Below, one piece after another: positions 1 through 64,000 of a DNA stretch of 64,000 bases. Source of the DNA: an uncultured Clostridia bacterium (lineage in GTDB: Bacteria; Bacillota; Clostridia; Christensenellales; Borkfalkiaceae); contig CAKNLK010000001.1 of NCBI GenBank assembly GCA_930989535.1, positions 1 through 64,000 on the forward strand, given 5' to 3'. Positions within the stretch are counted from its first letter, which is position 1; each line of letters opens with the position of its first letter. The position numbers and the translations under genes are program-made. A model generated the notes under the pieces. It searched no databases. It was not told where the DNA came from and worked only from the letters and a program-made list of their open reading frames with translations.

Positions 1-2
1 CG

Positions 3-320
3 GTAACGCCGCCGAATACAGGCATCATCTGTCGGCAGAACATAGAAGAACTGCGAAGAACATTTAACCGTAAGCTCCCGCATAAAATTCAGGCGCTCGA
101 ATCCTTCCTCGCCGTGTCTATGCTGATGCTGGAAGTCGTACCCGTTCCCGAAGTCGCCTATGCTTCCGAAGAACAAGTGCGCGACGTAAACGACCGCCCT
201 ATCCTCCGCGCAGCGATCCATGCCAAAGCGGACGTCATTCTCACGGGCGACAAAGACCTGCTGGAAGCAAACCTCAAACGTCCTCTTGCCTGTACCCCTG
301 CACAATTTTTGAATATGTGA
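3..320 (+). CDS. PIN-domain RNase, putative toxin, 5' end outside window
   Basis: The frame is open from the left edge, so only the last 105 residues are visible and the start is missing. The visible part carries the C-terminal half of a PIN fold as found in the COG1569-type putative toxin family: an N-D-R-P-I-L stretch, an A-A-I-H-A-K-A-D helix and strand, and the acidic T-G-D-K-D-L motif that completes the Mg2+ site of these single-strand RNases. Family knowledge suggests a toxin of a type II toxin-antitoxin pair, but no antitoxin is visible here. It is the only plus-strand gene in this corner and sits tail to tail with mobile-element genes, so it is probably accessory DNA. A strong terminator follows 13 bases after the stop. 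Confidence 0.7.
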   Translation, partial: VTPPNTGIICRQNIEELRRTFNRKLPHKIQALESFLAVSMLMLEVVPVPEVAYASEEQVRDVNDRPILRAAIHAKADVILTGDKDLLEANLKRPLACTPAQFLNM

Positions 321-332
321 CCTTATCCCCTC

Positions 333-359
333 GCGGCTGCCATTCGGCAGCCGCTTTTT
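333..359 (+). terminator. Rho-independent terminator of the PIN gene
   Basis: A perfect 9-bp stem (GCGGCTGCC / GGCAGCCGC) with the loop ATTC is followed by five T on the plus strand, 13 bases after the PIN stop codon. Confidence 0.85.
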
Positions 360-376
360 CCGTCATTTCTTTCTCC

Positions 377-1207
377 TCACATCTGCGTTCCTCTGCCGTG
401 CAACATACGGTTGAATTTGCTTGCCTGCAACGTATAAGCCGGCGTATAGAACGTATCCCAAGTTTCCTGCGTCAATGTATCCTGCCATTGCACGACGGCG
501 GGAACGGCGGCAAAGGACAGTTGCGTATATGCCATCAACACGCAATGGCGGTCTATATCGTTCGCCACGACGAGCATCTTGTCCGTATAGTTGTAGCCGC
601 GGCTTTGCAATACGTCCGCCGCCGCAACCACCATACCGCCCGAACCGCAGCAAGGCTCGTTCAGAATAAACGGCTTGTCCGGCGGCTCTCCGAGCGTGAT
701 TGCAGCCATAAACTTTGACACGTCGTAAGGCGTAAAGTATTGCCCCGCATTTTTGTTGCCGGCTTCGATTTGCATATATAGTTCGCCCAAATAATCGCCG
801 GGCTTTTGATCTTTGAGAAAACGCGGCATTTCCCGCTTCATCATCTCATAGGCTTGCTCGTAGTCGTTACAATACCGCTGCCCGAATTCGGGCTGAAAGG
901 TCAAAAGACAGTCCCAAATAATGCTTTTTGTTTTACGCAAGTTTTGTCGGAGTTTCTGTTTTCCCCTACTTGTCAGTAAACCGTTTTTATCGAACACACC
1001 GCAACTCTTTTCTTCATCGCCCGCATAAGAGATATAATCCGTCTTCTCTTTCGAGCCTTTGTCCATATACTTCATATAGTCGTCCGCAAGCCGGCTTGAA
1101 TAGAATTGACGGTTTCCGCCGTATTTCTCCGCTAAAACGGATGATTTTGCGAGATCTTCCTCATTCTGTATGTATTTGATTTTACTGTTGACATTCGGTA
1201 CACTCAT
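377..1207 (-). CDS. Short N-6 adenine DNA methylase-like protein of a mobile element
   Basis: This 276-residue protein resembles the catalytic core of HsdM-type N-6 DNA methylases: a Q-Y-F-T-P segment typical of HsdM near residue 160, and motif I (SAM binding) as E-P-C-C-G-S-G-G-M near residue 187. I do not see the NPPY/F catalytic motif; where it would be expected the protein has a W-D-T-F-Y-T-P segment and ends about 20 residues later. Short proteins of this kind are common on clostridial plasmids and conjugative elements. Its start overlaps the stop of the upstream gene by four bases (ATGA), so the two are translationally coupled. Whether it methylates DNA at all is uncertain. Confidence 0.65.
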   Translation of the reverse strand: MSVPNVNSKIKYIQNEEDLAKSSVLAEKYGGNRQFYSSRLADDYMKYMDKGSKEKTDYISYAGDEEKSCGVFDKNGLLTSRGKQKLRQNLRKTKSIIWDCLLTFQPEFGQRYCNDYEQAYEMMKREMPRFLKDQKPGDYLGELYMQIEAGNKNAGQYFTPYDVSKFMAAITLGEPPDKPFILNEPCCGSGGMVVAAADVLQSRGYNYTDKMLVVANDIDRHCVLMAYTQLSFAAVPAVVQWQDTLTQETWDTFYTPAYTLQASKFNRMLHGRGTQM

Positions 1208-1671
1208 TTATTCCCGAATTTTTGTTCGAGTGTGAGGATGATTTTTGCAAAGCGAACGGGCAAATCGTCAAAAAATCCGTCCTCTACTTTGCGCGGCAAA
1301 GGCGGAGAACCCGAAAGTTCGCCCAAGTTCATGTTATAGAGCGAGGAAAGCAGGCGTTCCATGACCGCGATATGTATATCCATTTTCTGCCCCTGCACTT
1401 TCAGAAATTTACCTGTTTCGTCGGTAATGCTTTCGATCTTCCGCATTTCCTCGTACAGTTTGTCCAATGCCATGGCGGACGGAACCGCAGCTGCCGCCGG
1501 CGTAGTGGGCGGCGTCGCGTTCAGAGCGTCCACGCCGAGGCGGATAAGACTGGTCATGAATTCGTTCTTATTTCGGAATTCCTTTGAATGGGCTTTGTAG
1601 AGATTCCCGATTTCGACCACAAGGTCTGGATCGTAGAGCCGGATTGTGTACTTCATTTCAAAATTGCTCAT
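1204..1671 (-). CDS. Hypothetical mobile-element protein with RHH-like N-terminus
   Basis: I do not recognise a named family. The 155-residue protein begins with a short strand (Y-T-I-R-L-Y) followed by two helices ending in F-M-T-S-L-I-R-L-G-V, which fits a ribbon-helix-helix DNA-binding fold in about the first 50 residues. A linker rich in Ala, Pro and Thr (residues 52-67) leads to a helical C-terminal part with coiled-coil character. It overlaps its neighbours on both sides by ATGA junctions, so it belongs to the same transcription unit as the N-6 methylase-like gene. Comparable small RHH proteins occur on plasmids and conjugative elements in partition or regulatory roles; the role here is an inference. 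Confidence 0.5.
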   Translation of the reverse strand: MSNFEMKYTIRLYDPDLVVEIGNLYKAHSKEFRNKNEFMTSLIRLGVDALNATPPTTPAAAAVPSAMALDKLYEEMRKIESITDETGKFLKVQGQKMDIHIAVMERLLSSLYNMNLGELSGSPPLPRKVEDGFFDDLPVRFAKIILTLEQKFGNK

Positions 1672-1835
1672 GCCGCGTCCTCTCCTTTTGTTTCGTTTCC
1701 TTCTTCCGTATAGGAATCTTCCGTTTCCTCCGCAAGCGGGTTTTCAGCTTCCGTGGCGTCCCAGTCGATATAGTGCTGCGCGATCACGCCGCGAAAGTAA
1801 TAGATAAACTTCCTTGACGATCTTTTCCCCTTATC
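1668..1835 (-). pseudogene. Beheaded C-terminal remnant of a mobile-element gene
   Basis: Only the last roughly 50 codons look like real coding sequence: an aromatic, basic stretch (F-I-Y-Y-F-R-G-V-I-A-Q-H-Y) followed by a very acidic tail. Upstream, the same frame runs into the 3' end of the ECF ATPase gene, where it is only an alternative frame of that gene. The gene therefore seems to have lost its 5' part at a junction near 1830, immediately after the ECF stop codon at 1838. Its stop overlaps the start of the next gene (ATGA), as in an intact operon. I cannot name the parent family. Confidence 0.45.
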
Positions 1836-1837
1836 AT

Positions 1838-3250
1838 TTACGGAGAAAAATATTCTCTTACGAGTTCTTTTCCGCCGCATTTTGCGACGACTCCGTTCTC
1901 GATGAGGCACGCCCTGTCGCACAAGGCCTCGGCGCAGCGCACGTCGTGGGTAATGGTTATCATTGTGTTGCCCGACTGTATGTGCAGCTTATTGAGTATC
2001 TCCACCATTTGGCACAGACCGTCGTAGTCCTGCCCCACCGTCGGTTCGTCCAACAACAGAACTTCCGGTTCGCATGCGGCGACCGCAGCTATCGAAACGC
2101 GGCGCTTCTGTCCTTCCGAAAGCGACTGCGGATGCCGTTCCCATAGGTGCTTTACGCCGAACAGCTCCGCGATCTCTGCGGCGTATTCTTCGCTCTTTGC
2201 CCCGAACGAAATCTCCTGCCGCACGGTAGGCATGAAAAGCTGGTAATCAGGATTTTGGTAAACAACGCCCACCTTTTTATACCACGCCTTGTTTCCTTTC
2301 GGCTTTTGTTTGAATTTCTCGTCTATGTACTGCGCAATATTGCCGCCCGTGGGTTTATACAGCCGCGCGATCAGGCGCAGGAGCGTCGTCTTTCCGCTGC
2401 CGTTTTCGCCGAGAAAAACCGTTCTGCCGCCCTTCGGGATTTCAAGCGTAATGTCTTTGAGTATCTCCCTGTCTCTTACGGAGAATTTAACATTTTTAAG
2501 CGAGAAAACCGACGATTGCCCCACACATATGTGGCAACTATCTTCTATTTTTGCCGTCTGCGCCTGCAAATACGCCGCCTTATCCTCTATTCTCTTTACC
2601 GTCTTGTTGCCGATGTGCCAGACCGTATCGACAAACGGCAGAACCATATCGAGCCTGTGTTCTATGACGACCACGCAATAACCCGCCTGCGCGAGCGAGC
2701 GCAGCGTGCCCATGAGCATTGCCGCGCCGTCTTTATCAAGATTTGCGAGCGGTTCGTCGAGAATGATGATCTTCTGCCCCATCGCCAGCGTGCTTGCGGT
2801 TATCAGCCGCTGTTTCTGCCCGCCCGAAAGGGTGCGGCACTTCCAACTTTTATCGAGCTTTAAGAGGTTGCAGACAATATCTATTTGCTTTTGTATCTTT
2901 TCGGGCGGGAAAGCGAGGTTTTCGCAGCCGAAAGCGATTTCGTCCTCTACGATCTTCTGAATGATCTGCTCGTCGGCATTCTGCAAGACAACGCCCACTT
3001 TGCGGCAGATATAGCCGAGCTTTTTGCCCTTGATGTCCTCGCCCGCTATCTTGACTTCTCCCGTAAGTTCGCCGTAATTGACATTGGGGATGATGCCCGA
3101 AACGATATACATTAAGGTGCTCTTTCCCTCGCCCGAATGCCCGGAAAGGAGCGTCACTTCTCCGTACTCTGCGGTAAAATCGGTGTTTTCGAGTATCTTG
3201 GTCTTTCCGTCATAGGAAAAAGTTACTTGTTTCAATTCTATCGCGTTCAT
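1838..3250 (-). CDS. ECF transporter double ATPase (fused EcfA-EcfA')
   Basis: Two complete ABC ATPase domains are fused in 470 residues. The first has Walker A G-H-S-G-E-G-K-S-T near residue 37, signature L-S-G-G-Q-K-Q-R and Walker B I-I-L-D-E-P. The second has Walker A G-E-N-G-S-G-K-T-T near residue 282, signature L-S-E-G-Q-K-R-R and Walker B L-L-L-D-E-P-T. Fused ATPases of this kind energise group II energy-coupling-factor importers for vitamins, metals or other small solutes at the membrane. The start overlaps the EcfT stop (3247-3250, ATGA), and the S component follows upstream, so all three core ECF parts are encoded together. It is the last gene of the transporter cassette, and the mobile-element remnant begins immediately after its stop. 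Confidence 0.88.
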   Translation of the reverse strand: MNAIELKQVTFSYDGKTKILENTDFTAEYGEVTLLSGHSGEGKSTLMYIVSGIIPNVNYGELTGEVKIAGEDIKGKKLGYICRKVGVVLQNADEQIIQKIVEDEIAFGCENLAFPPEKIQKQIDIVCNLLKLDKSWKCRTLSGGQKQRLITASTLAMGQKIIILDEPLANLDKDGAAMLMGTLRSLAQAGYCVVVIEHRLDMVLPFVDTVWHIGNKTVKRIEDKAAYLQAQTAKIEDSCHICVGQSSVFSLKNVKFSVRDREILKDITLEIPKGGRTVFLGENGSGKTTLLRLIARLYKPTGGNIAQYIDEKFKQKPKGNKAWYKKVGVVYQNPDYQLFMPTVRQEISFGAKSEEYAAEIAELFGVKHLWERHPQSLSEGQKRRVSIAAVAACEPEVLLLDEPTVGQDYDGLCQMVEILNKLHIQSGNTMITITHDVRCAEALCDRACLIENGVVAKCGGKELVREYFSP

Positions 3251-3924
3251 AATACGACCACCGACACAGCGCCCGCAACAATTCCGAGGATGAACAGCAC
3301 GTCGGAAAGAGCAGGATATTCCTTTTTATAGATAGAGTACAGGCTGCCGCCCAGCGCAAAGCCGCGCGTTTCGACGGACAGCGCGAGCGTATCTGAAATA
3401 TTCACCAGTCGCATGACAAACGGCACGAGAAAGGCGCGGTATAAGATTTTGGGGTTTAATATGCTGCCCGCGCCGCGCGTTTTCATCGCCTCGCGTACGC
3501 GACCTATCTCCCCTTTGAGCATGGGCACAAAGGACATAGAGATGAGCATACCCAAAGTGATTGCACGCGGCGTATGTATCTGCGACAGGCTCCTCGTCAT
3601 CCTGACCGCGGAGACAGACATACTAATTGCCACACCCAGAAAGAGCGCGCCGAAACGATTGAGCATTGCCAGCGCAGCAGAAAAATCTCCGCCCGCCGAA
3701 GCATAGGCGATGCCGGCAAATGCTCCGCCGAACACGATAAACGCGGGCAACATTTTAAGTACCCCTTTCCAGCACCCGAACAAACAAAGCCATACGAGTA
3801 CGCCCAAAAGATACCAGCACAAATTTTCATTCCGCGCTACGACCAGCCCGAAGATGATAACAAAAAGCGACGAGGCAATTGCTATGAGCGGGTACAATTT
3901 TGTTTTGAACCTGAAAAACGTCAC
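3247..3924 (-). CDS. ECF transporter T component (EcfT)
   Basis: This 225-residue polytopic membrane protein has about five hydrophobic segments and both EcfT coupling-helix signatures, seen as R-E-A-M-K-T-R-G and S-V-E-T-R-G-F in the C-terminal half; these Ala/Glu-Arg-Gly motifs seat into the ATPase grooves. It couples ATP hydrolysis by the double ATPase to toppling of the substrate-binding S component. Start and stop both overlap their neighbours by four bases, indicating translational coupling and roughly equal amounts of the T, S and A parts. Substrate specificity cannot be read from this subunit. Confidence 0.85.
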   Translation of the reverse strand: MTFFRFKTKLYPLIAIASSLFVIIFGLVVARNENLCWYLLGVLVWLCLFGCWKGVLKMLPAFIVFGGAFAGIAYASAGGDFSAALAMLNRFGALFLGVAISMSVSAVRMTRSLSQIHTPRAITLGMLISMSFVPMLKGEIGRVREAMKTRGAGSILNPKILYRAFLVPFVMRLVNISDTLALSVETRGFALGGSLYSIYKKEYPALSDVLFILGIVAGAVSVVVL

Positions 3925-4637
3925 TTTTTAAGTACCCCCGCCTTTTTGAGTTCACGCGAAATCACCATTCCAATGACCGAGCCGACAAAGCACAGTACAA
4001 CAATAGCCGCCGTCATACCGACAATTACCCACGGATCGGTCGCGCCCAAAAACATGGTGACCGCCTCGTTCTCCTCGCCCGTCACGGTGTAGTTCACGTT
4101 GTAATAAAACCAGAGAAGCGGCACGGTGAGCGGCATATACAGCGTGCCCGCCATAACGCACGCCCAGTCATTTTTATAGCTGCGGAAGATGGCAAACACC
4201 AAAAGTTCCACCACAACCGCACACACGGCGATGAGCGCCATAGGCGGGAACATCATCACCAAAAAAAGCGCGATAAATATTCCCATAATGGTCATGGAAC
4301 CGGCTTTTCGCACCTTCATAAGCCCTATCACGGGAAATATGGAAAATTGCAGTCCAAGCCCCAACTGAATGATTCCGAACACGGGAACGTGAATGAGAAG
4401 CGGCATGATTGCGCTCGTCACCAATGTACACGCCGTGATGATGGCGAGAAATACGATGTCCTTAATCTTGAATCTGCGGAACATCTTGCTTTCGTCTCCG
4501 TCACGCGCCTCGCGCTTTTTGCGCTTTTCTTCAAAAGCCGCCTGCTTGGGAGCAACGACCGCCTGCATTGCAAGTGTATTTTCTATGAGAGCGGCGACAT
4601 CGACGTTTTGTGTTGTGGTTTTGCTCGTATTTTCCAT
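3921..4637 (-). CDS. ECF transporter S component, MptD-like family
   Basis: The 238-residue protein starts with a hydrophilic, charged extension of about 55 residues and then has five or six membrane spans. The segment starting I-K-D-I-V-F-L-A-I-I-T-A matches the start of MptD-family putative S components, which are usually found next to EcfT and an EcfA fusion, as here. The S component determines substrate, but MptD-type substrates are not firmly established. The location beside CydDC-like and IrtAB-like ABC pairs suggests a metal-, haem- or metallophore-related solute; this is inference from context only. Confidence 0.7.
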   Translation of the reverse strand: MENTSKTTTQNVDVAALIENTLAMQAVVAPKQAAFEEKRKKREARDGDESKMFRRFKIKDIVFLAIITACTLVTSAIMPLLIHVPVFGIIQLGLGLQFSIFPVIGLMKVRKAGSMTIMGIFIALFLVMMFPPMALIAVCAVVVELLVFAIFRSYKNDWACVMAGTLYMPLTVPLLWFYYNVNYTVTGEENEAVTMFLGATDPWVIVGMTAAIVVLCFVGSVIGMVISRELKKAGVLKK

Positions 4638-4640
4638 ATA

Positions 4641-6338
4641 TCACTTTACTTCCTGCATTACTCCGCTGTTCACGCGGTAGATTCTGTCCGCAATCGCCAT
4701 TGTCGATTCGCGGTGCGATACGAGGATAATGCTCTTTTTGCTCTTTTGTTCGGCGAGAGATTTCAAAATCATTCCCTCATTGATAGAATCGACGTTGCTC
4801 GTCGGTTCGTCCAGCAAAATGAGCTGACTGCCCTTTAAGAACGCCCGCGCAAGCCCGATACGCTGTTTTTCGCCCGCCGAAAGATTGTCGCCCATTGCAC
4901 CCACCTGCGTCTTATAGCCGTCGGGAAGCGACATGATAAAATCGTGCACCGACGCCATTTTGCATGCCCTTTCGATTTCTTCCTGCGTGGCGTCCGGCTT
5001 TGCGATTCGCAGGTTATCCTCGATGCTCTCGTCGAAGAGATAGGTCGTCTGCGAGACCATAGTTACGTTGTCGAGCAGATTGTCAGAATCGATTTTATCG
5101 ACGTCGATGCCGTTGTAGTCGATTTCGCCCTTGTCCTTCTCCCAAAAACGCAAGAGGAGTTTTAAGAAGGTCGATTTTCCGCAGCCGCTCTCGCCGACGA
5201 TGCCTATAATTTCACCCTTTTCGGCGTGCATGCACACATCTTTGAGGACGGGAGCATTCTTCTCATATGCAAAGGACAGGTCTTTCACGTTGAGATTTTT
5301 GTAATCGAATGTTTTTCCGTTCTTTACAGGCGTTACGGCAGGCTTTTCTTCCAAAAGGTTGAGTACCCTATCACCGCTTGCAAAGGTCTGCGTTAAATTG
5401 CCGGGCAGAGCGGACACCGCCAGCACGGGGCCGAAACTTCCGAAAATCGTCACAACGCCGATGAGCATTCTTCCGAGGTCAAGCACATCTGCCGACACCA
5501 ATACAATGCCGACAATCAGCGAGATTACGATGAACAGCGTTACGCAAAGTTCGGTTGCCGCGCCTGCCTTTGTGATGCCGTTTTTCATTTTCTTCGTCTC
5601 TTTCAGAAGAATATCCGAACGGCGGTTGACTTCTCCTTCCCTGTCCTTTTCGGCGTTATTCAGTACAATGTCCTTAATGCCCTTGATACTGTCGAGGAAG
5701 TAAGCGTTGAACGAGGCGAACTCCCTGCGATAGTTTACGCCAGACACTTTGAGCTTGCCCGACGAAATGAGCGGCACGACGATACCGATAACGATAAATC
5801 CTGCGAGCGCGACTAACGCGAGATACCAGCTTGCGATGAAGCCCACGAACAGGAACACGGCGAGCGACACCAAAACGGCAATACAGATGGGGCTGATGGT
5901 ATGCGCATAGAATACTTCCAGCGTCTCGATATCCGAAGTGATCATGGCGATGATGCTGCCCTTCTGTTTACTTTCGAGTTTTGCGGGGCATAGCACCCGC
6001 AATGCGCCGAAAATCTTTTCGCGCAGCACCGCCAACAACCTGAAAGCAATATAGTGATTGGAATACTGTTCTAAATAGCGCAGTCCGCCTCGAATGACGC
6101 CGCAGCCGACGGCAAGCCCGATAATCCAACCCCACGCGAGCGGAATTTCTGCGCACAGACCGAGAATACCCAAAGCCTTTGCCACGCCCGTTGCACCGAA
6201 CACCGTCACGCCCATCACCGCGATAAAACCGATGGAGCCGTTGATGACGGCGAGTACCATGATATACGAGAGAGAGCCGAGCAGGACGATGAGGCTCGCC
6301 ATAATTTTAGCGCCACTTCTGCGAAGTTTCTCTTTCAT
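4641..6338 (-). CDS. ABC exporter-fold half-transporter, CydC-like
   Basis: A membrane domain of six spans (about residues 1-310) is followed by an ATPase domain with Walker A G-E-S-G-C-G-K-S-T and Walker B I-L-L-D-E-P-T. The signature is L-S-A-G-E-K-Q-R, a variant of LSGGQ, as often seen in one half of a heterodimeric ABC transporter. I chose the ATG at 6338 because GGAGGT precedes it by a good distance; a longer frame to 6407 has no better site and would run deep into the neighbour. The gap to the upstream gene is only 4 bases, so it very likely forms a heterodimer with the CydD-like partner. CydDC-type pairs export thiols or bind haem, but the true substrate here is unknown. Confidence 0.75.
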   Translation of the reverse strand: MKEKLRRSGAKIMASLIVLLGSLSYIMVLAVINGSIGFIAVMGVTVFGATGVAKALGILGLCAEIPLAWGWIIGLAVGCGVIRGGLRYLEQYSNHYIAFRLLAVLREKIFGALRVLCPAKLESKQKGSIIAMITSDIETLEVFYAHTISPICIAVLVSLAVFLFVGFIASWYLALVALAGFIVIGIVVPLISSGKLKVSGVNYRREFASFNAYFLDSIKGIKDIVLNNAEKDREGEVNRRSDILLKETKKMKNGITKAGAATELCVTLFIVISLIVGIVLVSADVLDLGRMLIGVVTIFGSFGPVLAVSALPGNLTQTFASGDRVLNLLEEKPAVTPVKNGKTFDYKNLNVKDLSFAYEKNAPVLKDVCMHAEKGEIIGIVGESGCGKSTFLKLLLRFWEKDKGEIDYNGIDVDKIDSDNLLDNVTMVSQTTYLFDESIEDNLRIAKPDATQEEIERACKMASVHDFIMSLPDGYKTQVGAMGDNLSAGEKQRIGLARAFLKGSQLILLDEPTSNVDSINEGMILKSLAEQKSKKSIILVSHRESTMAIADRIYRVNSGVMQEVK

Positions 6339-6342
6339 GCTT

Positions 6343-8073
6343 TTACCTCCGCGCATGCCTTTTATACCCGTCTTCCAGCGATTTCTGCGTGACATACAAC
6401 TTCGCATAATCGCCGTTTTTGAACATTAACTCGCTGTGCGAGCCATATTCTCTCACTTCTCCATCTTCCATGTAATAGATATTATCCGCCGGAACGACGT
6501 TTGCAAGGCGATGGGAAATAACGATAACGCTCTTTTCCCTGCTCATGGACTTGATGTTGTCCATAATGATTGCTTCGCTCTCAATGTCGATATTGCTCGT
6601 CGCCTCGTCAAAGACGTAGATATCTTTGTCTGCAACAAGGTTCACCGCGAGCGCGAGCCGCTGCTTCTGCCCGCCCGATACGTTGCTTGCGTCCTCCGTG
6701 ATGACCTTATCCAGTCCGCCGTTTTCTTTGATAAAATCGGCGAGGTTGACTGCCTCTAATGCCGCCCAGATTTCTTCGTCGCTCGCGTTCTTCTTTGCAA
6801 GTTCAAAGTTGGCGCGCACGGTATCGTTGAAGATATAGGTGTTGTACGAAACGGACGCGAGGTGGGAATAGTACGACTCGCGCGTCACGCTTTCGAGCGG
6901 CTGTCCGCCCACCGTAACGTTGCCCGCCTTCGGGCGGTACGCGCCGACGAGCATATTGACGACGGTGCTCTTTCCGCAGCCGCTCTCGCCGACGATGGCC
7001 GTCATACCCTTTTCGGGGAAGGTCATGGACACATTTTTCAAAACGTCGCGCTTGCCGTCATAGGAGAATGTCACGCCGTTTAATTTGAGTTCTGTTCCCT
7101 TTACTTCATTTGCTCCCCATACAGGATCGGGAACGTTGAGGAGAGATATTATTTTTCTGCCCGCGCTCGCGCCGTTCATGGCGACGTGGAACGCAGAGCC
7201 GAGCGAACGGAGCGGCAGGAAAAACTCCACCGCCACGAGAATGAGAAAGAGCGCGGCGGCAGGCGCAAGCCAGCCGTTTATAAGCCCCACGATCGCAAGC
7301 GCGATTCCTGCGCCCGCGCCACCGTATGCCACCAAGTCCATAATCGTCGTGCTGGCAAGCTGCATGACGAGCACCTTCATCGTGATCTTGCGGAACTCTT
7401 CCGCGCTCGCATTCATCTTGACGTGGCGGGCGGCATCCGCTTTGAAAATTTTGAGTTCTTTCAACCCCTGCACGCTGTCCAAAAAACCGTCGCCCATCGA
7501 GGTGTATTTGCCCCAATACTTTGCAAATATCTTTTTGGCATACTTTGAAACTGCCACGATGGACACGGGAATGAGCGGCACGCACGCCAAGAGCACAAGC
7601 GAAGTGCGCCAGTCGATCCCCACGCAGATGCAAAACAGGAGAAGCGGTGCGAGCATAGAAAAGAAAAACTGCGGCAAGTAGGTTGAATAGTACAGATCAA
7701 GTTGCTCGATACCCTCCATACTCACCTGCGTCAGCCCCGCCATGCTCATGCCGTCCGTCGAGCGCACGCCGAGTTTTAAGATCTTATCATAAGTACGCTC
7801 GCGCAAGTCCTTTTTGACCTTGCGCCCCAGCATATCTTTGAGGCTGCCCGTACAGCGGCTGGCGATATAGCGCACGATAATGGCAACGACCGCCGCTATC
7901 GCGGGATATATGTAGGCGAGCGGCTCGTACCCTTCGATGAGGAAGTACACCGCCCAGCAGATGCTCGCTGTGATGCCGATGTTGGCGAACATCCCCAACA
8001 CCATGAAAAGGACGGTATAAACGACGTATCTTTTGTTTCCGCCGATGAGTTTTAAGAGTTCTTTATCAAACAT
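6343..8073 (-). CDS. ABC exporter-fold half-transporter, CydD-like
   Basis: The 576-residue protein has an N-terminal six-span membrane domain and a C-terminal ATPase: Walker A G-E-S-G-C-G-K-S-T, signature V-S-G-G-Q-K-Q-R, Walker B I-Y-V-F-D-E-A-T and an H-loop in I-S-H-R-L. Partner and gene order (CydD-like first, CydC-like second) are as in cydDC operons. Its start overlaps the stop of the YgbA-type gene by eight bases. No cytochrome bd genes are nearby, so a role in cytochrome assembly is not supported by context; export of a thiol, haem-like or metal-related compound is possible. Confidence 0.75.
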   Translation of the reverse strand: MFDKELLKLIGGNKRYVVYTVLFMVLGMFANIGITASICWAVYFLIEGYEPLAYIYPAIAAVVAIIVRYIASRCTGSLKDMLGRKVKKDLRERTYDKILKLGVRSTDGMSMAGLTQVSMEGIEQLDLYYSTYLPQFFFSMLAPLLLFCICVGIDWRTSLVLLACVPLIPVSIVAVSKYAKKIFAKYWGKYTSMGDGFLDSVQGLKELKIFKADAARHVKMNASAEEFRKITMKVLVMQLASTTIMDLVAYGGAGAGIALAIVGLINGWLAPAAALFLILVAVEFFLPLRSLGSAFHVAMNGASAGRKIISLLNVPDPVWGANEVKGTELKLNGVTFSYDGKRDVLKNVSMTFPEKGMTAIVGESGCGKSTVVNMLVGAYRPKAGNVTVGGQPLESVTRESYYSHLASVSYNTYIFNDTVRANFELAKKNASDEEIWAALEAVNLADFIKENGGLDKVITEDASNVSGGQKQRLALAVNLVADKDIYVFDEATSNIDIESEAIIMDNIKSMSREKSVIVISHRLANVVPADNIYYMEDGEVREYGSHSELMFKNGDYAKLYVTQKSLEDGYKRHARR

Positions 8074-8449
8074 CTGCTTTTGCCTTTGCCTCTTTTTTTA
8101 ATTTCCTTTTATAATTTATCATCTGAAAGACATGTCTGAATGCAAACACGGGGTGCGTGAATATCATTCTCGGCCCCGACCACTTCATAACATCCTTTAT
8201 CTTCTCCCGCATATCCGGTTTATAGCAGTGAATCTTGCACAAAGAACAAAACTTTTTGTTGACCTTGAACGGACATTTTTCAAGGCGGAACAGCGCGTAT
8301 TCCGTGAGCGCCGTACATTCTTCGCAGAGTCCCCCTCTCGTTCCGTGGTTGCCGCGACAATACTTTCGTATCATGACGGGAATAAGTTTCCTCTCCTTCT
8401 CCCACGCTTTCAGTTCTTTCGGCTTTTTGTTTGTTTTCCTTTCTTTCAT
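8066..8449 (-). CDS. YgbA-type nitrosative-stress family protein
   Basis: The protein resembles the YgbA (nitrous oxide-stimulated promoter) family: a basic N-terminus, then I-R-K-Y-C-R-G-N-H-G, a C-E-E-C pair, a C-P-F segment, and C-S-L-C-K-I-H-C-Y. The ordered Cys and His residues could hold an iron-sulfur cluster or zinc. In E. coli the homologue is NO-inducible and linked to recovery from nitrosative stress. I chose the ATG at 8449 (AGAGG upstream); the frame stays open to 8539 but lacks a better site. It is the first gene downstream of the strong promoter at 8571-8599, so it leads the CydDC-like/ECF unit, which hints that the cassette responds to metal or NO stress. Confidence 0.7.
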   Translation of the reverse strand: MKERKTNKKPKELKAWEKERKLIPVMIRKYCRGNHGTRGGLCEECTALTEYALFRLEKCPFKVNKKFCSLCKIHCYKPDMREKIKDVMKWSGPRMIFTHPVFAFRHVFQMINYKRKLKKEAKAKADV

Positions 8450-8468
8450 GCTCGGCCTCTTTTTGTTG

Positions 8469-8484
8469 GTTAGCATATGCGAAC
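8469..8484. promoter_or_regulatory. Palindromic operator GTTAGC-ATAT-GCGAAC
   Basis: This is a 6-4-6 palindrome with one mismatch, matching the two sites at 12386-12407 and 12451-12466. It lies in the untranslated leader about 20 bases upstream of the YgbA start and about 85 bases downstream of the promoter -10. A second dyad, ATGTTC-G-GAACAT, lies at 8497-8509. A shared repressor for both transporter units is the simplest reading. Confidence 0.55.
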
Positions 8485-8570
8485 ATAAAATTAAAAATGT
8501 TCGGAACATGATTGTGAACTGCGAACAAAATAAATTCACGCATACAGTTCCCTATTGCGAAGCAATGTAT

Positions 8571-8599
8571 AGTATAATTGTTCTGACAAAAAATGTCAA
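8571..8599 (-). promoter_or_regulatory. Sigma-A promoter of the YgbA/CydDC-like/ECF unit
   Basis: On the minus strand TTGACA (8594-8599) and TATACT (8571-8576) are separated by exactly 17 bases. The -35 lies inside an inverted repeat, TGACA-TTTTT-TGTCA, which could be a further operator. The leader to the YgbA start is roughly 115 bases. Confidence 0.75.
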
Positions 8600-8653
8600 A
8601 TAAATTCACCATGGTTAATAATTTTTTTATCCGATTTACGATACAAATTAGAA

Positions 8654-8682
8654 TGCGGAAAGAGAATTTTCCTCTTCCCGCA
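8654..8682 (-). terminator. Hairpin terminator after the IrtB-like ABC gene
   Basis: On the minus strand an 11-bp stem with one G-U pair (TGCGGGAAGAG / CTCTTTCCGCA) starts 27 bases after the ABC stop codon and is followed by a moderately T-rich stretch. It separates the ABC pair from the next promoter. Confidence 0.6.
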
Positions 8683-8708
8683 CTTTCAGCATTTCTCAAG
8701 CAAAATTT

Positions 8709-10439
8709 TTAAATTCGCCACTCGCCCGATTGCTTTTGCAGCTTACACATTTGCGCGTAAAGGCCGCCTTTTGCGGAAAGCTCAGCCGGCGTCCCCTGTT
8801 CCGCAACTTTGCCATCCTTTAAAAGCACCAGTTTATCCGCTCCCTCCACCGTACGCATACGATGTGCGATAATCAGAACGGTTTTTCCCCGAACAAGGCG
8901 AGAAATTGCGCGCTGAATCAGCGTTTCATTCTCTGCATCCAAAGAGGCCGTAGCCTCGTCTAACAGGATAACGGGGGCATTTTTTAAAAGCGCCCGGGCA
9001 ATCGAGATACGCTGGCGTTCGCCGCCGGATAATACCGAGCCGTTTTCGCCTATCACGGTATTATACCCTTCGGGGAGCTTTTGCACGAACTCGTCGCACT
9101 GTGCCTCGCGCGCGGCGGCGAGCACTTCTTCGTCCGTGGCGCCCTGCCGCCCTATGCGGATATTTTCCATGACGGTGTTGTTGAAGAGCGTTACTTCCTG
9201 AAAGACGATGGAATACGCCGAGAGCAGTTTTTCGGGATCGACCGTCTTTACGTCCGTGCCGCCGAGCGTGATTTTGCCGCTGTCCGCGTCCCAGAACCTT
9301 GCGGCAAGTTTGGCCGCCGTGCTCTTTCCGCCACCGGACGGGCCGATGAGCGCCGTAACTTCCCCCTGCTTTGCCGTAAATGACACACCGGAAAGCACTT
9401 GCTCACCTGTGTTATAGGCAAAGGACACATTGTCGAACACAATGTCGTAGCCGTGTGTTCTGAGCTCTGCCGTACCCGGCTGGACGGGATAATTTTCAAT
9501 TTCGTTCATTCGTTCGATGGGAATGTTCGTGGAGATGATGGCGGCGAGGTTTTGCAGCGACGAACTCAAAGGATCGTACAGCCTCGACACGACCAAAAGA
9601 TACATGAAGAACGTAAGAACGGTAATTGCATTACTTGCCAGCAGCATTCCGCCGACGAGCGCGACGGTGCCGATGCCGAGTTTGAGTATCATCCCCGCGG
9701 GAACGACGAACAGCGCGCCGCCGAGCTCAGATGCTATCATGCGCTTTTCCTGCAGATCTATCTTTTTATCCAAGCCTTTCAGGTACTTTTCTTCCGCGTT
9801 ATTGGACTTTAAGTCGCGCATGGTTTCGAGCGCTTCCTGAATGCCGTCCGCAACGGCGAGTTTTGCCTCCGTCTGGCGGCGGGTAAAATAGTTCTGCACC
9901 TTACCTGAAAATGCGACGATGGCGAGCGATACGGGCAGCACCCACAGCGCGGCAAGAGCCATTCGCCAATCGAAGATAAAAAGACAGACGGCGATGATGA
10001 CCGTGGAGATCATCGAACCGAAAAATTCGGGTATCCAGTGCGAGAAAGACTGTTCAAGCGTAGTACAATCCGCCATAATGGTTGTGGTGAGGTCGGAAAG
10101 GTCGCGCTTGCCGAAGAAGGACAGCGGCAGTTTGCGCAATTTTTCCGCGAGCGAAATACGCCGAACAGAACTTTCTTTATATGTTGCATAATAGGTCGCT
10201 CCATACACCCAGCGGTAGGAAAAAAGAATGAGCAGGACTGCCGCCACCATGCCGACAATATAGATCCACAGATGTCCCTGCGGCACGCCGCCCGCATACA
10301 AGTCGGATACAAGCAGATATAAAAGGCTGACGGGCAGCATAAGCGTGAGGTTGTGTACCATGCAGGAAATCGTGGCGATGACGAGGTCTTTCGCTCCCTG
10401 ACGCGAGAGCGCGTATTTTTTCATGATAATTTTGAGCAT
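8709..10439 (-). CDS. ABC half-transporter, IrtB/YbtPQ-like
   Basis: The 576-residue protein combines an exporter-type membrane domain (about residues 15-310) with an ATPase: Walker A G-P-S-G-G-G-K-S-T, signature L-S-G-G-E-R-Q-R and Walker B V-I-L-L-D-E-A-T-A-S-L-D. The G-P-S-G-G-G-K-S-T form and the pairing with a gene whose D-loop reads A-T-A-F-A-D-P-E-N-E are typical of the IrtAB/YbtPQ group, exporter-fold transporters that import ferric siderophores. It is the second gene of the pair after the one at 10586-12364. The pair probably forms a heterodimer in the membrane. Substrate is inferred from subfamily resemblance only; no siderophore synthesis or reductase gene is visible. Confidence 0.75.
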   Translation of the reverse strand: MLKIIMKKYALSRQGAKDLVIATISCMVHNLTLMLPVSLLYLLVSDLYAGGVPQGHLWIYIVGMVAAVLLILFSYRWVYGATYYATYKESSVRRISLAEKLRKLPLSFFGKRDLSDLTTTIMADCTTLEQSFSHWIPEFFGSMISTVIIAVCLFIFDWRMALAALWVLPVSLAIVAFSGKVQNYFTRRQTEAKLAVADGIQEALETMRDLKSNNAEEKYLKGLDKKIDLQEKRMIASELGGALFVVPAGMILKLGIGTVALVGGMLLASNAITVLTFFMYLLVVSRLYDPLSSSLQNLAAIISTNIPIERMNEIENYPVQPGTAELRTHGYDIVFDNVSFAYNTGEQVLSGVSFTAKQGEVTALIGPSGGGKSTAAKLAARFWDADSGKITLGGTDVKTVDPEKLLSAYSIVFQEVTLFNNTVMENIRIGRQGATDEEVLAAAREAQCDEFVQKLPEGYNTVIGENGSVLSGGERQRISIARALLKNAPVILLDEATASLDAENETLIQRAISRLVRGKTVLIIAHRMRTVEGADKLVLLKDGKVAEQGTPAELSAKGGLYAQMCKLQKQSGEWRI

Positions 10440-10467
10440 ATAAATCTCCTTTTAATTATGCACCGAC

Positions 10468-10589
10468 TTAAGCGTTAGTCGCCCGCAAGATAAGGAACGC
10501 GCGGCTTTGCCGCAGGGAGTGTACACGGACGTACATGACCAAGGCAAAACGTAAGCGTGACACAATATTGCGGGATGAATAACGCTTAA
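10468..10589. repeat. Long imperfect inverted repeat in an intergenic gap
   Basis: The arms TTAAGCGTTA (10468-10477) and TAACGCTTAA (10580-10589) are perfect complements, and pairing continues imperfectly inwards (CCCGCAA against TTGCGGG). They enclose about 90 bases with a further dyad around GTGTACACGGACGTACA. The right arm covers the stop codon of the ABC gene at 10586. The layout resembles a small non-coding mobile repeat or a structured RNA element; no second copy is visible in the window. Confidence 0.5.
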
Positions 10590-12364
10590 GCCACTTTCCA
10601 AGCGATGGAAGTTCTGTATTCGTCGTACATATTGTGATACAGACCGCCCTTCTCCATAAGCTGGGCGTGCGTGCCTTCTTCTGCGATTTTACCGTCTTTC
10701 AAAACGTAAATCTTATCTGCGTTCTGCACGGTGGTGAGGCGGTGTGCGATCATGATTACCGTCCTGCCCTCCGCAAGCCGTTCAAACGCACGCTGGACTG
10801 CCGCCTCGTTTTCGGGGTCGGCAAACGCCGTCGCTTCGTCCAGGACGAGCACGGGCGCATTTTTGAGCATGACGCGCGCAATGGCAATACGTTGCTGCTC
10901 TCCGCCCGAAAGGTACACGCCCTTGCTGCCGATGACGGTGTCCACGCCATGCGGGAACTTGTTCAGAATATCGTCGCATTGTGCGTTATGGAGAGCGGCG
11001 AGCACCTCTTCCCGCGTTGCAGAAGGTCTGCCCATGCGCACGTTTTCAAAGATGGAAGTTTTGAGCAGTTTGCTGTCCTGAAAGACGTAAGCGACGGTAT
11101 CGTTCAGCGTCTGCCTGTCAATATCCTTGACGTTGACGCCGCCCACTTTGACCGCGCCCGACGCCGTATCCCAAAAACGGGCTACAAGTCCCGCAGCCGT
11201 CGTCTTTCCTCCGCCGGAGGGCCCTACAAGCGCCACCGTTTCACCCGCTTTTACATCAAGAGTGATGTCGTCGATGGCGTTCCTGTCCACACCTTCATAT
11301 GCAAACGTCACGTTCTCAAACGTAACGGAATTATCCTTCGGGGTCTGCGGCGCGGACGGTTCGGGCAGCGGCTTGATCGCCAAGATACCGTCGATACGCT
11401 GCAAGGCGTCGGAAACGATCATATTGTTTTCGCTCATAAACATGACCTTCATCAGCGTGACCGAGATGATGGGCGTAAAAATGATATAAAAGATGAGGTT
11501 CAGAAGGAAGGTTCCGTCCACACCATCCGCAGTAAAGCAAAGCCCCGCGATGATGAGCGGCACGAACACGCAGTTAATAGCGGTCGTGAATGCGACCATC
11601 GGCCACATCAGGCTTTTGGTGTAGGCTACTACCCATGTATGGTAACTGTCTATAGAGCCTTTGAAACGCTTGAAAGAGAATACCGTCTGCCCGAACGTCT
11701 TGACGACGGGTACGCCGCGCACATATTCCACCGCCTCGTTGTTCATGTTTTCGAGCGCGCTCTGATACTCTTTCATCTTGCGCGCCATGTCCTTTCCCGT
11801 CATTTTGGACATGATGATAAAGCCGAGGACGGTCGGAATAAGGCTCAAAAGTCCAAGCCGCCAGTCGAACACGAAGAGCAGCACGATCATCCCGACGGGC
11901 GTTGCGAACGCGCCCACCATGTCGGGCAGTTGGTGCGCAAGATATGTTTCCGTTGCCCCGCTCGATTCGTTGACGATACGGCGCACCCTGCCGCTGCCGA
12001 GGCTGTTCATAAATCCGACGGGGAGCGCCCCGATATGGCGCATCGCCCTTTTTCGCATATTGCCCGCCACGCGGAACGCCGCGACGTGCGAACACATGAG
12101 CGCCGCGAAATAGACGAGCATGGAAATGAGAGCGCTGCCGACCGCCCACCATCCGTACACGGAAAGGCTTCCCTGTACCGCGGCAAAATTTCCGTTCGCT
12201 TCGATGACTTCACGCACGATGAGCCACACGAAGATAAACGGCACGAGCGCGGTCAGCGCGCTGATCGCGGAAAGTACCCACGAAAGATAGGTAAGTACTC
12301 TTCGCCGTCCGGCATAGTCCATCAAAACGGAAAGATTGCCCTTCCTCTTCTTGCTTTTTGCCAT
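10586..12364 (-). CDS. ABC half-transporter, IrtA/YbtPQ-like
   Basis: This 592-residue exporter-fold protein has six spans (about residues 20-320) and an ATPase with Walker A G-P-S-G-G-G-K-T-T, signature L-S-G-G-E-Q-Q-R and Walker B V-L-V-L-D-E-A-T followed by A-F-A-D-P-E-N-E. That D-loop sequence, in place of S-x-L-D, is characteristic of the siderophore-importing IrtAB/YbtPQ subfamily. The ATG at 12364 follows AGAAAGGAGA. It is the first gene after tetR, and two GTTCGC palindromes lie in the 150-base gap upstream. Its last codons lie inside the long inverted repeat. Likely partner: the ABC protein at 8709-10439. Confidence 0.78.
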   Translation of the reverse strand: MAKSKKRKGNLSVLMDYAGRRRVLTYLSWVLSAISALTALVPFIFVWLIVREVIEANGNFAAVQGSLSVYGWWAVGSALISMLVYFAALMCSHVAAFRVAGNMRKRAMRHIGALPVGFMNSLGSGRVRRIVNESSGATETYLAHQLPDMVGAFATPVGMIVLLFVFDWRLGLLSLIPTVLGFIIMSKMTGKDMARKMKEYQSALENMNNEAVEYVRGVPVVKTFGQTVFSFKRFKGSIDSYHTWVVAYTKSLMWPMVAFTTAINCVFVPLIIAGLCFTADGVDGTFLLNLIFYIIFTPIISVTLMKVMFMSENNMIVSDALQRIDGILAIKPLPEPSAPQTPKDNSVTFENVTFAYEGVDRNAIDDITLDVKAGETVALVGPSGGGKTTAAGLVARFWDTASGAVKVGGVNVKDIDRQTLNDTVAYVFQDSKLLKTSIFENVRMGRPSATREEVLAALHNAQCDDILNKFPHGVDTVIGSKGVYLSGGEQQRIAIARVMLKNAPVLVLDEATAFADPENEAAVQRAFERLAEGRTVIMIAHRLTTVQNADKIYVLKDGKIAEEGTHAQLMEKGGLYHNMYDEYRTSIAWKVA

Positions 12365-12385
12365 AAATGTTCTCCTTTCTATTTT

Positions 12386-12407
12386 TTAGTTCGCATACGC
12401 GAACTAA
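12386..12407. promoter_or_regulatory. Perfect palindromic operator upstream of the ABC pair
   Basis: A perfect 9-4-9 palindrome (TTAGTTCGC-ATAC-GCGAACTAA) ends 22 bases before the start codon of the IrtA-like ABC gene, just upstream of its ribosome binding site. It shares the GTTCGC-N4-GCGAAC core with 12451-12466 and 8469-8484. Confidence 0.65.
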
Positions 12408-12450
12408 TTAACAAAATTTTTAGCCCGACAACTCACGCCGCGCCTTAATA

Positions 12451-12466
12451 GTTCGCATAAGCGAAC
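12451..12466. promoter_or_regulatory. Second palindromic operator GTTCGC-ATAA-GCGAAC
   Basis: This perfect 6-4-6 palindrome is centred 62 bases from the 12386-12407 site, about six helical turns. A clear -35/-10 pair for the ABC pair could not be identified between or around the two sites. Confidence 0.6.
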
Positions 12467-12516
12467 AAGTGTTTTGAAAAAATGGGCCATTCAGACCCTT
12501 TCTGTTTTGCTTTACT

Positions 12517-13137
12517 TCACGACAACCCCATGAGCTTATCCCAACCCGCATAAAAGAACTCGCAGACGGCGTCTACATATTCCATTGCGTCCTCTTTGGG
12601 AAAATCGTGCGCGACCACCTCGAACACACCGTTAAAGAGCGCGCTCGCAAGCATATGGTTGATGTCCCGCCGAACCGTCCTGACGGGCGCACCGCTCTCG
12701 CGCAACACACGCATAAAGCGTTCGGTGCTCTCCGTTTCATAGTCAATCATGCGGTCGATGTAGTGCTCGTAACTCGAACCCGCGCTTTTGAGAACGATGA
12801 GTTTGAAGCTGTCAAAGTAGTCGTAGATGATGTCCATCATCACGCGCATCTTGCCTGATGTGTATGAGTGCATCTCCCCTTTCTGCTGTTCCGCGGGAAA
12901 GGCGGCAAAATTCTCCTGCACTTCCGAAAAATATGCGTACAATTTATCCGCCCCTTCTTTGACAAGGGTGCGGAACATTTCATCTTTATCGGCAAAACGG
13001 CTGTATAGCATACCCGTCGTTACGCCGGCGCGCTCGGCAATGGTGCGCATAGAACTTTCGGCAAATCCCTTTTCCATAAACTCCGCTTTCGCACAAGCAA
13101 GAAGTTTTTCCGTCGCACCCCCATCTTTGATCTTCAC
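12517..13137 (-). CDS. TetR/AcrR-family regulator
   Basis: The 206-residue protein has the N-terminal TetR helix-turn-helix (A-K-A-E-F-M-E-K-G-F at residues 16-25, then I-A-E-R-A-G-V-T-T-G-M-L-Y near 33-45) and a helical ligand-binding domain with no sequence clue to the ligand. The start is a GTG at 13137. Upstream lies a mini reading frame (ATG ATG CCG TGA) whose stop overlaps that GTG, with GGGAG before it. It is the first gene of the transporter cassette, directly upstream of the IrtAB-like pair. Its own promoter is covered by tandem ATAACA-C-TGTTAT palindromes, which suggests autoregulation. Confidence 0.85.
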   Translation of the reverse strand: MKIKDGGATEKLLACAKAEFMEKGFAESSMRTIAERAGVTTGMLYSRFADKDEMFRTLVKEGADKLYAYFSEVQENFAAFPAEQQKGEMHSYTSGKMRVMMDIIYDYFDSFKLIVLKSAGSSYEHYIDRMIDYETESTERFMRVLRESGAPVRTVRRDINHMLASALFNGVFEVVAHDFPKEDAMEYVDAVCEFFYAGWDKLMGLS

Positions 13138-13158
13138 GGCATCATGCTCCCTTAATTT

Positions 13159-13199
13159 AATAACACTGTTATTATAACACTGTTATCGTAATATGTCAA
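13159..13199 (-). promoter_or_regulatory. tetR promoter with tandem operators
   Basis: On the minus strand TTGACA (13194-13199) and TATAAT (13171-13176) are separated by 17 bases. Two palindromes overlap it: AATAACA-C-TGTTATT (13159-13173) over the -10 and ATAACA-C-TGTTAT (13174-13186) in the spacer, centred 14 bases apart. This is the usual layout of TetR autorepression. Confidence 0.75.
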
Positions 13200-13261
13200 C
13201 AGAATTAAACCATTTTAAATATACTCAATTTTGAGAGGGATTTCCGTATAATTCCGCCAGC

Positions 13262-13294
13262 AAAAAAGAAGGATACCGAAACCCGATATCCTTC
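13262..13294 (-). terminator. Rho-independent terminator after ackA
   Basis: On the minus strand the stem GAAGGATA / TATCCTTC with an 11-base loop is followed by TTTTTT. It starts 26 bases downstream of the ackA stop and closes the pta-ackA unit. Confidence 0.88.
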
Positions 13295-13320
13295 CCGATT
13301 GCAATTATTTAATTGGCAAT

Positions 13321-14523
13321 TTATTTGTTTTCCAAAAGCTCCTTCGTCTCCCGCGCAATAACGAGTTCCTCGTTGGTAGGAATCACGAGGACTTTGACCT
13401 TGCTGTCTTTTGCGGAAATGTCGTGAATCGCGCCGTCGTTTTTCTGCATGTTCTTTTCGTCGTCGATAGAAATTCCGAAGAATTTCAGACCGTCGCAGAT
13501 ACCTTTGCGCACCTGCCAGGTATTCTCGCCGATGCCCGCCGTAAAGACGAGGCAATCCAGCCCGTCCATCGCAGCAACGTACGAACCGATATACTTTTTG
13601 CAGGAATATACGAACATGTCGAGGGCGAGTTTGGCGCGCTCGTTGCCCTCGTCGGCTGCCTTCGTCAAATCGCGGAAATCGCTGGATATGCCGCTGACGC
13701 CCGCAACGCCGCACTTTTTATTGAGGTATTCGTTGCAGTCGAGGAGCGTATAGTTTTTCTTCGCCGCGAGATATTCCAAAACAGCCGGGTCGATGTCGCC
13801 CGAACGCGTACCCATCGGCACGCCCGCGAGCGGCGTAAAGCCCATGCTCGTGTCCACGCTTTTTCCGCCCATAATCGCACTGATGGAGGAACCGCCGCCG
13901 AGGTGGCAGGTCACAATCTTTGTATCCTCCGCTTTCTTTCCGAGGTAACGAATTGCCTCCTGCGAAACGTATTTGTGGCTGGTGCCGTGGAAACCGTATT
14001 TGCGGATTTTATAATTCTTATAATCGTCGTAATCGATGGCGTACATGTAGGCGTACTGCGGCATCGTGGAATGAAATGCGGTATCGAAGACGAGCGCCAT
14101 CGGCGTATCGGGCATAACTTCTTTGCATGCTTCGATGCCGAGGATATTGGCGGGTTGATGCAAGGGAGCGAGCTCCGCGTTGCGGCGGCAAATTTCCAGC
14201 ACTTCGTCCGTCAAAAGCACCGACTTGTTGAAGTCTTCCGCGCTATGTACGAGGCGGTGCCCTACCGCGTCGATTTCCTTCATGGAGCGGATTGCGCCGT
14301 ACTCCTTATTTACGAGTGCGTCCAAAACCATCTGAATTGCGATTTTATGGTTGGGCATGTCCTGCTCGATGACTTTTTCACCCTTCGCCGTCTTGTGCTT
14401 CAAAGACGAACCGCGGATTCCGATTCGCTCGCAACCGCCTTTGGCGATTACTTCCTCCGTATCCATATCGATAAGCTGGTATTTGAGCGAAGAGCTGCCC
14501 GCGTTGACGACCAAAATTTTCAT
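13321..14523 (-). CDS. ackA: Acetate (propionate) kinase
   Basis: This is a full-length 400-residue acetate kinase: V-N-A-G-S-S-S-L-K-Y at the N-terminus, V-F-D-T-A-F-H, G-T-S-H-K-Y-V, H-L-G-G-G-S-S-I and T-R-S-G-D-I-D-P motifs, and F-T-A-G-I-G-E-N. It converts acyl phosphate plus ADP to carboxylate plus ATP in the cytoplasm. Acetate kinases also accept propionyl phosphate, so with PduL and the microcompartment upstream it can be the ATP-yielding last step of rhamnose and fucose fermentation. It follows pta with a 59-base gap and has GGAGGG before the ATG. Confidence 0.96.
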   Translation of the reverse strand: MKILVVNAGSSSLKYQLIDMDTEEVIAKGGCERIGIRGSSLKHKTAKGEKVIEQDMPNHKIAIQMVLDALVNKEYGAIRSMKEIDAVGHRLVHSAEDFNKSVLLTDEVLEICRRNAELAPLHQPANILGIEACKEVMPDTPMALVFDTAFHSTMPQYAYMYAIDYDDYKNYKIRKYGFHGTSHKYVSQEAIRYLGKKAEDTKIVTCHLGGGSSISAIMGGKSVDTSMGFTPLAGVPMGTRSGDIDPAVLEYLAAKKNYTLLDCNEYLNKKCGVAGVSGISSDFRDLTKAADEGNERAKLALDMFVYSCKKYIGSYVAAMDGLDCLVFTAGIGENTWQVRKGICDGLKFFGISIDDEKNMQKNDGAIHDISAKDSKVKVLVIPTNEELVIARETKELLENK

Positions 14524-14582
14524 AAATTTTCCCTCCGAAAACGGTTATATTATTTTAATTTAAAGTCAAAAAGATTGTTTCG

Positions 14583-15620
14583 TTAAATCTGCGTCTGCAA
14601 AGCCGTGATAGCGACGGCCGCGACCACATCTTCCGATTTGCAGCCGCGCGACAAATCGTTGATGGGCTTCGCAAAACCCTGGCAGAGCGGCCCGACCGCC
14701 TGGAAACCGCCGAGGCGCTCGGTGAGCTTGTACCCGATGTTGCCCGCATCCAAGTCGGGAAAAATCAGTACATTCGCATGCCCCGCGACTTTCGAGCCGG
14801 GAGCCTTCGATTTTGCCACCGACGGCACGATTGCCGCGTCCAGCTGCAGTTCGCCGTCGATTAAAAGCTGCGGAGCCTTCTCCTGCGCCAGCTTTAAAGC
14901 GGCCGTCACCTTGTCGATATCCGCATGTTTTGCGCTTCCCTTCGTCGAGAAGGAGAGCATCGCAACCCGCGGCTCCAGGCCCGCAATCTTTTCCGCCGTC
15001 TTTGCGGAAATGACGGCGATATCGGCGAGCTGTTCGCTCGTCGGGTTTTCATTCAAGCCGCAGTCGGCATAGATGAACGCCCCGTCTTCGCAATACGGAT
15101 TGCCGCAAGCGGGCGCAATCATGAGGAAGTAGCTGGATACCAGCGGAACGCCGGGCGCCGCCTTTACGATTTGAAGCCCGGGGCGGAGGGTATTCGCCGT
15201 GGAATGGCATGCGCCCGAAACCAACCCGTCCACATCGCCGGCCTTGAGCATCAATACGCCGAAATACGTATTGTCGTAAGACAATTTATCGGCCTCTTCC
15301 TCCGTCATGCCCTTCGCCTTGCGCAAATTGTACAGGAGCGCCGCGTATTCCGCGCGCTTTTCGCTCGTTGCCGGATTTACGATGTCTACCCCGGACAAAT
15401 CAACGTCGGGGTTCGCCTTTTTGATTTCTTCGGGATTTCCCAACAGAACGATGCGCGCAATCTTCTGCTTTACCGCATCGGACGCCGCCTTGACTACGCG
15501 GCTGTCTTCCCCTTCGCAAAGCACGATGCGCTTGTTGAGCGCCGCCGCTTTTTCCTTGATTTTCTCCAAAAAAGGATTGCATTCCGCCTGCTTTGCCTGT
15601 TCGGCGCAAAAATCTGCCAT
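14583..15620 (-). CDS. pta: Phosphate acetyltransferase
   Basis: The 345-residue protein is a short-form Pta of the PTA_PTB fold: V-L-C-E-G-E-D-S-R near the N-terminus, a G-L-V-S-G-A-C-H-S-T-A motif, and a C-terminal A-N-V-L-I-F-P-D-L-D-A-G-N-I segment with the P-L-C-Q-G loop. It exchanges CoA and phosphate on acetyl groups in the cytoplasm. It is unrelated in fold to PduL, which does the same chemistry inside the compartment, so the locus encodes two phosphotransacylases. It has its own promoter and forms a two-gene unit with ackA. Confidence 0.95.
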   Translation of the reverse strand: MADFCAEQAKQAECNPFLEKIKEKAAALNKRIVLCEGEDSRVVKAASDAVKQKIARIVLLGNPEEIKKANPDVDLSGVDIVNPATSEKRAEYAALLYNLRKAKGMTEEEADKLSYDNTYFGVLMLKAGDVDGLVSGACHSTANTLRPGLQIVKAAPGVPLVSSYFLMIAPACGNPYCEDGAFIYADCGLNENPTSEQLADIAVISAKTAEKIAGLEPRVAMLSFSTKGSAKHADIDKVTAALKLAQEKAPQLLIDGELQLDAAIVPSVAKSKAPGSKVAGHANVLIFPDLDAGNIGYKLTERLGGFQAVGPLCQGFAKPINDLSRGCKSEDVVAAVAITALQTQI

Positions 15621-15724
15621 AAAATTAACCTCTGTCGCTTTTATTTTTCTCGTTTTTAACTGTTTTCCGGAAGAAAAACGAACGCGCCCGCGAGCGGTTC
15701 CAATCTTCCGATGTCCATAAAATA

Positions 15725-15753
15725 TTATATCCTATTCCTCTAAAAAAGTAAAA
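15725..15753 (-). promoter_or_regulatory. Promoter of pta-ackA
   Basis: On the minus strand TTTACT (15748-15753), a 17-base spacer and TATAAT (15725-15730) lie downstream of the rhaB terminator. The leader to pta is about 100 bases and holds no recognised riboswitch. Confidence 0.6.
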
Positions 15754-15840
15754 GGAATTGCGCAAAAAAACGGATTTTTCGCGAGCGGTTTTTCTCCGAA
15801 ATCATCCCGAAACATCCTGCGCGGATAAAGGCGCAAAATC

Positions 15841-15872
15841 AAAAGGAAACGACGGTTTCGCCGTTCCCTTTC
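15841..15872 (-). terminator. Terminator after rhaB
   Basis: On the minus strand AAAGGGAACGGCG pairs with CGTCGTTTCCTTT (two G-U pairs) around a short AAAC loop, followed by a T-rich run (TTTTGATTTT). It lies about 15 bases past the rhaB stop. Confidence 0.75.
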
Positions 15873-15886
15873 GCGCTTTTTTGCTC

Positions 15887-17344
15887 TTATAATAACTTCA
15901 AAAACCGCTCGTAAGCCTTGGCGAAAATCTGCTCGTTCTTCGGATAATATTCCTTTATATCCGTGGAATTGCGCACGATTTGCCGCGCTTCTTCCGCGTC
16001 CTTGACCTTGCCGAGCGCAATCAGCTGGCAAAGAATATTTCCGAGCGCCGTGCCCTCGCCGGGGCCGGCGGTCACGCGGGTGCCGAGCGCGTCGGCTGTC
16101 GCCTCGTTCAGCATGATATTGTTGCTGCCGCCGCCGACGATATGCAACACGTCGATTTTGCGCCCCGTGAGTTTTTCCAGGGCGAGAATATTGTGTTTAT
16201 ATGCCAGAGCGAGCGAATCGTAGACGCACCTTGCGATTTCAAATTCATTCGCGGGAACGTTTCCGCCCGTTCTCTTGCAGAAGTTGACAATCTTTTCGGG
16301 CATGTCGTGCGGGGAATAAAATTCGTCCGCGTCGGGATTGATGAGGAATTTGCAGGGCTCCACTTTCGCAGCGCCCTCCGCAATCTCCGCAAAGGACATC
16401 TTTTTGCCCTCTTTATCCCACGTGCGCTTGCACTCCTGAATAATCCAAAGCCCCATGATATTTTTCAGGAAGCGGATGGAGTTGTTGTGCCCGCCCTCGT
16501 TCGTATAACCGGCAAGGCGCGCCTCTTTCGTGAGGATGGGTTTGCCCAATTCCATGCCGAGCAGCGACCATGTGCCGCTGGAGAGGAAAGCCGAGTTCTC
16601 GCCCTCTTTCGGGACGGCGAGATAAGCGGAAGCTGTATCGTGCCCCAGCGAGGAAATCACTTTCAGTTCGTGCTTCAAATCCAATTCGTCCGCCACTTCC
16701 TTCGTGACATTTCCCACGACCGTGCCGGGCGAAGTAATTGCGGGGAACAAATTTTTCAAGCCGTACGCGTTGAATATTTTATCGCTGAACTCGTTTTTGC
16801 CCGGGCGAATCAATTGCGACGTGCTTGCAATCGAAAATTCGCACGTCTTTTTACCCGTCAAGAAGTAGACGAACAAATCGGGGATAAACAGCGCGCAATC
16901 CGCATATTTCAGGGCGAGATTGTCATTTTTCTGCATGACGACAAGCTGGCAGAGCGTGTTGAACTTTTGGAATGCAAGCCCTGTTTCCGCAAAGAGCTCG
17001 TCCTTCGACAGAACCTCTTCCAGCATGGCGACGGCGTTTTCCGTATGCGAGCTGCGATAATGGAAGGGATTTGCAAGCAGCTGCCCGTCCTTTCCGATTA
17101 AGCCGAAATCGACGCCCCACGTGTCGATGCCCATGCTGTCGACGCCGCCCGCCTGGTCAGCCTTGATAATTCCCTGTTTCAGCTCGTGATACAGCCGCAG
17201 GATATCCCAGTACAATGCGCCGTTCACTTCCACCGGCTCGTTTAAAAACCGATGAATTTCTTCCAATTCAATTTTTTTGCCGTCGAAATGCCCGATGATT
17301 GCGCGGCCGCTCGAAGCGCCGAAATCAAAAGCAAGTATTTTCAT
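15887..17344 (-). CDS. rhaB: Rhamnulokinase (FGGY family)
   Basis: The 485-residue FGGY kinase has the RhaB N-terminus D-F-G-A-S-S-G-R, the H-R-F-L-N segment, substrate-loop G-I-D-T-W-G-V-D-F and N-T-L-C-Q-L, and the C-terminal G-G-G-S-N-N adenosine motif. It phosphorylates L-rhamnulose to the 1-phosphate in the cytoplasm, and related enzymes may also take L-fuculose. It supplies the substrate of the encapsulation-tagged aldolase at 28143. It is the last gene of the deoR-parA-parB-adh-rhaB unit. Rhamnose isomerase and a transporter are not in the window. Confidence 0.9.
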   Translation of the reverse strand: MKILAFDFGASSGRAIIGHFDGKKIELEEIHRFLNEPVEVNGALYWDILRLYHELKQGIIKADQAGGVDSMGIDTWGVDFGLIGKDGQLLANPFHYRSSHTENAVAMLEEVLSKDELFAETGLAFQKFNTLCQLVVMQKNDNLALKYADCALFIPDLFVYFLTGKKTCEFSIASTSQLIRPGKNEFSDKIFNAYGLKNLFPAITSPGTVVGNVTKEVADELDLKHELKVISSLGHDTASAYLAVPKEGENSAFLSSGTWSLLGMELGKPILTKEARLAGYTNEGGHNNSIRFLKNIMGLWIIQECKRTWDKEGKKMSFAEIAEGAAKVEPCKFLINPDADEFYSPHDMPEKIVNFCKRTGGNVPANEFEIARCVYDSLALAYKHNILALEKLTGRKIDVLHIVGGGSNNIMLNEATADALGTRVTAGPGEGTALGNILCQLIALGKVKDAEEARQIVRNSTDIKEYYPKNEQIFAKAYERFLKLL

Positions 17345-17368
17345 TGTAATCCCCTTTGAATTTTTATT

Positions 17369-18514
17369 TTACCACAAATTTTCGTAGATGCTCATAATAT
17401 CCGCTTTGGTAGGAACTTTGGGGTTGGTCGCCGTGCAGCTGTCGGCAAGTGCGGCTTCCGCCATTGCGGGAATCTTGGAGCGGTACTCGCTTTCCGTGAT
17501 GTTCCCCATCTGCGAAATGGACAGCGGAATATTCATTTCCTTATCCATGAACTGCACCCAGTTTACGAACGCGCGAACCGTCGTGATGGTATTGAAATTT
17601 TGCAAGCCCAACAGCCGCGCAATCGAAACATATTTTTCGACCTGCTTCGGATATTCCTTCTGGCTGCGGGAATGGATATTGATGCCGCTGTTGTATTCGA
17701 TGATGTGCGGCAAAAGCATGGCGTTCGCCCTGCCGTGCGGTATATGGAAATTTGCGCCCAATTGATGCGCCATGCCGTGATTCAAGCCCAGCGACGCGGA
17801 GTTGAAAGCCAACCCTGCCAAGCAGGAAGCCACGTGCATTTTGCGCCGCGCATGCCAATCGTTCCCGTCCAAATAGGCTCGAAGCAGGAACGCGCCGCAG
17901 ATTTCAATCGCCTTTTCCGCCAAAGCAGCCGAAAATTCGTTGTTGTTGATGCTCGTGTACGCCTCGACCGCATGCGTCAAAACATCCATACCCGTATCCG
18001 CCGTGACATTCGGCGGAACGCTCTTCACGAATTCCTCGTCCAAAATCGCTTCATCGGGAAGAAGGCTGTCCGAAACCAACGGATATTTGATATGATGCAC
18101 CGTATCGGTGATAACGGAAAACGAAGTTACTTCCGAACCGGTGCCGCTCGTCGTCGGAATCGCGATGAGCGCGATTTTCTGCTTCTCGTCCATCTTGGAT
18201 GCAAATTCGCGAATCGCCTTCGCTGAATCGATGACGGAGCCGCCTCCGATTGCAATCAAACAGTCCGGCTTATAATCGAGCACCACCTTTACGCCGCCGA
18301 CAATCTTTTCGATGGGCGGGTCGGGAACGACGTCGTTGAACACGCGGAATTCTTTGCCCGTTTCACCCAACGGGTTGGTCACGAGCCGCAATAGTTCGCT
18401 CCCGGAAAAAAATTTATCCGTAATAATCAGGATGCGCTTGTAGGGAATGTCGCGCAACCGCTCGATTGCATTGTCTCCGAAATATATCTTTGTCTTAATG
18501 TCAAAACTCTTCAT
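17369..18514 (-). CDS. Iron-containing alcohol dehydrogenase (PduQ/FucO type)
   Basis: This 381-residue group III alcohol dehydrogenase has the G-G-G-S-V-I-D-S-A-K nucleotide motif near residue 90, the T-T-S-G-T-G-S-E loop, and the iron-site histidines in N-H-G-M-A-H-Q-L-G and I-P-H-G-R-A-N-A. Close family members reduce lactaldehyde to 1,2-propanediol (FucO) or propionaldehyde to propanol (PduQ, EutG), regenerating NAD+. No N-terminal encapsulation helix is visible, unlike the zinc enzyme at 25025. It sits between the ParB-like gene and rhaB, 20-25 bases from each. Which aldehyde it uses cannot be read directly. Confidence 0.88.
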   Translation of the reverse strand: MKSFDIKTKIYFGDNAIERLRDIPYKRILIITDKFFSGSELLRLVTNPLGETGKEFRVFNDVVPDPPIEKIVGGVKVVLDYKPDCLIAIGGGSVIDSAKAIREFASKMDEKQKIALIAIPTTSGTGSEVTSFSVITDTVHHIKYPLVSDSLLPDEAILDEEFVKSVPPNVTADTGMDVLTHAVEAYTSINNNEFSAALAEKAIEICGAFLLRAYLDGNDWHARRKMHVASCLAGLAFNSASLGLNHGMAHQLGANFHIPHGRANAMLLPHIIEYNSGINIHSRSQKEYPKQVEKYVSIARLLGLQNFNTITTVRAFVNWVQFMDKEMNIPLSISQMGNITESEYRSKIPAMAEAALADSCTATNPKVPTKADIMSIYENLW

Positions 18515-18534
18515 TGCACGCCACCGAAATTAAA

Positions 18535-19017
18535 TTACAGCAGATAATCAGGAAGGTCTTTTCCTATGCTGCGAATTGCGTTAAATTTTTCTTCGTGGAT
18601 ATCCGAAACCTGTCCGTCGCTGTCCGCCGTTACCGCAATCTCGGCAGCCGCTTCTGCCTGCCGATAGCGCGCAAGGACTTCCTTTTTCGCCGTCTGCGCG
18701 CCGCTCCCCTCCAAAGTAAGGACGATTGCTTTGACAGCCGCAAGTCCTGCCTCGATTGCCGCCTGAAGGCGCAATTTACCCGAAATCAAAGTGAACGCCT
18801 CCCCGTCGCACAGCACGAACACAGGGTGCAGCACCCCGTATTTTTTGACTGACTTAATCAACTCTGCGGGAACCGATTCCGGCGCAGTAAATTTTATTTT
18901 GGAAATTTCAATTTCAGACAGAGCTGTTTCCGCGCGAAATGCGTTTTTCTGGGCCTTTTCGCCCGTCTTCGAAATCGCGCCCGTCGCGCGCTTGATGCTC
19001 GCGTTTCCTATCGGCAT
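18535..19017 (-). CDS. ParB-fold protein without DNA-binding domain (ParA partner)
   Basis: The 160-residue protein has a basic, probably unstructured N-terminus (about residues 1-30, several Lys and Arg). A ParB/sulfiredoxin-like domain follows (about 33-105): I-E-I-S-K-I, then an I-K-S-V-K-K-Y-G-V-L-H-P-V-F-V segment and L-I-S-G-K-L-R-L-Q-A-A. That last motif replaces the G-E-R-R-x-x-A of chromosomal ParB. The helix-turn-helix and dimerisation domains of true ParB are missing. Its start overlaps the parA stop by ten bases. It may be an adaptor that stimulates ParA while binding a cargo other than DNA, by analogy with McdB and carboxysomes. The cargo is inferred from location. Confidence 0.65.
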   Translation of the reverse strand: MPIGNASIKRATGAISKTGEKAQKNAFRAETALSEIEISKIKFTAPESVPAELIKSVKKYGVLHPVFVLCDGEAFTLISGKLRLQAAIEAGLAAVKAIVLTLEGSGAQTAKKEVLARYRQAEAAAEIAVTADSDGQVSDIHEEKFNAIRSIGKDLPDYLL

Positions 19018-19793
19018 ACTTCCATTACCTCCTTGGCAAGTTCATAATATTCTTTGCTGCTTCTTGAGCTTCTCTTGTATTTTCCGACCGGTTTGCTGTT
19101 GTCCTGCGCCCATTCGATGCTGCTGTCGAGATGAATCTGCGTTTCAAAGACGTGCGCGGGCAATTCCTTCAATGTCTCCATTGTCTGCTTGAAATAATTT
19201 TTTCTTCCGTCGACCTTCGTGACTGCGATTCCCGCAATCTTTAAATCGGGAGCAACGCCCTTCGCCTCGGATAAAAATTCGAACAGGTTGGACAGCCCGA
19301 ACAATCCCCAAGGGCTCGCCTCGACCGGTACAACGAGATAATCGGACGCCGCTAAAATATTCATCACCCATCCGCCGAGCGTGGGCGGCGAATCAATCAA
19401 TATGAAATCGTATTTGCCGGAAGCCTTTACGTTTTGCAGGCATTTTTTCAGCACATATTCCCGCTGCCATTTCGAAAACAATTCAAACTCAATGGAACTC
19501 ATCAGCGTGGAAGAAGGGACGATATCCAGGTTATCGTATCCCGTCGGCAATATATAATCCGTCAAATCGTCCTGCTTTTTAATCGCGGTGTAGAGGTTTT
19601 TCTCCCCTGCCGCCAGCGACAGAACCTTTTCCTCGTCGAAGTACGCGAGGGACAGATTCAGCTGCATATCGCCGTCGACGAGCAAAACTTTTTTGCCCTC
19701 GGCAGCCATAAAGTAGCCGACATTGGAGCAAGTCGTCGATTTGCCGCTGCCCCCCTTGTTGTTTGCAAAACAGATAATCCGCGTATCAGCCAT
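19008..19793 (-). CDS. ParA-family ATPase of the microcompartment locus
   Basis: The protein has a deviant Walker A, N-K-G-G-S-G-K-S-T, near residue 13, with the signature lysine of the ParA/MinD family, A-prime motif V-D-G-D-M-Q-L-N-L-S, and Walker B I-L-I-D-S-P-P. Dimerising ParA ATPases bind the nucleoid and space out plasmids, chemoreceptor arrays or carboxysomes. I chose the ATG at 19793 (GAGGTGG upstream), which overlaps the deoR stop by eight bases; the frame extends to 19838 but that start has no ribosome binding site. No parS-like repeat or replication gene is near, and both neighbours are microcompartment-related, so positioning of the compartment is a more likely task than DNA segregation. 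Confidence 0.85.
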   Translation of the reverse strand: MADTRIICFANNKGGSGKSTTCSNVGYFMAAEGKKVLLVDGDMQLNLSLAYFDEEKVLSLAAGEKNLYTAIKKQDDLTDYILPTGYDNLDIVPSSTLMSSIEFELFSKWQREYVLKKCLQNVKASGKYDFILIDSPPTLGGWVMNILAASDYLVVPVEASPWGLFGLSNLFEFLSEAKGVAPDLKIAGIAVTKVDGRKNYFKQTMETLKELPAHVFETQIHLDSSIEWAQDNSKPVGKYKRSSRSSKEYYELAKEVMEVCR

Positions 19794-20565
19794 TTTCGCC
19801 ACCTCTCGGATAAATGCACTCGATATCGTTCGCAACAAAAATCCTGTTCCACTCGTCGCTCGGGCAACGCTCCGTGATTACGGCGTCGATTCCCGAAAAG
19901 CCGCTTATCGAAGCAAACGACAGCTTGCCGAACTTGGAGGAATCTACGGCAAAAAATACCTGCGAAGCCGCCGCAATCATCTTGCGTTTTACCGCCGCGT
20001 GCGCGTCGCTGCTGTCCGAAAACCCGTGCTCCGCTTCCACTCCTTTGCAGGAAATAAACGCTTTATCGACATGGAAGCGCTCGAGACATTCCTCCGCCTG
20101 GCTGCCGATAAGCGCGCAGGAACGCTCTTTCAGCGAACCGCCGGTGGAAAGTATTTTCCAGCCGGTCACGTCGGACAATTCCATCAATACTTCCAGCGAG
20201 TTCGTCAAAAGCGTGATGTCCTTTTTTGCCTTGATTTTTTGCGCAATAAACAGGGCCGTGGAACTTGCGTCCAAAATCAATGTATCGCCGTCCATGATGA
20301 GCTCCGCCGCAAGTTCCGCTATCTTTTGCTTTGCTTCCACGTTCGCCTTTTTCCGCACCACGTACGGAAGCTCAATCGCCGCGCCTTCGCTGATTACGGC
20401 TCCGCCGTAGGTTTTGACGACGTAGCCCTCTTTCTCCAACTTGTCCAAATCGCGGCGGATTGTTTCCTCCGAAACCTCGAACTGTTTGGCGAGTTCGCTG
20501 ACAACGACGTGTTTTTCTTCTTTCAATGCTGTCAGGATTGAGTTTCTTCTCTCAATAGCAAACAT
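19786..20565 (-). CDS. DeoR-family transcriptional regulator
   Basis: A typical 259-residue DeoR repressor: N-terminal winged HTH (E-R-R-N-S-I-L, then V-S-E-L-A-K-Q-F-E-V-S-E-E-T-I-R-R-D-L-D) and the G-G-A motif at about residue 54, followed by the sugar-phosphate-sensing isomerase-like domain with D-A-S-S-T-A-L-F and a late F-A-S-I-S-G-F-S-G-I-D segment. Such regulators usually respond to phosphorylated sugar intermediates, here plausibly rhamnulose or fuculose 1-phosphate. It heads the parA-parB-adh-rhaB unit. A TTTTGTGGTTTT motif shared by the two main promoters of the locus is a candidate binding site. Confidence 0.9.
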   Translation of the reverse strand: MFAIERRNSILTALKEEKHVVVSELAKQFEVSEETIRRDLDKLEKEGYVVKTYGGAVISEGAAIELPYVVRKKANVEAKQKIAELAAELIMDGDTLILDASSTALFIAQKIKAKKDITLLTNSLEVLMELSDVTGWKILSTGGSLKERSCALIGSQAEECLERFHVDKAFISCKGVEAEHGFSDSSDAHAAVKRKMIAAASQVFFAVDSSKFGKLSFASISGFSGIDAVITERCPSDEWNRIFVANDIECIYPRGGENG

Positions 20566-20604
20566 GAAATCCTTCCCCTTTCTAACTCTTCCGCCGTGCG
20601 GAAT

Positions 20605-20646
20605 TCAAAAAGCACAAAAGGTTCGGGGCAATTTTTGCACCGAACC
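20605..20646 (-). terminator. Terminator between pduT and deoR
   Basis: On the minus strand GGTTCGG and CCGAACC, with an inner TGCAA/TTGC pairing, form a long hairpin followed by TTTTGTGCTTTTT. It lies nine bases after the shell-protein stop. No clear promoter fits between it and deoR, so it may attenuate rather than fully stop transcription into the regulator unit. Confidence 0.8.
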
Positions 20647-20654
20647 CTGTACAA

Positions 20655-21203
20655 TTATAAGATTTGATTTATCAATTTCTTATCGGGCCGTGCTATCACG
20701 GAACTATCCAAATACATTCCGCGCGGTTCAACCGCTTTTTGAGCGCGGGCAATCGCCGCTTCGACCGCGGCCACTTCGCCCGTAATCAAAAGGTAACTCT
20801 TGCCGCACATACCGCGCGCGAGCCGGATTTCAATCAAAGATACTTCCGCCGTTTTCGCCGCCTGGTCTGCCGCAACGATGATTGCCGCCGCATCAAACGT
20901 CTCAATAATGCCGAGCGAATTGACGATTTCCACTTTCGAGGCCCCGTAAATCGCGGGGAAAATTTCATCCGCGGGATTGCCGAGGACAAAGCTGTCGATG
21001 AGGTGCATCGAATGCACCGTCTTTGCCGCCTCGACGGATGCGTTGACTGCGGATAGTTCACCCGTAATAATCACTATGTATTTGCCGGGGCAAACCGTTT
21101 CCGCCTCGATAATATCTACGTCTGCGGTTTTAACCATCGTATCCGCCGCAGTCATGCCGGCCGATACCGTTTTAAATTCCGCCATTCCGATTGCTCTGCT
21201 CAT
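20655..21203 (-). CDS. pduT: BMC-T shell protein, PduT-like
   Basis: The 182-residue protein is a tandem of two BMC domains (about 1-90 and 95-182), the trimer-forming BMC-T class. Cys38 lies in V-C-P-G-K-Y; in PduT the cysteine at this position from three subunits binds a [4Fe-4S] cluster in the central pore. With PduS encoded directly upstream (3-base gap), this gives an electron conduit across the shell for NAD+ or other cofactor recycling. It is the last gene of the long shell and enzyme operon, followed by a terminator. Confidence 0.9.
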   Translation of the reverse strand: MSRAIGMAEFKTVSAGMTAADTMVKTADVDIIEAETVCPGKYIVIITGELSAVNASVEAAKTVHSMHLIDSFVLGNPADEIFPAIYGASKVEIVNSLGIIETFDAAAIIVAADQAAKTAEVSLIEIRLARGMCGKSYLLITGEVAAVEAAIARAQKAVEPRGMYLDSSVIARPDKKLINQIL

Positions 21204-21206
21204 AGG

Positions 21207-22538
21207 TTACCTCTCTGCCTTGTCGATAGTAATAAAATTCGCGTCTACCGTGCGAACGCGCCCCGAAATGGACGCATGGATTGCCACGCTTAAACCGCTT
21301 GCGGGATTGGCAATAATCTGCCCGCGCTCCACCATATCGCCTCCCTTGACCGCAGCCACGGCGGGTGCGCCGATGTGCTGGCGGAGAGGGATTTTTACGC
21401 TCTCTACGGATACACATTCATCCTGCAAGGGAGCGGGCGCATCGTATTTTGCAAGGTCGAGCCTCGCCATCAAACGCTTCATGGGAGCTTTGCGGAACTC
21501 TCTTGCGGGCGAAACGGGCGCGGCCTGTACCTGCGGTGCCTTTACGCCTGCGGCGCGCAGACCGTTTTTGTACTCCGCCATCAACGTGCGAGGCGACAGT
21601 CCCTGGAAGCAGGAATACAGCTCGCACAATCCGCAGGAGCAGCAGAAGAATGTGTCGAGGAAAATATTCGGGTCTTGCACATCCTTGCAGGTTGCCGCGC
21701 GCATAAAGAGATGCGGCTGAATCGGATGCCCCAACAAATGGCGGGGGCAGAGGTCGGTGCACATGCTGCACTGGCAGCAGCTCGCCGCCGCGCGCTTGAG
21801 CATAACTTCCGTGTTCGAGCGCTTGCGCTGCACCAAATAATGATTCTCCGGCAATACGAGGATTGCGTTGGTCGTCTTGGTAATCGGCGCCGTGCCAGGC
21901 ATGATGTTGCCCATCATCGGCCCGCCGACAAAATAGACGGGATTTTTAATCTTTGCGCCGCCGGCCAATGCGACCGCGTCTTCCACGGTTGCGCCGAGCG
22001 GCATTCTGACCGTAATCGGCGAATTGACTTCCGCAACCACGCTCACGAGCTTATCGACGACCGGTTCCTGCTTATGCAGAGCGCGATAAAGGTTGTAGAG
22101 CGTTTCGACGTTGAATACAATCACGCCGCTCTCGATGGGAAGCCCGCCCGGCCGGACGACCTTGCCCGTTACTTCGTATATCAAAACGACTTCGTCGCCC
22201 GCGGGATATACTTCGTCCAAAAGCCCGAGTTTGACGCCGGGATATTTCGGAATAACCCCTTTCAAGGCTTCGACAGCCTGCTTATATGCCTTTTTAATGC
22301 CGATAATTGCCTCTTTTGCCCCCACCGTTTCCATTATTAGGTGAAAGACAGAAACAATTTCATCCGCATGTTTTTCCAATAATTGGCGGTGAAGTTTGAG
22401 CAACGGCTCGCACTCCGCACAGTTCATAATAATCGTTTCGGCGCGTTTGTCCAATTTTGCGTATGTAGGAAAACCTGCGCCGCCGGCACCGACAACACCG
22501 TTCTTTTGCAATATGTCGGCGAGTTCTTTCATTTCCAT
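21207..22538 (-). CDS. pduS: RnfC-like flavo/iron-sulfur oxidoreductase, PduS type
   Basis: The 443-residue protein opens with G-V-V-G-A-G-G-A-G-F-P-T-Y-A-K-L, the Rossmann-like NADH/FMN-binding segment of the RnfC/NuoF group. A middle SLBB-like domain follows, then two [4Fe-4S] motifs, C-C-Q-C-S-M-C-T-D-L-C-P and C-C-S-C-G-L-C-E-L-Y-S-C, and a C-terminal lipoyl-like segment. In cobalamin systems PduS reduces corrinoid, but no cobalamin-dependent enzyme is encoded here, so it more likely shuttles electrons between the lumen and outside together with PduT. Confidence 0.9.
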   Translation of the reverse strand: MEMKELADILQKNGVVGAGGAGFPTYAKLDKRAETIIMNCAECEPLLKLHRQLLEKHADEIVSVFHLIMETVGAKEAIIGIKKAYKQAVEALKGVIPKYPGVKLGLLDEVYPAGDEVVLIYEVTGKVVRPGGLPIESGVIVFNVETLYNLYRALHKQEPVVDKLVSVVAEVNSPITVRMPLGATVEDAVALAGGAKIKNPVYFVGGPMMGNIMPGTAPITKTTNAILVLPENHYLVQRKRSNTEVMLKRAAASCCQCSMCTDLCPRHLLGHPIQPHLFMRAATCKDVQDPNIFLDTFFCCSCGLCELYSCFQGLSPRTLMAEYKNGLRAAGVKAPQVQAAPVSPAREFRKAPMKRLMARLDLAKYDAPAPLQDECVSVESVKIPLRQHIGAPAVAAVKGGDMVERGQIIANPASGLSVAIHASISGRVRTVDANFITIDKAER

Positions 22539-22547
22539 AAACAGCCG

Positions 22548-22811
22548 TTACTCCAAATTTTGTCCTTCGTCCAGAATACCCACGATTGCAGCGTCTACAG
22601 GAGCCGTATCCATACCGCAACCGACGCGCGCGGCACTGCCCTGCGCTACCAAAACATATTCACCGATTCCCGCGCCAATCTTATCGATTGCCACAATCCG
22701 ATGCGAAACTTTTAAGCTCGGAATCGGCTCGACAATCATAAATTTATTTCCAACCAAATTCTCACACTTGCGCGTCGATACGACGCTGCCGATAACCTTT
22801 CCAATAATCAT
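22548..22811 (-). CDS. pduN: BMC-P pentameric vertex protein (EutN/CcmL/PduN)
   Basis: An 87-residue EutN/CcmL-fold protein: M-I-I-G-K-V-I-G-S-V-V-S-T at the start, G-N-K-F-M-I-V in the first barrel half and a D-A-A-I-V-G-I-L-D segment at the end. Five copies cap each vertex of the icosahedral shell; a single copy in the locus is normal. I chose the ATG at 22811 because GAGGTG lies eight bases upstream; a GTG three codons earlier would be too close to that site. Confidence 0.93.
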   Translation of the reverse strand: MIIGKVIGSVVSTRKCENLVGNKFMIVEPIPSLKVSHRIVAIDKIGAGIGEYVLVAQGSAARVGCGMDTAPVDAAIVGILDEGQNLE

Positions 22812-22827
22812 ATGGCGCACACCTCGA

Positions 22828-23472
22828 TTAAATGATTCGAACCGTCATACCGGTCGAAATCTTCGCGGCATTCGCTTCGTCCGTATCGATATGCATTTCC
22901 AAGGTAAAGCTGTCGTTCACGCGGATTTGGACATGGTTGAAAACGGTGCCGCGCTCATTGTCTGCACGGACGGAAACGACGTCGCCGTCTTTCACCCCTG
23001 CGGCCTCGGCGTCCTTCGGCGCCATATGTATATGCCGCTTTGCTATGATGCAGCCTTCCTTCAGATAAATCGCACCCTTCGGCCCGACCAAAGCAATCGG
23101 GGCGCTTCCCGCGATATTGCCCGACTCACGAATCGGAGCTTTTACGCCCAGCTTCAAGGCATCGGTAGCGGAAATCTCGACCTGAGATTTGCCTCTGCAG
23201 GGACCCAAAACACGCACATTTTCAATCGCACGGAGTTTTAAGCCGACGATCGTTACGCATTCTTCGGCGGCAAACTGCCCGCCCATCAACTCTTTCTTTT
23301 TATGCAAAGTATGCCCCGGCCCGAACAGTGCTTCCACATGTTCCTGCGTAAGATGCACATGCCTTGCCGATACGCCGACGGGTACCAAAAAGCCTTTACC
23401 GGATTCCTGCTGCTCTTCCAGCGCCTTTAAAGCAAGTTTCGTAATCAATTCGATTGTCTTTTCTTCTACCAT
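22828..23472 (-). CDS. pduL: PduL-type phosphotransacylase
   Basis: The 214-residue protein has two PduL domains with zinc-ligand histidines in S-A-R-H-V-H-L (near residue 36) and K-R-H-I-H-M (near residue 144). An amphipathic helix in the first 20 residues (T-I-E-L-I-T-K-L-A-L-K-A-L) is separated from the body by a Glu/Gln/Ser linker and fits an encapsulation peptide. It turns propionyl-CoA plus phosphate into propionyl phosphate inside the compartment and recycles CoA for the aldehyde dehydrogenase. The product can be used by AckA in the cytoplasm. Confidence 0.95.
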   Translation of the reverse strand: MVEEKTIELITKLALKALEEQQESGKGFLVPVGVSARHVHLTQEHVEALFGPGHTLHKKKELMGGQFAAEECVTIVGLKLRAIENVRVLGPCRGKSQVEISATDALKLGVKAPIRESGNIAGSAPIALVGPKGAIYLKEGCIIAKRHIHMAPKDAEAAGVKDGDVVSVRADNERGTVFNHVQIRVNDSFTLEMHIDTDEANAAKISTGMTVRII

Positions 23473-23601
23473 AATACCAACCTCGATACGCTTGAGGGCA
23501 ATTTACGGCGCTGCGCCGATTGGCGCATGCCGAAAAAAATGTACACAAAACCATTCCCGCCTGTTTCAACGGGAAGAGATAAATTTTTTTACTGGTTTTA
23601 A

Positions 23602-23645
23602 GCGGCTACCTTCACCCCGCCGGGAAAGGCGGGGTGAAACCGCTC
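23602..23645 (-). other. Strong intra-operon hairpin after the shell gene block
   Basis: TTCACCCCGCC and GGCGGGGTGAA (23612-23639) form a perfect 11-bp stem with a 6-base loop, extended by AGCGG/CCGCT outside a small bulge. No T run follows on the minus strand, so this is not a classic terminator. It lies in a 201-base gap between the last BMC-H gene and pduL, and may protect the 3' end of a shell-gene mRNA or mark a processing site. Confidence 0.6.
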
Positions 23646-23673
23646 CGCTTGATTCGAAATTCCTTTCCTAAAC

Positions 23674-23955
23674 TTATTTAGCAAGCGTAGGCAGGATCTT
23701 TTCGACATCGGAATGAGGGCGAGGAATAACGTGCTTCGCGACCAATTCGCCGAGCTTGGATGCGTTCGCCGCGCCAGCTTCGACAGCAGCGTTCACCGCG
23801 CCGACGTCGCCGCGCACCATGACGCTCACCAATCCGCTGCCGATTTTCTCGGTGCCGATCAAGGAGACGTTCGCAGCTTTGAGCATGGCATCGGCAGCCT
23901 CGATAGCGGCAACCAAACCTCTCGTTTCAATCATTCCCAATGCTTCCAACGACAT
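23674..23955 (-). CDS. BMC-H hexameric shell protein, copy 1
   Basis: A 93-residue canonical single-domain BMC-H protein of the PduA/EutM/CcmK type: [11 protein letters not shown] at the start, pore-loop K-I-G-S-G near residue 38 and V-I-P-R-P-H at the end. Hexamers of such proteins tile the shell facets, with the small pore passing 1,2-propanediol and other metabolites. It is over 85 percent identical to the copy at 24380-24655, with long stretches identical at the DNA level, pointing to recent duplication or gene conversion. Confidence 0.95.
23732..23859. repeat. Direct repeat inside BMC-H copy 1 (partner 24432-24559)
   Basis: Blocks of 44 bases (23732-23775) and 65 bases (23795-23859) are identical to blocks exactly 700 bases away in the other BMC-H gene, while the bases between and outside differ at synonymous and flanking positions. 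This is the pattern left by gene conversion between tandem paralogues. Confidence 0.75.
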
Positions 23956-24031
23956 TTCTTTCTCCTCCTTTAGAGATATTTAACGAATTTATTTGTAATT
24001 GTGGGCAAGCGCCCGAACTACCGTTGTTTTA

Positions 24032-24355
24032 TCAGGTATCGTGCACCATCGGTGCATCCTTCCCTTTCTTTTTTGCAAGGCGGGAAGCGGAAAGCTGCAC
24101 GAGCCGCTCCGTTTCGGGGTGCGGATTCGCTATAACGGCTTTTGCAACCGGCCTTTTAATCGCGTTTGCAGCCGCCGCTTCGACAGCTTCGGTAACCGCC
24201 GATATCGAGCCTCTCACGATGAGAGTTACCAGCCTGCCGCCGAGTTTCCTTTCCCAAGTTACCAGTTCGACATCCGCCGTTTTGCACATGATGTCGAGCG
24301 CATCCATCGCCGCGGTTACGCCGGATATTTCGATAAAACCGAGTGATTTTTCCAT
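24032..24355 (-). CDS. BMC-H shell protein, divergent
   Basis: A 107-residue single BMC domain (S-L-G-F-I-E-I-S-G-V-T-A-A at the start, R-K-L-G-G-R in place of the usual K-I-G-S-G pore loop, V-I-A-N-P-H at the end). A basic C-terminal tail of about 20 residues (S-A-S-R-L-A-K-K-K-G-K) has no counterpart in the neighbouring copies. The bulky, charged pore-loop residues suggest a different pore selectivity. The gene lies between the two near-identical BMC-H copies, with 24 and 76 bases to its neighbours, in the shell block of the operon. Confidence 0.92.
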   Translation of the reverse strand: MEKSLGFIEISGVTAAMDALDIMCKTADVELVTWERKLGGRLVTLIVRGSISAVTEAVEAAAANAIKRPVAKAVIANPHPETERLVQLSASRLAKKKGKDAPMVHDT

Positions 24356-24379
24356 TTTGTCCTCCGGCCTAACAACCTA

Positions 24380-24655
24380 TTACAGTTTCGGGAGAATTTT
24401 CTCAACGTCTGCGTGAGGGCGGGGAATGACATGCTTCGCGACCAATTCGCCGAGCTTGGATGCGTTCGCCGCGCCTGCGTCAACAGCAGCGTTTACCGCG
24501 CCGACGTCGCCGCGCACCATGACGCTCACCAATCCGCTGCCGATTTTCTCGGTGCCGATGAGGGTAACCTCGGCCGCCTTTACCATCGCATCCGCAGCTT
24601 CGATTGCAGCAACCAAACCTCTGGTCTCAATCATGCCCAATGCTTCCTTAGCCAT
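24380..24655 (-). CDS. BMC-H hexameric shell protein, copy 2
   Basis: A 91-residue canonical BMC-H protein, nearly identical to the one at 23674-23955; the differences lie mainly in the first few residues, around residues 24-30 and near the end. The same K-I-G-S-G pore loop is present. Two near-identical facet proteins may raise dosage of the main shell tile, as with PduA and PduJ in Salmonella. A nucleotide repeat with copy 1 is listed separately. Confidence 0.95.
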
Positions 24656-24691
24656 AACTCTATATCCTCCTAAAATGTTATCCGTTTATTT

Positions 24692-25006
24692 TTAATTTTT
24701 GTCGAACGCGTTGAGTTTTAACATCGACTGCGTTCCGTCTTCAGGGTTTGCAATAATATGCCTGCTGACGACGCCCGATATTTTCTCAGCCGCCGCGCCT
24801 GCCGCTTCAACCGCCGCTTCGACTGCGGCAACGTCTCCCCGGAATTTGATGCAAACAATCAACGGCACGGGCAACGCATCCGCATTTGCTGGTTTATTTT
24901 TATCAAAATTTTCGACAACCACATCCGCAGCTTTGCAACCTGCGTCCGCTGCGACAAACGCGCACGCCAAACCGAAAACTTCGATGATTCCGACTGCCTT
25001 AGCCAT
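24692..25006 (-). CDS. BMC-H shell protein with enlarged loop
   Basis: A 104-residue single BMC domain (A-V-G-I-I-E-V-F-G-L-A at the start, H-I-I-A-N-P-E-D near the end). A loop of about 12 extra residues (around positions 36-48, N-K-P-A-N-A-D-A-L-P) lies where the pore-facing or concave-face loop of PduA is short. It could change pore shape or dock a cargo protein. It is the first shell gene after the enzyme block, 18 bases downstream of the zinc alcohol dehydrogenase. Confidence 0.9.
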   Translation of the reverse strand: MAKAVGIIEVFGLACAFVAADAGCKAADVVVENFDKNKPANADALPVPLIVCIKFRGDVAAVEAAVEAAGAAAEKISGVVSRHIIANPEDGTQSMLKLNAFDKN

Positions 25007-25024
25007 AATTTACCTGTCAATCTG

Positions 25025-26239
25025 TTATTTGTTGATGATTGCGATTTTCAGACCTTCCATGCGCAAGTTTGTCCTGTGCGCCTCGTTGATTTCTTCAAGC
25101 GGGAAGGTATGTGTAATCAATTTATCCATCGGAAGGCCAATCCCTTTCGCGCGCTTGAGGAAGTCAAAGGTCGTCGCGTAATCGCGGAGGGTATATACCC
25201 AGGAACCGACCGTAGTGATTTCCTTCGAGCAGATATCGAAGTGAGGATTGATTGTTGCATCGCCGCCGTTGATAAAGAACCCGAGCTCGCACAATCCGCC
25301 GCCGTTGCGAATAAATTTGTAGATATTCGAATGGGCTACAGGCGAACCGGTGCACTGGAATGCAAAGTCGGCAAGATGTCCGCCAAAAGAATCTTCCACT
25401 GCCTTGACAAGGTTTTCGATTCCTTTATATTCCTTGAAGTTGACCGTCTTGTCGGCCCCCATTTCCTTGGCGAACGCAAGGCGCTTTTCCTCGCCGTCCA
25501 CTGCCGTAATGTTTTCAATGCCCATCGTGCGCAGAACGGCGATGCAAATCAAGCCGATCGGGCCGCAGCCTTGCACGACGACTCTGCTGTTGAAGCGGAG
25601 AATGCCTGTCGTCTTTGCGCGCTCGACCGCATGCACGAGCACTGCGCAGGGTTCAATCAAAATTCTCGAATATAAGTCGAGATCGCTGACGTTGAAAATC
25701 GTGCTTCCGCCGCGAACAAATAAGTAATCCGAGAACCACCCGTTAAAATGGATATCGTCGTCAGGAAGCAAACCGTATACGTCAGCCCCGCCAACGTTCT
25801 GCTTGTTGAGATCGAACATCGTGATGTCGGGGTTATCCTTGAAAATCATGCAGGTGACGACTTTGTCGCCCAAATGCAAGTCTTTTCCGGCGCTGTCCTT
25901 TTTGACATTTTTGCCCATTTTTACAATTTCGCCTGTGCCCTCATGGCCGAGGACGAGAGGGATGAGATTGAAAGGATCGCGCTTAAATTCGTGCGCATCG
26001 GTACCGCAGATGCCGCATCCCTCTACTTTGACAAGGATATCGTTGTCGCCGACTTCGGGAAGCGGATACTCCTTGATTTCATATTTCTCCTTCTCGACCA
26101 GCATTGCGACGCGCGCCGTTTTGGGAATCGAAGTCCCGGCCGCGGGCGCCGCCGCGGGTGCAGAAGCCTTTGCGCCGCCCGTCATGCCCTCGAGAACTTT
26201 GCGAACGATATCTTCAATATTTTGATTGTTTATATCCAT
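25025..26239 (-). CDS. Zinc-type (MDR) alcohol dehydrogenase with encapsulation peptide
   Basis: Residues 1-22 form an amphipathic helix (N-I-E-D-I-V-R-K-V-L-E-G-M), followed by an Ala/Pro linker to about residue 38: a typical encapsulation tag. The body is a medium-chain dehydrogenase with catalytic-zinc residues in C-G-I-C-G-T-D-A-H-E and G-H-E-G-T-G, and NAD(P) motif G-C-G-P-I-G-L. The four-cysteine structural zinc loop is absent. It probably reduces lactaldehyde to 1,2-propanediol or propionaldehyde to propanol in the lumen, recycling NADH. It lies between the aldehyde dehydrogenase and the shell genes. Confidence 0.85.
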   Translation of the reverse strand: MDINNQNIEDIVRKVLEGMTGGAKASAPAAAPAAGTSIPKTARVAMLVEKEKYEIKEYPLPEVGDNDILVKVEGCGICGTDAHEFKRDPFNLIPLVLGHEGTGEIVKMGKNVKKDSAGKDLHLGDKVVTCMIFKDNPDITMFDLNKQNVGGADVYGLLPDDDIHFNGWFSDYLFVRGGSTIFNVSDLDLYSRILIEPCAVLVHAVERAKTTGILRFNSRVVVQGCGPIGLICIAVLRTMGIENITAVDGEEKRLAFAKEMGADKTVNFKEYKGIENLVKAVEDSFGGHLADFAFQCTGSPVAHSNIYKFIRNGGGLCELGFFINGGDATINPHFDICSKEITTVGSWVYTLRDYATTFDFLKRAKGIGLPMDKLITHTFPLEEINEAHRTNLRMEGLKIAIINK

Positions 26240-26255
26240 AGTCGTCTCCTTTTTG

Positions 26256-27644
26256 TCAGCGAATACACAAGCTGTCGCTCATTACGCACCTGCGGCGCTT
26301 TGTAAAAGTAGAAGCCGAGGTGAGCCCTTCGCCCGTTCTGCTCGCAATGGTAAATGTGCAGAAGCCTTCTCCGCCGAAGCCGAGCGCCGCATACGAAGGC
26401 CCGTTTTTGACGAGGATTGCGGTGTCGATTGCCTTTGCGTATTTCGTGATGTTGTCCACGTTTTTAGAGTGAATATGCGCCGAATGGCGATTGCCGTGTT
26501 CCAGCCAAACGGCCTTTTCCACCGCGTCGTCAAAGTCCTTCGCGCGGACGATTCCCAGAATCGGCATCATCAGCTCCGTAGAAATGAGCGGGTGTTCCTT
26601 TTCGCCCTCAAAAATGATGCAGCGGATACTGTCGGGAACTTCTACGCCAATCATACCGAGAAGCACTTTCGCGCTTCTGCCGACGCATTTGCGGTTCAAC
26701 CCCTTCGGGGTAAGCACCGTGGCGACGAGCTTGTCCTGCTCTTCCTTGCTCGCAAGATAGCAGCCCTGCTCGGTAATCATATAATTCATGAGTTCGTCAA
26801 CGATTGAATCGACAGCAACGACTTCCTTTTCCGCAATGCAGGGAAGATTGTTGTCGAAAGTACAGCCGTTCACGATATCCTCTGCCGCTTTGCGAATGTC
26901 TGCCGTCTCGTCGACGAGTGCGGGAGGATTGCCCGCACCCGCGCCGATGCCGCGCTTTCCGGAGGAAAGAACTGCGGTAACGACACCGGGACCGCCGGTA
27001 GCCGCAATCAGCGGGATATCCTTATGCTTCATCATGATGGCGCTCGTCTCCAACGTCGGTTTGACGAGGGAGCAGGCGACGTTTTCAGGGCCGCCCGCTT
27101 CGACGGACGCTTGGTTAATCATCCTGACTGCATAATTCGACGTTTTAATTGCCGCTGGGTGCGGGTTGAATACAACCGTATTGCCGCCGGCAATCATGCC
27201 GATGCTGTTGCAGATAATCGTCTCGCTCGGGTTCGTGCAGGGCGTGATGGCGCCGATTACGCCGAAAGGCCCCATTTCCACGAGCGTGAGCCCGCGATCG
27301 CCCGACCATGCCGTAGTGGTGATATCCTCCGTTCCGGGAGTCTTTTCCGCTACTAATCTATGTTTCAAAATTTTATGCCCGACATTGCCCATGCCCGTCT
27401 CGTCGACGCCCATGCGCGCCAGCGTTTCAGCGTTTTCCAAAGTTTTTTTGCGGATGGAGGAAATAATTTTTTCCCGCTGATCCATGGACATTCTTTTGAG
27501 AACGGCCTGCGCCTTTTTCGCGGCGGCGATGGCTTCGTTCATATCGGTGAAAATGCCCATGCCGGTTTCCGTGCCGGCATCCGTGAGGTTCAGCTTTGCG
27601 ACGACTTCTTTGACAATGTCTTGAACAGCTTGTTCGTTCAACAT
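26256..27644 (-). CDS. pduP: CoA-acylating propionaldehyde dehydrogenase (PduP type)
   Basis: The 462-residue aldehyde dehydrogenase has an N-terminal amphipathic helix (residues 1-19, Q-A-V-Q-D-I-V-K-E-V-V-A-K-L) that fits an encapsulation peptide. The catalytic cysteine is Cys269 in N-N-L-P-C-I-A-E, and G-A-G-N-P-P-A-L-V-D is typical of the PduP/EutE class. It oxidises propionaldehyde to propionyl-CoA with NAD+ inside the compartment. Its stop lies 16 bases from the alcohol dehydrogenase, and its start overlaps the PduO-C-like gene by seven bases. Confidence 0.94.
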   Translation of the reverse strand: MLNEQAVQDIVKEVVAKLNLTDAGTETGMGIFTDMNEAIAAAKKAQAVLKRMSMDQREKIISSIRKKTLENAETLARMGVDETGMGNVGHKILKHRLVAEKTPGTEDITTTAWSGDRGLTLVEMGPFGVIGAITPCTNPSETIICNSIGMIAGGNTVVFNPHPAAIKTSNYAVRMINQASVEAGGPENVACSLVKPTLETSAIMMKHKDIPLIAATGGPGVVTAVLSSGKRGIGAGAGNPPALVDETADIRKAAEDIVNGCTFDNNLPCIAEKEVVAVDSIVDELMNYMITEQGCYLASKEEQDKLVATVLTPKGLNRKCVGRSAKVLLGMIGVEVPDSIRCIIFEGEKEHPLISTELMMPILGIVRAKDFDDAVEKAVWLEHGNRHSAHIHSKNVDNITKYAKAIDTAILVKNGPSYAALGFGGEGFCTFTIASRTGEGLTSASTFTKRRRCVMSDSLCIR

Positions 27645-28141
27645 TCCGTCATCTCCTTAAATTTATCTCTGCCGTATGCCGCAAGCGCCGTATCCTGCTC
27701 CGCAGTGCCGCCGCTCACGCCCAGCCCGCCGACAATTTTATCGCCGACAGCCAACGGCTCTCCGCCGCCGAAAATAACGATTTTGCCTTGATTGGTGAAC
27801 TGTATGCCGTACAGCGGCGCGCCGGGCGCAGCCAACGCGGCAAGCTCTTTTGTCGACATCTTCAGTGCGACGACCGTATACGATTTTTGCAGCGCGATAT
27901 CCCAGCTTGCAAGATATGCCCCGTCCATCGATTGCACGGCAATCGGGTTTCCGCCCTTGTCCGCGACCGCGACAACGGCTTTGACGCCCATCTCTTTCGC
28001 GCGCGCTTCCACGGCTTCGCAGAGGCTCTTCGCCTTTTCCAATGTCAGCTTAAAACAGCCGCATTTGCAGGTATGTTCCCTCTCGGGCTTTAAACCGCGG
28101 ACGACTCGCTCGACCGCAGCCGCTATTTCCCGCTCGTCCAT
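27638..28141 (-). CDS. GlcG/HbpS-like domain protein (PduO C-terminal domain), EP-tagged
   Basis: The 167-residue protein begins with an amphipathic helix (E-I-A-A-A-V-E-R-V-V-R-G-L) and a C-K-C-G-C cluster near residue 25. A GlcG/HbpS/DUF336 domain follows, with A-V-A-D-K-G-G-N-P and ending in G-L-G-V-S-G-G-T-A-E-Q-D. In Salmonella this domain is fused to the PduO cobalamin adenosyltransferase and can bind haem; here it stands alone, matching the cobalamin-independent dehydratase. The helix suggests it travels inside the compartment. Function is not established; haem or corrinoid binding is possible. Confidence 0.82.
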   Translation of the reverse strand: MDEREIAAAVERVVRGLKPEREHTCKCGCFKLTLEKAKSLCEAVEARAKEMGVKAVVAVADKGGNPIAVQSMDGAYLASWDIALQKSYTVVALKMSTKELAALAAPGAPLYGIQFTNQGKIVIFGGGEPLAVGDKIVGGLGVSGGTAEQDTALAAYGRDKFKEMTEC

Positions 28142-28142
28142 A

Positions 28143-28943
28143 TTAGATTCCGAGTTCCTTCATTACTTTTTTCGTGATTTCCGCTACCAAATCGGAATCG
28201 GAGCCAGAAGTCTTCGCCGAAGCGCATCCGCCGCAGGAATGGCAGCTGGGTTTGCCCTCTTTCGCATTCAGGCAGACGTTTGCAGGGTGTTTGCCCTTCA
28301 AACCGAACTGACGGCGAATCTCATACAGCCTTTCGACCTGCTCTTTGGAGAGTTCCTTCGGGCCGCCGAGCTGTTTGGAAAGGAACAGCAACTCCGCATA
28401 GAACTCGACCGATTCCATCTTGTGATAGGCGTTCAGAAGCGTATCGGAATAGGTGAGCGCGCCGTGGTTCGCCAAGAGAACGGCGTCAAAATACTGGAGG
28501 TATTTCGAAACGGCGTCCGGAATTTCGTTCGTGGAAGGCGTGCCGTATTCGGCGATGGGAACGCAGCCGAGCGCGATGACCGCTTCCGGCATAATCGGCT
28601 GGGTGAGCGGAATTCCCGCAATCGCAAAGGAAGTAGCGTACATCGGGTGCGCGTGCACGACCGAGTTGACGTCCGGCCTCTCTTTATAGACGCGCATGTG
28701 CATCTTGATCTCCGAAGAAGGCTTAAATCCCTTGTTCGCCTGCAAAACATTGCCGTTTTCGTCAACTTTGCAGATGAATTCAGGAGTCATGAAACCCTTG
28801 CTGACGCCCGTCGGGGTGCAGAGAAACTCATGCTCGTTCAATTTGACAGAGATGTTGCCGTCGTTCGCCGCAACCATGCCGCGGTTGTAAATACGTTTGC
28901 CGATGTCGCAAATCTCTTTTTTAATCTCGTACTCGTTAACCAT
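28143..28943 (-). CDS. Class II aldolase (fuculose/rhamnulose 1-phosphate type), C-terminal EP
   Basis: A class II aldolase/adducin-fold enzyme of 266 residues with G-N-I-S-V-K near the N-terminus and the zinc ligands in H-A-H-P-M-Y near residue 100. It cleaves fuculose or rhamnulose 1-phosphate to DHAP and L-lactaldehyde. After the catalytic body (to about 220) comes a C-x-x-C-x-x-C cluster (C-H-S-C-G-G-C) and a last amphipathic helix (D-L-V-A-E-I-T-K-K-V-M-K-E-L), a C-terminal encapsulation peptide as seen in the fucose/rhamnose glycyl-radical compartments. It is the first gene after its own strong promoter. Confidence 0.9.
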   Translation of the reverse strand: MVNEYEIKKEICDIGKRIYNRGMVAANDGNISVKLNEHEFLCTPTGVSKGFMTPEFICKVDENGNVLQANKGFKPSSEIKMHMRVYKERPDVNSVVHAHPMYATSFAIAGIPLTQPIMPEAVIALGCVPIAEYGTPSTNEIPDAVSKYLQYFDAVLLANHGALTYSDTLLNAYHKMESVEFYAELLFLSKQLGGPKELSKEQVERLYEIRRQFGLKGKHPANVCLNAKEGKPSCHSCGGCASAKTSGSDSDLVAEITKKVMKELGI

Positions 28944-28982
28944 TTTGACACTCCTATTTTTGCAAGTTTATTTTTTTGTTTT

Positions 28983-29011
28983 ATTATAATACATAAAACC
29001 ACAAAAGTCAA
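28983..29011 (-). promoter_or_regulatory. Internal promoter of the compartment operon (before aldolase)
   Basis: On the minus strand TTGACT (29006-29011), a 17-base spacer and TATAAT (28983-28988) form a near-consensus sigma-A promoter. The spacer holds TTTTGTGGTTTT (28995-29006), identical to a 12-mer beside the promoter at 33252. It would drive aldolase, pduP, the shell genes and pduS/T independently of the dehydratase genes. Confidence 0.82.
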
Positions 29012-29019
29012 CACTTTAA

Positions 29020-29526
29020 TCAAATATTTTTTGGAAAATTTGACCGTTTTTGTTGTTTTTGTTGTTTTTGTTTGGTTTTATCCCACGGAAGCACGTCGTT
29101 AGGCTCCCGCAGATACTCGAAGATGTCGGCGATGCCCTCCCCGGATACGGAGGAGACGAAAAAAATCTTTCCGCAGCCGGCAAGTTTCAGCCAAGCGGCC
29201 GCCCTCTGCGGATCGCCGGACGGGTCATCCGTCTTCGTTACAATTCCCACGACCTCGCGGTTTACCATGCAGGTGACGTTCGGCGGGTAGAGCGAAAAGG
29301 GTTCCGTCGAAGAAAGGAGCAACCCCACTACGTCCGCTTCGTATGCGTAGAGCGCGAGCGCATATCCCAGCCGCTTGGTTTCCACATACTCGCCGGGCGT
29401 ATCTATCAAGGCGCCCTGAAAGTTGACGTACTGCGTTTTATGATAGGTGATTTTTTCGCCCCGAAGCGCCTGCGTGAGCGTCGTTTTGCCCGCGCCGCTT
29501 CGCCCCATCAAAACAATTTTCCGCAT
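29020..29526 (-). CDS. pduV: EutP/PduV-type small GTPase
   Basis: A 168-residue P-loop GTPase with G-R-S-G-A-G-K-T-T (G1), D-T-P-G-E-Y (G3) and T-K-T-D (G4), as in EutP/PduV. In Salmonella PduV associates with the compartment surface and affects its movement; its exact role is unclear. The C-terminus is a low-complexity Lys/Gln tail (K-Q-K-Q-Q-K-Q-Q-K) encoded by a short tandem TTTTTGTTG-type repeat (about 29046-29072). It overlaps nothing, and its stop is next to the internal promoter. The locus thus has two nucleotide-dependent systems that could affect positioning, this one and ParA. Confidence 0.88.
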   Translation of the reverse strand: MRKIVLMGRSGAGKTTLTQALRGEKITYHKTQYVNFQGALIDTPGEYVETKRLGYALALYAYEADVVGLLLSSTEPFSLYPPNVTCMVNREVVGIVTKTDDPSGDPQRAAAWLKLAGCGKIFFVSSVSGEGIADIFEYLREPNDVLPWDKTKQKQQKQQKRSNFPKNI

Positions 29527-29529
29527 AGA

Positions 29530-29910
29530 TTAGGTTTTGGTAATGGCACAGCAGCTGACGCCCAAGACATCGGAGCTGTACCGGATGAGCGCATCCATCG
29601 CCGCTTCGACCTGCGATACCGTGCCCGTCACAATCAATGTTCCGCTGAATCGGTCGACAAACCCGAGGTCGACGCCCGACGACTTTATCGATATATCGCC
29701 GAGTATTATCGCCGTCTCCGCAGGGCTGACGGTCACGATGCCGATGGCCGACTGGCTGTAATCCACAGCCGGATTGAGGCCGAGTTTTTGATAGAGAATT
29801 TTGTCGGGATTTGCGATGATATGCGCCAGGGTGATTTGCTTGCCGGGGACGAGCTCTTGCACGATGCGCATCTTGCCGCTTTTATCGCTGATCAAATCGT
29901 TGACGTCCAT
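29530..29910 (-). CDS. pduU: Circularly permuted BMC-H shell protein (PduU/EutS type)
   Basis: This 126-residue protein has the permuted BMC order of PduU/EutS: an N-terminal extension, then R-I-V-Q-E-L-V-P-G-K-Q-I-T-L-A-H-I-I at residues 15-32, and the usual start of the fold (A-I-G-I-V-T-V-S-P-A-E-T-A-I-I) in the middle. The first residues probably form the small beta-barrel that plugs the hexamer pore in PduU. It is co-operonic with PduV, and PduU-PduV contact is reported in Salmonella. Confidence 0.88.
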   Translation of the reverse strand: MDVNDLISDKSGKMRIVQELVPGKQITLAHIIANPDKILYQKLGLNPAVDYSQSAIGIVTVSPAETAIILGDISIKSSGVDLGFVDRFSGTLIVTGTVSQVEAAMDALIRYSSDVLGVSCCAITKT

Positions 29911-29911
29911 A

Positions 29912-30709
29912 TCAACCTCCTATCTGGCAATCCAGCCCCGACGCCGCTTTCGCCGCCGCGAGCAGCTTATTCATCGTCTCGCTCGTCGGAGGGAGGATAT
30001 CTTTCAGTTCATAATCGCGGCCAAGCCCTTCATACTTATCCTGCCCCAAGCGGTGGTACGGGAGAAGATGAAGTTTTTTGACGCCGGGAAGAGAAGCGGC
30101 AAACCGGGCGATTCCCTCGATTTCCTCTTCCGTCGCATTGAAGGTGGGGATTACGGGAACGCGGATAATCAATTCCGTCAAGCCGCTCGCGGCGACCTTT
30201 TTCGCATTCTCCATCATCAACTCGTTGCTTCTTCCCGTAAAACGCTTATGCTTTTCCGGATTGGTATGCTTTATATCCATCAGATACTCGTCGAGATAGG
30301 GCAAAATGCGTTCAATTACTTTGTAGTCGGCGCAGGCCATGCTTTCCAACGCCGTGCGAAGCCCTCTCTCCTTTGCGCCGCGCAGCAGCGCCTCGCAAAA
30401 ATCGGGTTGGCAAAGGCTTTCCCCGCCCGAAAGCGTAAGTCCGCCGTTGCTCCTCCTGTAATAAGGCCTGTCCTTCTCAACGATTTCCAAGACGTCGCGC
30501 ACAGTCACATCTTCGCCGATTATCTTCGGCTTGCCCTGCACAATCATCGTTTGGATTTTATATTCCTGCGACTCGGGGTTGCAGCACCATTTGCAACGCA
30601 AAACGCATCCCTTGAGGAAAACGATGGTGCGTATACCCTTTCCGTCGTGAATGGAAAACCTTTGAATATCAAAGATTCTTCCCTTCGTGTCCAAATAACT
30701 TTCCGCCAT
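29912..30709 (-). CDS. Glycyl-radical enzyme activase (radical SAM)
   Basis: The 265-residue radical SAM protein has C-V-L-R-C-K-W-C (CxxxCxxC) near residue 34 for the [4Fe-4S] cluster and the G-G-E SAM motif in L-S-G-G-E-S. It abstracts the hydrogen from the glycine of the dehydratase encoded two bases upstream. Many GRE activases carry a ferredoxin-like insert with eight cysteines after the radical SAM motif; here the segment between about residues 45 and 75 has no cysteine, so the insert is absent, as in PflA. The product must be oxygen-sensitive. Confidence 0.92.
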   Translation of the reverse strand: MAESYLDTKGRIFDIQRFSIHDGKGIRTIVFLKGCVLRCKWCCNPESQEYKIQTMIVQGKPKIIGEDVTVRDVLEIVEKDRPYYRRSNGGLTLSGGESLCQPDFCEALLRGAKERGLRTALESMACADYKVIERILPYLDEYLMDIKHTNPEKHKRFTGRSNELMMENAKKVAASGLTELIIRVPVIPTFNATEEEIEGIARFAASLPGVKKLHLLPYHRLGQDKYEGLGRDYELKDILPPTSETMNKLLAAAKAASGLDCQIGG

Positions 30710-30711
30710 AA

Positions 30712-33219
30712 TTACATGCCCTGCTCTGTGCGGTTAATGATATCGTCCTGCAAGCTCCTCGAAAGAGTGGTAAAGAACGCGCTGTACCCTGCCACGCGGA
30801 CGACGAGATGCTTATATTTTTCCGGATATTTCTGTGCGTCCAGCAGCGTTTCTCTCGAAACGACGTTGAACTGCATGTGGCTGCCCTTCTGGTCGAAATA
30901 GGAGCGGATGAGCGCCACGAAGTTTTCCAGCCCCTGCCGGCCGCTCAACGCGGACGGATGGAATTTTTGATTGAACAGCGTGCCGTTCGACGCGATATAA
31001 TGGTCGAGCCTGGAGACGGAGTTCGCAGCTGCGGTCGGGCCGTGTACGTCCTTGCCCGCGGAAGGCGAAACGCCGTCCGCTACGGGTTTGCCGGCCAGCC
31101 TGCCGTCGGGCGTTGCGCCGGTCTGCGCACCCAAAGGCACGTTCGCGGAAACGGGATACATTCCGGCCTGGAACATGCCGCCGCGCGGGTTCTTATATGT
31201 TTCCAGCGGCTTCGCATAGGTATACTCCACGTCGCGCGCGAACGCGTCGACTTCGGGAATATCATTGCCGAATTTCGGAACCTCGTCAATCTTCTCCAAC
31301 AGCTTTTCGTATTTGTCCGAACCCTGCACGAGCGAACCGACGGCTGCGGCGATTTCCTCTTCCGTAACCTTTCTGCCCGCGGCGGTCAGCTCCTTGACGA
31401 CCTCGGCGACGACCTTCTGCGTCTTTTCGGCGTCCAGCCCCTTTCCGTAATTTTCCTCGAGCGCCTGCTTATATTCGGCAAGCGTAACTTCCTTTTTATC
31501 GAAGACCAAGGTCTTAATCGCATAGAGCGAATCCGCCATGTTGGCGATACCGAAGCCCTGCGGCCCCGTGAAGTTGTAGATTGCACCGCCCTCCTGCACG
31601 GATTTGCCGCGGCCGATGCAGTCTTCAATCATGCCCGAAAGGAACGGGAGCGGGCAGAGAGTCGCATGCGCCACGTCGATTGCGTTATCCGCGTTGACCA
31701 GGAGCGAAATGGCGTAATCCATCTGCTTCTTATACGCATCGTAAAATTCGTCGAATGTTTTGAACTTGGTCACGTCGCCGGTATGTACGCCGACGAGTTC
31801 GCCCTTGTCCATGCCGTCCGAAAATACGAGTTCGAGCGGGCGGCACATATTGAAGAACGCCGCATCGTGCCAGCCTTCCGTCTTACCCGCTTTCTGCGGT
31901 TCGACGCAGCCGATGATGTTGTATTCGCGCGCATCCTGCAAGGTCAGTCCGCGGCTCATGAGCGAAGGAATGATTACTTCGTCGTTGTAATACGCGGGGA
32001 GTCCCACGCCCGTGCGCGTCAGCGTCGCCGCGTGGATTAAGAGGTCGTGCGGGCTGTTGTTCCAAACGCGAATCGACAGGGACGGCTGCGGGAGCTGCAC
32101 ATGCAGCGAAGCGGTGATGCACATGAAGGAAAGGTCGTTCGTTACGTCGAGCCCCTCCGCATTCTGTCCGCCGACAATCAGGTTTTGGAACAAGCTGTAA
32201 CCGGCGAAGCCTTCCGCGCTCGCCGCGTCGCGGCACTTGTTCAAATCGTTGAGCTTAATCCAAATGCAGTCGATGAGTTCCTGCGCAAATTCGCGGGTGA
32301 TTTTGCCGCTCTCCAAATCCTTACTATAATAGGGATACATATATTGGTCGAACCGCCCCGGCGAAATGGAGTGGCCGCTCGATTCGATTTGCAGAAGCTG
32401 CTGTACAAACCAGAATGCCTGGCAGGCTTCCCAGAAATCCCGTGCGCCGTTCGCGGGCACGTTTTCGCAGTTTTCCGCGATGCGGAGAAGTTCCGTCTTG
32501 CGCTGCGCATTCGTCTCTTTCGCCGCCATCTCGCGCGCCAACGCCGCATAGCGGTTCGCATAGATGATGGCCGCCTCGCAGCTCATGATTACCGCATTCA
32601 GGAAATGCGAGCGCCGCGCATATTCCGCATCGCCGAAGTTGAGCTCGTCCAACGCCTTTTTCGCTTTTGCGGCGATGCCCTTGAACCCGACGGCGAGCAC
32701 CCAATCGTAATGCACGGTCACATGCCCTACGCCGTTATAGAAATAGTTGCCGGGGGTGAAAATGTTGTGGTCAATCGCGCGAATCGCTTCCGGCGCCATG
32801 TAGGCGGTGGCGAGTTCGCTCGTCGTTTTGCCCTTCCAATACTTGTCCGCCTCGGCAATCTCCTTTTTCGCCTCTTCCGAAATGTAGAAAGGGTCTGCCT
32901 TGCGCGTGGCGACGGTGTCGAACTCCGCTTCCAGCCACTCGTAGGAGAATTCGGGATAGGTCTGGCAGCCGCGGGGAGCAATCGTCGTGCTGCCGACAAT
33001 CAATTCCTCGTCGCGGATGATAATGGGAATATTCTGCAAAATGTGCAAAAACGCCTTCGCACGGCGCGTTACAATCGGCTCTCCTTCGGTTTGTTTATAT
33101 GATTCCGTAATGAGTCTCGCGCGGGCAGACTCAATCTCAGGCATTTTTTTATACAAATTATCTTTCAGCCTTCCGATGCGGTCTTTCATCGCGATAACTT
33201 CTGAATAGTACTTTGCCAT
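30712..33219 (-). CDS. Glycyl-radical diol dehydratase (B12-independent)
   Basis: An 835-residue glycyl-radical enzyme with the thiyl cysteine Cys438 in I-I-G-C-V-E-P-Q and the radical glycine Gly811 in V-R-V-A-G-Y-S-A-F. With the aldolase, PduP and PduL around it, the substrate is very probably 1,2-propanediol, dehydrated to propionaldehyde. Glycerol and choline GREs are the alternatives, but no choline-lyase context is present. About 55 residues (roughly 590-645, including A-E-K-T-Q-K-V-V-A-E-V-V-K-E-L) are extra compared with glycerol dehydratase. I chose the ATG at 33219, eight bases after AGGAAG; a second ATG exists at 33189. First gene of the operon. Confidence 0.93.
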   Translation of the reverse strand: MAKYYSEVIAMKDRIGRLKDNLYKKMPEIESARARLITESYKQTEGEPIVTRRAKAFLHILQNIPIIIRDEELIVGSTTIAPRGCQTYPEFSYEWLEAEFDTVATRKADPFYISEEAKKEIAEADKYWKGKTTSELATAYMAPEAIRAIDHNIFTPGNYFYNGVGHVTVHYDWVLAVGFKGIAAKAKKALDELNFGDAEYARRSHFLNAVIMSCEAAIIYANRYAALAREMAAKETNAQRKTELLRIAENCENVPANGARDFWEACQAFWFVQQLLQIESSGHSISPGRFDQYMYPYYSKDLESGKITREFAQELIDCIWIKLNDLNKCRDAASAEGFAGYSLFQNLIVGGQNAEGLDVTNDLSFMCITASLHVQLPQPSLSIRVWNNSPHDLLIHAATLTRTGVGLPAYYNDEVIIPSLMSRGLTLQDAREYNIIGCVEPQKAGKTEGWHDAAFFNMCRPLELVFSDGMDKGELVGVHTGDVTKFKTFDEFYDAYKKQMDYAISLLVNADNAIDVAHATLCPLPFLSGMIEDCIGRGKSVQEGGAIYNFTGPQGFGIANMADSLYAIKTLVFDKKEVTLAEYKQALEENYGKGLDAEKTQKVVAEVVKELTAAGRKVTEEEIAAAVGSLVQGSDKYEKLLEKIDEVPKFGNDIPEVDAFARDVEYTYAKPLETYKNPRGGMFQAGMYPVSANVPLGAQTGATPDGRLAGKPVADGVSPSAGKDVHGPTAAANSVSRLDHYIASNGTLFNQKFHPSALSGRQGLENFVALIRSYFDQKGSHMQFNVVSRETLLDAQKYPEKYKHLVVRVAGYSAFFTTLSRSLQDDIINRTEQGM

Positions 33220-33251
33220 ATAAAACACTTCCTTATAGCTTTTTCGACTTT

Positions 33252-33280
33252 ATTATACTAGACATTTTTTCACTTGTCAA
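33252..33280 (-). promoter_or_regulatory. Main promoter of the microcompartment operon
   Basis: On the minus strand TTGACA (33275-33280), a 17-base spacer and TATAAT (33252-33257): a perfect sigma-A consensus. The transcript would start about 25 bases before the dehydratase ATG. Confidence 0.88.
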
Positions 33281-33295
33281 TAGTATGAAAGAAAA

Positions 33296-33382
33296 TTTTG
33301 TGGTTTTTTGTTAAAATTTTGTTGTATCTTGTGGTTTGTTCTGGTAAACCTGGCAATAACCAAACCCTAATCAATCCACAAA
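33296..33382. promoter_or_regulatory. Repeated TTGTGG motifs upstream of the operon promoter
   Basis: TTTTGTGGTTTTTT (33296-33309) and CTTGTGGTTTGTT (33328-33340) read on the plus strand, and ATCCACAAATT near 33375 carries the same core on the minus strand. The first 12 bases recur, inverted relative to the promoter, at 28995-29006. DeoR-family operators are often such T-rich repeats. The sites lie in the gap between the divergent dehydratase and PHP genes. Confidence 0.5.
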
Positions 33383-33472
33383 TTGGTCAATTCTGTTGAT
33401 TGTTTATCGGTTTTGAGCAAAGAACTTTTCTTAAAACGCGGTAAAATCGTTGTTTTTTTTTCAAAATGGGTA

Positions 33473-33478
33473 TATAAT
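33473..33478 (+). promoter_or_regulatory. -10 box giving a possibly leaderless PHP transcript
   Basis: TATAAT ends only six bases before the ATG at 33485, so transcription would start at or beside the start codon. No ribosome binding site precedes that ATG. The -35 region (TTGTTT-like) is weak. Confidence 0.45.
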
Positions 33479-33484
33479 CAAGGC

Positions 33485-34231
33485 ATGAGACCGATTATCG
33501 ACACACACACGCATACGATTGCCAGCGGGCATTGGACAACGGATACGGCGACAGACCTAGCCAGGGCGGCGGCTGCGAGAAATTTGCAGATTCTCGCCAT
33601 TACAGACCACTCCCCCTCCATCCCCGAGTCGGCGACCGAAAATTATTTTTTGAATCTGAAATACGCCGAAAAATACCGATTCGGCGTGCGGCTTCTCTAC
33701 GGCACCGAGGCGGACGTGATGGATACGAGCGGCAGGCTCGGGCTTGCCGATAGCGTACTCTGCCAAATGGATATTGTAATTGCCAGCCAGCATCCGGTTT
33801 GCTTCAAGCCGAGTAACGCCGAAGAAAACACGGCGGGATTGGTAGCGGCGGTATCCACGGGCAAAGTCGACATCGTGGGACACCCGGACGACGAGAAATA
33901 TCCCCTGGTATTGGAAGAGCTCGTAAAAGCCTGCGCCCTCCACGGCACAGCCATCGAAATGAACGAGGCCTCGCTCACGCCCGGAGGTTACCGCGGCGAC
34001 GCAAAGTCGCGCGACGCGCAATTGCTGGCTCTGTGCAAAAAAGAAGGCGTAACCGTTTCGATGGGTTCCGATAGCCACGGCGCAAGCCACGTCGGCGTCT
34101 TTACCTATGCGGAAAAGCTCCTCGAGGAAACGGCGTTCCCGCATGAATTGGTCGTCAATTATTCGAAGAAAGCCTTTTATGCGCTCCTGAACGAGCACAG
34201 AAAAAACCGCGGGCAAAAGCCCCTGCTTTAG
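33485..34231 (+). CDS. PHP-domain phosphatase, YcdX type
   Basis: The 248-residue protein has the PHP metal motifs D-T-H-T-H-T near residue 5, I-T-D-H-S-P near 39, a G-T-E-A-D-V segment, A-S-Q-H-P, V-G-H-P-D-D and a late G-S-D-S-H-G-A-S-H. These residues form the trinuclear metal site of YcdX-type phosphatases. Substrates are small phosphate esters, not known for this member. I chose the ATG at 33485 because the PHP fold begins there; the frame is open from 33383 but that extension looks non-coding. It is divergent from the microcompartment operon and followed by a terminator, so it is a single-gene unit. Confidence 0.85.
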   Translation: MRPIIDTHTHTIASGHWTTDTATDLARAAAARNLQILAITDHSPSIPESATENYFLNLKYAEKYRFGVRLLYGTEADVMDTSGRLGLADSVLCQMDIVIASQHPVCFKPSNAEENTAGLVAAVSTGKVDIVGHPDDEKYPLVLEELVKACALHGTAIEMNEASLTPGGYRGDAKSRDAQLLALCKKEGVTVSMGSDSHGASHVGVFTYAEKLLEETAFPHELVVNYSKKAFYALLNEHRKNRGQKPLL

Positions 34232-34243
34232 TTAATTGAGTAT

Positions 34244-34287
34244 AGCGCACTATAACTTGCAAGTAAGTCGGTGCGCTTTTTATTTTT
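34244..34287 (+). terminator. Terminator of the PHP gene
   Basis: AGCGCAC (34244-34250) pairs with GTGCGCT (34271-34277), followed by TTTTATTTTT. It lies 13 bases after the stop codon. Confidence 0.8.
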
Positions 34288-34349
34288 AAAGCCGTTTGTT
34301 CTATAATTCAAGGTAAGATTATGCGTGACCTAATTGAGAGGGATAAATA

Positions 34350-34760
34350 ATGAATAGTTATGAGGATGAGCAAAAACTTATTAACCTGCTCGGTCAGGCT
34401 CTATATACTGTGTGGAGCGAATTATGCAAAGCAATCGATGCGGTGTACGAAATGGAACATATTTGGAACAACGGCGGCAAAGCGTGGAAATGCGAGTATA
34501 AATTCCGCAAAGGAGGAAAAACGCTTTGCGCTTTGTATGCGCAAGAAAATCGCATGGGATTTTTAATGATATTCGGGAAAGACGAACGCGCAAAATTCGA
34601 AGCTGCGCGAAACGACTATTCCGGATATATTCAAAATATATATGACAACGCAAAAACGTATCATGACGGTAAATGGATATTGTTCGAGCCCGTGGATTGT
34701 TCGCTTTTTGATGAATTTTTACGCTTATTGGCAATTAAGCGTAAACCCAACAAGAAATAA
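34350..34760 (+). CDS. DUF3788 family protein
   Basis: A 136-residue soluble protein that resembles the DUF3788 family: L-L-G-Q-A-L-Y-T-V-W-S-E-L, then Y-E-M-E-H-I-W-N-N-G-G-K-A-W-K-C-E-Y-K-F-R-K-G-G-K-T-L-C-A-L-Y. No biochemical role is known for the family. GAGAGGG lies eight bases before the ATG, and a TATAAT (34302-34307) upstream may be its -10. An IS30-family element begins 25 bases after its stop and probably separates it from the terminator at 35877-35904. Confidence 0.7.
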   Translation: MNSYEDEQKLINLLGQALYTVWSELCKAIDAVYEMEHIWNNGGKAWKCEYKFRKGGKTLCALYAQENRMGFLMIFGKDERAKFEAARNDYSGYIQNIYDNAKTYHDGKWILFEPVDCSLFDEFLRLLAIKRKPNKK

Positions 34761-34785
34761 TATCGCAAGGAAATTTATCTGACGA

Positions 34786-35862
34786 TGAATTGTCAAACTA
34801 AGTGCAACACATGATAAGATTTTGTTCAAACAAATCTTGCGGTGTTTGGAAATGCAAAACTTTTTTAGGCCTGGCGTTTAAAAGCGCCAGGTTCTTTCTT
34901 AATGTAGCAGGGCTTACCCTTGACAGATTCCTGCCCTTAGGGTAGAATTCTCTGAGCAATCCGTTCAGATTTTCGTTTGTTCCTTTCTGCCATGCACAAT
35001 ACGGATCTGCAAAGTACATATCACAGCTTAGTGCTTTCTCTATCTCCCTCCAACATGCAAACTCGCTCCCCCTGTCGCATGTGATCGTTTTCACCGCTTC
35101 TTTCGGAAATTCCGACAGTGCCGCTATGATCGCTTTCGCCATCGTTTCTCCCTTTCTGTCCGGAATCTTTATTGCTATATAGTATCTTGTCTTTCTCTCC
35201 GCAAGCGTGGCAAAACATGCTTTGCTTTTCCCTTGTCCCGATACCACCGTATCTGCTTCCCAATGCCCGAATTCTTTGCGATTGTATACACTTTTATCCC
35301 TTTTGCGGATACTCTTTCCCGTCGTGAATCTTCCGCCGTTCCCCAGTCTTTTCCGCGTTTTCCCTTTCCTGCGCAGATTCTTTAGGGTAGAACGTAAATA
35401 TTTCTCATCTATCCAGCGATAGATCGTCTTAAATGACGGTATCTTCATCCCGCAAGGTGTTTTTGCTATCTGTTCGGGAGACCATGTTTGCGATAACTTC
35501 TCGTCTATGTATTCCAACACCTCTTGTTTCCAGAACATTCCGCGGTGACGGTAACTGTTTCGCAAGTTGCTCTTCTTTTGCGCCGTATACGGATAATATC
35601 TCGGTATATCTCTGAAAAAAGTACAGTTCCGCCGTAATTCTCTGGAAACCGAACTCACATTTCTGCCGAGAAGTCTTGCAATTTCCCGATAACTTTTCCC
35701 TTTTACATAGTATTCTCGTAGACAACAGCGTTCTTCTATGGTAAAATGTTTGTAGTTCATACAGATCTCCCTGGCAAAATTTTGGTTTTGCAACTCTATT
35801 TTACCACAGATCTGTATGAACTCCTTTTTTTCTTTAGCTGTTGCACTTGATAGTATAATTCA
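34786..35862. mobile_element. IS30-family insertion sequence, complete
   Basis: The element is about 1.08 kb and carries one transposase. Imperfect terminal inverted repeats of 24 bases (18 matches; both begin TGAATT and end AAGTGCAACA) lie at 34786-34809 and 35839-35862. A clear target duplication is not visible; the outer bases differ on the two sides, so the exact ends may be a few bases off. Confidence 0.75.
34798..35760 (-). CDS. IS30-family transposase
   Basis: A 320-residue transposase: N-terminal helix-turn-helix (F-T-I-E-E-R-C-C-L-R-E-Y, then S-Y-R-E-I-A-R-L-L-G-R-N-V-S-S-V-S-R-E-L) and a DDE catalytic domain with G-H-W-E-A-D-T-V near residue 175, T-C-D-R-G-S-E-F, and a K-G-T-N-E-N-L-N-G-L-L-R glutamate motif. 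All three acidic residues are present, so it looks active. I chose the ATG at 35760, preceded by AGGGAG; the frame continues 11 codons upstream without a better site. The stop codon lies within the left terminal repeat. Confidence 0.92.
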   Translation of the reverse strand: MNYKHFTIEERCCLREYYVKGKSYREIARLLGRNVSSVSRELRRNCTFFRDIPRYYPYTAQKKSNLRNSYRHRGMFWKQEVLEYIDEKLSQTWSPEQIAKTPCGMKIPSFKTIYRWIDEKYLRSTLKNLRRKGKTRKRLGNGGRFTTGKSIRKRDKSVYNRKEFGHWEADTVVSGQGKSKACFATLAERKTRYYIAIKIPDRKGETMAKAIIAALSEFPKEAVKTITCDRGSEFACWREIEKALSCDMYFADPYCAWQKGTNENLNGLLREFYPKGRNLSRVSPATLRKNLALLNARPKKVLHFQTPQDLFEQNLIMCCT

Positions 35863-35876
35863 CCCTGACAATAAAT

Positions 35877-35904
35877 AAAAAGAGAGGATTTCTCCTCTCT
35901 TTTT
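35877..35904. terminator. Bidirectional terminator
   Basis: AAAAAGAGAGGA and TCCTCTCTTTTT form a 12-bp stem with A and T runs on both sides, so it can stop transcription on either strand. It serves the gene at 35959 and probably once served DUF3788 before the IS30 insertion. Confidence 0.8.
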
Positions 35905-35958
35905 ATTTTTGCTTCGCATTGCTGCGCTGTTTTCTTTTATAGGGATATAAAAACACCC

Positions 35959-37191
35959 TTATTGTTTTCTGATTTTTTTCAATATCTTTGTCAGCGCGTA
36001 GCGGCAATGTTCATAGGTCAAACCGCCCTGAAAATAGGCAATATACGGTTCCTTGACAGGCGCGTCCGCGGATAGCTCTATGGAAGCGCCCTGTACAAAC
36101 GTGCCGGCAGCCATAATTACCTGCTCCTGATACCCAGGCATATCCCACGGCTCTAAGTTGACATAACTATCGACGGGAGAAGCCTCCTGCACCGCCTGAA
36201 TAAAACCGATAAGCTCATCCCTCGTATTAAAGCGAATCGCCCGCGTAATATCGTACGGAGCAGACTGCACGGAAGGCGATGTTTTGTATCCGAGCTTTTC
36301 CAAACAGGCCCCAATCAAAAGGCCGCCCTTAAGAGCCTGGCATACGACATGCGGCGCGAGAAAAACGCCCTCGTAAAAATATTGATAACCGTAGGCATAC
36401 GAACCAACCTCCGCTCCGATGGAAGGCGCCGTCAGCCGCCCGGCAATTTTGTCGATGTAATCCCTCTTGCCGACAATATAGCCGCCCGTAGGCGCCACGC
36501 CGCCCCCGGCGTTTTTGATGAGAGAGCCGACACAGACATCCGCGCCGTTTTGCGTCGGTTCGGTCGTTTCCACAAATTCGCCGTAACAATTGTCGACGAA
36601 GATACACCCGGTAAAGCCGCACGAACGGACGAACTCGCAGGCTTTGCGTATCTTTTCCTCGCTCAACGCGTCGCGCCATTCATAGCCGCGGGAACGCTGG
36701 ATAAAAACAACCTTTACCGCTTTATCGGCGAGCCCTGACCGAATGGAATCAAAATTAAATTCTCCCTCGATAAGCTCGCACTTTTTAAACCGAATACCAT
36801 AATCGGCGAGGGAGCCGATATCTTTCCCCCCAATCACCTCCTGCAGCGTATCGTACGGTTCACCGGAGATGGAAAAAAGGACATCGCCCGTCCGCAAAAG
36901 CCCGAATAAGCCGACCGTCAGGGCATGCGTACCCGACAATATATTCGGCGAAACGAGCGCGGCTTCCGCACCAAAAATATCCGCAAAGAGTGCATTCAGC
37001 GTATCACGCCCCTCGTCGCCATAGCCATACCCGCTCGACGCCGCGAAATGGCGCAGGGCGATTTTATTCTTTTGAAAGGCCTCCATGACCTTGCATTGAT
37101 TCGCGTAAGCCACGCGCTCCAAACAACGAAACTGCTCGGCAAGCTCCCGCTCGCTCTCTTCGATTATTCTTTCAGTCTCCATCGTATCCAT
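35959..37191 (-). CDS. Methionine gamma-lyase-like PLP enzyme (YnbB/aluminium resistance family)
   Basis: A 410-residue fold-type I PLP enzyme with the lysine that binds PLP in S-L-I-K-N-A-G-G-G and A-S-S-G-Y-G-Y-G-D-E-G-R-D near residue 52, diagnostic of the COG4100 family (B. subtilis YnbB). Members are called aluminium resistance or methionine gamma-lyase family proteins; the physiological substrate is unclear. The gene ends one base before miaA begins, giving the order miaA-ynbB also known from Bacillus. It closes the miaB-mutS-mutL-miaA operon. Confidence 0.85.
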   Translation of the reverse strand: MDTMETERIIEESERELAEQFRCLERVAYANQCKVMEAFQKNKIALRHFAASSGYGYGDEGRDTLNALFADIFGAEAALVSPNILSGTHALTVGLFGLLRTGDVLFSISGEPYDTLQEVIGGKDIGSLADYGIRFKKCELIEGEFNFDSIRSGLADKAVKVVFIQRSRGYEWRDALSEEKIRKACEFVRSCGFTGCIFVDNCYGEFVETTEPTQNGADVCVGSLIKNAGGGVAPTGGYIVGKRDYIDKIAGRLTAPSIGAEVGSYAYGYQYFYEGVFLAPHVVCQALKGGLLIGACLEKLGYKTSPSVQSAPYDITRAIRFNTRDELIGFIQAVQEASPVDSYVNLEPWDMPGYQEQVIMAAGTFVQGASIELSADAPVKEPYIAYFQGGLTYEHCRYALTKILKKIRKQ

Positions 37192-38091
37192 TTAAATAAG
37201 TATCTCCGTTACTTTCGCTATATTATCCGCCGAAGGCTCAAGCCATACGAGCCCTGGAAATTTTTTAAAGAATGTAATCTGCCGCTTTGCATAATTGCGC
37301 GAATTTTGCTTGATTACGTCACGCATAGTACTGTATGAAATTTCCTTCTTTAAAAATTGGACGACTTCCTTGTAGCCGATTCCCTGCATACTCTGCGATT
37401 GCTCGCTTGTACCATCCGCCAATATTTTTTGCACTTCTTCAACGAGCCCGTCCTGCAGCATCTGCTCGACGCGGGCATCGATGCGGGCATACAACTCCTC
37501 GCGCGGATAATCAAAAGCAACCGCGACATATGGATAGCGCGCGACAAATCCATCCTCCTGCTCCGACTTCTTTTTCCCCGTCAACTCAAAAATTTCCAGC
37601 GCACGAATGACGCGCTTGACGTCGTTCGGATGCAATTTGGCCGCGCTCTCCGAATCGACTGCCTGCAGGCGTGCAAAGACAGCCTCTTTTCCCAACTCGA
37701 TTTCCATCCGCTCATACTTGCGGCGAACCTCCTCCGAAGCCCCCACATTCCCCAATGAGCGCGAAAACAGCAAGGATTGGATATAGAACCCCGTACCGCC
37801 GCAGACGACTGGATTTTTATTTTCCGCCAACAACCGCTCACAGACAGGCCGCGCCAAAGCCTCGTAATCGCTCGCGGAGAATTTTTCGTTAGCCCCGACG
37901 ACATCAATCAAGTGATGCGGAACCCCCGCCCTTTCTTTCTCCGTCGGCTTCGCCGTGCCGATATCGAACCCTCTGTAGACGAGCATGCAATCGGCGGAAA
38001 TAACTTCGCTATGCAATTTTTGTGCCATCTGCACGGCAAATCCCGTTTTTCCCGAGGCAGTCGGGCCGCACACCACCAAAATCTTTTTCAA
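37192..38091 (-). CDS. miaA: tRNA dimethylallyltransferase
   Basis: A 299-residue MiaA: P-loop G-P-T-A-S-G-K-T, D-I-G-T-A-K-P, V-V-C-G-G-T-G-F-Y-I, and R-V-I-R-A-L-E-I in the swinging-arm region. It adds the dimethylallyl group to A37 of tRNAs reading UNN codons, which the MiaB protein of the same operon then methylthiolates, so one operon encodes the whole ms2i6A37 pathway. The gene follows mutL after two bases. Confidence 0.95.
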   Translation of the reverse strand: MKKILVVCGPTASGKTGFAVQMAQKLHSEVISADCMLVYRGFDIGTAKPTEKERAGVPHHLIDVVGANEKFSASDYEALARPVCERLLAENKNPVVCGGTGFYIQSLLFSRSLGNVGASEEVRRKYERMEIELGKEAVFARLQAVDSESAAKLHPNDVKRVIRALEIFELTGKKKSEQEDGFVARYPYVAVAFDYPREELYARIDARVEQMLQDGLVEEVQKILADGTSEQSQSMQGIGYKEVVQFLKKEISYSTMRDVIKQNSRNYAKRQITFFKKFPGLVWLEPSADNIAKVTEILI

Positions 38092-38093
38092 AA

Positions 38094-40064
38094 TCAGACA
38101 ATCCTTTTGAACATCTTTTCAATTTCGTACTTTGTCAGTTTTACGGCAATCGGCCTGCCGTGCGGACATTTCAGCCCCATATCACCGCGGAGCATTTCAA
38201 ACAGCTTTTCCTTTTCGGAATCGGTCAGCATCATCCCGCCCTTGATTGCGTGCTTACACGCCGTCATGGCTATTTTATCCCGCAAAAGGTCGGAAAGTTT
38301 AATTGCCCGAAGGGAGCCGACTTCCTTTAAAAGCTCGCCGAAAAATGCACCCAAATCGATATCCTGCAAATCGAGCGGCACCGCTGAAATTTTGAAACTC
38401 CCGGCACCGAACTCCTCGATTTCAAAGCCAATCGCAGTGATTGTATCCATATTTTCTGAAAGAAACGCAAACTCTTCGGCATTCACATTCAGTACATACG
38501 GCACCAACATCGGCTGGCGGATTACTTTCCGCTCCTCCATCTCGCGCCGCAATCGGTCAAAAATCAGGCGCTCATGCGCCGCATGCTGGTCGATGATAAA
38601 AGCGTCGTCTCCCGATTCATAGAGCAAATACGTATTAAACAGATTGCCCTTATACACCGCCCGCTCAAAAATAATTTTCTGCTGTTCCGCCTTTCTGTCC
38701 CGCTCCTCTAAAAAGCGCTTGTTTTCCGCAAAGATATCCTCTGCAGGACTCGGCGCGGAATGCGGCACCCCCGCCGAAGCAACCGCGCTTTCTGCACCCG
38801 CGGCGCCGCTTACTCCGCTATCGTGAAATTCAATGCGCACGCCTGACGATTCAAAGCCTCGCGAAAGGCGGTTCAACTCTCCCCACGGAGCAGGACGGCT
38901 TGCCGCCGAATTCACTTCCGCCTGTTTTTTGCCCTGCGCCGCTTCCTCCTCTTTATCTTCCGAACGGCTACTCTGCCTGCAATTATCCGAAGACTTTTTT
39001 TCAGAATCGACCTTGCCGCTCTCTTTCACCTCTTCCGGATTCGGATTTTTTATTCCGACGACAAAATCGAGCGCGCTCGCATTTCCGTCGAGCACGGAAG
39101 AGATAACAGAATAGATACAGCCGTAAATCACCTGATTGTTTTCGAAGCGGACATCCGCTTTATTGGGATGCACATTTACATCGACAATTTCAGGCGGAAC
39201 GTCGATAAATAGAATATAAAAGGGATATTGCCTCTTCATCAAATAGCTGGCATACGCATTGGATATTGCCGAAGAAATGGTATTGTTCGTCACATAGCGC
39301 CCGTTTACAAACGTGCTTTGGTATGTACGATTCGCCTTTGTAAAATCCGGCCGCCCGATATAACCGCGTATGCGGATGCCGTGTTTGACAGCGTCGATTT
39401 GATAGCATTGCGCGATGACGGACGCGCCGTAAACAGCGGCCGTCGCCTCCTCCATCCCGCCCCCAAACGATTGCAGGGCGAGCTTTCCGTCAATCGTATA
39501 TGTAAAGGCGATTTCGGGGTTCCCCAACACAAATCTCTGCACAAAATTGGTGATTTCCCCCTCCTCTCCCTTGTCCGTCCGCATAAACTTCGCGCGGACG
39601 GGAGTATTGAAGAATAAATTCTCCGCCGTAATTTCCGTACCCGAGCCGAGCGCGCACGGCTGCACGCCCGATATTTGCCCGCCGACGCAGGAAATTTCAA
39701 ACGCCTCGCCAGCATCCTTCGCCTTTGAGCGAAGCGTTACCCTGGCAACGGAAGCAATGCTCGCCAACGCCTCGCCCCGAAACCCGAGCGTACGGATTAC
39801 ATCCAAATCCTCCGCCTTGGCAATCTTGCTGGTCGCATGCGGCAAAAAGGCGGAAGTGAGGTCACCCACATCGATTCCGCCCCCGTCGTCGCTGACGCTT
39901 ATCAAATCTTTGCCGCCCCGCTCGATTGCGACGGCAATATTTTTTGCGCCCGCATCGATGCTGTTTTCGACAAATTCTTTGACGACGGAATACGGCCGGT
40001 CGACGACCTCGCCAGCCGCAATCCGATTATAGACACTACTGTCTAAAATGTTTATTTTCGCCAT
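38094..40064 (-). CDS. mutL: DNA mismatch repair protein MutL (endonuclease type)
   Basis: A 656-residue MutL with the GHKL ATPase N-terminus (I-A-A-G-E-V-V-D-R-P, F-V-E-N-S-I-D-A-G-A, D-D-G-G-G-I, G-F-R-G-E-A-L-A-S-I), a disordered linker (about 330-450), and a C-terminal endonuclease domain. The nuclease motifs are D-Q-H-A-A-H-E-R-L-I-F-D (an Asp at the last acidic position instead of Glu), A-C-K-H-A-I-K and C-P-H-G-R-P. The organism therefore nicks DNA with MutL rather than MutH. I chose the ATG at 40064; it begins six bases after the mutS stop. Confidence 0.96.
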   Translation of the reverse strand: MAKINILDSSVYNRIAAGEVVDRPYSVVKEFVENSIDAGAKNIAVAIERGGKDLISVSDDGGGIDVGDLTSAFLPHATSKIAKAEDLDVIRTLGFRGEALASIASVARVTLRSKAKDAGEAFEISCVGGQISGVQPCALGSGTEITAENLFFNTPVRAKFMRTDKGEEGEITNFVQRFVLGNPEIAFTYTIDGKLALQSFGGGMEEATAAVYGASVIAQCYQIDAVKHGIRIRGYIGRPDFTKANRTYQSTFVNGRYVTNNTISSAISNAYASYLMKRQYPFYILFIDVPPEIVDVNVHPNKADVRFENNQVIYGCIYSVISSVLDGNASALDFVVGIKNPNPEEVKESGKVDSEKKSSDNCRQSSRSEDKEEEAAQGKKQAEVNSAASRPAPWGELNRLSRGFESSGVRIEFHDSGVSGAAGAESAVASAGVPHSAPSPAEDIFAENKRFLEERDRKAEQQKIIFERAVYKGNLFNTYLLYESGDDAFIIDQHAAHERLIFDRLRREMEERKVIRQPMLVPYVLNVNAEEFAFLSENMDTITAIGFEIEEFGAGSFKISAVPLDLQDIDLGAFFGELLKEVGSLRAIKLSDLLRDKIAMTACKHAIKGGMMLTDSEKEKLFEMLRGDMGLKCPHGRPIAVKLTKYEIEKMFKRIV

Positions 40065-40069
40065 AAATA

Positions 40070-42652
40070 TCAATCCTTTTTGACCATATCCACCAAATCG
40101 GACAGCAAATTAAACGCCTGCATCGGCGTGAGGTTGTTCATATCCGTATCCAACAGAATCCGCTCCGCGGGGCTGTATGCAGGCTCCGCGACCGGTGAAG
40201 AATGTTCTTCTTTTGCCGCGGACTGCCGGGCGATATCGCTCTTTTCCAACTGCTTCAAAATCTCTTTCGCGCGCGAAGTGACCTCCGCAGGCACGCCCGC
40301 CAAACGGGCCACCTCGATGCCGAAACTCTTATTCGCCCCGCCGCGAACGATTTTGCGAAGAAAAATTATCCCGCTTCCGCTCTCTTTTACGGATACTTTG
40401 TAATTCTTTACCCCCTCGATTTTGCCTTCCAATTCAGTAAGCTCATGATAATGCGTGGCAAAGAGAGTTTTCGCACGGATACGCTCGGTGATGTACTCCA
40501 GCACCGACCACGCGATACTCAAGCCGTCGTATGTGCTGGTGCCGCGCCCTACCTCGTCCAAAATGAGGAGAGAATTTTCCGTCGCGTTCAAAACGATAGA
40601 CGCGACTTCCGTCATTTCGACCATGAACGTGCTTTGGTCGAGAATGAGGTTGTCGCTCGCCCCGACACGCGTAAAAATGCGGTCGATAACGGGAATCTGC
40701 GCCGACTTTGCCGGGACATAACACCCGATATGCGCCATCAGCACGATGAGCGCGTTCTGGCGCATGTAGGTACTCTTGCCCGCCATATTCGGCCCGGTGA
40801 TAACCATCGTTTTGGCGTTGCTTCCAAGGTCTGTATCATTGGGCACAAACCGCTCTTTGCTGAGCGCTTCCACGACCGGGTGCCGCCCGTCGCAAATTTT
40901 TAAATCCCCGCCGGCGTCCACAATCTGAGGTTTGCAATAGCCGCGCTCTTTGGCGACGCTCGCAAAGGAAACGAGGCAGTCGAGCATCGCAACGGATGCG
41001 GAAAGTGCCTTTAACTTCGGCATCTCTCCACTAAGGCGCGCCTTGATTCGCTCAAAAAGTTCGATTTCCAAGCGGAGGCTCTGCTCCGTGCTCGACAAAA
41101 TTTTCTCCTCGAGCGCCTTCAGCTCGTCCGTCGTATACCGCTCCGCGTTGGCGAGCGTTTGGCGGCGCTGGTAATTGTACGGCACCTTATCCTTGAACGA
41201 GTTCGTCACCTCGATGGAATATCCGAAAACGCGGTTGTATTTAATCTTTAAGTTGCGGATTCCCGTGCTCTCGCGCTCGCGCGCCTCGATTTCCGCTATC
41301 ATTTTTGCGCCGTTGTCTCGCACGGAACGCAGCTCGTCCAACTCCCGGTCGAATCCTTCCCGAATGTAGCCGCCCTCCTTGATATTGACGGGCGGATTTT
41401 CGATGAATGCAGATTTTAAAAGGGCGGCAAGCTCTGAAAAATCCCCGAGGTTTCCCGCTATGCTCTGCATCTGCGGCGTAGAAAAGCCGGAAAGCTGAAA
41501 CTTTAAATTCGGCAGCAAATCGAGGGAAGAAGCCAAATTTTCGCAATCGCGCGGCGTCAGATTGTTGTTGGAAATTTTTCCGGCAATGCGCTCGATATCG
41601 CGAATACCGCCCAGCGTGTCCGCAATCCCGATGCGAATCACGGTGGCGTTAAACAGCTCGCTTACGCCGTTCAGCCTGTATTCGATGTCCGCCCGGTTCT
41701 GCAACGGATTCAGAAGCAGCCGGTTCATAAGCCGCGCCCCCATTGCCGTCTTTGTTTTATCCAAGAGCCACAAGAGCGACCCCTTCTTTTTTCCGTCGCC
41801 GAGGGTGCGGACAAGCTCCAAATTGCGAATCGCACTGTTGTCCAGCATCATCGTCTTGTTCTCGTTGACGAATTTGACGGAATCGATGATTTTGAGCGCG
41901 TGCTTCTGCGTCTCTTTCAAATATTCGAGCAATGCGCCGCACGCCGAAATTGCCGCCTGTTCCCGCGCAATCCCGAACGGCTCCAGCGTCTTGCAGTTGA
42001 GCTGCTCCAAAATATTTTTTTCCGCATGCCGCAGCGCGAAAGCCCACGGAACATAGCAGGAAAAAGGCGGGAGCGCGCGCAGCAACGGTTGCTCTTTGGA
42101 TTGAAGCAGAAATTCGTCGTTGCAAATAATTTCCGCGGGGGAAATCTTTCCAAGATATTCCAGACTCAAATCGATGCAGTTCCCGCCGGAACACGTCCCC
42201 GTGTTAAATTCGCCCGTCGTGATATCCGCCCAGGCGAGGGCGCATACGTCGCCCTCTTTGTAGGCGCAGGCAATATAATTGTTCGCCTTTTCGTCCAACA
42301 AATTCTCTTCGATGAGCGTACCCGCAGACACGACGCGGATAACGTCCCTCTCGACGATTCCGCGCCCCGGCGTCGGGTCAGTCAGCTGTTCGCAAATTGC
42401 GACCTTTTTACCGAGCGACACAAGCTTGGCAATATAGGTATCCGCCGCATGGTACGGGATGCCGCACATGGGCGCGCGCTCTTCCAAGCCGCAATCCCGC
42501 CCCGTCAGCGTCAAGTCAAGCAGCTGCGAAACTTCCTTTGCGTCCTCGAAAAACATTTCGTAGAAGTCGCCCAAGCGGTAAAAGACGACGCAGTCTTTGT
42601 ATTTCTCTTTAATCTCCAGATAGTGCCGCATCATCGGCGAAAGTCCGTTCAT
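40070..42652 (-). CDS. mutS: DNA mismatch recognition protein MutS
   Basis: An 860-residue MutS with the mismatch-binding F-Y-R-L-G-D-F-Y-E-M motif near residue 25, Walker A G-P-N-M-A-G-K-S-T near 615 and Walker B L-I-L-D-E-V-G-R-G-T-S-T. The C-terminal tail contains E-R-I-L-L-D-T-D-M-N-N-L-T-P-M-Q-A near residue 835, the usual dimer/tetramer helix region. It starts 38 bases after miaB and precedes mutL by five bases, the common clostridial order. Confidence 0.97.
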   Translation of the reverse strand: MNGLSPMMRHYLEIKEKYKDCVVFYRLGDFYEMFFEDAKEVSQLLDLTLTGRDCGLEERAPMCGIPYHAADTYIAKLVSLGKKVAICEQLTDPTPGRGIVERDVIRVVSAGTLIEENLLDEKANNYIACAYKEGDVCALAWADITTGEFNTGTCSGGNCIDLSLEYLGKISPAEIICNDEFLLQSKEQPLLRALPPFSCYVPWAFALRHAEKNILEQLNCKTLEPFGIAREQAAISACGALLEYLKETQKHALKIIDSVKFVNENKTMMLDNSAIRNLELVRTLGDGKKKGSLLWLLDKTKTAMGARLMNRLLLNPLQNRADIEYRLNGVSELFNATVIRIGIADTLGGIRDIERIAGKISNNNLTPRDCENLASSLDLLPNLKFQLSGFSTPQMQSIAGNLGDFSELAALLKSAFIENPPVNIKEGGYIREGFDRELDELRSVRDNGAKMIAEIEARERESTGIRNLKIKYNRVFGYSIEVTNSFKDKVPYNYQRRQTLANAERYTTDELKALEEKILSSTEQSLRLEIELFERIKARLSGEMPKLKALSASVAMLDCLVSFASVAKERGYCKPQIVDAGGDLKICDGRHPVVEALSKERFVPNDTDLGSNAKTMVITGPNMAGKSTYMRQNALIVLMAHIGCYVPAKSAQIPVIDRIFTRVGASDNLILDQSTFMVEMTEVASIVLNATENSLLILDEVGRGTSTYDGLSIAWSVLEYITERIRAKTLFATHYHELTELEGKIEGVKNYKVSVKESGSGIIFLRKIVRGGANKSFGIEVARLAGVPAEVTSRAKEILKQLEKSDIARQSAAKEEHSSPVAEPAYSPAERILLDTDMNNLTPMQAFNLLSDLVDMVKKD

Positions 42653-42689
42653 TCGTATCCCTCTATCTCTCTGTTTGAATACTATCCGC

Positions 42690-44009
42690 TCACTCCGCGA
42701 GTTCGCCCATCAGCGAAACGCCCGAAGTTTCCCCTATCTTCAAACGAACAAAATCGCCGATGCAATCCCGTTCGCTCCTGAAATACCCCATGCGGCCGTA
42801 CTCGTCGCGCCCGAGGTACAGCCCCTTCTTTTTATCGTAATCTTCGCACAGAATCTCAATCGTTTTACCGCGGTAGGCGACGGATTTTTCGCGCGTCTGC
42901 TCGTTGACGAGTTCCACAAGGCGCATGATGCGCTCCTTTTGAACCTCCTCGGGAATCTGCCCGTCCATCGCCGCGGCGGCGGTGCCGCTTCGGCGGGAAT
43001 AGACGAATGTAAACGCCGTTGCAAAGCCCGCTTCGCGCACGAGCGACAGCGTAGCCTGAAAGTCCTCCTCCGTTTCCGTGGGAAAACCGACCATGATATC
43101 CGTCGTGAGCTGGCAATCGGGCACATACTTGCGCAGAAGCTCCACCTTTTTCAGATATTCCTCCGCGGTATATTTGCGGTTCATAAGTTTTAAAATGCGA
43201 TTGGAACCGGCTTGCACCGGCAGATGGACGAGATGGCACACCTGCGGACATTCGGCAATCGCCCGCACGAGCTCCTCGCCGAAGTCCTTCGGGTTGCTCG
43301 TCATAAACCGCAAACGGAACTTTTCGTCTCGCCGGCAAATGTCGCGCAAAAGCTGCGGGAAGGAGTATTCGCCGCCGCAATCGTTGCCGTAGGAGTTTAC
43401 ATTCTGCCCCAACAGCGTAATCTCTTTGTACCCGCCGCGGACGAGCGCGTCGACTTCCTCCAAAATTTTTTGGGGTGCACGGCTCCTTTCCCGCCCGCGC
43501 ACATACGGCACAATACAGTAAGAGCAAAAGTTGTTGCAGCCGTACATGATGTTAACCCAGGCATTGGGAAAACTCGTGCGATAGGAATAATCGTCCTCGC
43601 GAATTTCCCCTTCCTTGCCCCAGATATCGACAACCACTTTTCTATTGCCCGCTTTTCTGTCCAACAGTTCGCCGAGCGTATCGAGGTTGTGCGTTCCGAA
43701 CACAATATCCACAAACGGGAATTTTTTCCGAAGTTTTTCAGCGGCGCCCGCCTGCTGCGTCATGCACCCGCCGACGGCAATCAAAAGCGACGGCCGGCTC
43801 TTTTTCAATTTTTTCAGCGCGCCGATGTTGCCGTAAGCGTGGTTTTCCGCGTTTTCCCGTATACAGCAGGTGTTGAATACGATGATATCCGCCTCCTGCT
43901 CGCTTTCGCCTTGCGTATATCCGCGCGAGCGCAAAATGCCCGCAATCTTCTCCGATTCGTGTACGTTCATCTGACAGCCGTACGTTACAATCCAATACTT
44001 CTTTTCCAT
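42690..44009 (-). CDS. miaB: tRNA-2-methylthio-N6-dimethylallyladenosine synthase
   Basis: A 439-residue methylthiotransferase: N-terminal UPF0004 domain (T-Y-G-C-Q-M-N, N-T-C-C-I-R-E-N-A, and G-G-C-M-T-Q-Q) binding the auxiliary cluster, radical SAM domain with Y-G-C-N-N-F-C-S-Y-C-I-V-P, and a C-terminal TRAM domain. The Q-M-N-V-H-E-S and A-E-N-H-A-Y features mark MiaB rather than MtaB or RimO. It is the first gene of the operon from the promoter at 44040-44068. Confidence 0.94.
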   Translation of the reverse strand: MEKKYWIVTYGCQMNVHESEKIAGILRSRGYTQGESEQEADIIVFNTCCIRENAENHAYGNIGALKKLKKSRPSLLIAVGGCMTQQAGAAEKLRKKFPFVDIVFGTHNLDTLGELLDRKAGNRKVVVDIWGKEGEIREDDYSYRTSFPNAWVNIMYGCNNFCSYCIVPYVRGRERSRAPQKILEEVDALVRGGYKEITLLGQNVNSYGNDCGGEYSFPQLLRDICRRDEKFRLRFMTSNPKDFGEELVRAIAECPQVCHLVHLPVQAGSNRILKLMNRKYTAEEYLKKVELLRKYVPDCQLTTDIMVGFPTETEEDFQATLSLVREAGFATAFTFVYSRRSGTAAAAMDGQIPEEVQKERIMRLVELVNEQTREKSVAYRGKTIEILCEDYDKKKGLYLGRDEYGRMGYFRSERDCIGDFVRLKIGETSGVSLMGELAE

Positions 44010-44039
44010 TCAATCTTCCAAAAAAATTTACTCTCATTC

Positions 44040-44068
44040 ATTATAACTTTTTCGCGGATTTTTTTCAA
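44040..44068 (-). promoter_or_regulatory. Promoter of the miaB-mutS-mutL-miaA operon
   Basis: On the minus strand TTGAAA (44063-44068), 17 bases, TATAAT (44040-44045). It is about 30 bases upstream of the miaB start. Confidence 0.75.
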
Positions 44069-44137
44069 GTCTTTCAACTTTGTTGCGAGCGAAATAATTT
44101 GCGCAAATTTTCAGATACTGTTAAAAGGGTTAGAAAT

Positions 44138-46354
44138 ATGAAAGCACTCAAAAAGATAAGTATCATTCTGCTGTGCGGACTGCTCCTGTGCACTGCGGCC
44201 GCCGGTTTTTACTACGTTGCGGCGACGGCGGGCGCAAAATTGGACGAAGCAAAACTCGAATGCACGGACGCCTGCATCGAAGTTTACGACGCAAAGGACA
44301 ATAAAATTTCCGATTTATCCTTTAAGAGCGCCAACAAAAGCGTGCGGTTCAGCGAATTGCCCGCACACGTTCCGCACGCCTTTGTCGCCGCCGAAGATAA
44401 AAATTTCTATTCGCACCGCGGCCTGGATTATAAAGGCATGGCGCGTGCGCTCCTGAAAAATATAAAGGCGCGCTCCTTTAAACAGGGCGCCTCCACCATC
44501 AGCCAGCAGCTCATCAAAAACACACAGCTTTCGAGCGAAAAGACGCTCGCTCGGAAATTGAAGGAAATCAAGCTCACGCGCAGTCTCGAAAGGAAATACT
44601 CGAAAGACCAAATCATGGAAATGTATTTAAATACCATCTATTTCGGGCACGCCTGCTACGGAATCGCGGGCGCATCCGATTTCTACTTTGCGAAGGGCGC
44701 GGAAAACCTGTCGGTAGCGGAAGCCGCCATGCTCGCGGCAATCATAAAGTCCCCCAACAATTACTCACCTTTCCTCGCGCCCGAAAAGTGCATGAATGCC
44801 CGCAACGCCGTGCTGAACCGAATGTTCGCCCTGGGTTATATTTCGGAAAGCGAATGCAAGCAGGCGAAAGCCGCGCCGCTGCCCGAAAAGCAGGATAACT
44901 CCATCGCATCCAAAACGTACCTTGCCGGCGTCTATGCGGAAATGGAATCCCTTCCGCTGTATTCACCGTACCGCTACCGCGGCGGCTGCAAAATTTACAC
45001 GTATATGGATAGAGACATGCAGGACTACGCGGAAAACTTAAAAACGGACGCCGACCGTTCCGGAAAGAGCATCCTGGTTTGCGACAACAAGGCGCACGGC
45101 ATCACGGCCTGGCACACGACCGAAGGGGAAATACGCAGACAGCCCGGCTCGGTAATCAAACCGCTCGCCGTGTACGCCCCCGCCCTGGAAGAAAATAAAA
45201 TTTCGCCCTGCACACCCGTCCTGGACGAAAAAATCGATTTCGGCGGATATTCCCCCTCCAATTATAAAGACGATTACAAGGGGTACGTTTCCGCAAGACA
45301 GGCCTTGGCGGAAAGCCTGAATATTCCCGCCGTAAAAATACTCAATTCTCTGGGCATTGAAAAGAGCGAACGGTATCTGCTCCAAATGCAGCTCTTCCTT
45401 TCCCCGGAAGATAAAACGCTTTCCCTTGCGTTGGGCGGCTTGAGCGAAGGTTTTACCCCGCGCGAAATCGCGGCCGCCTATACGGTATTTCCCAACGGCG
45501 GACAGTATTCTCCCCTCGCCTTTATACGGAAAATTGAAGACTCTGCGGGGAACACCCTCTACGAGCGCAAAATTACCAGTCAAAAAGTATTTTCGGAAGA
45601 CACGGCGGCTCTCATAAACGATATGCTGGCGAACGCCGCAAAAACGGGAACCGCAAAAAAACTTGCAACCTTGCCCTTCCCGGTGTGCGCCAAGACGGGA
45701 ACCAGCGGAACGGAGGAAGGCAACACCGACGCGTGGGCGGTGTCCTATACCCCCGAACACACGATAACCGTTTGGATGGGCAACGCCGACAATTCACTCA
45801 CCGATATAACGGGCGGCGGCTTGCCCTGCCACTACGCTCTCCTTTTAAACAAAAGGCTATACCGAAGCGCTCGCCCGGCCGAATTCCAATCCTCGCCAAA
45901 AGTCGTGGAATGCCTTTTGGATAAAATCTCCTACGAGCGAGACCACACCGTCAAACTCGCCGCGTCAAGCGCGCCCGAACAATACATCCTGCACGAACAA
46001 TTCCGCGAATGCAACCAACCGAAGGAGTACGGAAGTACTTTCGGCGAGCCTACGGCAAATGCGGCGATTTATTATAAAAATTCGAGGGTTTATATCGAAT
46101 TATGCCAGACAGAATACTATGATTATTTAATTAAACGGGCGGAAAACGGAAAAACCACCGCACTGTTTGACGGCCACTGCGACGGAAATTATTGCGACGA
46201 CAATGTTTTGCCGAACAAGAAATACACCTACTCGGTAACCCCTTACTTCGTCGGGAGCGACGGAGAAAAGCATTTCGGCAAAGAAATGTTCCTGCCCTCC
46301 GTCTACACCAAAAAGGAAGCAGCCAAACCGCCCAAAAATTGGTGGGCTTCGTAA
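44138..46354 (+). CDS. Class A penicillin-binding protein (PBP1A-like)
   Basis: The 738-residue protein has one N-terminal membrane anchor (about residues 7-28). The glycosyltransferase domain shows E-D-K-N-F-Y-S-H-R-G, G-A-S-T-I-S-Q-Q-L-I-K-N and R-K-L-K-E-I-K, and the transpeptidase domain shows P-G-S-V-I-K-P (active Ser), E-S-L-N and A-K-T-G-T-S-G. A C-terminal domain of about 120 residues, possibly fibronectin-like, follows. It polymerises and cross-links peptidoglycan outside the membrane. I chose the ATG at 44138, eight bases after AAAGGG; the frame opens 13 codons earlier at a TTG. It is divergent from miaB. Confidence 0.92.
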   Translation: MKALKKISIILLCGLLLCTAAAGFYYVAATAGAKLDEAKLECTDACIEVYDAKDNKISDLSFKSANKSVRFSELPAHVPHAFVAAEDKNFYSHRGLDYKGMARALLKNIKARSFKQGASTISQQLIKNTQLSSEKTLARKLKEIKLTRSLERKYSKDQIMEMYLNTIYFGHACYGIAGASDFYFAKGAENLSVAEAAMLAAIIKSPNNYSPFLAPEKCMNARNAVLNRMFALGYISESECKQAKAAPLPEKQDNSIASKTYLAGVYAEMESLPLYSPYRYRGGCKIYTYMDRDMQDYAENLKTDADRSGKSILVCDNKAHGITAWHTTEGEIRRQPGSVIKPLAVYAPALEENKISPCTPVLDEKIDFGGYSPSNYKDDYKGYVSARQALAESLNIPAVKILNSLGIEKSERYLLQMQLFLSPEDKTLSLALGGLSEGFTPREIAAAYTVFPNGGQYSPLAFIRKIEDSAGNTLYERKITSQKVFSEDTAALINDMLANAAKTGTAKKLATLPFPVCAKTGTSGTEEGNTDAWAVSYTPEHTITVWMGNADNSLTDITGGGLPCHYALLLNKRLYRSARPAEFQSSPKVVECLLDKISYERDHTVKLAASSAPEQYILHEQFRECNQPKEYGSTFGEPTANAAIYYKNSRVYIELCQTEYYDYLIKRAENGKTTALFDGHCDGNYCDDNVLPNKKYTYSVTPYFVGSDGEKHFGKEMFLPSVYTKKEAAKPPKNWWAS

Positions 46355-46414
46355 TTAAAAAAATGCGGCGGAGCAATTCATAAATCCAAAAGGTTTTATG
46401 TTGCTCCGCCGCAT
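46355..46414. terminator. Convergent terminator between the PBP gene and thiI
   Basis: A perfect 14-bp stem (ATGCGGCGGAGCAA / TTGCTCCGCCGCAT) with a 24-base loop lies between the two converging genes. A run of seven T follows on the minus strand, making it a strong terminator for thiI; on the plus strand the flank is T-poor. Confidence 0.82.
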
Positions 46415-46416
46415 TA

Positions 46417-47571
46417 TCATATGCGCAGCGTTTCCAATGTTTCGAACGCTTCCTCTATCAATTTTTCGACGTCCAACCGCGCCTCCGCACGGAGAACATC
46501 TTCCATTTTGGGGCGAATCAGCGGATGCTTCGGCAGAAATACCGTGCAGCAATCCTCATACGGCAAAATCGACGTTTCAAAGGTACCAATCTCGCGCGCC
46601 CGCTCAATAATTTCCGTTTTATCGAATCCGACGAGCGGACGCAGAATCGGCAGCTTTTTTACAACCGAACCGGAAGAAGTCATCCCCTCGATTGTTTGGC
46701 TGGCAACCTGCCCCAAACTCTCTCCCGTGACGATACATTGCCCGCCGACACGCTCAGCAAGGCGCTCCGCTATGCGCATCATAAAGCGCCGCAACAGCGT
46801 AATCATCATTTCCTCCGGGCAATTTTTATGAATCGCCTCCTGAATGTGCGTTACGCTGACGACGTGCAAATTCATACCGCCCGTATAGCCGCTCAAAATA
46901 TGCGCCAATTGCTCCACCTTTTCGCGCGCCTGCATATTCGTATACGGATAGCTATGAAAATGCAGTCCGTCCAAAACCATGCCGCGCTTGGCAATCATAT
47001 GCCCGGCAACAGGGCTGTCGATTCCGCCCGAAAGGAGCAATATCCCCTTGCCGGATGTTCCGACGGGCATGCCTCCCGCACCTTTGATGTGCCTGCTGAA
47101 TACGAGCGCGTCCCCGTTCTCCCGAATGTCGATGCAAATTTCATGCTGCGGCGCATGAACGTCGACCTTTAAATTCGGATTATCCTGCAAGAGCCGGCCA
47201 CCGATTTCGGAGTTTACCTCCATGGAATGGAGCGGAAAACTTTTGGCGGCTCGGTTCGTTATTACTTTGAAGGTTCCGCCGGCGGGCGCAATCAATTTCA
47301 CCGTTTCGTAAATCGTCTCGATATCCGCCGGGACTTTATACGCCGCACTCAAAGTGTGTGTACCGAAAACTTTGGATAATTTCTCCAAAATCTCGTCTGT
47401 GCGTTCCTGGTCAAAATTCTCAACGATATAGCGGCCGCTCGGTTTGCGAATTTCATGGCGAATCCCCGTCAGCGCTCTTTCCAGGTTCGTCATAAAAACC
47501 TTTTCGAAATATCCCCGGTTCTTCCCTTTTAAATGTATTTCACAATACCGTACGATAATTACTTTTTCCAT
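46417..47571 (-). CDS. thiI: tRNA 4-thiouridine synthase
   Basis: A 384-residue ThiI with the N-terminal ferredoxin-like and THUMP domains (to about residue 165) and the PP-loop S-G-G-I-D-S-P-V. There is no C-terminal rhodanese domain, as in Bacillus-type ThiI, which then takes sulfur directly from a dedicated desulfurase. The desulfurase gene lies four bases upstream. It makes s4U8 in tRNA. Confidence 0.95.
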   Translation of the reverse strand: MEKVIIVRYCEIHLKGKNRGYFEKVFMTNLERALTGIRHEIRKPSGRYIVENFDQERTDEILEKLSKVFGTHTLSAAYKVPADIETIYETVKLIAPAGGTFKVITNRAAKSFPLHSMEVNSEIGGRLLQDNPNLKVDVHAPQHEICIDIRENGDALVFSRHIKGAGGMPVGTSGKGILLLSGGIDSPVAGHMIAKRGMVLDGLHFHSYPYTNMQAREKVEQLAHILSGYTGGMNLHVVSVTHIQEAIHKNCPEEMMITLLRRFMMRIAERLAERVGGQCIVTGESLGQVASQTIEGMTSSGSVVKKLPILRPLVGFDKTEIIERAREIGTFETSILPYEDCCTVFLPKHPLIRPKMEDVLRAEARLDVEKLIEEAFETLETLRI

Positions 47572-47575
47572 CGGT

Positions 47576-48697
47576 TCACCTCATTCTCTCCGCAAGCTGG
47601 CCCGCGCATCGGTTCATTATCTCAACGGCTTGCACCGCTTCATCCATTGTCGTTTTAGCGGAAAACGAAATCCGCAATACGCCGTCCGCCGCTTTTTCGC
47701 TCAACCCGCACGCCAACATAACGCGGCTGTAGCGGTTTTTCGACGAGCACGCGGAACCGGTTCCCACGACGATGCCCTCGTCGTTCAGCATGTGCAGCAA
47801 CACTTCGCCGCGCAGCCCCTGCGCCGATACGCTCAAGATATACGGAGACGCCTGCGGCGAAGATAAAATTGTAAATATGTCCGGTTGCAGATTTTCTCGA
47901 AAATAGCGATTGATTTCCGCAATTTTGCGAAAATCCTCCTCTAAGGACGAAAATTTCTTTTCCGCGGCAAATTCAAACTGCTTAATCGCAAACATATTTT
48001 CGGTGCCGCTCCGCAGCCCCTTTTCCTGCCCGCCCCCGCAAACGAGCGGACGAATGTGCAGATTTTTCTTGAAAAACAGAGCGGCGGCACCGCGTACACC
48101 GCCGATTTTATGCGCGCTGACGGAGTACAAATCCATCTCCCGGTTCAGTTTAAACGGCACCTTGCCGAAAGCCTGCACCCCGTCGCTGTGAAAGAGATTT
48201 TTATTATTTTTCAATTTGACTTGTTTGGCAATTTCGCCGACAGGGTTGACGGCGCCCGTCTCGTTATTGACGTGAATAACCGAAACAAGCGATGTGTTTT
48301 TATCGATTAAGGAAAGCAAATTTTCGAGATTGACACTGCCGTCGGCATTGAGCTTCGCAAAGCGAACGTCGGTACCGCGGCGAATAAGCTCTTTGGCACT
48401 ATTGAACACAGCCGCGTGTTCCCCTTCCGTCGTAACGATATTTCCGCGCGACACGCTGCAAAACAGAGCCTGGTTATCCGCTTCGCTTCCGGACGCGGTA
48501 AAAATGAGGTCGAAATCGGCAGCCGAAGCTATATGAGCCAGAATATTTTTCCTTGCCTCTTCCAACTCTTTATGCGCCGCAAACCCCTCCCGATAGAGCG
48601 CGGAGGGGTTGAAAAAATCATCCTGTAAAAAATGCATAGCCTTTTCCACTGCGTCCCCTTCCGGGCGCGTGGTGGCGGCATTATCCAAATAAATCAT
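47576..48697 (-). CDS. Cysteine desulfurase (NifS/IscS family)
   Basis: A 373-residue PLP enzyme: Y-L-D-N-A-A-T-T at the start, V-N-N-E-T-G-A-V-N, H-S-D-G-V-Q-A, PLP lysine in S-A-H-K-I-G-G, and the catalytic cysteine in G-S-A-C-S-S-K. It delivers persulfide sulfur, here most likely to ThiI (the nifZ-thiI arrangement of Bacillus). Its start overlaps the stop of the upstream membrane protein by four bases. Confidence 0.92.
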   Translation of the reverse strand: MIYLDNAATTRPEGDAVEKAMHFLQDDFFNPSALYREGFAAHKELEEARKNILAHIASAADFDLIFTASGSEADNQALFCSVSRGNIVTTEGEHAAVFNSAKELIRRGTDVRFAKLNADGSVNLENLLSLIDKNTSLVSVIHVNNETGAVNPVGEIAKQVKLKNNKNLFHSDGVQAFGKVPFKLNREMDLYSVSAHKIGGVRGAAALFFKKNLHIRPLVCGGGQEKGLRSGTENMFAIKQFEFAAEKKFSSLEEDFRKIAEINRYFRENLQPDIFTILSSPQASPYILSVSAQGLRGEVLLHMLNDEGIVVGTGSACSSKNRYSRVMLACGLSEKAADGVLRISFSAKTTMDEAVQAVEIMNRCAGQLAERMR

Positions 48698-49281
48698 CGT
48701 CTGTTAAATTCCGATTCCAAAATATTCCTGCGGGTATAACGCAAAATCGTAGAAAGCAATTGCGGGCGGCATTCAAGTACCAAAATCCGTTTTCCGACAT
48801 TCGTTGCCGCCTGGATATAGAAGAACTCTCTGTCCTCTTCTGCTTCGCTGTTCGGAGTCAGGATATCTTCCTTGGTATCGGGCGAGGCTTTCAGCTTTTT
48901 ATATGTTTCGGAGTCGACGCGGCCAATCAAGATCAATTTATCGTCGGACAAGCGGTAAAGCAATTTGCGCTTTCTATTATGCAAAACTTTGCAAATCCGC
49001 AATTCTCCCGAAACAAACGTATAATCGTAACTCAGATAAAAAGAGTGCCTTTTTATAAAGAGAAATACTGCGCAGACGACCATCGCCACAAACATTATTC
49101 CCCATATGATAAAGGACGGAATATACTGTGCCTCCGCCGGAATTCCCATCATCAGAGTAAAAAAGGAAATTACAGCAAAGACAATACACAAAACAGCTGT
49201 AACCGTAAATAAGGTATAGCGCCGTTTCGCCGGTTTTTCGTCGTGCAACGCGACACTCTCTTCATAAAAGATTTCCTGCAT
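48694..49281 (-). CDS. Hypothetical protein with two membrane spans
   Basis: I do not recognise a named family. The 195-residue protein has a charged N-terminus, two membrane helices (about residues 23-46 and 53-76) and a cytoplasmic or external domain of about 115 residues. That domain has alternating strand-like stretches (L-S-Y-D-Y-T-F-V-S-G-E-L-R-I-C-K-V). It is encoded 15 bases after the carB-dapF fusion and overlaps the desulfurase gene, so it is co-transcribed with both. No catalytic motif is seen. Confidence 0.6.
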   Translation of the reverse strand: MQEIFYEESVALHDEKPAKRRYTLFTVTAVLCIVFAVISFFTLMMGIPAEAQYIPSFIIWGIMFVAMVVCAVFLFIKRHSFYLSYDYTFVSGELRICKVLHNRKRKLLYRLSDDKLILIGRVDSETYKKLKASPDTKEDILTPNSEAEEDREFFYIQAATNVGKRILVLECRPQLLSTILRYTRRNILESEFNRR

Positions 49282-49296
49282 ATCTGGCTCCGTGGT

Positions 49297-52200
49297 TTAA
49301 TATTCTATCGCGCCTTCGAATACCTGCTTGACGCTGCCGGTAAGGCGCACCGTGCCGTCGGAGGAGTAGCGGACAATCAAATCGCCGCCGCGCACTTTGA
49401 CGGTTATATCCTCGTCTTGTTTGCAATATCCGTTGAGAACTGCCGCAATCACGCTGGCAGCTGCACCCGTACCGCAGGCGAGCGTTTCACCGTTGCCGCG
49501 CTCCCAAACGCGCATTTTCAGCGTTTTGTCGTTGACGACGCGCACAAATTCCGCATTGATTCGCTGCGGGAAATACTCCGCATACTCAAACAAAGGGCCG
49601 ACATTCGCCACATCGACGGCATCGACTTTGTCGCAGAACACTACACAGTGCGGGTTGCCGACGTTGACGAGCGTAACCGCATAATCCTGCCCGCCGATAG
49701 AAATATTTCTCCCGACGACGGTATCACCTTCCAAAGTAGACGGAATAGATTTTCCGTCCAAAACGGCTTTGCCCATATCGACACTGACCGAGCTGACTTT
49801 GCCGTTGAAAGTATACAGCTGCAATTCCTTGACGCCGCTGAGCGTTTCGATGGTAATTTTGTTATTCTTTACAATTCCGTTATCAAACAAATATTTTGCG
49901 ACGCAGCGAATCGAGTTGCCTGCCATCGCGCCCTCGCTGCCGTCCTTGTTGAAGATGCGCATCTTCGCGTCCGCCACGTCCGATTTTTCGATGAGCGTGA
50001 TGCCGTCGCCGCCGATGCCGTAATGCCTGTCGACAAAGTTGATTGCGAGTGATTCGGGGCAGGTTATCTTTCCGTCCATATTGTCAAAGAAGATATAGTC
50101 GTTGCCGCAGCTCTGCATCTTGATAAAGTTCAGCTTCAGCTTGTCGGTGCGCAGATGATTGATGTCGACGAGCTCGGTATTGCTCTCGTTGAAGCGGCTC
50201 GCGATGATGTCGGCGAGAGCGTTCGCCGTATCCAGGCTGGTGAGCGTCGTGATGCCGAGCAATATCGCGTGATGGTACATGCGGATATAGTCGTTGATGG
50301 AATCCATATCCGTCTTGCCGGTGTAAACGATATAATCGATTTTTCCCTCGTCCATCAAATGGAAAATCTCGTCGCTCTGCGAGAGCCTGTCCACCGTCGT
50401 AACTTCCACGCCGAGGGTGCGGATGGTATCCGCCGTGCCCTTCGTCGCATAGATATTCAGGCCGAGGTCGCTGAACTTTTTGGCAAGCCCTAAAATCTCA
50501 AATTTATCCTGGTCGTTGATGGTGAAATAGACGCCGACCTGGCGCTGTTTGGTGGGATGGCACAGCTTAAAGCCCGCCGAAACCAACCCCTTAAAAAGAG
50601 CTTCCTCGATGGTCTTGCCGATGCCGAGCACCTCGCCCGTCGATTTCATCTCCGGCCCGAGCTGGGAATTTACGTCGTTGAGTTTTTCAAAGGAAAATAC
50701 CGGCACTTTGACGGCGACATACGGCGAGGTTTTATACAATCCTGTGCCATAGCCTAGCTTTTTCAGTTTCGCCCCGACCATGATTTTTGTCGCGAGCTCC
50801 ACCATCGGCACGCCCGTCACTTTGGAGATGTACGGAATCGTGCGCGAAGCGCGGGGGTTAACTTCAATGACATACAACTCGTTATGGAAAACGAGGAACT
50901 GGATATTGATAAGCCCCTTCGTCTTGAGCGAAAGCGCAAGCTGCGTGGAGCACTCGATTATTTTATCCAGCATGATGTCGCTCAGGTTGTACGGCGGATA
51001 TACGGCGATGGAGTCGCCGCTGTGCACGCCCGCGCGCTCGATGTGCTGCATTATTCCGGGGATGAGCACGTCCTTTCCGTCGCTGATGACGTCCACTTCC
51101 AGCTCCTGCCCCATCAGATACTTGTCGCAAAGCACGGGGTTTTCAATGTGCTGGGCGAGAATCACGTCCATATAGCGGGAAATATCATTCTCCGTAAACG
51201 CGATGGTCATGTTCTGCCCGCCGATGACGTAGGACGGGCGCAAAAGCACCGGGTAGCCGAGTTTGTCGGCTGCCGCCAGCGCCTCCTCTTTTGTCATGAC
51301 CGTGAGCCCCTTCGGGCGGCTGATGCCGAAGCGCTCGAGCAGTTCGTCGAAGCGTTCCCTGTCCTCCGCCATGTCGACGCTGTCCGCCGAGGTGCCGAGG
51401 ATACGGATTCCCTTCTTATCCAGGTAGTTGCACAGCTTGATTGCCGTTTGTCCGCCGAAGGTGATGACAACGCCGTACGGTTTTTCCTTGTCGATGACGT
51501 TCTGCACGTCCTCAGGGGTAAGCGGCTCAAAGTACAGCCTGTCCGCCGTGTCGAAATCGGTGGAAACCGTTTCCGGGTTGTTGTTGATGATGATAACTTC
51601 GTAGCCGAGTTTTTTCAGCGTCCAGACGCAGTGCACGGAGGAATAGTCGAACTCGATGCCCTGCCCGATGCGAATCGGCCCCGAACCGATGACGATGATG
51701 CGCTTCTTCGTGCTCTCCGCAATGAACGGAGTTGCCTCGTCGTGCGAATACTCGTCGTAAGTCGAGTAGAAGTACGGCGTTTCCGCCGCAAATTCCGCCG
51801 CGCAGGTATCGACCATTTTATAGACGGCCTTTCTGTGGTACGGAATTTTCTGCCCCGAAAGATTTTCAAGTTCGTGGTCGGGGTACCCGAGGCGCTTGCC
51901 CTCGTCGTACAGCGCGCGCGTCAGCTTTTCGCTCTGCAAACGGCGCTCGTACTTGACCAAATTGTTGAGCTTGGAGAGGAACCATCGGTCGATTTTCGTG
52001 ATTTCAAAAATCTCGTCTACGGATATCCCCGCTTTCAAGGCGGCGAAGACCGTGAACAGCCGCTCGTCGGAAAGTTTTTTTAATTCTTCCCGCAAATCCA
52101 CCCCTTCATACTTGTTGAGGTTGAGGGAGGAAAGGGAAATTTCCGCGCCGCGCACCGCCTTCATAATCGCCATTTCAAAGGAGGTGCCGATGGACATCAC

Positions 52201-53343
52201 TTCGCCCGTCGCCTTCATGCGGGTGCCGAGTTCGCGCTTCGCATACAGGAATTTATCGAACGGCCATTTTGGCAATTTTACGACAACATAGTCGAGCGCA
52301 GGCTCGAAGCAGGCGTACGTCTTGCCCGTGACGTCGTTCTTGATTTCGTCGAGGGTATAGCCGAGCGCAATTTTCGTTGCGACCTTCGCAATGGGATAGC
52401 CCGTCGCCTTGGAAGCGAGCGCCGAAGATCGCGAAACGCGGGGGTTGACCTCGATGACGGAATACTCAAAAGAGTTGGGATTGAGCGCAAATTGACAGTT
52501 GCACCCCCCTTCAATCTGCAATTCGGAGATGATGTCCAAAGACGCCGTGCGGAGCATCTGGTACTCTTTATCGGAGAGAGTGACCGCGGGCGCAATAACG
52601 ATGGAATCGCCCGTATGGATACCGACGGGGTCGAAGTTTTCCATGGAGCAGACGGTCAGAACATTTCCCGCACCGTCGCGCAAAACTTCGAACTCAATCT
52701 CTTTCCACCCGTAAATATATTTCTCAACCAACACCTGCGTGATGGGCGAGAGCATCAGGCCGTTGTGCGAGATGGTGCGCAGCTCCTCTTCGTTGTACGC
52801 CACGCCGCCGCCGGCGCCGCCGAGCGTAAATGCGGGGCGGATGATGACGGGATACCCGATTTTATTCGCCACCGCGACGCACTCTTCCACGGTATACGCG
52901 ATATCGGAGGGAACGACCGGCTGCCCAATCTTCTGCATCGTCTCCTTGAAGAGTTCCCGGTCTTCCGCGCGGTCGATTGCGTCCACCTTCGTGCCGATGA
53001 GTTTGACGCCCCATTTATCGAGGAATCCTTCCTTTGCGAGTTTGCAGCCGATAGTCAGCCCCGTCTGTCCGCCGAGGGAAGCGAGAAGGCTGTCCGGCCG
53101 CTCTTTAATGATGATGCGCTTGATAGAGTCGATGGTGAGCGGCTCGAGATAAATTTCATCCGCGAGCGCCTCGTCCGTCATGATGGTCGCAGGGTTGGAG
53201 TTGCACAATACGACGTTCACGCCCGCATCCTTCAAAACGCGGCACGCCTGCGCGCCCGCATAGTCGAACTCCGCGGCCTGTCCAATCACAATCGGGCCGG
53301 AGCCGATTACGAGAACCTTTTTTATATCGCTCCTTTTAGGCAT
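49297..53343 (-). CDS. carB-dapF: Fused carbamoyl-phosphate synthase large subunit and diaminopimelate epimerase
   Basis: One frame of 1348 residues. Residues 1 to about 1060 are a complete CarB: two ATP-grasp halves (V-I-G-S-G-P-I-V-I-G-Q-A-A-E and V-I-G-S-G-P-I-R-I-G-Q-G-I-E) and a C-terminal MGS-like regulatory domain. From about 1072 an entire DapF follows (I-K-M-Q-S-C-G-N-D-Y, H-Y-G-I-G-G-D-G). The second DapF catalytic cysteine is present (Cys1290, E-T-L-A-C-G-T-G), but at the first position M-C-G-N is M-A-G-N (Ala1141). The ATG at 53343 follows AAAGGAGG and overlaps carA by eight bases. It supplies carbamoyl phosphate for arginine and pyrimidines; epimerase activity is uncertain. Confidence 0.92.
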   Translation of the reverse strand: MPKRSDIKKVLVIGSGPIVIGQAAEFDYAGAQACRVLKDAGVNVVLCNSNPATIMTDEALADEIYLEPLTIDSIKRIIIKERPDSLLASLGGQTGLTIGCKLAKEGFLDKWGVKLIGTKVDAIDRAEDRELFKETMQKIGQPVVPSDIAYTVEECVAVANKIGYPVIIRPAFTLGGAGGGVAYNEEELRTISHNGLMLSPITQVLVEKYIYGWKEIEFEVLRDGAGNVLTVCSMENFDPVGIHTGDSIVIAPAVTLSDKEYQMLRTASLDIISELQIEGGCNCQFALNPNSFEYSVIEVNPRVSRSSALASKATGYPIAKVATKIALGYTLDEIKNDVTGKTYACFEPALDYVVVKLPKWPFDKFLYAKRELGTRMKATGEVMSIGTSFEMAIMKAVRGAEISLSSLNLNKYEGVDLREELKKLSDERLFTVFAALKAGISVDEIFEITKIDRWFLSKLNNLVKYERRLQSEKLTRALYDEGKRLGYPDHELENLSGQKIPYHRKAVYKMVDTCAAEFAAETPYFYSTYDEYSHDEATPFIAESTKKRIIVIGSGPIRIGQGIEFDYSSVHCVWTLKKLGYEVIIINNNPETVSTDFDTADRLYFEPLTPEDVQNVIDKEKPYGVVITFGGQTAIKLCNYLDKKGIRILGTSADSVDMAEDRERFDELLERFGISRPKGLTVMTKEEALAAADKLGYPVLLRPSYVIGGQNMTIAFTENDISRYMDVILAQHIENPVLCDKYLMGQELEVDVISDGKDVLIPGIMQHIERAGVHSGDSIAVYPPYNLSDIMLDKIIECSTQLALSLKTKGLINIQFLVFHNELYVIEVNPRASRTIPYISKVTGVPMVELATKIMVGAKLKKLGYGTGLYKTSPYVAVKVPVFSFEKLNDVNSQLGPEMKSTGEVLGIGKTIEEALFKGLVSAGFKLCHPTKQRQVGVYFTINDQDKFEILGLAKKFSDLGLNIYATKGTADTIRTLGVEVTTVDRLSQSDEIFHLMDEGKIDYIVYTGKTDMDSINDYIRMYHHAILLGITTLTSLDTANALADIIASRFNESNTELVDINHLRTDKLKLNFIKMQSCGNDYIFFDNMDGKITCPESLAINFVDRHYGIGGDGITLIEKSDVADAKMRIFNKDGSEGAMAGNSIRCVAKYLFDNGIVKNNKITIETLSGVKELQLYTFNGKVSSVSVDMGKAVLDGKSIPSTLEGDTVVGRNISIGGQDYAVTLVNVGNPHCVVFCDKVDAVDVANVGPLFEYAEYFPQRINAEFVRVVNDKTLKMRVWERGNGETLACGTGAAASVIAAVLNGYCKQDEDITVKVRGGDLIVRYSSDGTVRLTGSVKQVFEGAIEY

Positions 53344-54415
53344 TGCGCTTTCCTCCTTTGTCCATGTTGGCAATAAAACGGTCGAAGAGATACGAGGCAT
53401 CCAAAGGCCCCGAGCATGCTTCCGGGTGGAACTGCACGGTGAACGCGTTCATATCGCCGTAATCGACGCCCTCGCAGGTATTGTCGTTCGCGTTGACAAA
53501 GCTGATTTTGCCGACCGACTGCACCGACTCGTTGATGACCTCGTAGCCGTGGTTCTGGCTGGAGATGTACACCCTGCCCGTCTCCAGATTTTTGACGGGC
53601 TGGTTGGTGCCGCGGTGGCCGTACTTCATCTTTTTGGTTTTGCCGCCCATCGCAAGCGCGAACAGCTGGTGCCCCAGGCAGATGCCGAATACAGGCAGCC
53701 TGCCCGCCAGCTTTTTGATGTTTTCGATGATTCCGACGTTTTCGGCAGGGTCGCCCGGGCCGTTGGTGAGCATCAACCCGTCCGGCTTTAAGGCAAGAAT
53801 CTGTTCCGCAGTATACGAAGCGGGCACGCGCACGACCTTGCAGCCGCGCTTGACGAGCTCGCGCACGATATTCTCCTTTGCTCCGAAGTCCCACAGCGCT
53901 ACCGTGCGTTTATTGCCATCGCCGTAGACGGCGGGTTCGGCGCAGGTCACGCTTTCCACCGCGTTGCGGATGGCGTACTTTTTAATTTCATTGATATCAT
54001 TCACGGGGCGCGTAGAGATTACGGCGTTCATTACGCCCGTCTCGCGGACAATGCGCGTCAGTTGGCGCGTATCGACGCCGTACACGCCGACGATTCCCTG
54101 CGCCTTTAAATAATCGTCTAACTTGCCTTCACAGCGGAAATTGGACGGCTCTTCGCAATATTCCCGCACAACATACGCGGAAAGGAACGGCTTGCGGCTC
54201 TCCGCATCGGCGGGAATCATGCCGTAGTTGCCAATCAGCGGAAATGTCTGAATTACGATTTGCCCGTAATAGCTCGGGTCGGTCAGTGTTTCGATATAGC
54301 CGGTCATGCCCGTCGTGAAGACGAGTTCGCCCACCACATCGCCGCGCGCGCCGAAGCGCTTGCCTTCAAATACCTGTCCGTTTTGCAGCGTTAAATAAAC
54401 TTTTTCTTCCTTCAT
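53336..54415 (-). CDS. carA: Carbamoyl-phosphate synthase small subunit
   Basis: A 359-residue glutamine amidotransferase subunit: N-terminal CarA domain (G-E-L-V-F-T-T-G-M-T-G-Y near residue 29) and class I GATase with the nucleophile in F-G-I-C-L-G-H-Q and the catalytic pair in F-H-P-E-A. It hydrolyses glutamine and channels ammonia to CarB. It overlaps carB and follows argF by 42 bases, suggesting that this pair serves arginine synthesis at least in part. Confidence 0.96.
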   Translation of the reverse strand: MKEEKVYLTLQNGQVFEGKRFGARGDVVGELVFTTGMTGYIETLTDPSYYGQIVIQTFPLIGNYGMIPADAESRKPFLSAYVVREYCEEPSNFRCEGKLDDYLKAQGIVGVYGVDTRQLTRIVRETGVMNAVISTRPVNDINEIKKYAIRNAVESVTCAEPAVYGDGNKRTVALWDFGAKENIVRELVKRGCKVVRVPASYTAEQILALKPDGLMLTNGPGDPAENVGIIENIKKLAGRLPVFGICLGHQLFALAMGGKTKKMKYGHRGTNQPVKNLETGRVYISSQNHGYEVINESVQSVGKISFVNANDNTCEGVDYGDMNAFTVQFHPEACSGPLDASYLFDRFIANMDKGGKRNA

Positions 54416-54457
54416 ATGCGACCCTATAAAATATTTTTAATCGATTGCTGAAACAAG

Positions 54458-55360
54458 TTATTTGAGCAATTTGCAGAGCACCGCTTTCTGCGCGTGCAGC
54501 CTGTTTTCCGCTTCGTCGAAAATTTCGTCGGCATGCGCCTCGAAAACCTCGTCGGTAATCTCTTCGCCGCGGTGCGCGGGCAGGCAGTGCAGCACCATCG
54601 CATCCGGTTTCGCGACGGAAAGCAACTCTTTATCGACGCAATAATTCCGGAACACCTTTTCGCGCTCCGCCTTTTCGCTCTCCTGCCCCATCGACGCCCA
54701 CACGTCAGTATAGAGCACGTCGGCGCCCTCCGCCGCTCTTTTCAAATCGGAGGTGACGGTAAACTTGCCGTTTTCGGCCGCCCACTTCATGATTTCCGCA
54801 TCGGGGCGGTAAGTATCGGGGCAGGCAATCGCAACTTCCATGCCCGTCTTGATGCCGCCGACGATGAGGGAGTTCGCCATGTTATTCCCGTCGCCGACAA
54901 AGCACAGTTTCAGCCCCTTCAGGCTGCCTTTATACTCGCGGATTGTCATTAAATCGGCGAGCACCTGGCAGGGATGGCAATAATCGGTGAGCCCGTTGAT
55001 AATGGGAATGGAGCCGTATTTCGCCAAATCCTCCACGTCCTGCTGCGCGAATGTGCGAATCATAATTGCGTCGAGATAGCGCGAAAGCACCCGCACAGTA
55101 TCCTTAATCGGCTCGCCGCGCCCAAGCTGAATGTCGCGGTCGGACAAAAACAGCGCGGTGCCGCCGAGCTCGGTCATACCGACTTCAAAGCTGACGCGCG
55201 TACGCGTGGAAGACTTCGTAAAAATCATGCCCAATTTTTTGCCCGCGAGGTGCGGATGCGGAATGCCGTTCTTTCTCTCGTATTTCAGCTGGTCGGCAAG
55301 ATTCAGAATACCGAAAATCTCTTCGGCGGAAAGGTCTGCAAGTTTCAGTAAATGCTTCAT
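54458..55360 (-). CDS. argF: Ornithine carbamoyltransferase
   Basis: A 300-residue OTCase with the carbamoyl-phosphate loop S-S-T-R-T-R-V-S-F, G-R-G-E-P-I-K-D-T, and the ornithine-site motif H-C-L-P-A-H-R-G. It makes citrulline from ornithine and carbamoyl phosphate. The gene overlaps argD by four bases (ATGA) and precedes carA, putting the enzyme next to its substrate supplier. Confidence 0.96.
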   Translation of the reverse strand: MKHLLKLADLSAEEIFGILNLADQLKYERKNGIPHPHLAGKKLGMIFTKSSTRTRVSFEVGMTELGGTALFLSDRDIQLGRGEPIKDTVRVLSRYLDAIMIRTFAQQDVEDLAKYGSIPIINGLTDYCHPCQVLADLMTIREYKGSLKGLKLCFVGDGNNMANSLIVGGIKTGMEVAIACPDTYRPDAEIMKWAAENGKFTVTSDLKRAAEGADVLYTDVWASMGQESEKAEREKVFRNYCVDKELLSVAKPDAMVLHCLPAHRGEEITDEVFEAHADEIFDEAENRLHAQKAVLCKLLK

Positions 55361-56523
55361 TCGGAAATCACCTCGTTCAAAATTCTCAGCCCAAAATCAA
55401 TCTCGTCCTTTTTAATCGTGAGCGGCGGAAGCAGGCGAACCCTGTCCTTCGCCGTCAAAACAATCAATCCTCTTTCGAGGCACGCCTCGGAAACGGCGCG
55501 CGCCTTTTTCGTCGTCAAGAGGCCAATCATCAGCCCCATGCCCGTCACTTCGGTTACGTTTTTAATTCGGCCGAGGTGCGTAAACATGTATGCGCTCTTG
55601 CCCTGCACTTCAAGCAGCAAATTTTTATCGATGCGCGAAAGAATGCTGCAGGCACCCGCGCAGGCGACGGGATTGCCGCCGAAAGTCGAGCCGTGGTCGC
55701 CCGCGGCAAAAACCTTTTCCGTCTTTTCAAAGAACATCGTCGCCCCGAGCGGCAATCCGCCCGCAAGCCCCTTCGCCGTCGACACGATGTCGGGGGAAAT
55801 GCCGAACTGTTCGTAAGCGTACAGCGTTCCCGTGCGGCCGTTGCCCGTCTGAACCTCGTCAATTATCAATAAAATGTCGTTTTTCTTGCAGAATTTTTCG
55901 ATTTTCTGCACCTCTTCAACGGGAAGCGGGCGCACGCCGCCCTCCCCCTGCATGAGTTCGAGCATAACGGCGCAGGTCGCCTTTGTGCATTTTGCACGCA
56001 CACTCTCGAACGTCGGCTCGGCGTAATCAAAGCCGTCCAGCATCGGCGCGAAACTGCGGTGCATCGCTTCCTGCCCCGTCGCGGACAGAGTCGCCATCGT
56101 CCTGCCGTGGAAGGAATTTTTCAGCGTAACGATGCGGAAGCGTCCCTCGCCGTATTTATCGAAGGAATACTTGCGAGCCGCCTTGATGGCACACTCGTTC
56201 GCCTCCGCGCCCGAGTTGGAAAAGAATACCTTTTTGGCGCCCGTGCGGGAGCAGAGCATCTCCGCGAGCTCTGCCTGCGGGCGTGTGTAATATAAGTTGC
56301 TCGCGTGCTGTACTTTATTCAGCTGCGCGATGACGGCGTTTTTCCACTCCTCGTCGTTCACCCCGAAGGAATTGACCGCGATGCCGCTGCCGAAATCGAC
56401 ATACTTTTTTCCCGATTCCGACCAAAGCGTCGCCCCTTCGCCGCGGCAAAGGTCGGTCGGAAACCGGCTGTAAGTGTTCGCAATGTACTGTTGGTCTTTC
56501 TGCTTTATCTCTTCAAAGCTCAT
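55357..56523 (-). CDS. argD: Acetylornithine aminotransferase
   Basis: A 388-residue class III PLP aminotransferase: F-G-S-G-I-A-V-N near residue 46, F-F-S-N-S-G-A-E-A-N-E, I-I-D-E-V-Q-T-G-N-G-R-T-G and the PLP lysine region S-T-A-K-G-L-A-G-G. It transfers the amino group from glutamate to N-acetylglutamate semialdehyde. In many bacteria ArgD also does the succinyl-DAP step of lysine synthesis, which would link it to the DapF part encoded downstream. A promoter (56542-56570) and a terminator lie before it. Confidence 0.94.
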   Translation of the reverse strand: MSFEEIKQKDQQYIANTYSRFPTDLCRGEGATLWSESGKKYVDFGSGIAVNSFGVNDEEWKNAVIAQLNKVQHASNLYYTRPQAELAEMLCSRTGAKKVFFSNSGAEANECAIKAARKYSFDKYGEGRFRIVTLKNSFHGRTMATLSATGQEAMHRSFAPMLDGFDYAEPTFESVRAKCTKATCAVMLELMQGEGGVRPLPVEEVQKIEKFCKKNDILLIIDEVQTGNGRTGTLYAYEQFGISPDIVSTAKGLAGGLPLGATMFFEKTEKVFAAGDHGSTFGGNPVACAGACSILSRIDKNLLLEVQGKSAYMFTHLGRIKNVTEVTGMGLMIGLLTTKKARAVSEACLERGLIVLTAKDRVRLLPPLTIKKDEIDFGLRILNEVISE

Positions 56524-56541
56524 AATGCACCTATTTTATCT

Positions 56542-56570
56542 ATTCTATCACAAATCGCCGGGGAAAGCAA
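56542..56570 (-). promoter_or_regulatory. Candidate promoter of argD-argF-carAB
   Basis: On the minus strand TTGCTT (56565-56570), 17 bases and TAGAAT (56542-56547), about 20 bases before the argD start. The -35 is weak. It fits the terminator just upstream and would make argD onwards a second unit. Confidence 0.5.
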
Positions 56571-56631
56571 TTGTTTCCCCCTCCATTTTGCGCACGCTTT
56601 TGCGGAAGTTTTTCCCGCCGCAAAAACTCAT

Positions 56632-56659
56632 AAAAAGAGACCGATTAAAAATCAGTCTC
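56632..56659 (-). terminator. Terminator at the end of argB
   Basis: On the minus strand GAGACTGATT pairs with AATCGGTCTC (one G-U), followed by TTTTT. The hairpin starts within the last codons of argB. A second stem (TTTTGCGG / CCGCAAAA, 56598-56625) lies just beyond. Confidence 0.75.
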
Positions 56660-57524
56660 CGTTCACAAACATGGTGCCGATACCTTGGTCGGACAATGTT
56701 TCGACGAGGATGGAATGTTCCACCCTTCCGTCAATTATAAATACTTTTTTAACGCCGCGGCGAATCGCCTCGCGGCAGCAATCGATTTTCGGAATCATGC
56801 CGCCCGAGATGATTCCCTGTTTGACGAGCGAAGGAATATCGCTCACGTAAATTTTTTCGATGAGGCTGGATTCGTCGTCCTTGTTGCGAAGAACCCCCTT
56901 CGTATCGGTCATGAGAATGAGGCTGGTCGCCCCGAGCGCCCCTGCAATCACTGCGGAAGCGGTGTCGGCGTTGACGTTATAGATATGCCCCTCGTTGTCA
57001 TACCCGACGGTAGAAACAACGGGGATATATCCGGCGTCGAGCGCGTCGGTAATGACCTTGGTGTTCATATCGGTAATTTTTCCGACATAGCCGAGCCGCT
57101 CGTCCGCCTTGCAGCACTTCATCATGTGCCCGTCGATGCCGCACAGCCCGAGCGCCTTGCCACCGATGCTCTCCAAAAGGTTGACCAGCGATTTATTGAT
57201 TTTGCCCGCCAGCACCATGCGCACGATTTCCGCCGTCTCCTCGTCCGTGTACCGAAGCCCGTCGACAAAGACGGATTCTTTGCCGACCTTTTTGAGCATT
57301 TCGGAAATTTCCGGCCCGCCCCCGTGCACCAACACGACTTTGACGCCGATTAAATTGAGAAGAACGATGTCCCGCATGACGGACATCTTCAACTGCTCGT
57401 TAATCATAGCGTTTCCGCCGTATTTGACGACGATAATCTTTCCGTTATAGTCCTGAATATACGGCAGCGCCTCGATGAGCACCTGCGCGCGGAATTTTTT
57501 GTCGTTGATTTGGTTGATATCCAT
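56652..57524 (-). CDS. argB: Acetylglutamate kinase
   Basis: A 290-residue amino acid kinase with V-V-K-Y-G-G-N-A-M (ATP site), V-H-G-G-G-P-E-I (acetylglutamate site) and a C-terminal K-I-D-C-C-R-E-A-I-R-R-G-V segment. The N-terminal helix and the R-G-V region match the arginine-inhibited hexameric form of the enzyme. It phosphorylates N-acetylglutamate, the second step of arginine synthesis, using acetylglutamate made by ArgJ. Confidence 0.96.
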   Translation of the reverse strand: MDINQINDKKFRAQVLIEALPYIQDYNGKIIVVKYGGNAMINEQLKMSVMRDIVLLNLIGVKVVLVHGGGPEISEMLKKVGKESVFVDGLRYTDEETAEIVRMVLAGKINKSLVNLLESIGGKALGLCGIDGHMMKCCKADERLGYVGKITDMNTKVITDALDAGYIPVVSTVGYDNEGHIYNVNADTASAVIAGALGATSLILMTDTKGVLRNKDDESSLIEKIYVSDIPSLVKQGIISGGMIPKIDCCREAIRRGVKKVFIIDGRVEHSILVETLSDQGIGTMFVNGD

Positions 57525-57577
57525 ATTATATTGCCGCCTTTCGTTCGCTTCAAATTCAATAATAAAACCGTCTGATT

Positions 57578-58789
57578 TCAGGTGCGGTAATCGCCGTTAA
57601 TCTTTACATAATCGTAGGTCAAATCGCAGCCCCACGCCGTCGCCCTGCCGCCGCGGTCGTTCATGTTGATGAGTATTTCGATTTCGTCACAGGAGAGAAT
57701 TTTTTTCGCCTCTTCCTCCGAGAACGGTATGCCGCTTCCGCCGCGGCACACGGCGAGCGTGCCCGCTTTGCTCTTAAAATCCACGTCGATTTTCGTTATA
57801 TCCGCATCCGCGCCCGCATAGCCGATTGCACAGAGCACCCGTCCCCAGTTTGCATCCGCGCCGAACATCGCCGCTTTGAACAGGGAAGACTTGATAATTG
57901 ATTTTGCAATGAGCTTCGCCGCGCTCTTGCTCTTAGCCCCGCTCACCTTACATTCGAGGAGCTTCGTCGCGCCCTCGCCGTCTTTGGCGATGCGGCGGCA
58001 AAGGTTTGTCGTAACCTTGTTCAAAGCCTTGCGGAAAATCAAATAATCCTTTCCGTTTTCCTCGATACAGTCGTTGCCCGCCAAACCGTTTGCGAGCACG
58101 CAGACCATGTCATTCGTCGAGGTATCCCCGTCGACGCTGACCATATTGAAGGAATCCTTTACATCGGCGGAGAGCGCCTTTTGCAGCATCGCCGGCGAGA
58201 TGGAAACGTCTGTCGTAATAAAGATGAGCATGGTCGCCATGTTCGGGTTAATCATACCGACGCCCTTGCCAATCGCCCCGATTTTGCACTCCTTTCCGCC
58301 GAGCGTAAAGGTATAGGCGATTTGCTTATCGACCGTGTCCGTGGTCATGATGCCCTGCGCCGCAAACAGGCTGTTATCGCCCAGCCCTTTGACGAGTTCG
58401 TCCATGCCGGCCGCAATCGGTTCCAGCGAGAGGGGCTGGCCAATCACGCCCGTCGACGCGACGACGACATCCTCCGCGGGGATACCCGTCTTATCGGAAA
58501 CGAGGCCGCACATGCCCTCCGCGATTTCCTCACCGTTTGCGTTGCAGGTGTTGGCATTGCCGCTGTTGCAGACAATCGCCTGCGCATAGCCGTCCGCCAC
58601 GTGCCGCTTTGTCACGGTGATGGGCGCGCCCTTCACAAGATTCTGCGTATATACGCACGCCGCCGAACAGCGCACGTCACTCACGATGAGCGCCAAATCT
58701 CTCTTTGTCTTATTTTTGCGGATACCGCAATGCACGCCGTTCGCTTTAAACCCCTCGGGCGCGCACACACCGCCTTCAATCTTTTTCAT
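57578..58789 (-). CDS. argJ: Bifunctional ornithine acetyltransferase/N-acetylglutamate synthase
   Basis: A 403-residue ArgJ with the autoproteolysis and nucleophile motif A-N-M-A-T-M-L-I-F-I-T-T-D near residue 190 (cleavage before the Thr of A-T-M-L), N-S-G-N-A-N-T-C-N near residue 78 and D-G-D-T-S-T-N-D. It recycles the acetyl group from acetylornithine to glutamate, so no ArgA or ArgE is needed. I chose the ATG at 58789, seven bases after GAGG. Confidence 0.95.
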   Translation of the reverse strand: MKKIEGGVCAPEGFKANGVHCGIRKNKTKRDLALIVSDVRCSAACVYTQNLVKGAPITVTKRHVADGYAQAIVCNSGNANTCNANGEEIAEGMCGLVSDKTGIPAEDVVVASTGVIGQPLSLEPIAAGMDELVKGLGDNSLFAAQGIMTTDTVDKQIAYTFTLGGKECKIGAIGKGVGMINPNMATMLIFITTDVSISPAMLQKALSADVKDSFNMVSVDGDTSTNDMVCVLANGLAGNDCIEENGKDYLIFRKALNKVTTNLCRRIAKDGEGATKLLECKVSGAKSKSAAKLIAKSIIKSSLFKAAMFGADANWGRVLCAIGYAGADADITKIDVDFKSKAGTLAVCRGGSGIPFSEEEAKKILSCDEIEILINMNDRGGRATAWGCDLTYDYVKINGDYRT

Positions 58790-58875
58790 AACCAAACCTC
58801 AATTCAAAACTTCCAATCCAAGCAATTCAGCCGAAGTAAATCCGCTCGCGCTTTCCGCCTTTCCCGTTTCCTCGC

Positions 58876-59802
58876 TTATAAAAGCGAAGTGCGCTCGTCC
58901 AAACCGAGCATTATATTCATGCACTGTACGGCGGCGCCCGATGCGCCCTTGCCGAGGTTGTCGAATACGGATGCGAGCAAAATGCGCTCGTCATTTCCGC
59001 CGACATAAATTTTCATTCCGTTCGTTCCCGCAAGTTCGTTTGCAGGGAGATAGGCCGGCATTTCGTCCGCAATTTTTATAAAATTACCTGTCGCATAGTA
59101 CTCTGCAAAATACGATTTTATATCATTTACAGACATTTTTTTATTTAAAAGCCTGCCGCAAATCGGAACAGTGACGCACATGCCGCTGTAATAGTCGGAC
59201 ACAATGGGATTGAATACGGGCTCGAATTGCAGCCCGCAGACGGCCTTCATTTCCGGGAGATGCTTGTGCATCTGCGCCGTGCCGTATTGGCGAGGGCTGT
59301 CCAGGAGCGGCGAGCGCCCCTCCGCTTCGTATTCGGCAATCATCTTCTTTCCTCCGCCGCTGTACCCCGTAACCGAATGGCACACGAACGGATACTCCGG
59401 CGAAAGAATTTTGCCGGCAACAAGAGGATACACCAGCGAGATGAAACCGCTCGCGTGGCACCCGGGCACGGCGACGCGGCGGGAAGCCGCAATCTTCTTC
59501 CGATGCTCCGCCGACAGTTCGGGGAATCCGTACGCCCACGCTTTATCCGTGCGGTGCGCCGTCGATGCATCGATGATTTTTACCCTTTCATTCTCACAGA
59601 GGGAAACCGATTCCCGCGCCGCCGCATCGGGCAGGCACAGAAAGACGATGTCCGCCGCATTGATTTTCTCTCTCCGCGCGTCGACGTCTTTGCGCAATTC
59701 CTCCGGGAGCACGCTGAAGCGTACATCCTCCCGCTTTCCGAGCCTGTCGAATATCTGAAGCCCTGTCGTACCCTCTTTTCCGTCGATAAATACGTTTACC
59801 AT
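58876..59802 (-). CDS. argC: N-acetyl-gamma-glutamyl-phosphate reductase (short type 2)
   Basis: A 308-residue ArgC of the shorter class: V-F-I-D-G-K-E-G-T-T-G-L-Q-I at the start, the catalytic cysteine in V-P-G-C-H-A-S-G-F, and H-S-V-T-G-Y-S-G-G-G. It reduces acetylglutamyl phosphate with NADPH. The ATG at 59802 fits the Rossmann start; no good ribosome binding site precedes it, but TATAAT ends six bases upstream. Longer starts (59835 or 59847) fall inside a hairpin and look less likely. Confidence 0.9.
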   Translation of the reverse strand: MVNVFIDGKEGTTGLQIFDRLGKREDVRFSVLPEELRKDVDARREKINAADIVFLCLPDAAARESVSLCENERVKIIDASTAHRTDKAWAYGFPELSAEHRKKIAASRRVAVPGCHASGFISLVYPLVAGKILSPEYPFVCHSVTGYSGGGKKMIAEYEAEGRSPLLDSPRQYGTAQMHKHLPEMKAVCGLQFEPVFNPIVSDYYSGMCVTVPICGRLLNKKMSVNDIKSYFAEYYATGNFIKIADEMPAYLPANELAGTNGMKIYVGGNDERILLASVFDNLGKGASGAAVQCMNIMLGLDERTSLL

Positions 59803-59819
59803 AATCCCATTATACAGAC

Positions 59820-59850
59820 GGTTTGCGGCACTCATTTTGCGCCGCAAACC
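59820..59850 (-). other. Hairpin between argG and argC
   Basis: GGTTTGCGGC and GCCGCAAACC form a perfect 10-bp stem with an 11-base loop, with no T run afterwards. It lies in the 66-base argG-argC gap and could control stability or read-through. Confidence 0.6.
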
Positions 59851-59868
59851 ACCCTATCGTTTCAATAT

Positions 59869-61092
59869 TTATTTCAGCTTTTTGTTCTGAAGCATCGCGC
59901 GCACTTTGATGGGCAAGCCGTACAGATTGATAAATCCTTCCGCATCGTGCTGGTTATACACGTCCTCTTCGCCGAACGTAGCTATCTCCTCGCTGTACAG
60001 GGAATGTTCGCTCTTCATTCCGGCAAGAATGATATTGCCCTTGTAAACCTTCAGTTTCACCTCTCCCGTCACATTCTCCTGCGTTTTATCGACGAATGCG
60101 GAGAGCGCTTCGCGCAGAGGCGTAAACCACTGGCCGTTGTATACAAGCTCGGCAAATTTAATGCCGATGTGCTGTTTGAAATGCTGTGTATCCTTATCCA
60201 AGCAGAGCATCTCGAGGTATTCGTGCGCCGCATAGAGAATACTGCCGCCCGGCGTTTCATACACGCCGCGGCTCTTCATGCCGACGAGCCTGTTTTCAAC
60301 CATGTCGACCAAACCGACGCCGTTTTCTCCGCCGATTTTGTTGAGCTGCTCGATGAGCTCGACAGCGCCGACTTTTTTGCCGTTGAGCGCCACGGGGATA
60401 CCCTTTTCAAATTGGAGCGTCAGATAGGTGGGCTTATCGGGAGCTTTTTCGGGGGACACGCCGAGCTCGAGAATCTTATCGTACTGCGGCTCGTTGGCGG
60501 GGTCTTCCAAATCCAGCCCCTCATGCGACAAATGCCACAAGTTTTTGTCCTTTGAATAGTTCGTCTCGCGCGTAATCTTCAAGGGAATATTGTGCGCTTC
60601 CGCATAGTCAATCTCCTCGTCGCGGCTCTTGATATTCCAAATCCGCCACGGGGCGATAATCGTCATTTCCGGCGCGAACGCTTTTATCGTCAATTCAAAA
60701 CGAACCTGGTCATTCCCCTTGCCCGTGCAGCCGTGGCAGATAGCGTCCGCTCCTTCCTTTTTCGCAATCTCGACGATGCGCTTTGCGATAATCGGGCGCG
60801 CAAACGAAGTACCGAGCAAATACTTGTTTTCATATACAGCGCCCGCCTTCATCGTCGGATAAATGTAATCCTCGATAAATTCTTTGCGAAGGTCTTCGAT
60901 ATACAGTTTGGAAGCGCCGGTCTTTAAGGCCTTTTCTTCCAAGCCCTCCAATTCACTCTCCTGCCCGACGTCGGCAGAAACGGCGATTACCTCGCAGTTA
61001 TTGTAATTTTCCTTCAGCCAGGGGATAATAATCGACGTATCCAACCCGCCCGAATAAGCCAAAACAACCTTTTTGATTTCCTTCTTTTCCAT
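59869..61092 (-). CDS. argG: Argininosuccinate synthase
   Basis: A 407-residue ArgG with the PP-loop [22 protein letters not shown], and [17 protein letters not shown]. It joins citrulline and aspartate using ATP. It is the first gene of the arginine cluster, with a good promoter and candidate ArgR sites upstream. The next enzyme, ArgH, is not in the window. Confidence 0.96.
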
Positions 61093-61124
61093 AGCTGTTT
61101 GCTTCCTTTGCTTTACTGTGTTAG

Positions 61125-61153
61125 ATTATACATGGATTCACCGCACAAGTCAA
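61125..61153 (-). promoter_or_regulatory. Promoter of argG
   Basis: On the minus strand TTGACT (61148-61153), 17 bases, TATAAT (61125-61130), about 35 bases upstream of the argG start. Confidence 0.82.
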
Positions 61154-61179
61154 GCGTTTCAAGCACATATTTTAAAAAA

Positions 61180-61252
61180 TATGCAAATAAATTCATTCAT
61201 TATTGCATAAAATTTATAAATATGCGCTTTTATGCAAGATTTTTTGCATAAA
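61180..61252. promoter_or_regulatory. Candidate ArgR boxes upstream of argG
   Basis: TATGCAAATAAATTCATT (61180-61197) matches the general ARG box pattern with two mismatches. ATTGCATAAAATTTATAA (61202-61219) resembles it less closely. TTTATGCAA-N6-TTGCATAAA (61229-61252) is a perfect 9-bp inverted repeat. The cluster is AT-rich and lies just upstream of the argG -35, where an arginine repressor would act. Confidence 0.45.
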
Positions 61253-61258
61253 CATGTC

Positions 61259-61912
61259 TTACAGGGATTTCCTATACATTTGCGTCAAAAAGGAATACTC
61301 CCGCAAATTTTTCCGCAAGGTACGGTACGCGGGGCAATACAGCCCGACAATTTTCCAAAAGGCGGCGGAGTGGTTGAGTTCCCGCAGATGACACAATTCG
61401 TGAACGAGCACATAATCGCGCAATTCGGGCGGCAGCATGGTGAGCCGCCAATTGAGCTTTATGCGCCCGTCCGCGTCACAGCTCCCCCATCGTGCCTTAA
61501 AATCGCAGAGCGACAAATCGCTCGGGGAGACACCCATGCTGCGCGCAAAGGAATGCAGACATTCCGACAGGAGCCACCCGCGCGTCTTTTCGAAATAGGC
61601 GCGCACCGCATGTTGATTTTTTAAATAGAACCCGCCGTCGGTTTCCCCGTTCTTCGCCGCACCGTAAGCAACCGGCTTCTCCACCCCCGCATCCAGCAGG
61701 CTGACGCCGCTTCGCACGCAGGCAAAGCGCTCCGCAACGGTCTTCTGTTCGGCCAGCTTCGCCTCGAGCCACCGCCTTTTTTCGGAGATGAATTTTAATA
61801 TTGACTCTTCCGGCATGCCGTACGGCGCTTTGACGACTACCTTTCCGCCGCTCACGGTCAAAGTAAGCGTTCGCCGCCGCGAGCGCATGAGCGTATACTC
61901 GATATTATTCAA
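61259..61912 (-). CDS. YgjP-like zinc metallopeptidase (DUF45)
   Basis: A 217-residue protein of the DUF45/WLM-like group with the zinc motif V-H-E-L-C-H-L-R-E-L-N-H-S, the R-W-G-S-C-D segment typical of YgjP proteins, and W-R-L-T-M-L-P. The third metal ligand is the His of L-N-H. Substrate is unknown; some members are reported as nucleotide pyrophosphatases, others as peptidases. The start overlaps the stop of the thioesterase gene by eight bases, so the two are co-transcribed. Confidence 0.85.
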   Translation of the reverse strand: MNNIEYTLMRSRRRTLTLTVSGGKVVVKAPYGMPEESILKFISEKRRWLEAKLAEQKTVAERFACVRSGVSLLDAGVEKPVAYGAAKNGETDGGFYLKNQHAVRAYFEKTRGWLLSECLHSFARSMGVSPSDLSLCDFKARWGSCDADGRIKLNWRLTMLPPELRDYVLVHELCHLRELNHSAAFWKIVGLYCPAYRTLRKNLREYSFLTQMYRKSL

Positions 61913-62645
61913 ACCACACCCTCGCCGCGATTACCTGCTCTCCGCCGTTTTTGATTCCCTCGATAGTAAATACGCCGTTTTCCCGTTCCTCCCGATAGAA
62001 ATCCAACACATCGTTTTCATGCGATTGCTTTACATAATGAATCTGGAAAGCTTTCAAGCGGCGCGCCTTCAGCTCCGCGACCGAAAAGCAGTTGAAGATA
62101 TAATCGGCATATTTAATATTGTTGACGTGGTTGTTCAAATCGTATTCCGAATTTGCTATTTTTATGGAAAAGGCGGGATGCGTCTTTTCCTGCACGCCGT
62201 CGATGCGCCACTCGCCGCACTCGGCCGCCCTTTCATCGATAAAATCGATTTCAGGCTGTGCTATTTTCGAGCAGGGAACAATGCGGCCGTTTTTTGCGTC
62301 GAGGATGCACCAACGGGAAAAGACGCGCAAAAGCAATTCACCCGAAGCGCCGCGCACCGTAAAACTCCGCTCGTAAATCGCCTTATTCGGCACATGCGGC
62401 CAAGTCGCAACGGTGATTTCGTCGCGGAAGGCGGGAAGAGACTCGACTTCCGCATATATTTTCGAGAGAACCCAAAAATGCCCCTCCCGCGCCAGCTTTG
62501 CAAACCCCAGCCCCATTTCCTCGGAATGGTCTCCCGCCGTTTCCTGAAAATACCCCAACACAGCGGAAGGTTTCAGCTTCTGCGCAAAATCCGTCTCATA
62601 ATTGCGAATCGTAAATTTCCGTTCCAGTTTATTGCTCGCTTTCAT
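61905..62645 (-). CDS. Acyl-ACP thioesterase (FatA/FatB type)
   Basis: A 246-residue double hot-dog protein of the bacterial acyl-ACP thioesterase family: F-T-I-R-N-Y-E-T-D-F near residue 12, Y-F-Q-E-T-A-G-D-H-S-E, W-V-L-S-K-I near 57, and the second half with N-S-E-Y-D-L-N-N-H-V-N-N-I-K-Y-A-D-Y carrying the catalytic Asn and His. It releases free fatty acids from acyl carrier protein in the cytoplasm. It is the first gene of a two-gene unit with the DUF45 protein. Confidence 0.88.
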   Translation of the reverse strand: MKASNKLERKFTIRNYETDFAQKLKPSAVLGYFQETAGDHSEEMGLGFAKLAREGHFWVLSKIYAEVESLPAFRDEITVATWPHVPNKAIYERSFTVRGASGELLLRVFSRWCILDAKNGRIVPCSKIAQPEIDFIDERAAECGEWRIDGVQEKTHPAFSIKIANSEYDLNNHVNNIKYADYIFNCFSVAELKARRLKAFQIHYVKQSHENDVLDFYREERENGVFTIEGIKNGGEQVIAARVWFE

Positions 62646-62673
62646 CGTATCAGAACCTCGCTTATATGAGTCT

Positions 62674-62703
62674 ATTTTACAACAGAAGGGCGCCGTTTGT
62701 CCA
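62674..62703 (-). promoter_or_regulatory. Candidate promoter of the thioesterase gene
   Basis: On the minus strand TGGACA (62698-62703), 18 bases, TAAAAT (62674-62679), about 30 bases before the ATG at 62645. Confidence 0.45.
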
Positions 62704-62801
62704 ACATTTCAGCAAATTTTATTTTTTGGATTTTCCTCCGCATTATACCAGACATAATACCTTGTAAAAATATGTATTTTTCAATATATCTTCTCCAAAT
62801 G

Positions 62802-62830
62802 TTGACAAATTTCGACAAAGATAGTATAAT
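62802..62830 (+). promoter_or_regulatory. Promoter of the PadR-like gene
   Basis: TTGACA (62802-62807), 17 bases, TATAAT (62825-62830): perfect sigma-A consensus, followed by AAGGAGG and the ATG at 62854. The leader is only about 15 bases long. Confidence 0.87.
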
Positions 62831-62853
62831 ATTTTCAAACAAGGAGGTCTGCC

Positions 62854-64000
62854 ATGAATCCAGACAGTACCAATGAAAACGAAAAAGATACTTCCGGAAA
62901 CACGTCCTCAATCAGCAGCGACCTGATTCGCGGCCATATCAATACAATTATTCTGCGCACGCTCTATGACGGCGACAAGTATGGCTACGAAATTATCAAC
63001 GAAATCGAAGAGAAAAGCAAGGGGCAGTACACATTAAAGCAGCCCACCCTTTACAGCGCCCTGAAGCGTCTGGAAAGCCAGGACTTTTTAACTTCGTACT
63101 GGGGCGGCGTGAGCAACGGCGGCAGGAGAAAGTACTTTCAGATTACCGATAAGGGCAGGAAAGTCGTCGAACAAAATTTGGCTGAATGGGAATATTCGCG
63201 CACCGTCATCGACAGCCTGATTTCCGAGCGGGATTACGACTTCAGCAATCCCCCGCCCTCCTCTTCCGTCGATTTCAATATCCTGAAAAAATCGACTACG
63301 CGCGTTCCCGTCGGCAAGGGCGACGAGGAAGATTTTATCGACTTGGGCGAGGGTGAATTGGACGCGGAGGAAACAGAACCGGGCAAAGCAGAAACAGCCG
63401 TTTCGGACGCCCGTGAAGAAGCCGCGCAAGCCCCCACCGCGCCGGCAGACGCCGGAACGGAAGAGCCCGCCGCAATCGAGCAGCAGGAAGCTGCGCAAGC
63501 CCCTTCCCCGCAAGAGGCTCCCGCCGAAAGTTTGGTGCAGGAACCTGCCGAGCAGGAGCCCCCCGTCCAGCCTTCCTACGCGGCCGCAGCAGAGACGGCG
63601 GATAGCATCTCGCAGCAGCCGTACGCCGAAACCGCTCCGCAGGAAACGGCAGCCGGCCGGGCCATTCCGGAATCGCCGATTGCCCCGAAAGAGGAACCGC
63701 CCCTGTCGGAGGAAGAGAAACAGCGTATTCACGAGAATTATAAAGTGTTGATAGGCGACGACAACGACGCGACATCGTACTATTATACGCACGTTGCCCA
63801 GCGAAACCGCGAAGACAGAAACACCTTTGACAGTACTGTATTCGGCAACGCCCCGCGCGAAGAATATCCTCCGCAGCAACCGCCCATGCAGGAACCGGCC
63901 TACGAGCAGCCGCCGCAGGATTTATATCCGCCGCAACCGGAGTATTATTATGCTCCCGCCGAACAGTACGGCGGACAGCAAATGCCGCAGGCGGCCGAGC
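62854..64000 (+). CDS. PadR-family regulator with long disordered tail, 3' end outside window
   Basis: The frame is open from the ATG at 62854 to the right edge (382 codons). Residues about 25-105 are a PadR winged helix: I-I-L-R-T-L-Y-D-G-D-K-Y-G-Y-E-I-I, Q-P-T-L-Y-S-A-L-K-R-L-E and G-G-R-R-K-Y-F-Q-I-T. PadR proteins normally end after about 110 to 180 residues; here a tail of at least 250 residues follows. It is rich in Pro, Gln, Glu and Ala, with repeated Q-E and P-P-Q units towards the end, and has no predicted fold. A consensus promoter and AAGGAGG start it. The family represses stress or transport genes; the target is unknown. Confidence 0.82.
   Translation, partial: MNPDSTNENEKDTSGNTSSISSDLIRGHINTIILRTLYDGDKYGYEIINEIEEKSKGQYTLKQPTLYSALKRLESQDFLTSYWGGVSNGGRRKYFQITDKGRKVVEQNLAEWEYSRTVIDSLISERDYDFSNPPPSSSVDFNILKKSTTRVPVGKGDEEDFIDLGEGELDAEETEPGKAETAVSDAREEAAQAPTAPADAGTEEPAAIEQQEAAQAPSPQEAPAESLVQEPAEQEPPVQPSYAAAAETADSISQQPYAETAPQETAAGRAIPESPIAPKEEPPLSEEEKQRIHENYKVLIGDDNDATSYYYTHVAQRNREDRNTFDSTVFGNAPREEYPPQQPPMQEPAYEQPPQDLYPPQPEYYYAPAEQYGGQQMPQAAE

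Follow-up and report, generated by a model that had tools for sequence, protein, structure and literature searches.

A ParA-type ATPase gene and, directly behind it, the gene of a small protein with a truncated ParB/sulfiredoxin (Srx) fold stand inside a microcompartment (BMC) cluster in the window, by which we mean the whole 64-kb stretch of DNA analyzed. We conclude that this pair is probably an McdAB-like positioning system for a GRM5-like metabolosome, because both ends of the small protein, here called the partner, match published features of McdB. The ParA/ParB-fold gene pair itself is real. Partners found beside ParA are complete open frames in 72 of 72 cases, and over the fold dN lies well below dS in 12 of 12 pairs (dN 0.05-0.47, dS 1.0-3.6, several of the dS values being saturated), which argues against a chance arrangement.

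The coordinates of the pair and of its surroundings are collected in Table 1. The two genes share ten bases (19008-19017). For ParA we used the ATG start; the ORF list has it start further out, at a TTG at 19838. ParA scores 173 bits against the Pfam model AAA_31, and its KGGSGK[ST]T loop is intact in all 75 ParA proteins examined. The first 30 residues of the partner carry a net charge of about +4, as counted from the sequence, and no HTH or dimerization model was found in this protein by Pfam at E <= 1. The sequence-only reading had described a ParA with a deviant Walker A, overlapping by ten bases a 160-residue protein with a ParB/sulfiredoxin-like domain, no HTH or dimerization domain, G-K-L-R in place of G-E-R-R, and a basic N terminus, the two genes lying between DeoR and the alcohol dehydrogenase and rhaB. 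All of these features were confirmed, and all of these genes lie on the same strand.

Table 1. Positions in the window of the gene pair, the partner's motifs, and the surrounding microcompartment cluster
Feature	Position	Strand	Basis and remarks
ParA-type ATPase, BMC-associated subfamily	19008..19793	-	261 aa from ATG; deviant Walker A KGGSGKST
ParA partner/adaptor, truncated ParB/Srx fold	18535..19017	-	160 aa
Partner N-terminal motif MPIGNASIKRATGA	18976..19017	-	predicted ParA-binding peptide; putative function from McdB/ParB literature
Partner ParB/Srx fold, residues 31-105	18703..18927	-	Pfam, AF2, Foldseek
Partner Box II GxxR (G-K-L-R), nucleotide-binding fold	18769..18780	-	
Partner C-terminal motif IHEEKFNAIRSIGKDLPDYLL	18538..18600	-	predicted compartment-docking tail
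DeoR-type regulator, overlaps ParA start	19786..20565	-	ORF list, Pfam
Iron-containing alcohol dehydrogenase, lactaldehyde-reductase-like	17369..18514	-	Pfam/NCBIfam
Rhamnulokinase-like kinase (RhaB)	15887..17344	-	NCBIfam rhamnulo_kin 470.5 bits, below cut-off 528
Shell/core genes: BMC-T (PduT-like), PduS-like, EutN/CcmL pentamer, PduL-like, four BMC-H	20655..25006	-	BMC-T and EutN by Pfam/NCBIfam, BMC domains by domain search; PduS and PduL presumed from the sequence
Core enzymes and shell: dehydrogenase, aldehyde dehydrogenase, PduO-like, class II aldolase, BMC-H, activase	25025..33228	-	class II aldolase by Pfam/NCBIfam; BMC-H, dehydrogenases, PduO and activase presumed from the sequence
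EutP/PduV GTPase	29020-29526	-	Pfam/NCBIfam
Glycyl radical enzyme	30712-33228	-	Pfam/NCBIfam

A pfam00596 aldolase is described as a mark of GRM5 loci (PMC8217296). The GRM5-like marks are all present here (glycyl radical enzyme, pfam00596 aldolase, shell genes, and a nearby rhamnulokinase), and by its gene content the cluster is a predicted GRM5-like, sugar-degrading glycyl-radical microcompartment. A transposase gene, presumably IS30-like, adjoins it on the minus strand (34798-35793).

Linkage of the pair to the compartment was assessed in 301 genomes of the window's family, which were searched with the ParA query (E <= 1e-50) and for BMC shell domains. The ParA subfamily occurred in 65 genomes and BMC in 73; all 65 ParA-positive genomes were BMC-positive, and none of the 228 BMC-negative genomes carried ParA (Fisher p 1.5e-57, a statistic that ignores shared descent). 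Counted by genus, ParA was present in 6 and BMC in 7 of 18. Among the matches listed, ParA and a BMC gene shared a contig, no more than 8,875 bases apart, in at least 51 of the 65 genomes, a lower bound. ParA is dispensable, since 8 of the 73 BMC-positive genomes lack it, namely four of the window's genus and four that are 64-82% complete. Of the four from the genus, three (G009, G020, and G032) were covered for at least 9 kb behind DeoR, and this stretch contained neither ParA nor partner, and there the iron-containing alcohol dehydrogenase is missing too, in a cluster otherwise alike; in a fourth (G021), where the contig stops 570 bases behind DeoR, no ParA or partner was seen. Thus, the presence of ParA implies that of a BMC but not the reverse, and the earlier proposal that the pair goes with the compartment is borne out.

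The partner query matched 56 of 101 related genomes at E <= 0.001. A short homologue (frame of 142-188 aa, E < 1e-8) was present in 14 of them; the remaining matches fell in frames of at least 226 aa, save one of 142 aa that is truncated by the start of its contig. The 14 short-homologue genomes were all among the 25 with BMC domains and none among the 76 without, and in each of the 14 the order was DeoR, then ParA, then the short homologue. Asked whether the partner co-occurs with BMC genes or with parS and replication genes, the genomes side with BMC. One genome (G681; loci L097 and L132) carries two ParA-partner pairs and 11 BMC domains versus the usual seven.

Outside the family the subfamily is rare, as only 3 of 391 genomes of the class sample carry ParA. 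A second sample, of the order, contained it in 9 of 277 genomes, eight besides the window's own. The loci of families f29 and f32 lie inside BMC clusters in five of five cases. In f83, ParA was found in all nine genomes and BMC in eight, the BMC genes being on other contigs or about 100 kb away (G175); the ninth (G721, 76% complete) has ParA and no BMC gene was seen in it. Three genomes of f13 have ParA, and the two examined for BMC both have BMC genes on other contigs, so that in neither f83 nor f13 do the shell genes identified lie close to ParA. No ParA was seen in the BMC stretches of G080 and G081.

The same co-occurrence would also fit a pair that controls the assembly, size, or aggregation of the compartment (anti-clumping or pole anchoring), with ParA as a switch and with no nucleoid spacing. 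Precedents point in that direction: the Salmonella shell protein PduK is reported to prevent polar clumping of Pdu compartments (PMC13052382), and an excess of McdA to change carboxysome shape (PMC6328274). A separate point against the positioning reading is that metabolosomes need not use a ParA-type system, since Salmonella Pdu compartments are described as being placed without McdAB, ParA, or MinD (PMC12866334). Against assembly control, the closest described layout, McdAB, does position its compartment, and the KGGSGK[ST]T loop is kept in every ParA examined; we consider assembly control unlikely.

The positioning reading draws on the two ends of the partner. Elsewhere in the family, the gene behind ParA in two further genera encodes a protein without the ParB fold (89 and 82 aa), and yet these proteins start with MSIGKNAIKR... 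and end in ...IPVYYL and ...LPYYLL, like the window's partner. We formulated an N-terminal pattern (M-x-[ILV]-G-x-x-[AS]-[ILV]-x-R) and a C-terminal pattern (P-x-[YFW]-[LYWF]-[LMI]-end) and searched every ParA locus for ORFs starting from 40 bases before to 400 bases behind the ParA stop. Both end motifs stand beside ParA at 72 of 75 loci and at 5 of 8 further loci (77 of 83 together); the six misses are two contig ends (G545 and G779) and four partnerless ParA genes (G175, G722, G072, and G099). Among loci unexamined when the patterns were written, 30 of 31 match, the miss being a contig end. By comparison, no other ORF of at least 40 aa in the 64-kb window has either motif, and 268,069 bases of other sequence contained no ORF with both motifs and one with either. 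The four orphan ParA genes have no partner within 400 bases, and neither motif was found in 138,605 bases around these genes and BMC clusters (the surroundings of the G722 ParA being locus L107). The partnerless loci (L106, L107, L152, and L153) belong to genera g120 and g30, whose genomes have BMC genes elsewhere and which pair up as sisters, weakly supported (79/47), on the ParA tree.

Between the conserved ends the middle is exchangeable. It is a ParB fold in 33 of the 77 partners and a Lys/Ala/Pro-rich linker in 44, the short forms being 60-131 aa long. The division into long and short forms was made by pattern and then checked by profile and by Pfam. A profile built from 32 long middles separated the two cleanly, with 61.8 bits for the left-out one (G772) and at most 5.6 bits for 40 short partners. 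Of 10 further long partners, 7 reached the Pfam ParB_N cut-off, two stayed below it (G492 and G532), and one had no match (G772); none of the 11 short partners scanned (9 + 2) had one. The long-form partner of G532 (165 aa) has NG, not YG, in Box I. In five of nine short partners we observed histone-H1-like HC2 matches below the cut-off, as Lys/Ala repeats give, and on this account short linkers might touch DNA directly. The mean net charge of the first 16 residues is +2.1 in short and +2.6 in long partners, and that of the last 12 is -1.7 and -1.1, respectively. All 77 have an aromatic residue within the last five, as the search pattern demanded; at the third position from the end, 3 of 72 have Trp and the others Tyr or Phe. 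Of the earlier claim of a ParB-fold adaptor, the link of the pair to the compartment therefore stands, but the fold is not a constant part of it. Two loci deviate in other ways: a 375-aa long partner (L114, G725) has both middles, with an extra Lys/Ala/Pro-rich stretch ahead of its ParB fold, and in L080 (G039) an in-frame TGA interrupts ParA beside an intact partner, by decay or assembly error.

These ends resemble those described for McdB. McdA binding by Halothiobacillus neapolitanus McdB is reported to require the first 20 residues of McdB, which also suffice for it; Lys7 is critical there, and a role of hydrophobic residues is predicted (PMC12204374, a preprint). ParB likewise uses an N-terminal motif to dock at the interface of the ParA dimer (PMC12462528). 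At the other end, McdB requires its C-terminal aromatic residue to associate with carboxysomes, and the McdB-like proteins encoded near PDU/GRM loci have Tyr or Phe in their last five residues (PMC11321042). Like McdAB, the pair lies within or beside a BMC cluster and has a small partner encoded behind a ParA-type gene, and the partner has a basic N terminus and an aromatic residue in the last five with acidic neighbors. H. neapolitanus McdB is largely disordered (PMC12204374), and the short partners are likewise linker-like. Differences exist as well: McdB was described without identifiable similarity to ParB (PMC6328274), whereas the partner here can carry a ParB/Srx fold, and the strict carboxysome McdB has an invariant C-terminal Trp, which few partners share. 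This likeness was judged from published features, and we do not class the partner as McdB. Nevertheless, the earlier verdict that the adaptor is unlike McdB fails at both ends of the protein.

As both ends fit the McdB and ParB literature, nucleoid-based positioning with an end-to-end adaptor is the likeliest reading. In the mechanism that we infer, ParA would dimerize with ATP and coat the nucleoid, and the partner would dock on the compartment through its C-terminal -LPDYLL tail. Its N-terminal IGNASIKRA peptide would contact ParA dimers and stimulate ATP hydrolysis. Compartments would then follow ParA gradients and so be kept apart and split between daughter cells, with the fold or linker between the ends setting spacing and self-association.

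The fold was examined by several methods. Pfam ParB_N matched partner residues 51-103 at 27.9 bits (cut-off 26.3; profile positions 28-81 of 95), and the closest relatives by sequence among solved structures are the N-domains of ParB and Noc. The AlphaFold2 (AF2) model, built from 10 sequences, is weak overall (mean pLDDT 59.8), with block means of 70-81 over residues 31-100, which form the ParB/Srx fold. The first 30 residues are of low confidence and presumably disordered, and the C-terminal part consists of two low-confidence helices, after which the protein ends. Foldseek matched this model to ParB with CTP analogues, Noc, PadC (6ryk), sulfiredoxin, and SbnI. A ten-row alignment that includes seven other ParB-domain rows has S56, G61, P65, G80, R83, and G91 as invariant residues.

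The Foldseek matches to sulfiredoxin and SbnI raise the alternative that the fold is an enzyme of either type serving the chemistry of the compartment. Sulfiredoxin requires a Cys in Box II, but no Cys is conserved there in the partners, and the fold is dispensable, being missing in 44 of 77. An enzymatic role is thus very improbable, and on these two grounds we rejected an Srx or kinase activity of the fold.

When the partner was tested for a ParB-CTPase fold, the Box I helix/loop and the Box II GxxR were both present. GxxR is kept in 31 of 33 long partners, as GKLR, GACR, GAKR, GHKR, and others, and its Arg is lost in both g18 genomes. The Glu of the canonical GERR occurs in none of the 33, and the three partners that were aligned have no P-x-Q-P-R stretch. 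Structure titles among the Foldseek matches with CTP analogues name the Myxococcus xanthus ParB mutants Q52A and E93A, and we take E93 to be the Glu of GERR. Box II GxxR is described as contacting phosphate (PMC12704722). Nucleotide hydrolysis by the fold is doubtful, as both the GERR Glu and the P-x-Q-P-R stretch are absent. The fold may thus bind a nucleotide without efficient hydrolysis, and what it adds is most likely a nucleotide-sensitive self-association.

A ParA beside a ParB-fold gene is also the layout of parAB, and ParB_N does reach the Pfam cut-off, as might be seen if a decayed partition locus of a plasmid or chromosome had been left behind in the cluster. On plasmids we found eight weak partial ParB matches, none covering 80%, and phages and viral contigs gave no match. 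Two plasmid ParA matches are 39-41% identical; one belongs to an ordinary parAB with a 295-aa ParB, the other record is unannotated there, and both served as outgroup only. The sequence-only reading had counted homologues mostly on plasmids or beside parS as evidence against itself; no close plasmid relative was found, and the 64-kb window has 0 parS-like sites with up to 3 mismatches. A separate canonical-type ParB exists in 13 of the 14 short-homologue genomes, once as a 101-aa fragment, no partner out of 72 has LG[RK]GL in its first 40 residues, and dN below dS over the fold also speaks against decay. A partition relic is hardly credible, and a plasmid, phage, or viral origin of the pair was rejected for want of close relatives. 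In the window's own genome (G000, 91.6% complete) no canonical ParB was found, probably because of an assembly gap.

The position of the pair next to DeoR was considered as well. In the genus, the genes of DeoR, ParA, and partner follow each other with an overlap or with gaps of at most a few tens of bases, and the ParB-fold protein KorB regulates plasmid genes (PMC12704722), so the pair might be a regulatory appendix of DeoR whose ParB-fold member responds to a nucleotide or metabolite and sets how strongly the cluster is expressed. Such a role is quite improbable given that the partner has no HTH model, that the supposed sensing fold is missing in 44 of 77 partners, and that the neighborhood changes: in G047, G058, and G856 the pair stands behind EutP, with DeoR not adjoining, and a EutP gene lies upstream of ParA in 39 of 40 short-partner loci.

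This EutP has a variable, Lys-rich tail (for example in L051, L088-L092, L116, L133, and L193) that ends in -[WYH]LL in 23 of the 39 cases (Trp or Tyr in 22, His in one); this ending is missing from the other 16 and from the window's own EutP. With G856 added, the count is 24 of 40 short-partner loci; these 24 tails are not independent, because the loci are related. An ending -[WYF]LL was found in 0 of 598 matches from 20 other gene families of these clusters, some genes being counted repeatedly, and -[WYH]LL in none of the best 30 EutP matches from 30 genomes of the class sample. PduV has been proposed as a positioning factor (PMC8262871), but Salmonella EutP is reported to be cytosolic (PMC12487888). 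Partner and EutP may share a docking site on the compartment, and the shared -[WY]LL end on EutP/PduV is a concrete lead on where on a shell positioning factors might dock.

To trace the history of the fold, we used a ParA tree of 84 rows. Homologues with at least 55% identity form a clade apart from ten outgroup ParA proteins (29-41% identical). The deepest branch within this clan holds g212 and g270 of f83, which have the long form. Short forms occur in a clade of g3, g9, and g10 and, as an independent case, in three f32 genomes whose sister is the long-form f29 genome (100/98). From this topology the fold looks ancestral and lost about twice, two changes being the minimum; since the basal support is moderate (99/75, 89/84, and 88/80), loss is the better but not the sole reading. 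The fourth f32 genome (G856, L193) falls inside the g3 clade and has the EutP-ParA order typical there. Its tree position and gene order suggest that the whole cluster (EutP, ParA, and short partner) was transferred from the g3 lineage of another family.

Foldseek also places the partner beside PadC of M. xanthus, likewise a ParB-fold protein, for which we know of no compartment or -YLL tail. PadC connects ParA not with parS DNA but with a protein scaffold, bactofilin, and serves chromosome segregation (PMC5703909), whereas the pair here accompanies a BMC. With canonical ParABS the pair shares a ParA followed by a ParB_N-domain protein with a GxxR box; it differs in lacking an HTH or dimerization model, LG[RK]GL, a parS in the window, and a close plasmid relative. 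The ParB-CTPase fold is described as widespread, often fused to other domains, and binding CTP, ATP, or GTP (PMC12704722); a term search of the main text of that paper gave no microcompartment, metabolosome, or organelle.

McdAB-like pairs near GRM, PDU, EUT, and other non-carboxysome BMCs have been predicted (PMC8262871, PMC11321042, and PMC13052382), Axen et al. name ParA as one of the ancillary genes of BMCs (PMC4207490), and EutK, a protein different from the partner, was speculated to act like ParB (PMC12487888). In the text of the literature searched, whose figures and supplements may list one, a ParB-fold partner at a BMC locus is nowhere mentioned, and term searches of PMC12704722, PMC6325248, PMC6620236, and PMC8217296 returned none. 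Hence, the suggestion of a new adaptor class holds for the ParB-fold adaptor, which is undescribed in that literature, and does not hold for McdAB-like systems at metabolosome loci, which were already predicted in print. Nor did the literature searched contain a ParA system demonstrated to position a metabolosome.

A bolder joint reading, which we regard as possible but rather doubtful, is that these loci show a ParB on its way to becoming an McdB-like organelle adaptor, all of the following parts included. A ParB-fold protein would have lost its DNA-binding and dimerization parts, kept the N-terminal ParA peptide, and gained the -P-x-Y-L-L docking tail; at least two lineages would then have lost the ParB fold, leaving a linker-like, McdB-like protein. 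Where it remains, the fold would bind a nucleotide without hydrolysis and couple positioning to the metabolic state. The ending -[WYF]LL would be a general docking tag for one compartment site, present also on EutP/PduV, so that both supposed positioning NTPases would meet on the same surface.

The pair bears on the origin of McdB-type adaptors, since McdB was described as resembling no ParB. The clan offers a series of partners on one ParA tree, with a ParB fold plus tail or a linker plus tail, and its two conserved end motifs, both short, lend themselves to single deletions. That the fold is swapped for a linker in relatives hints at how such adaptors may have evolved.
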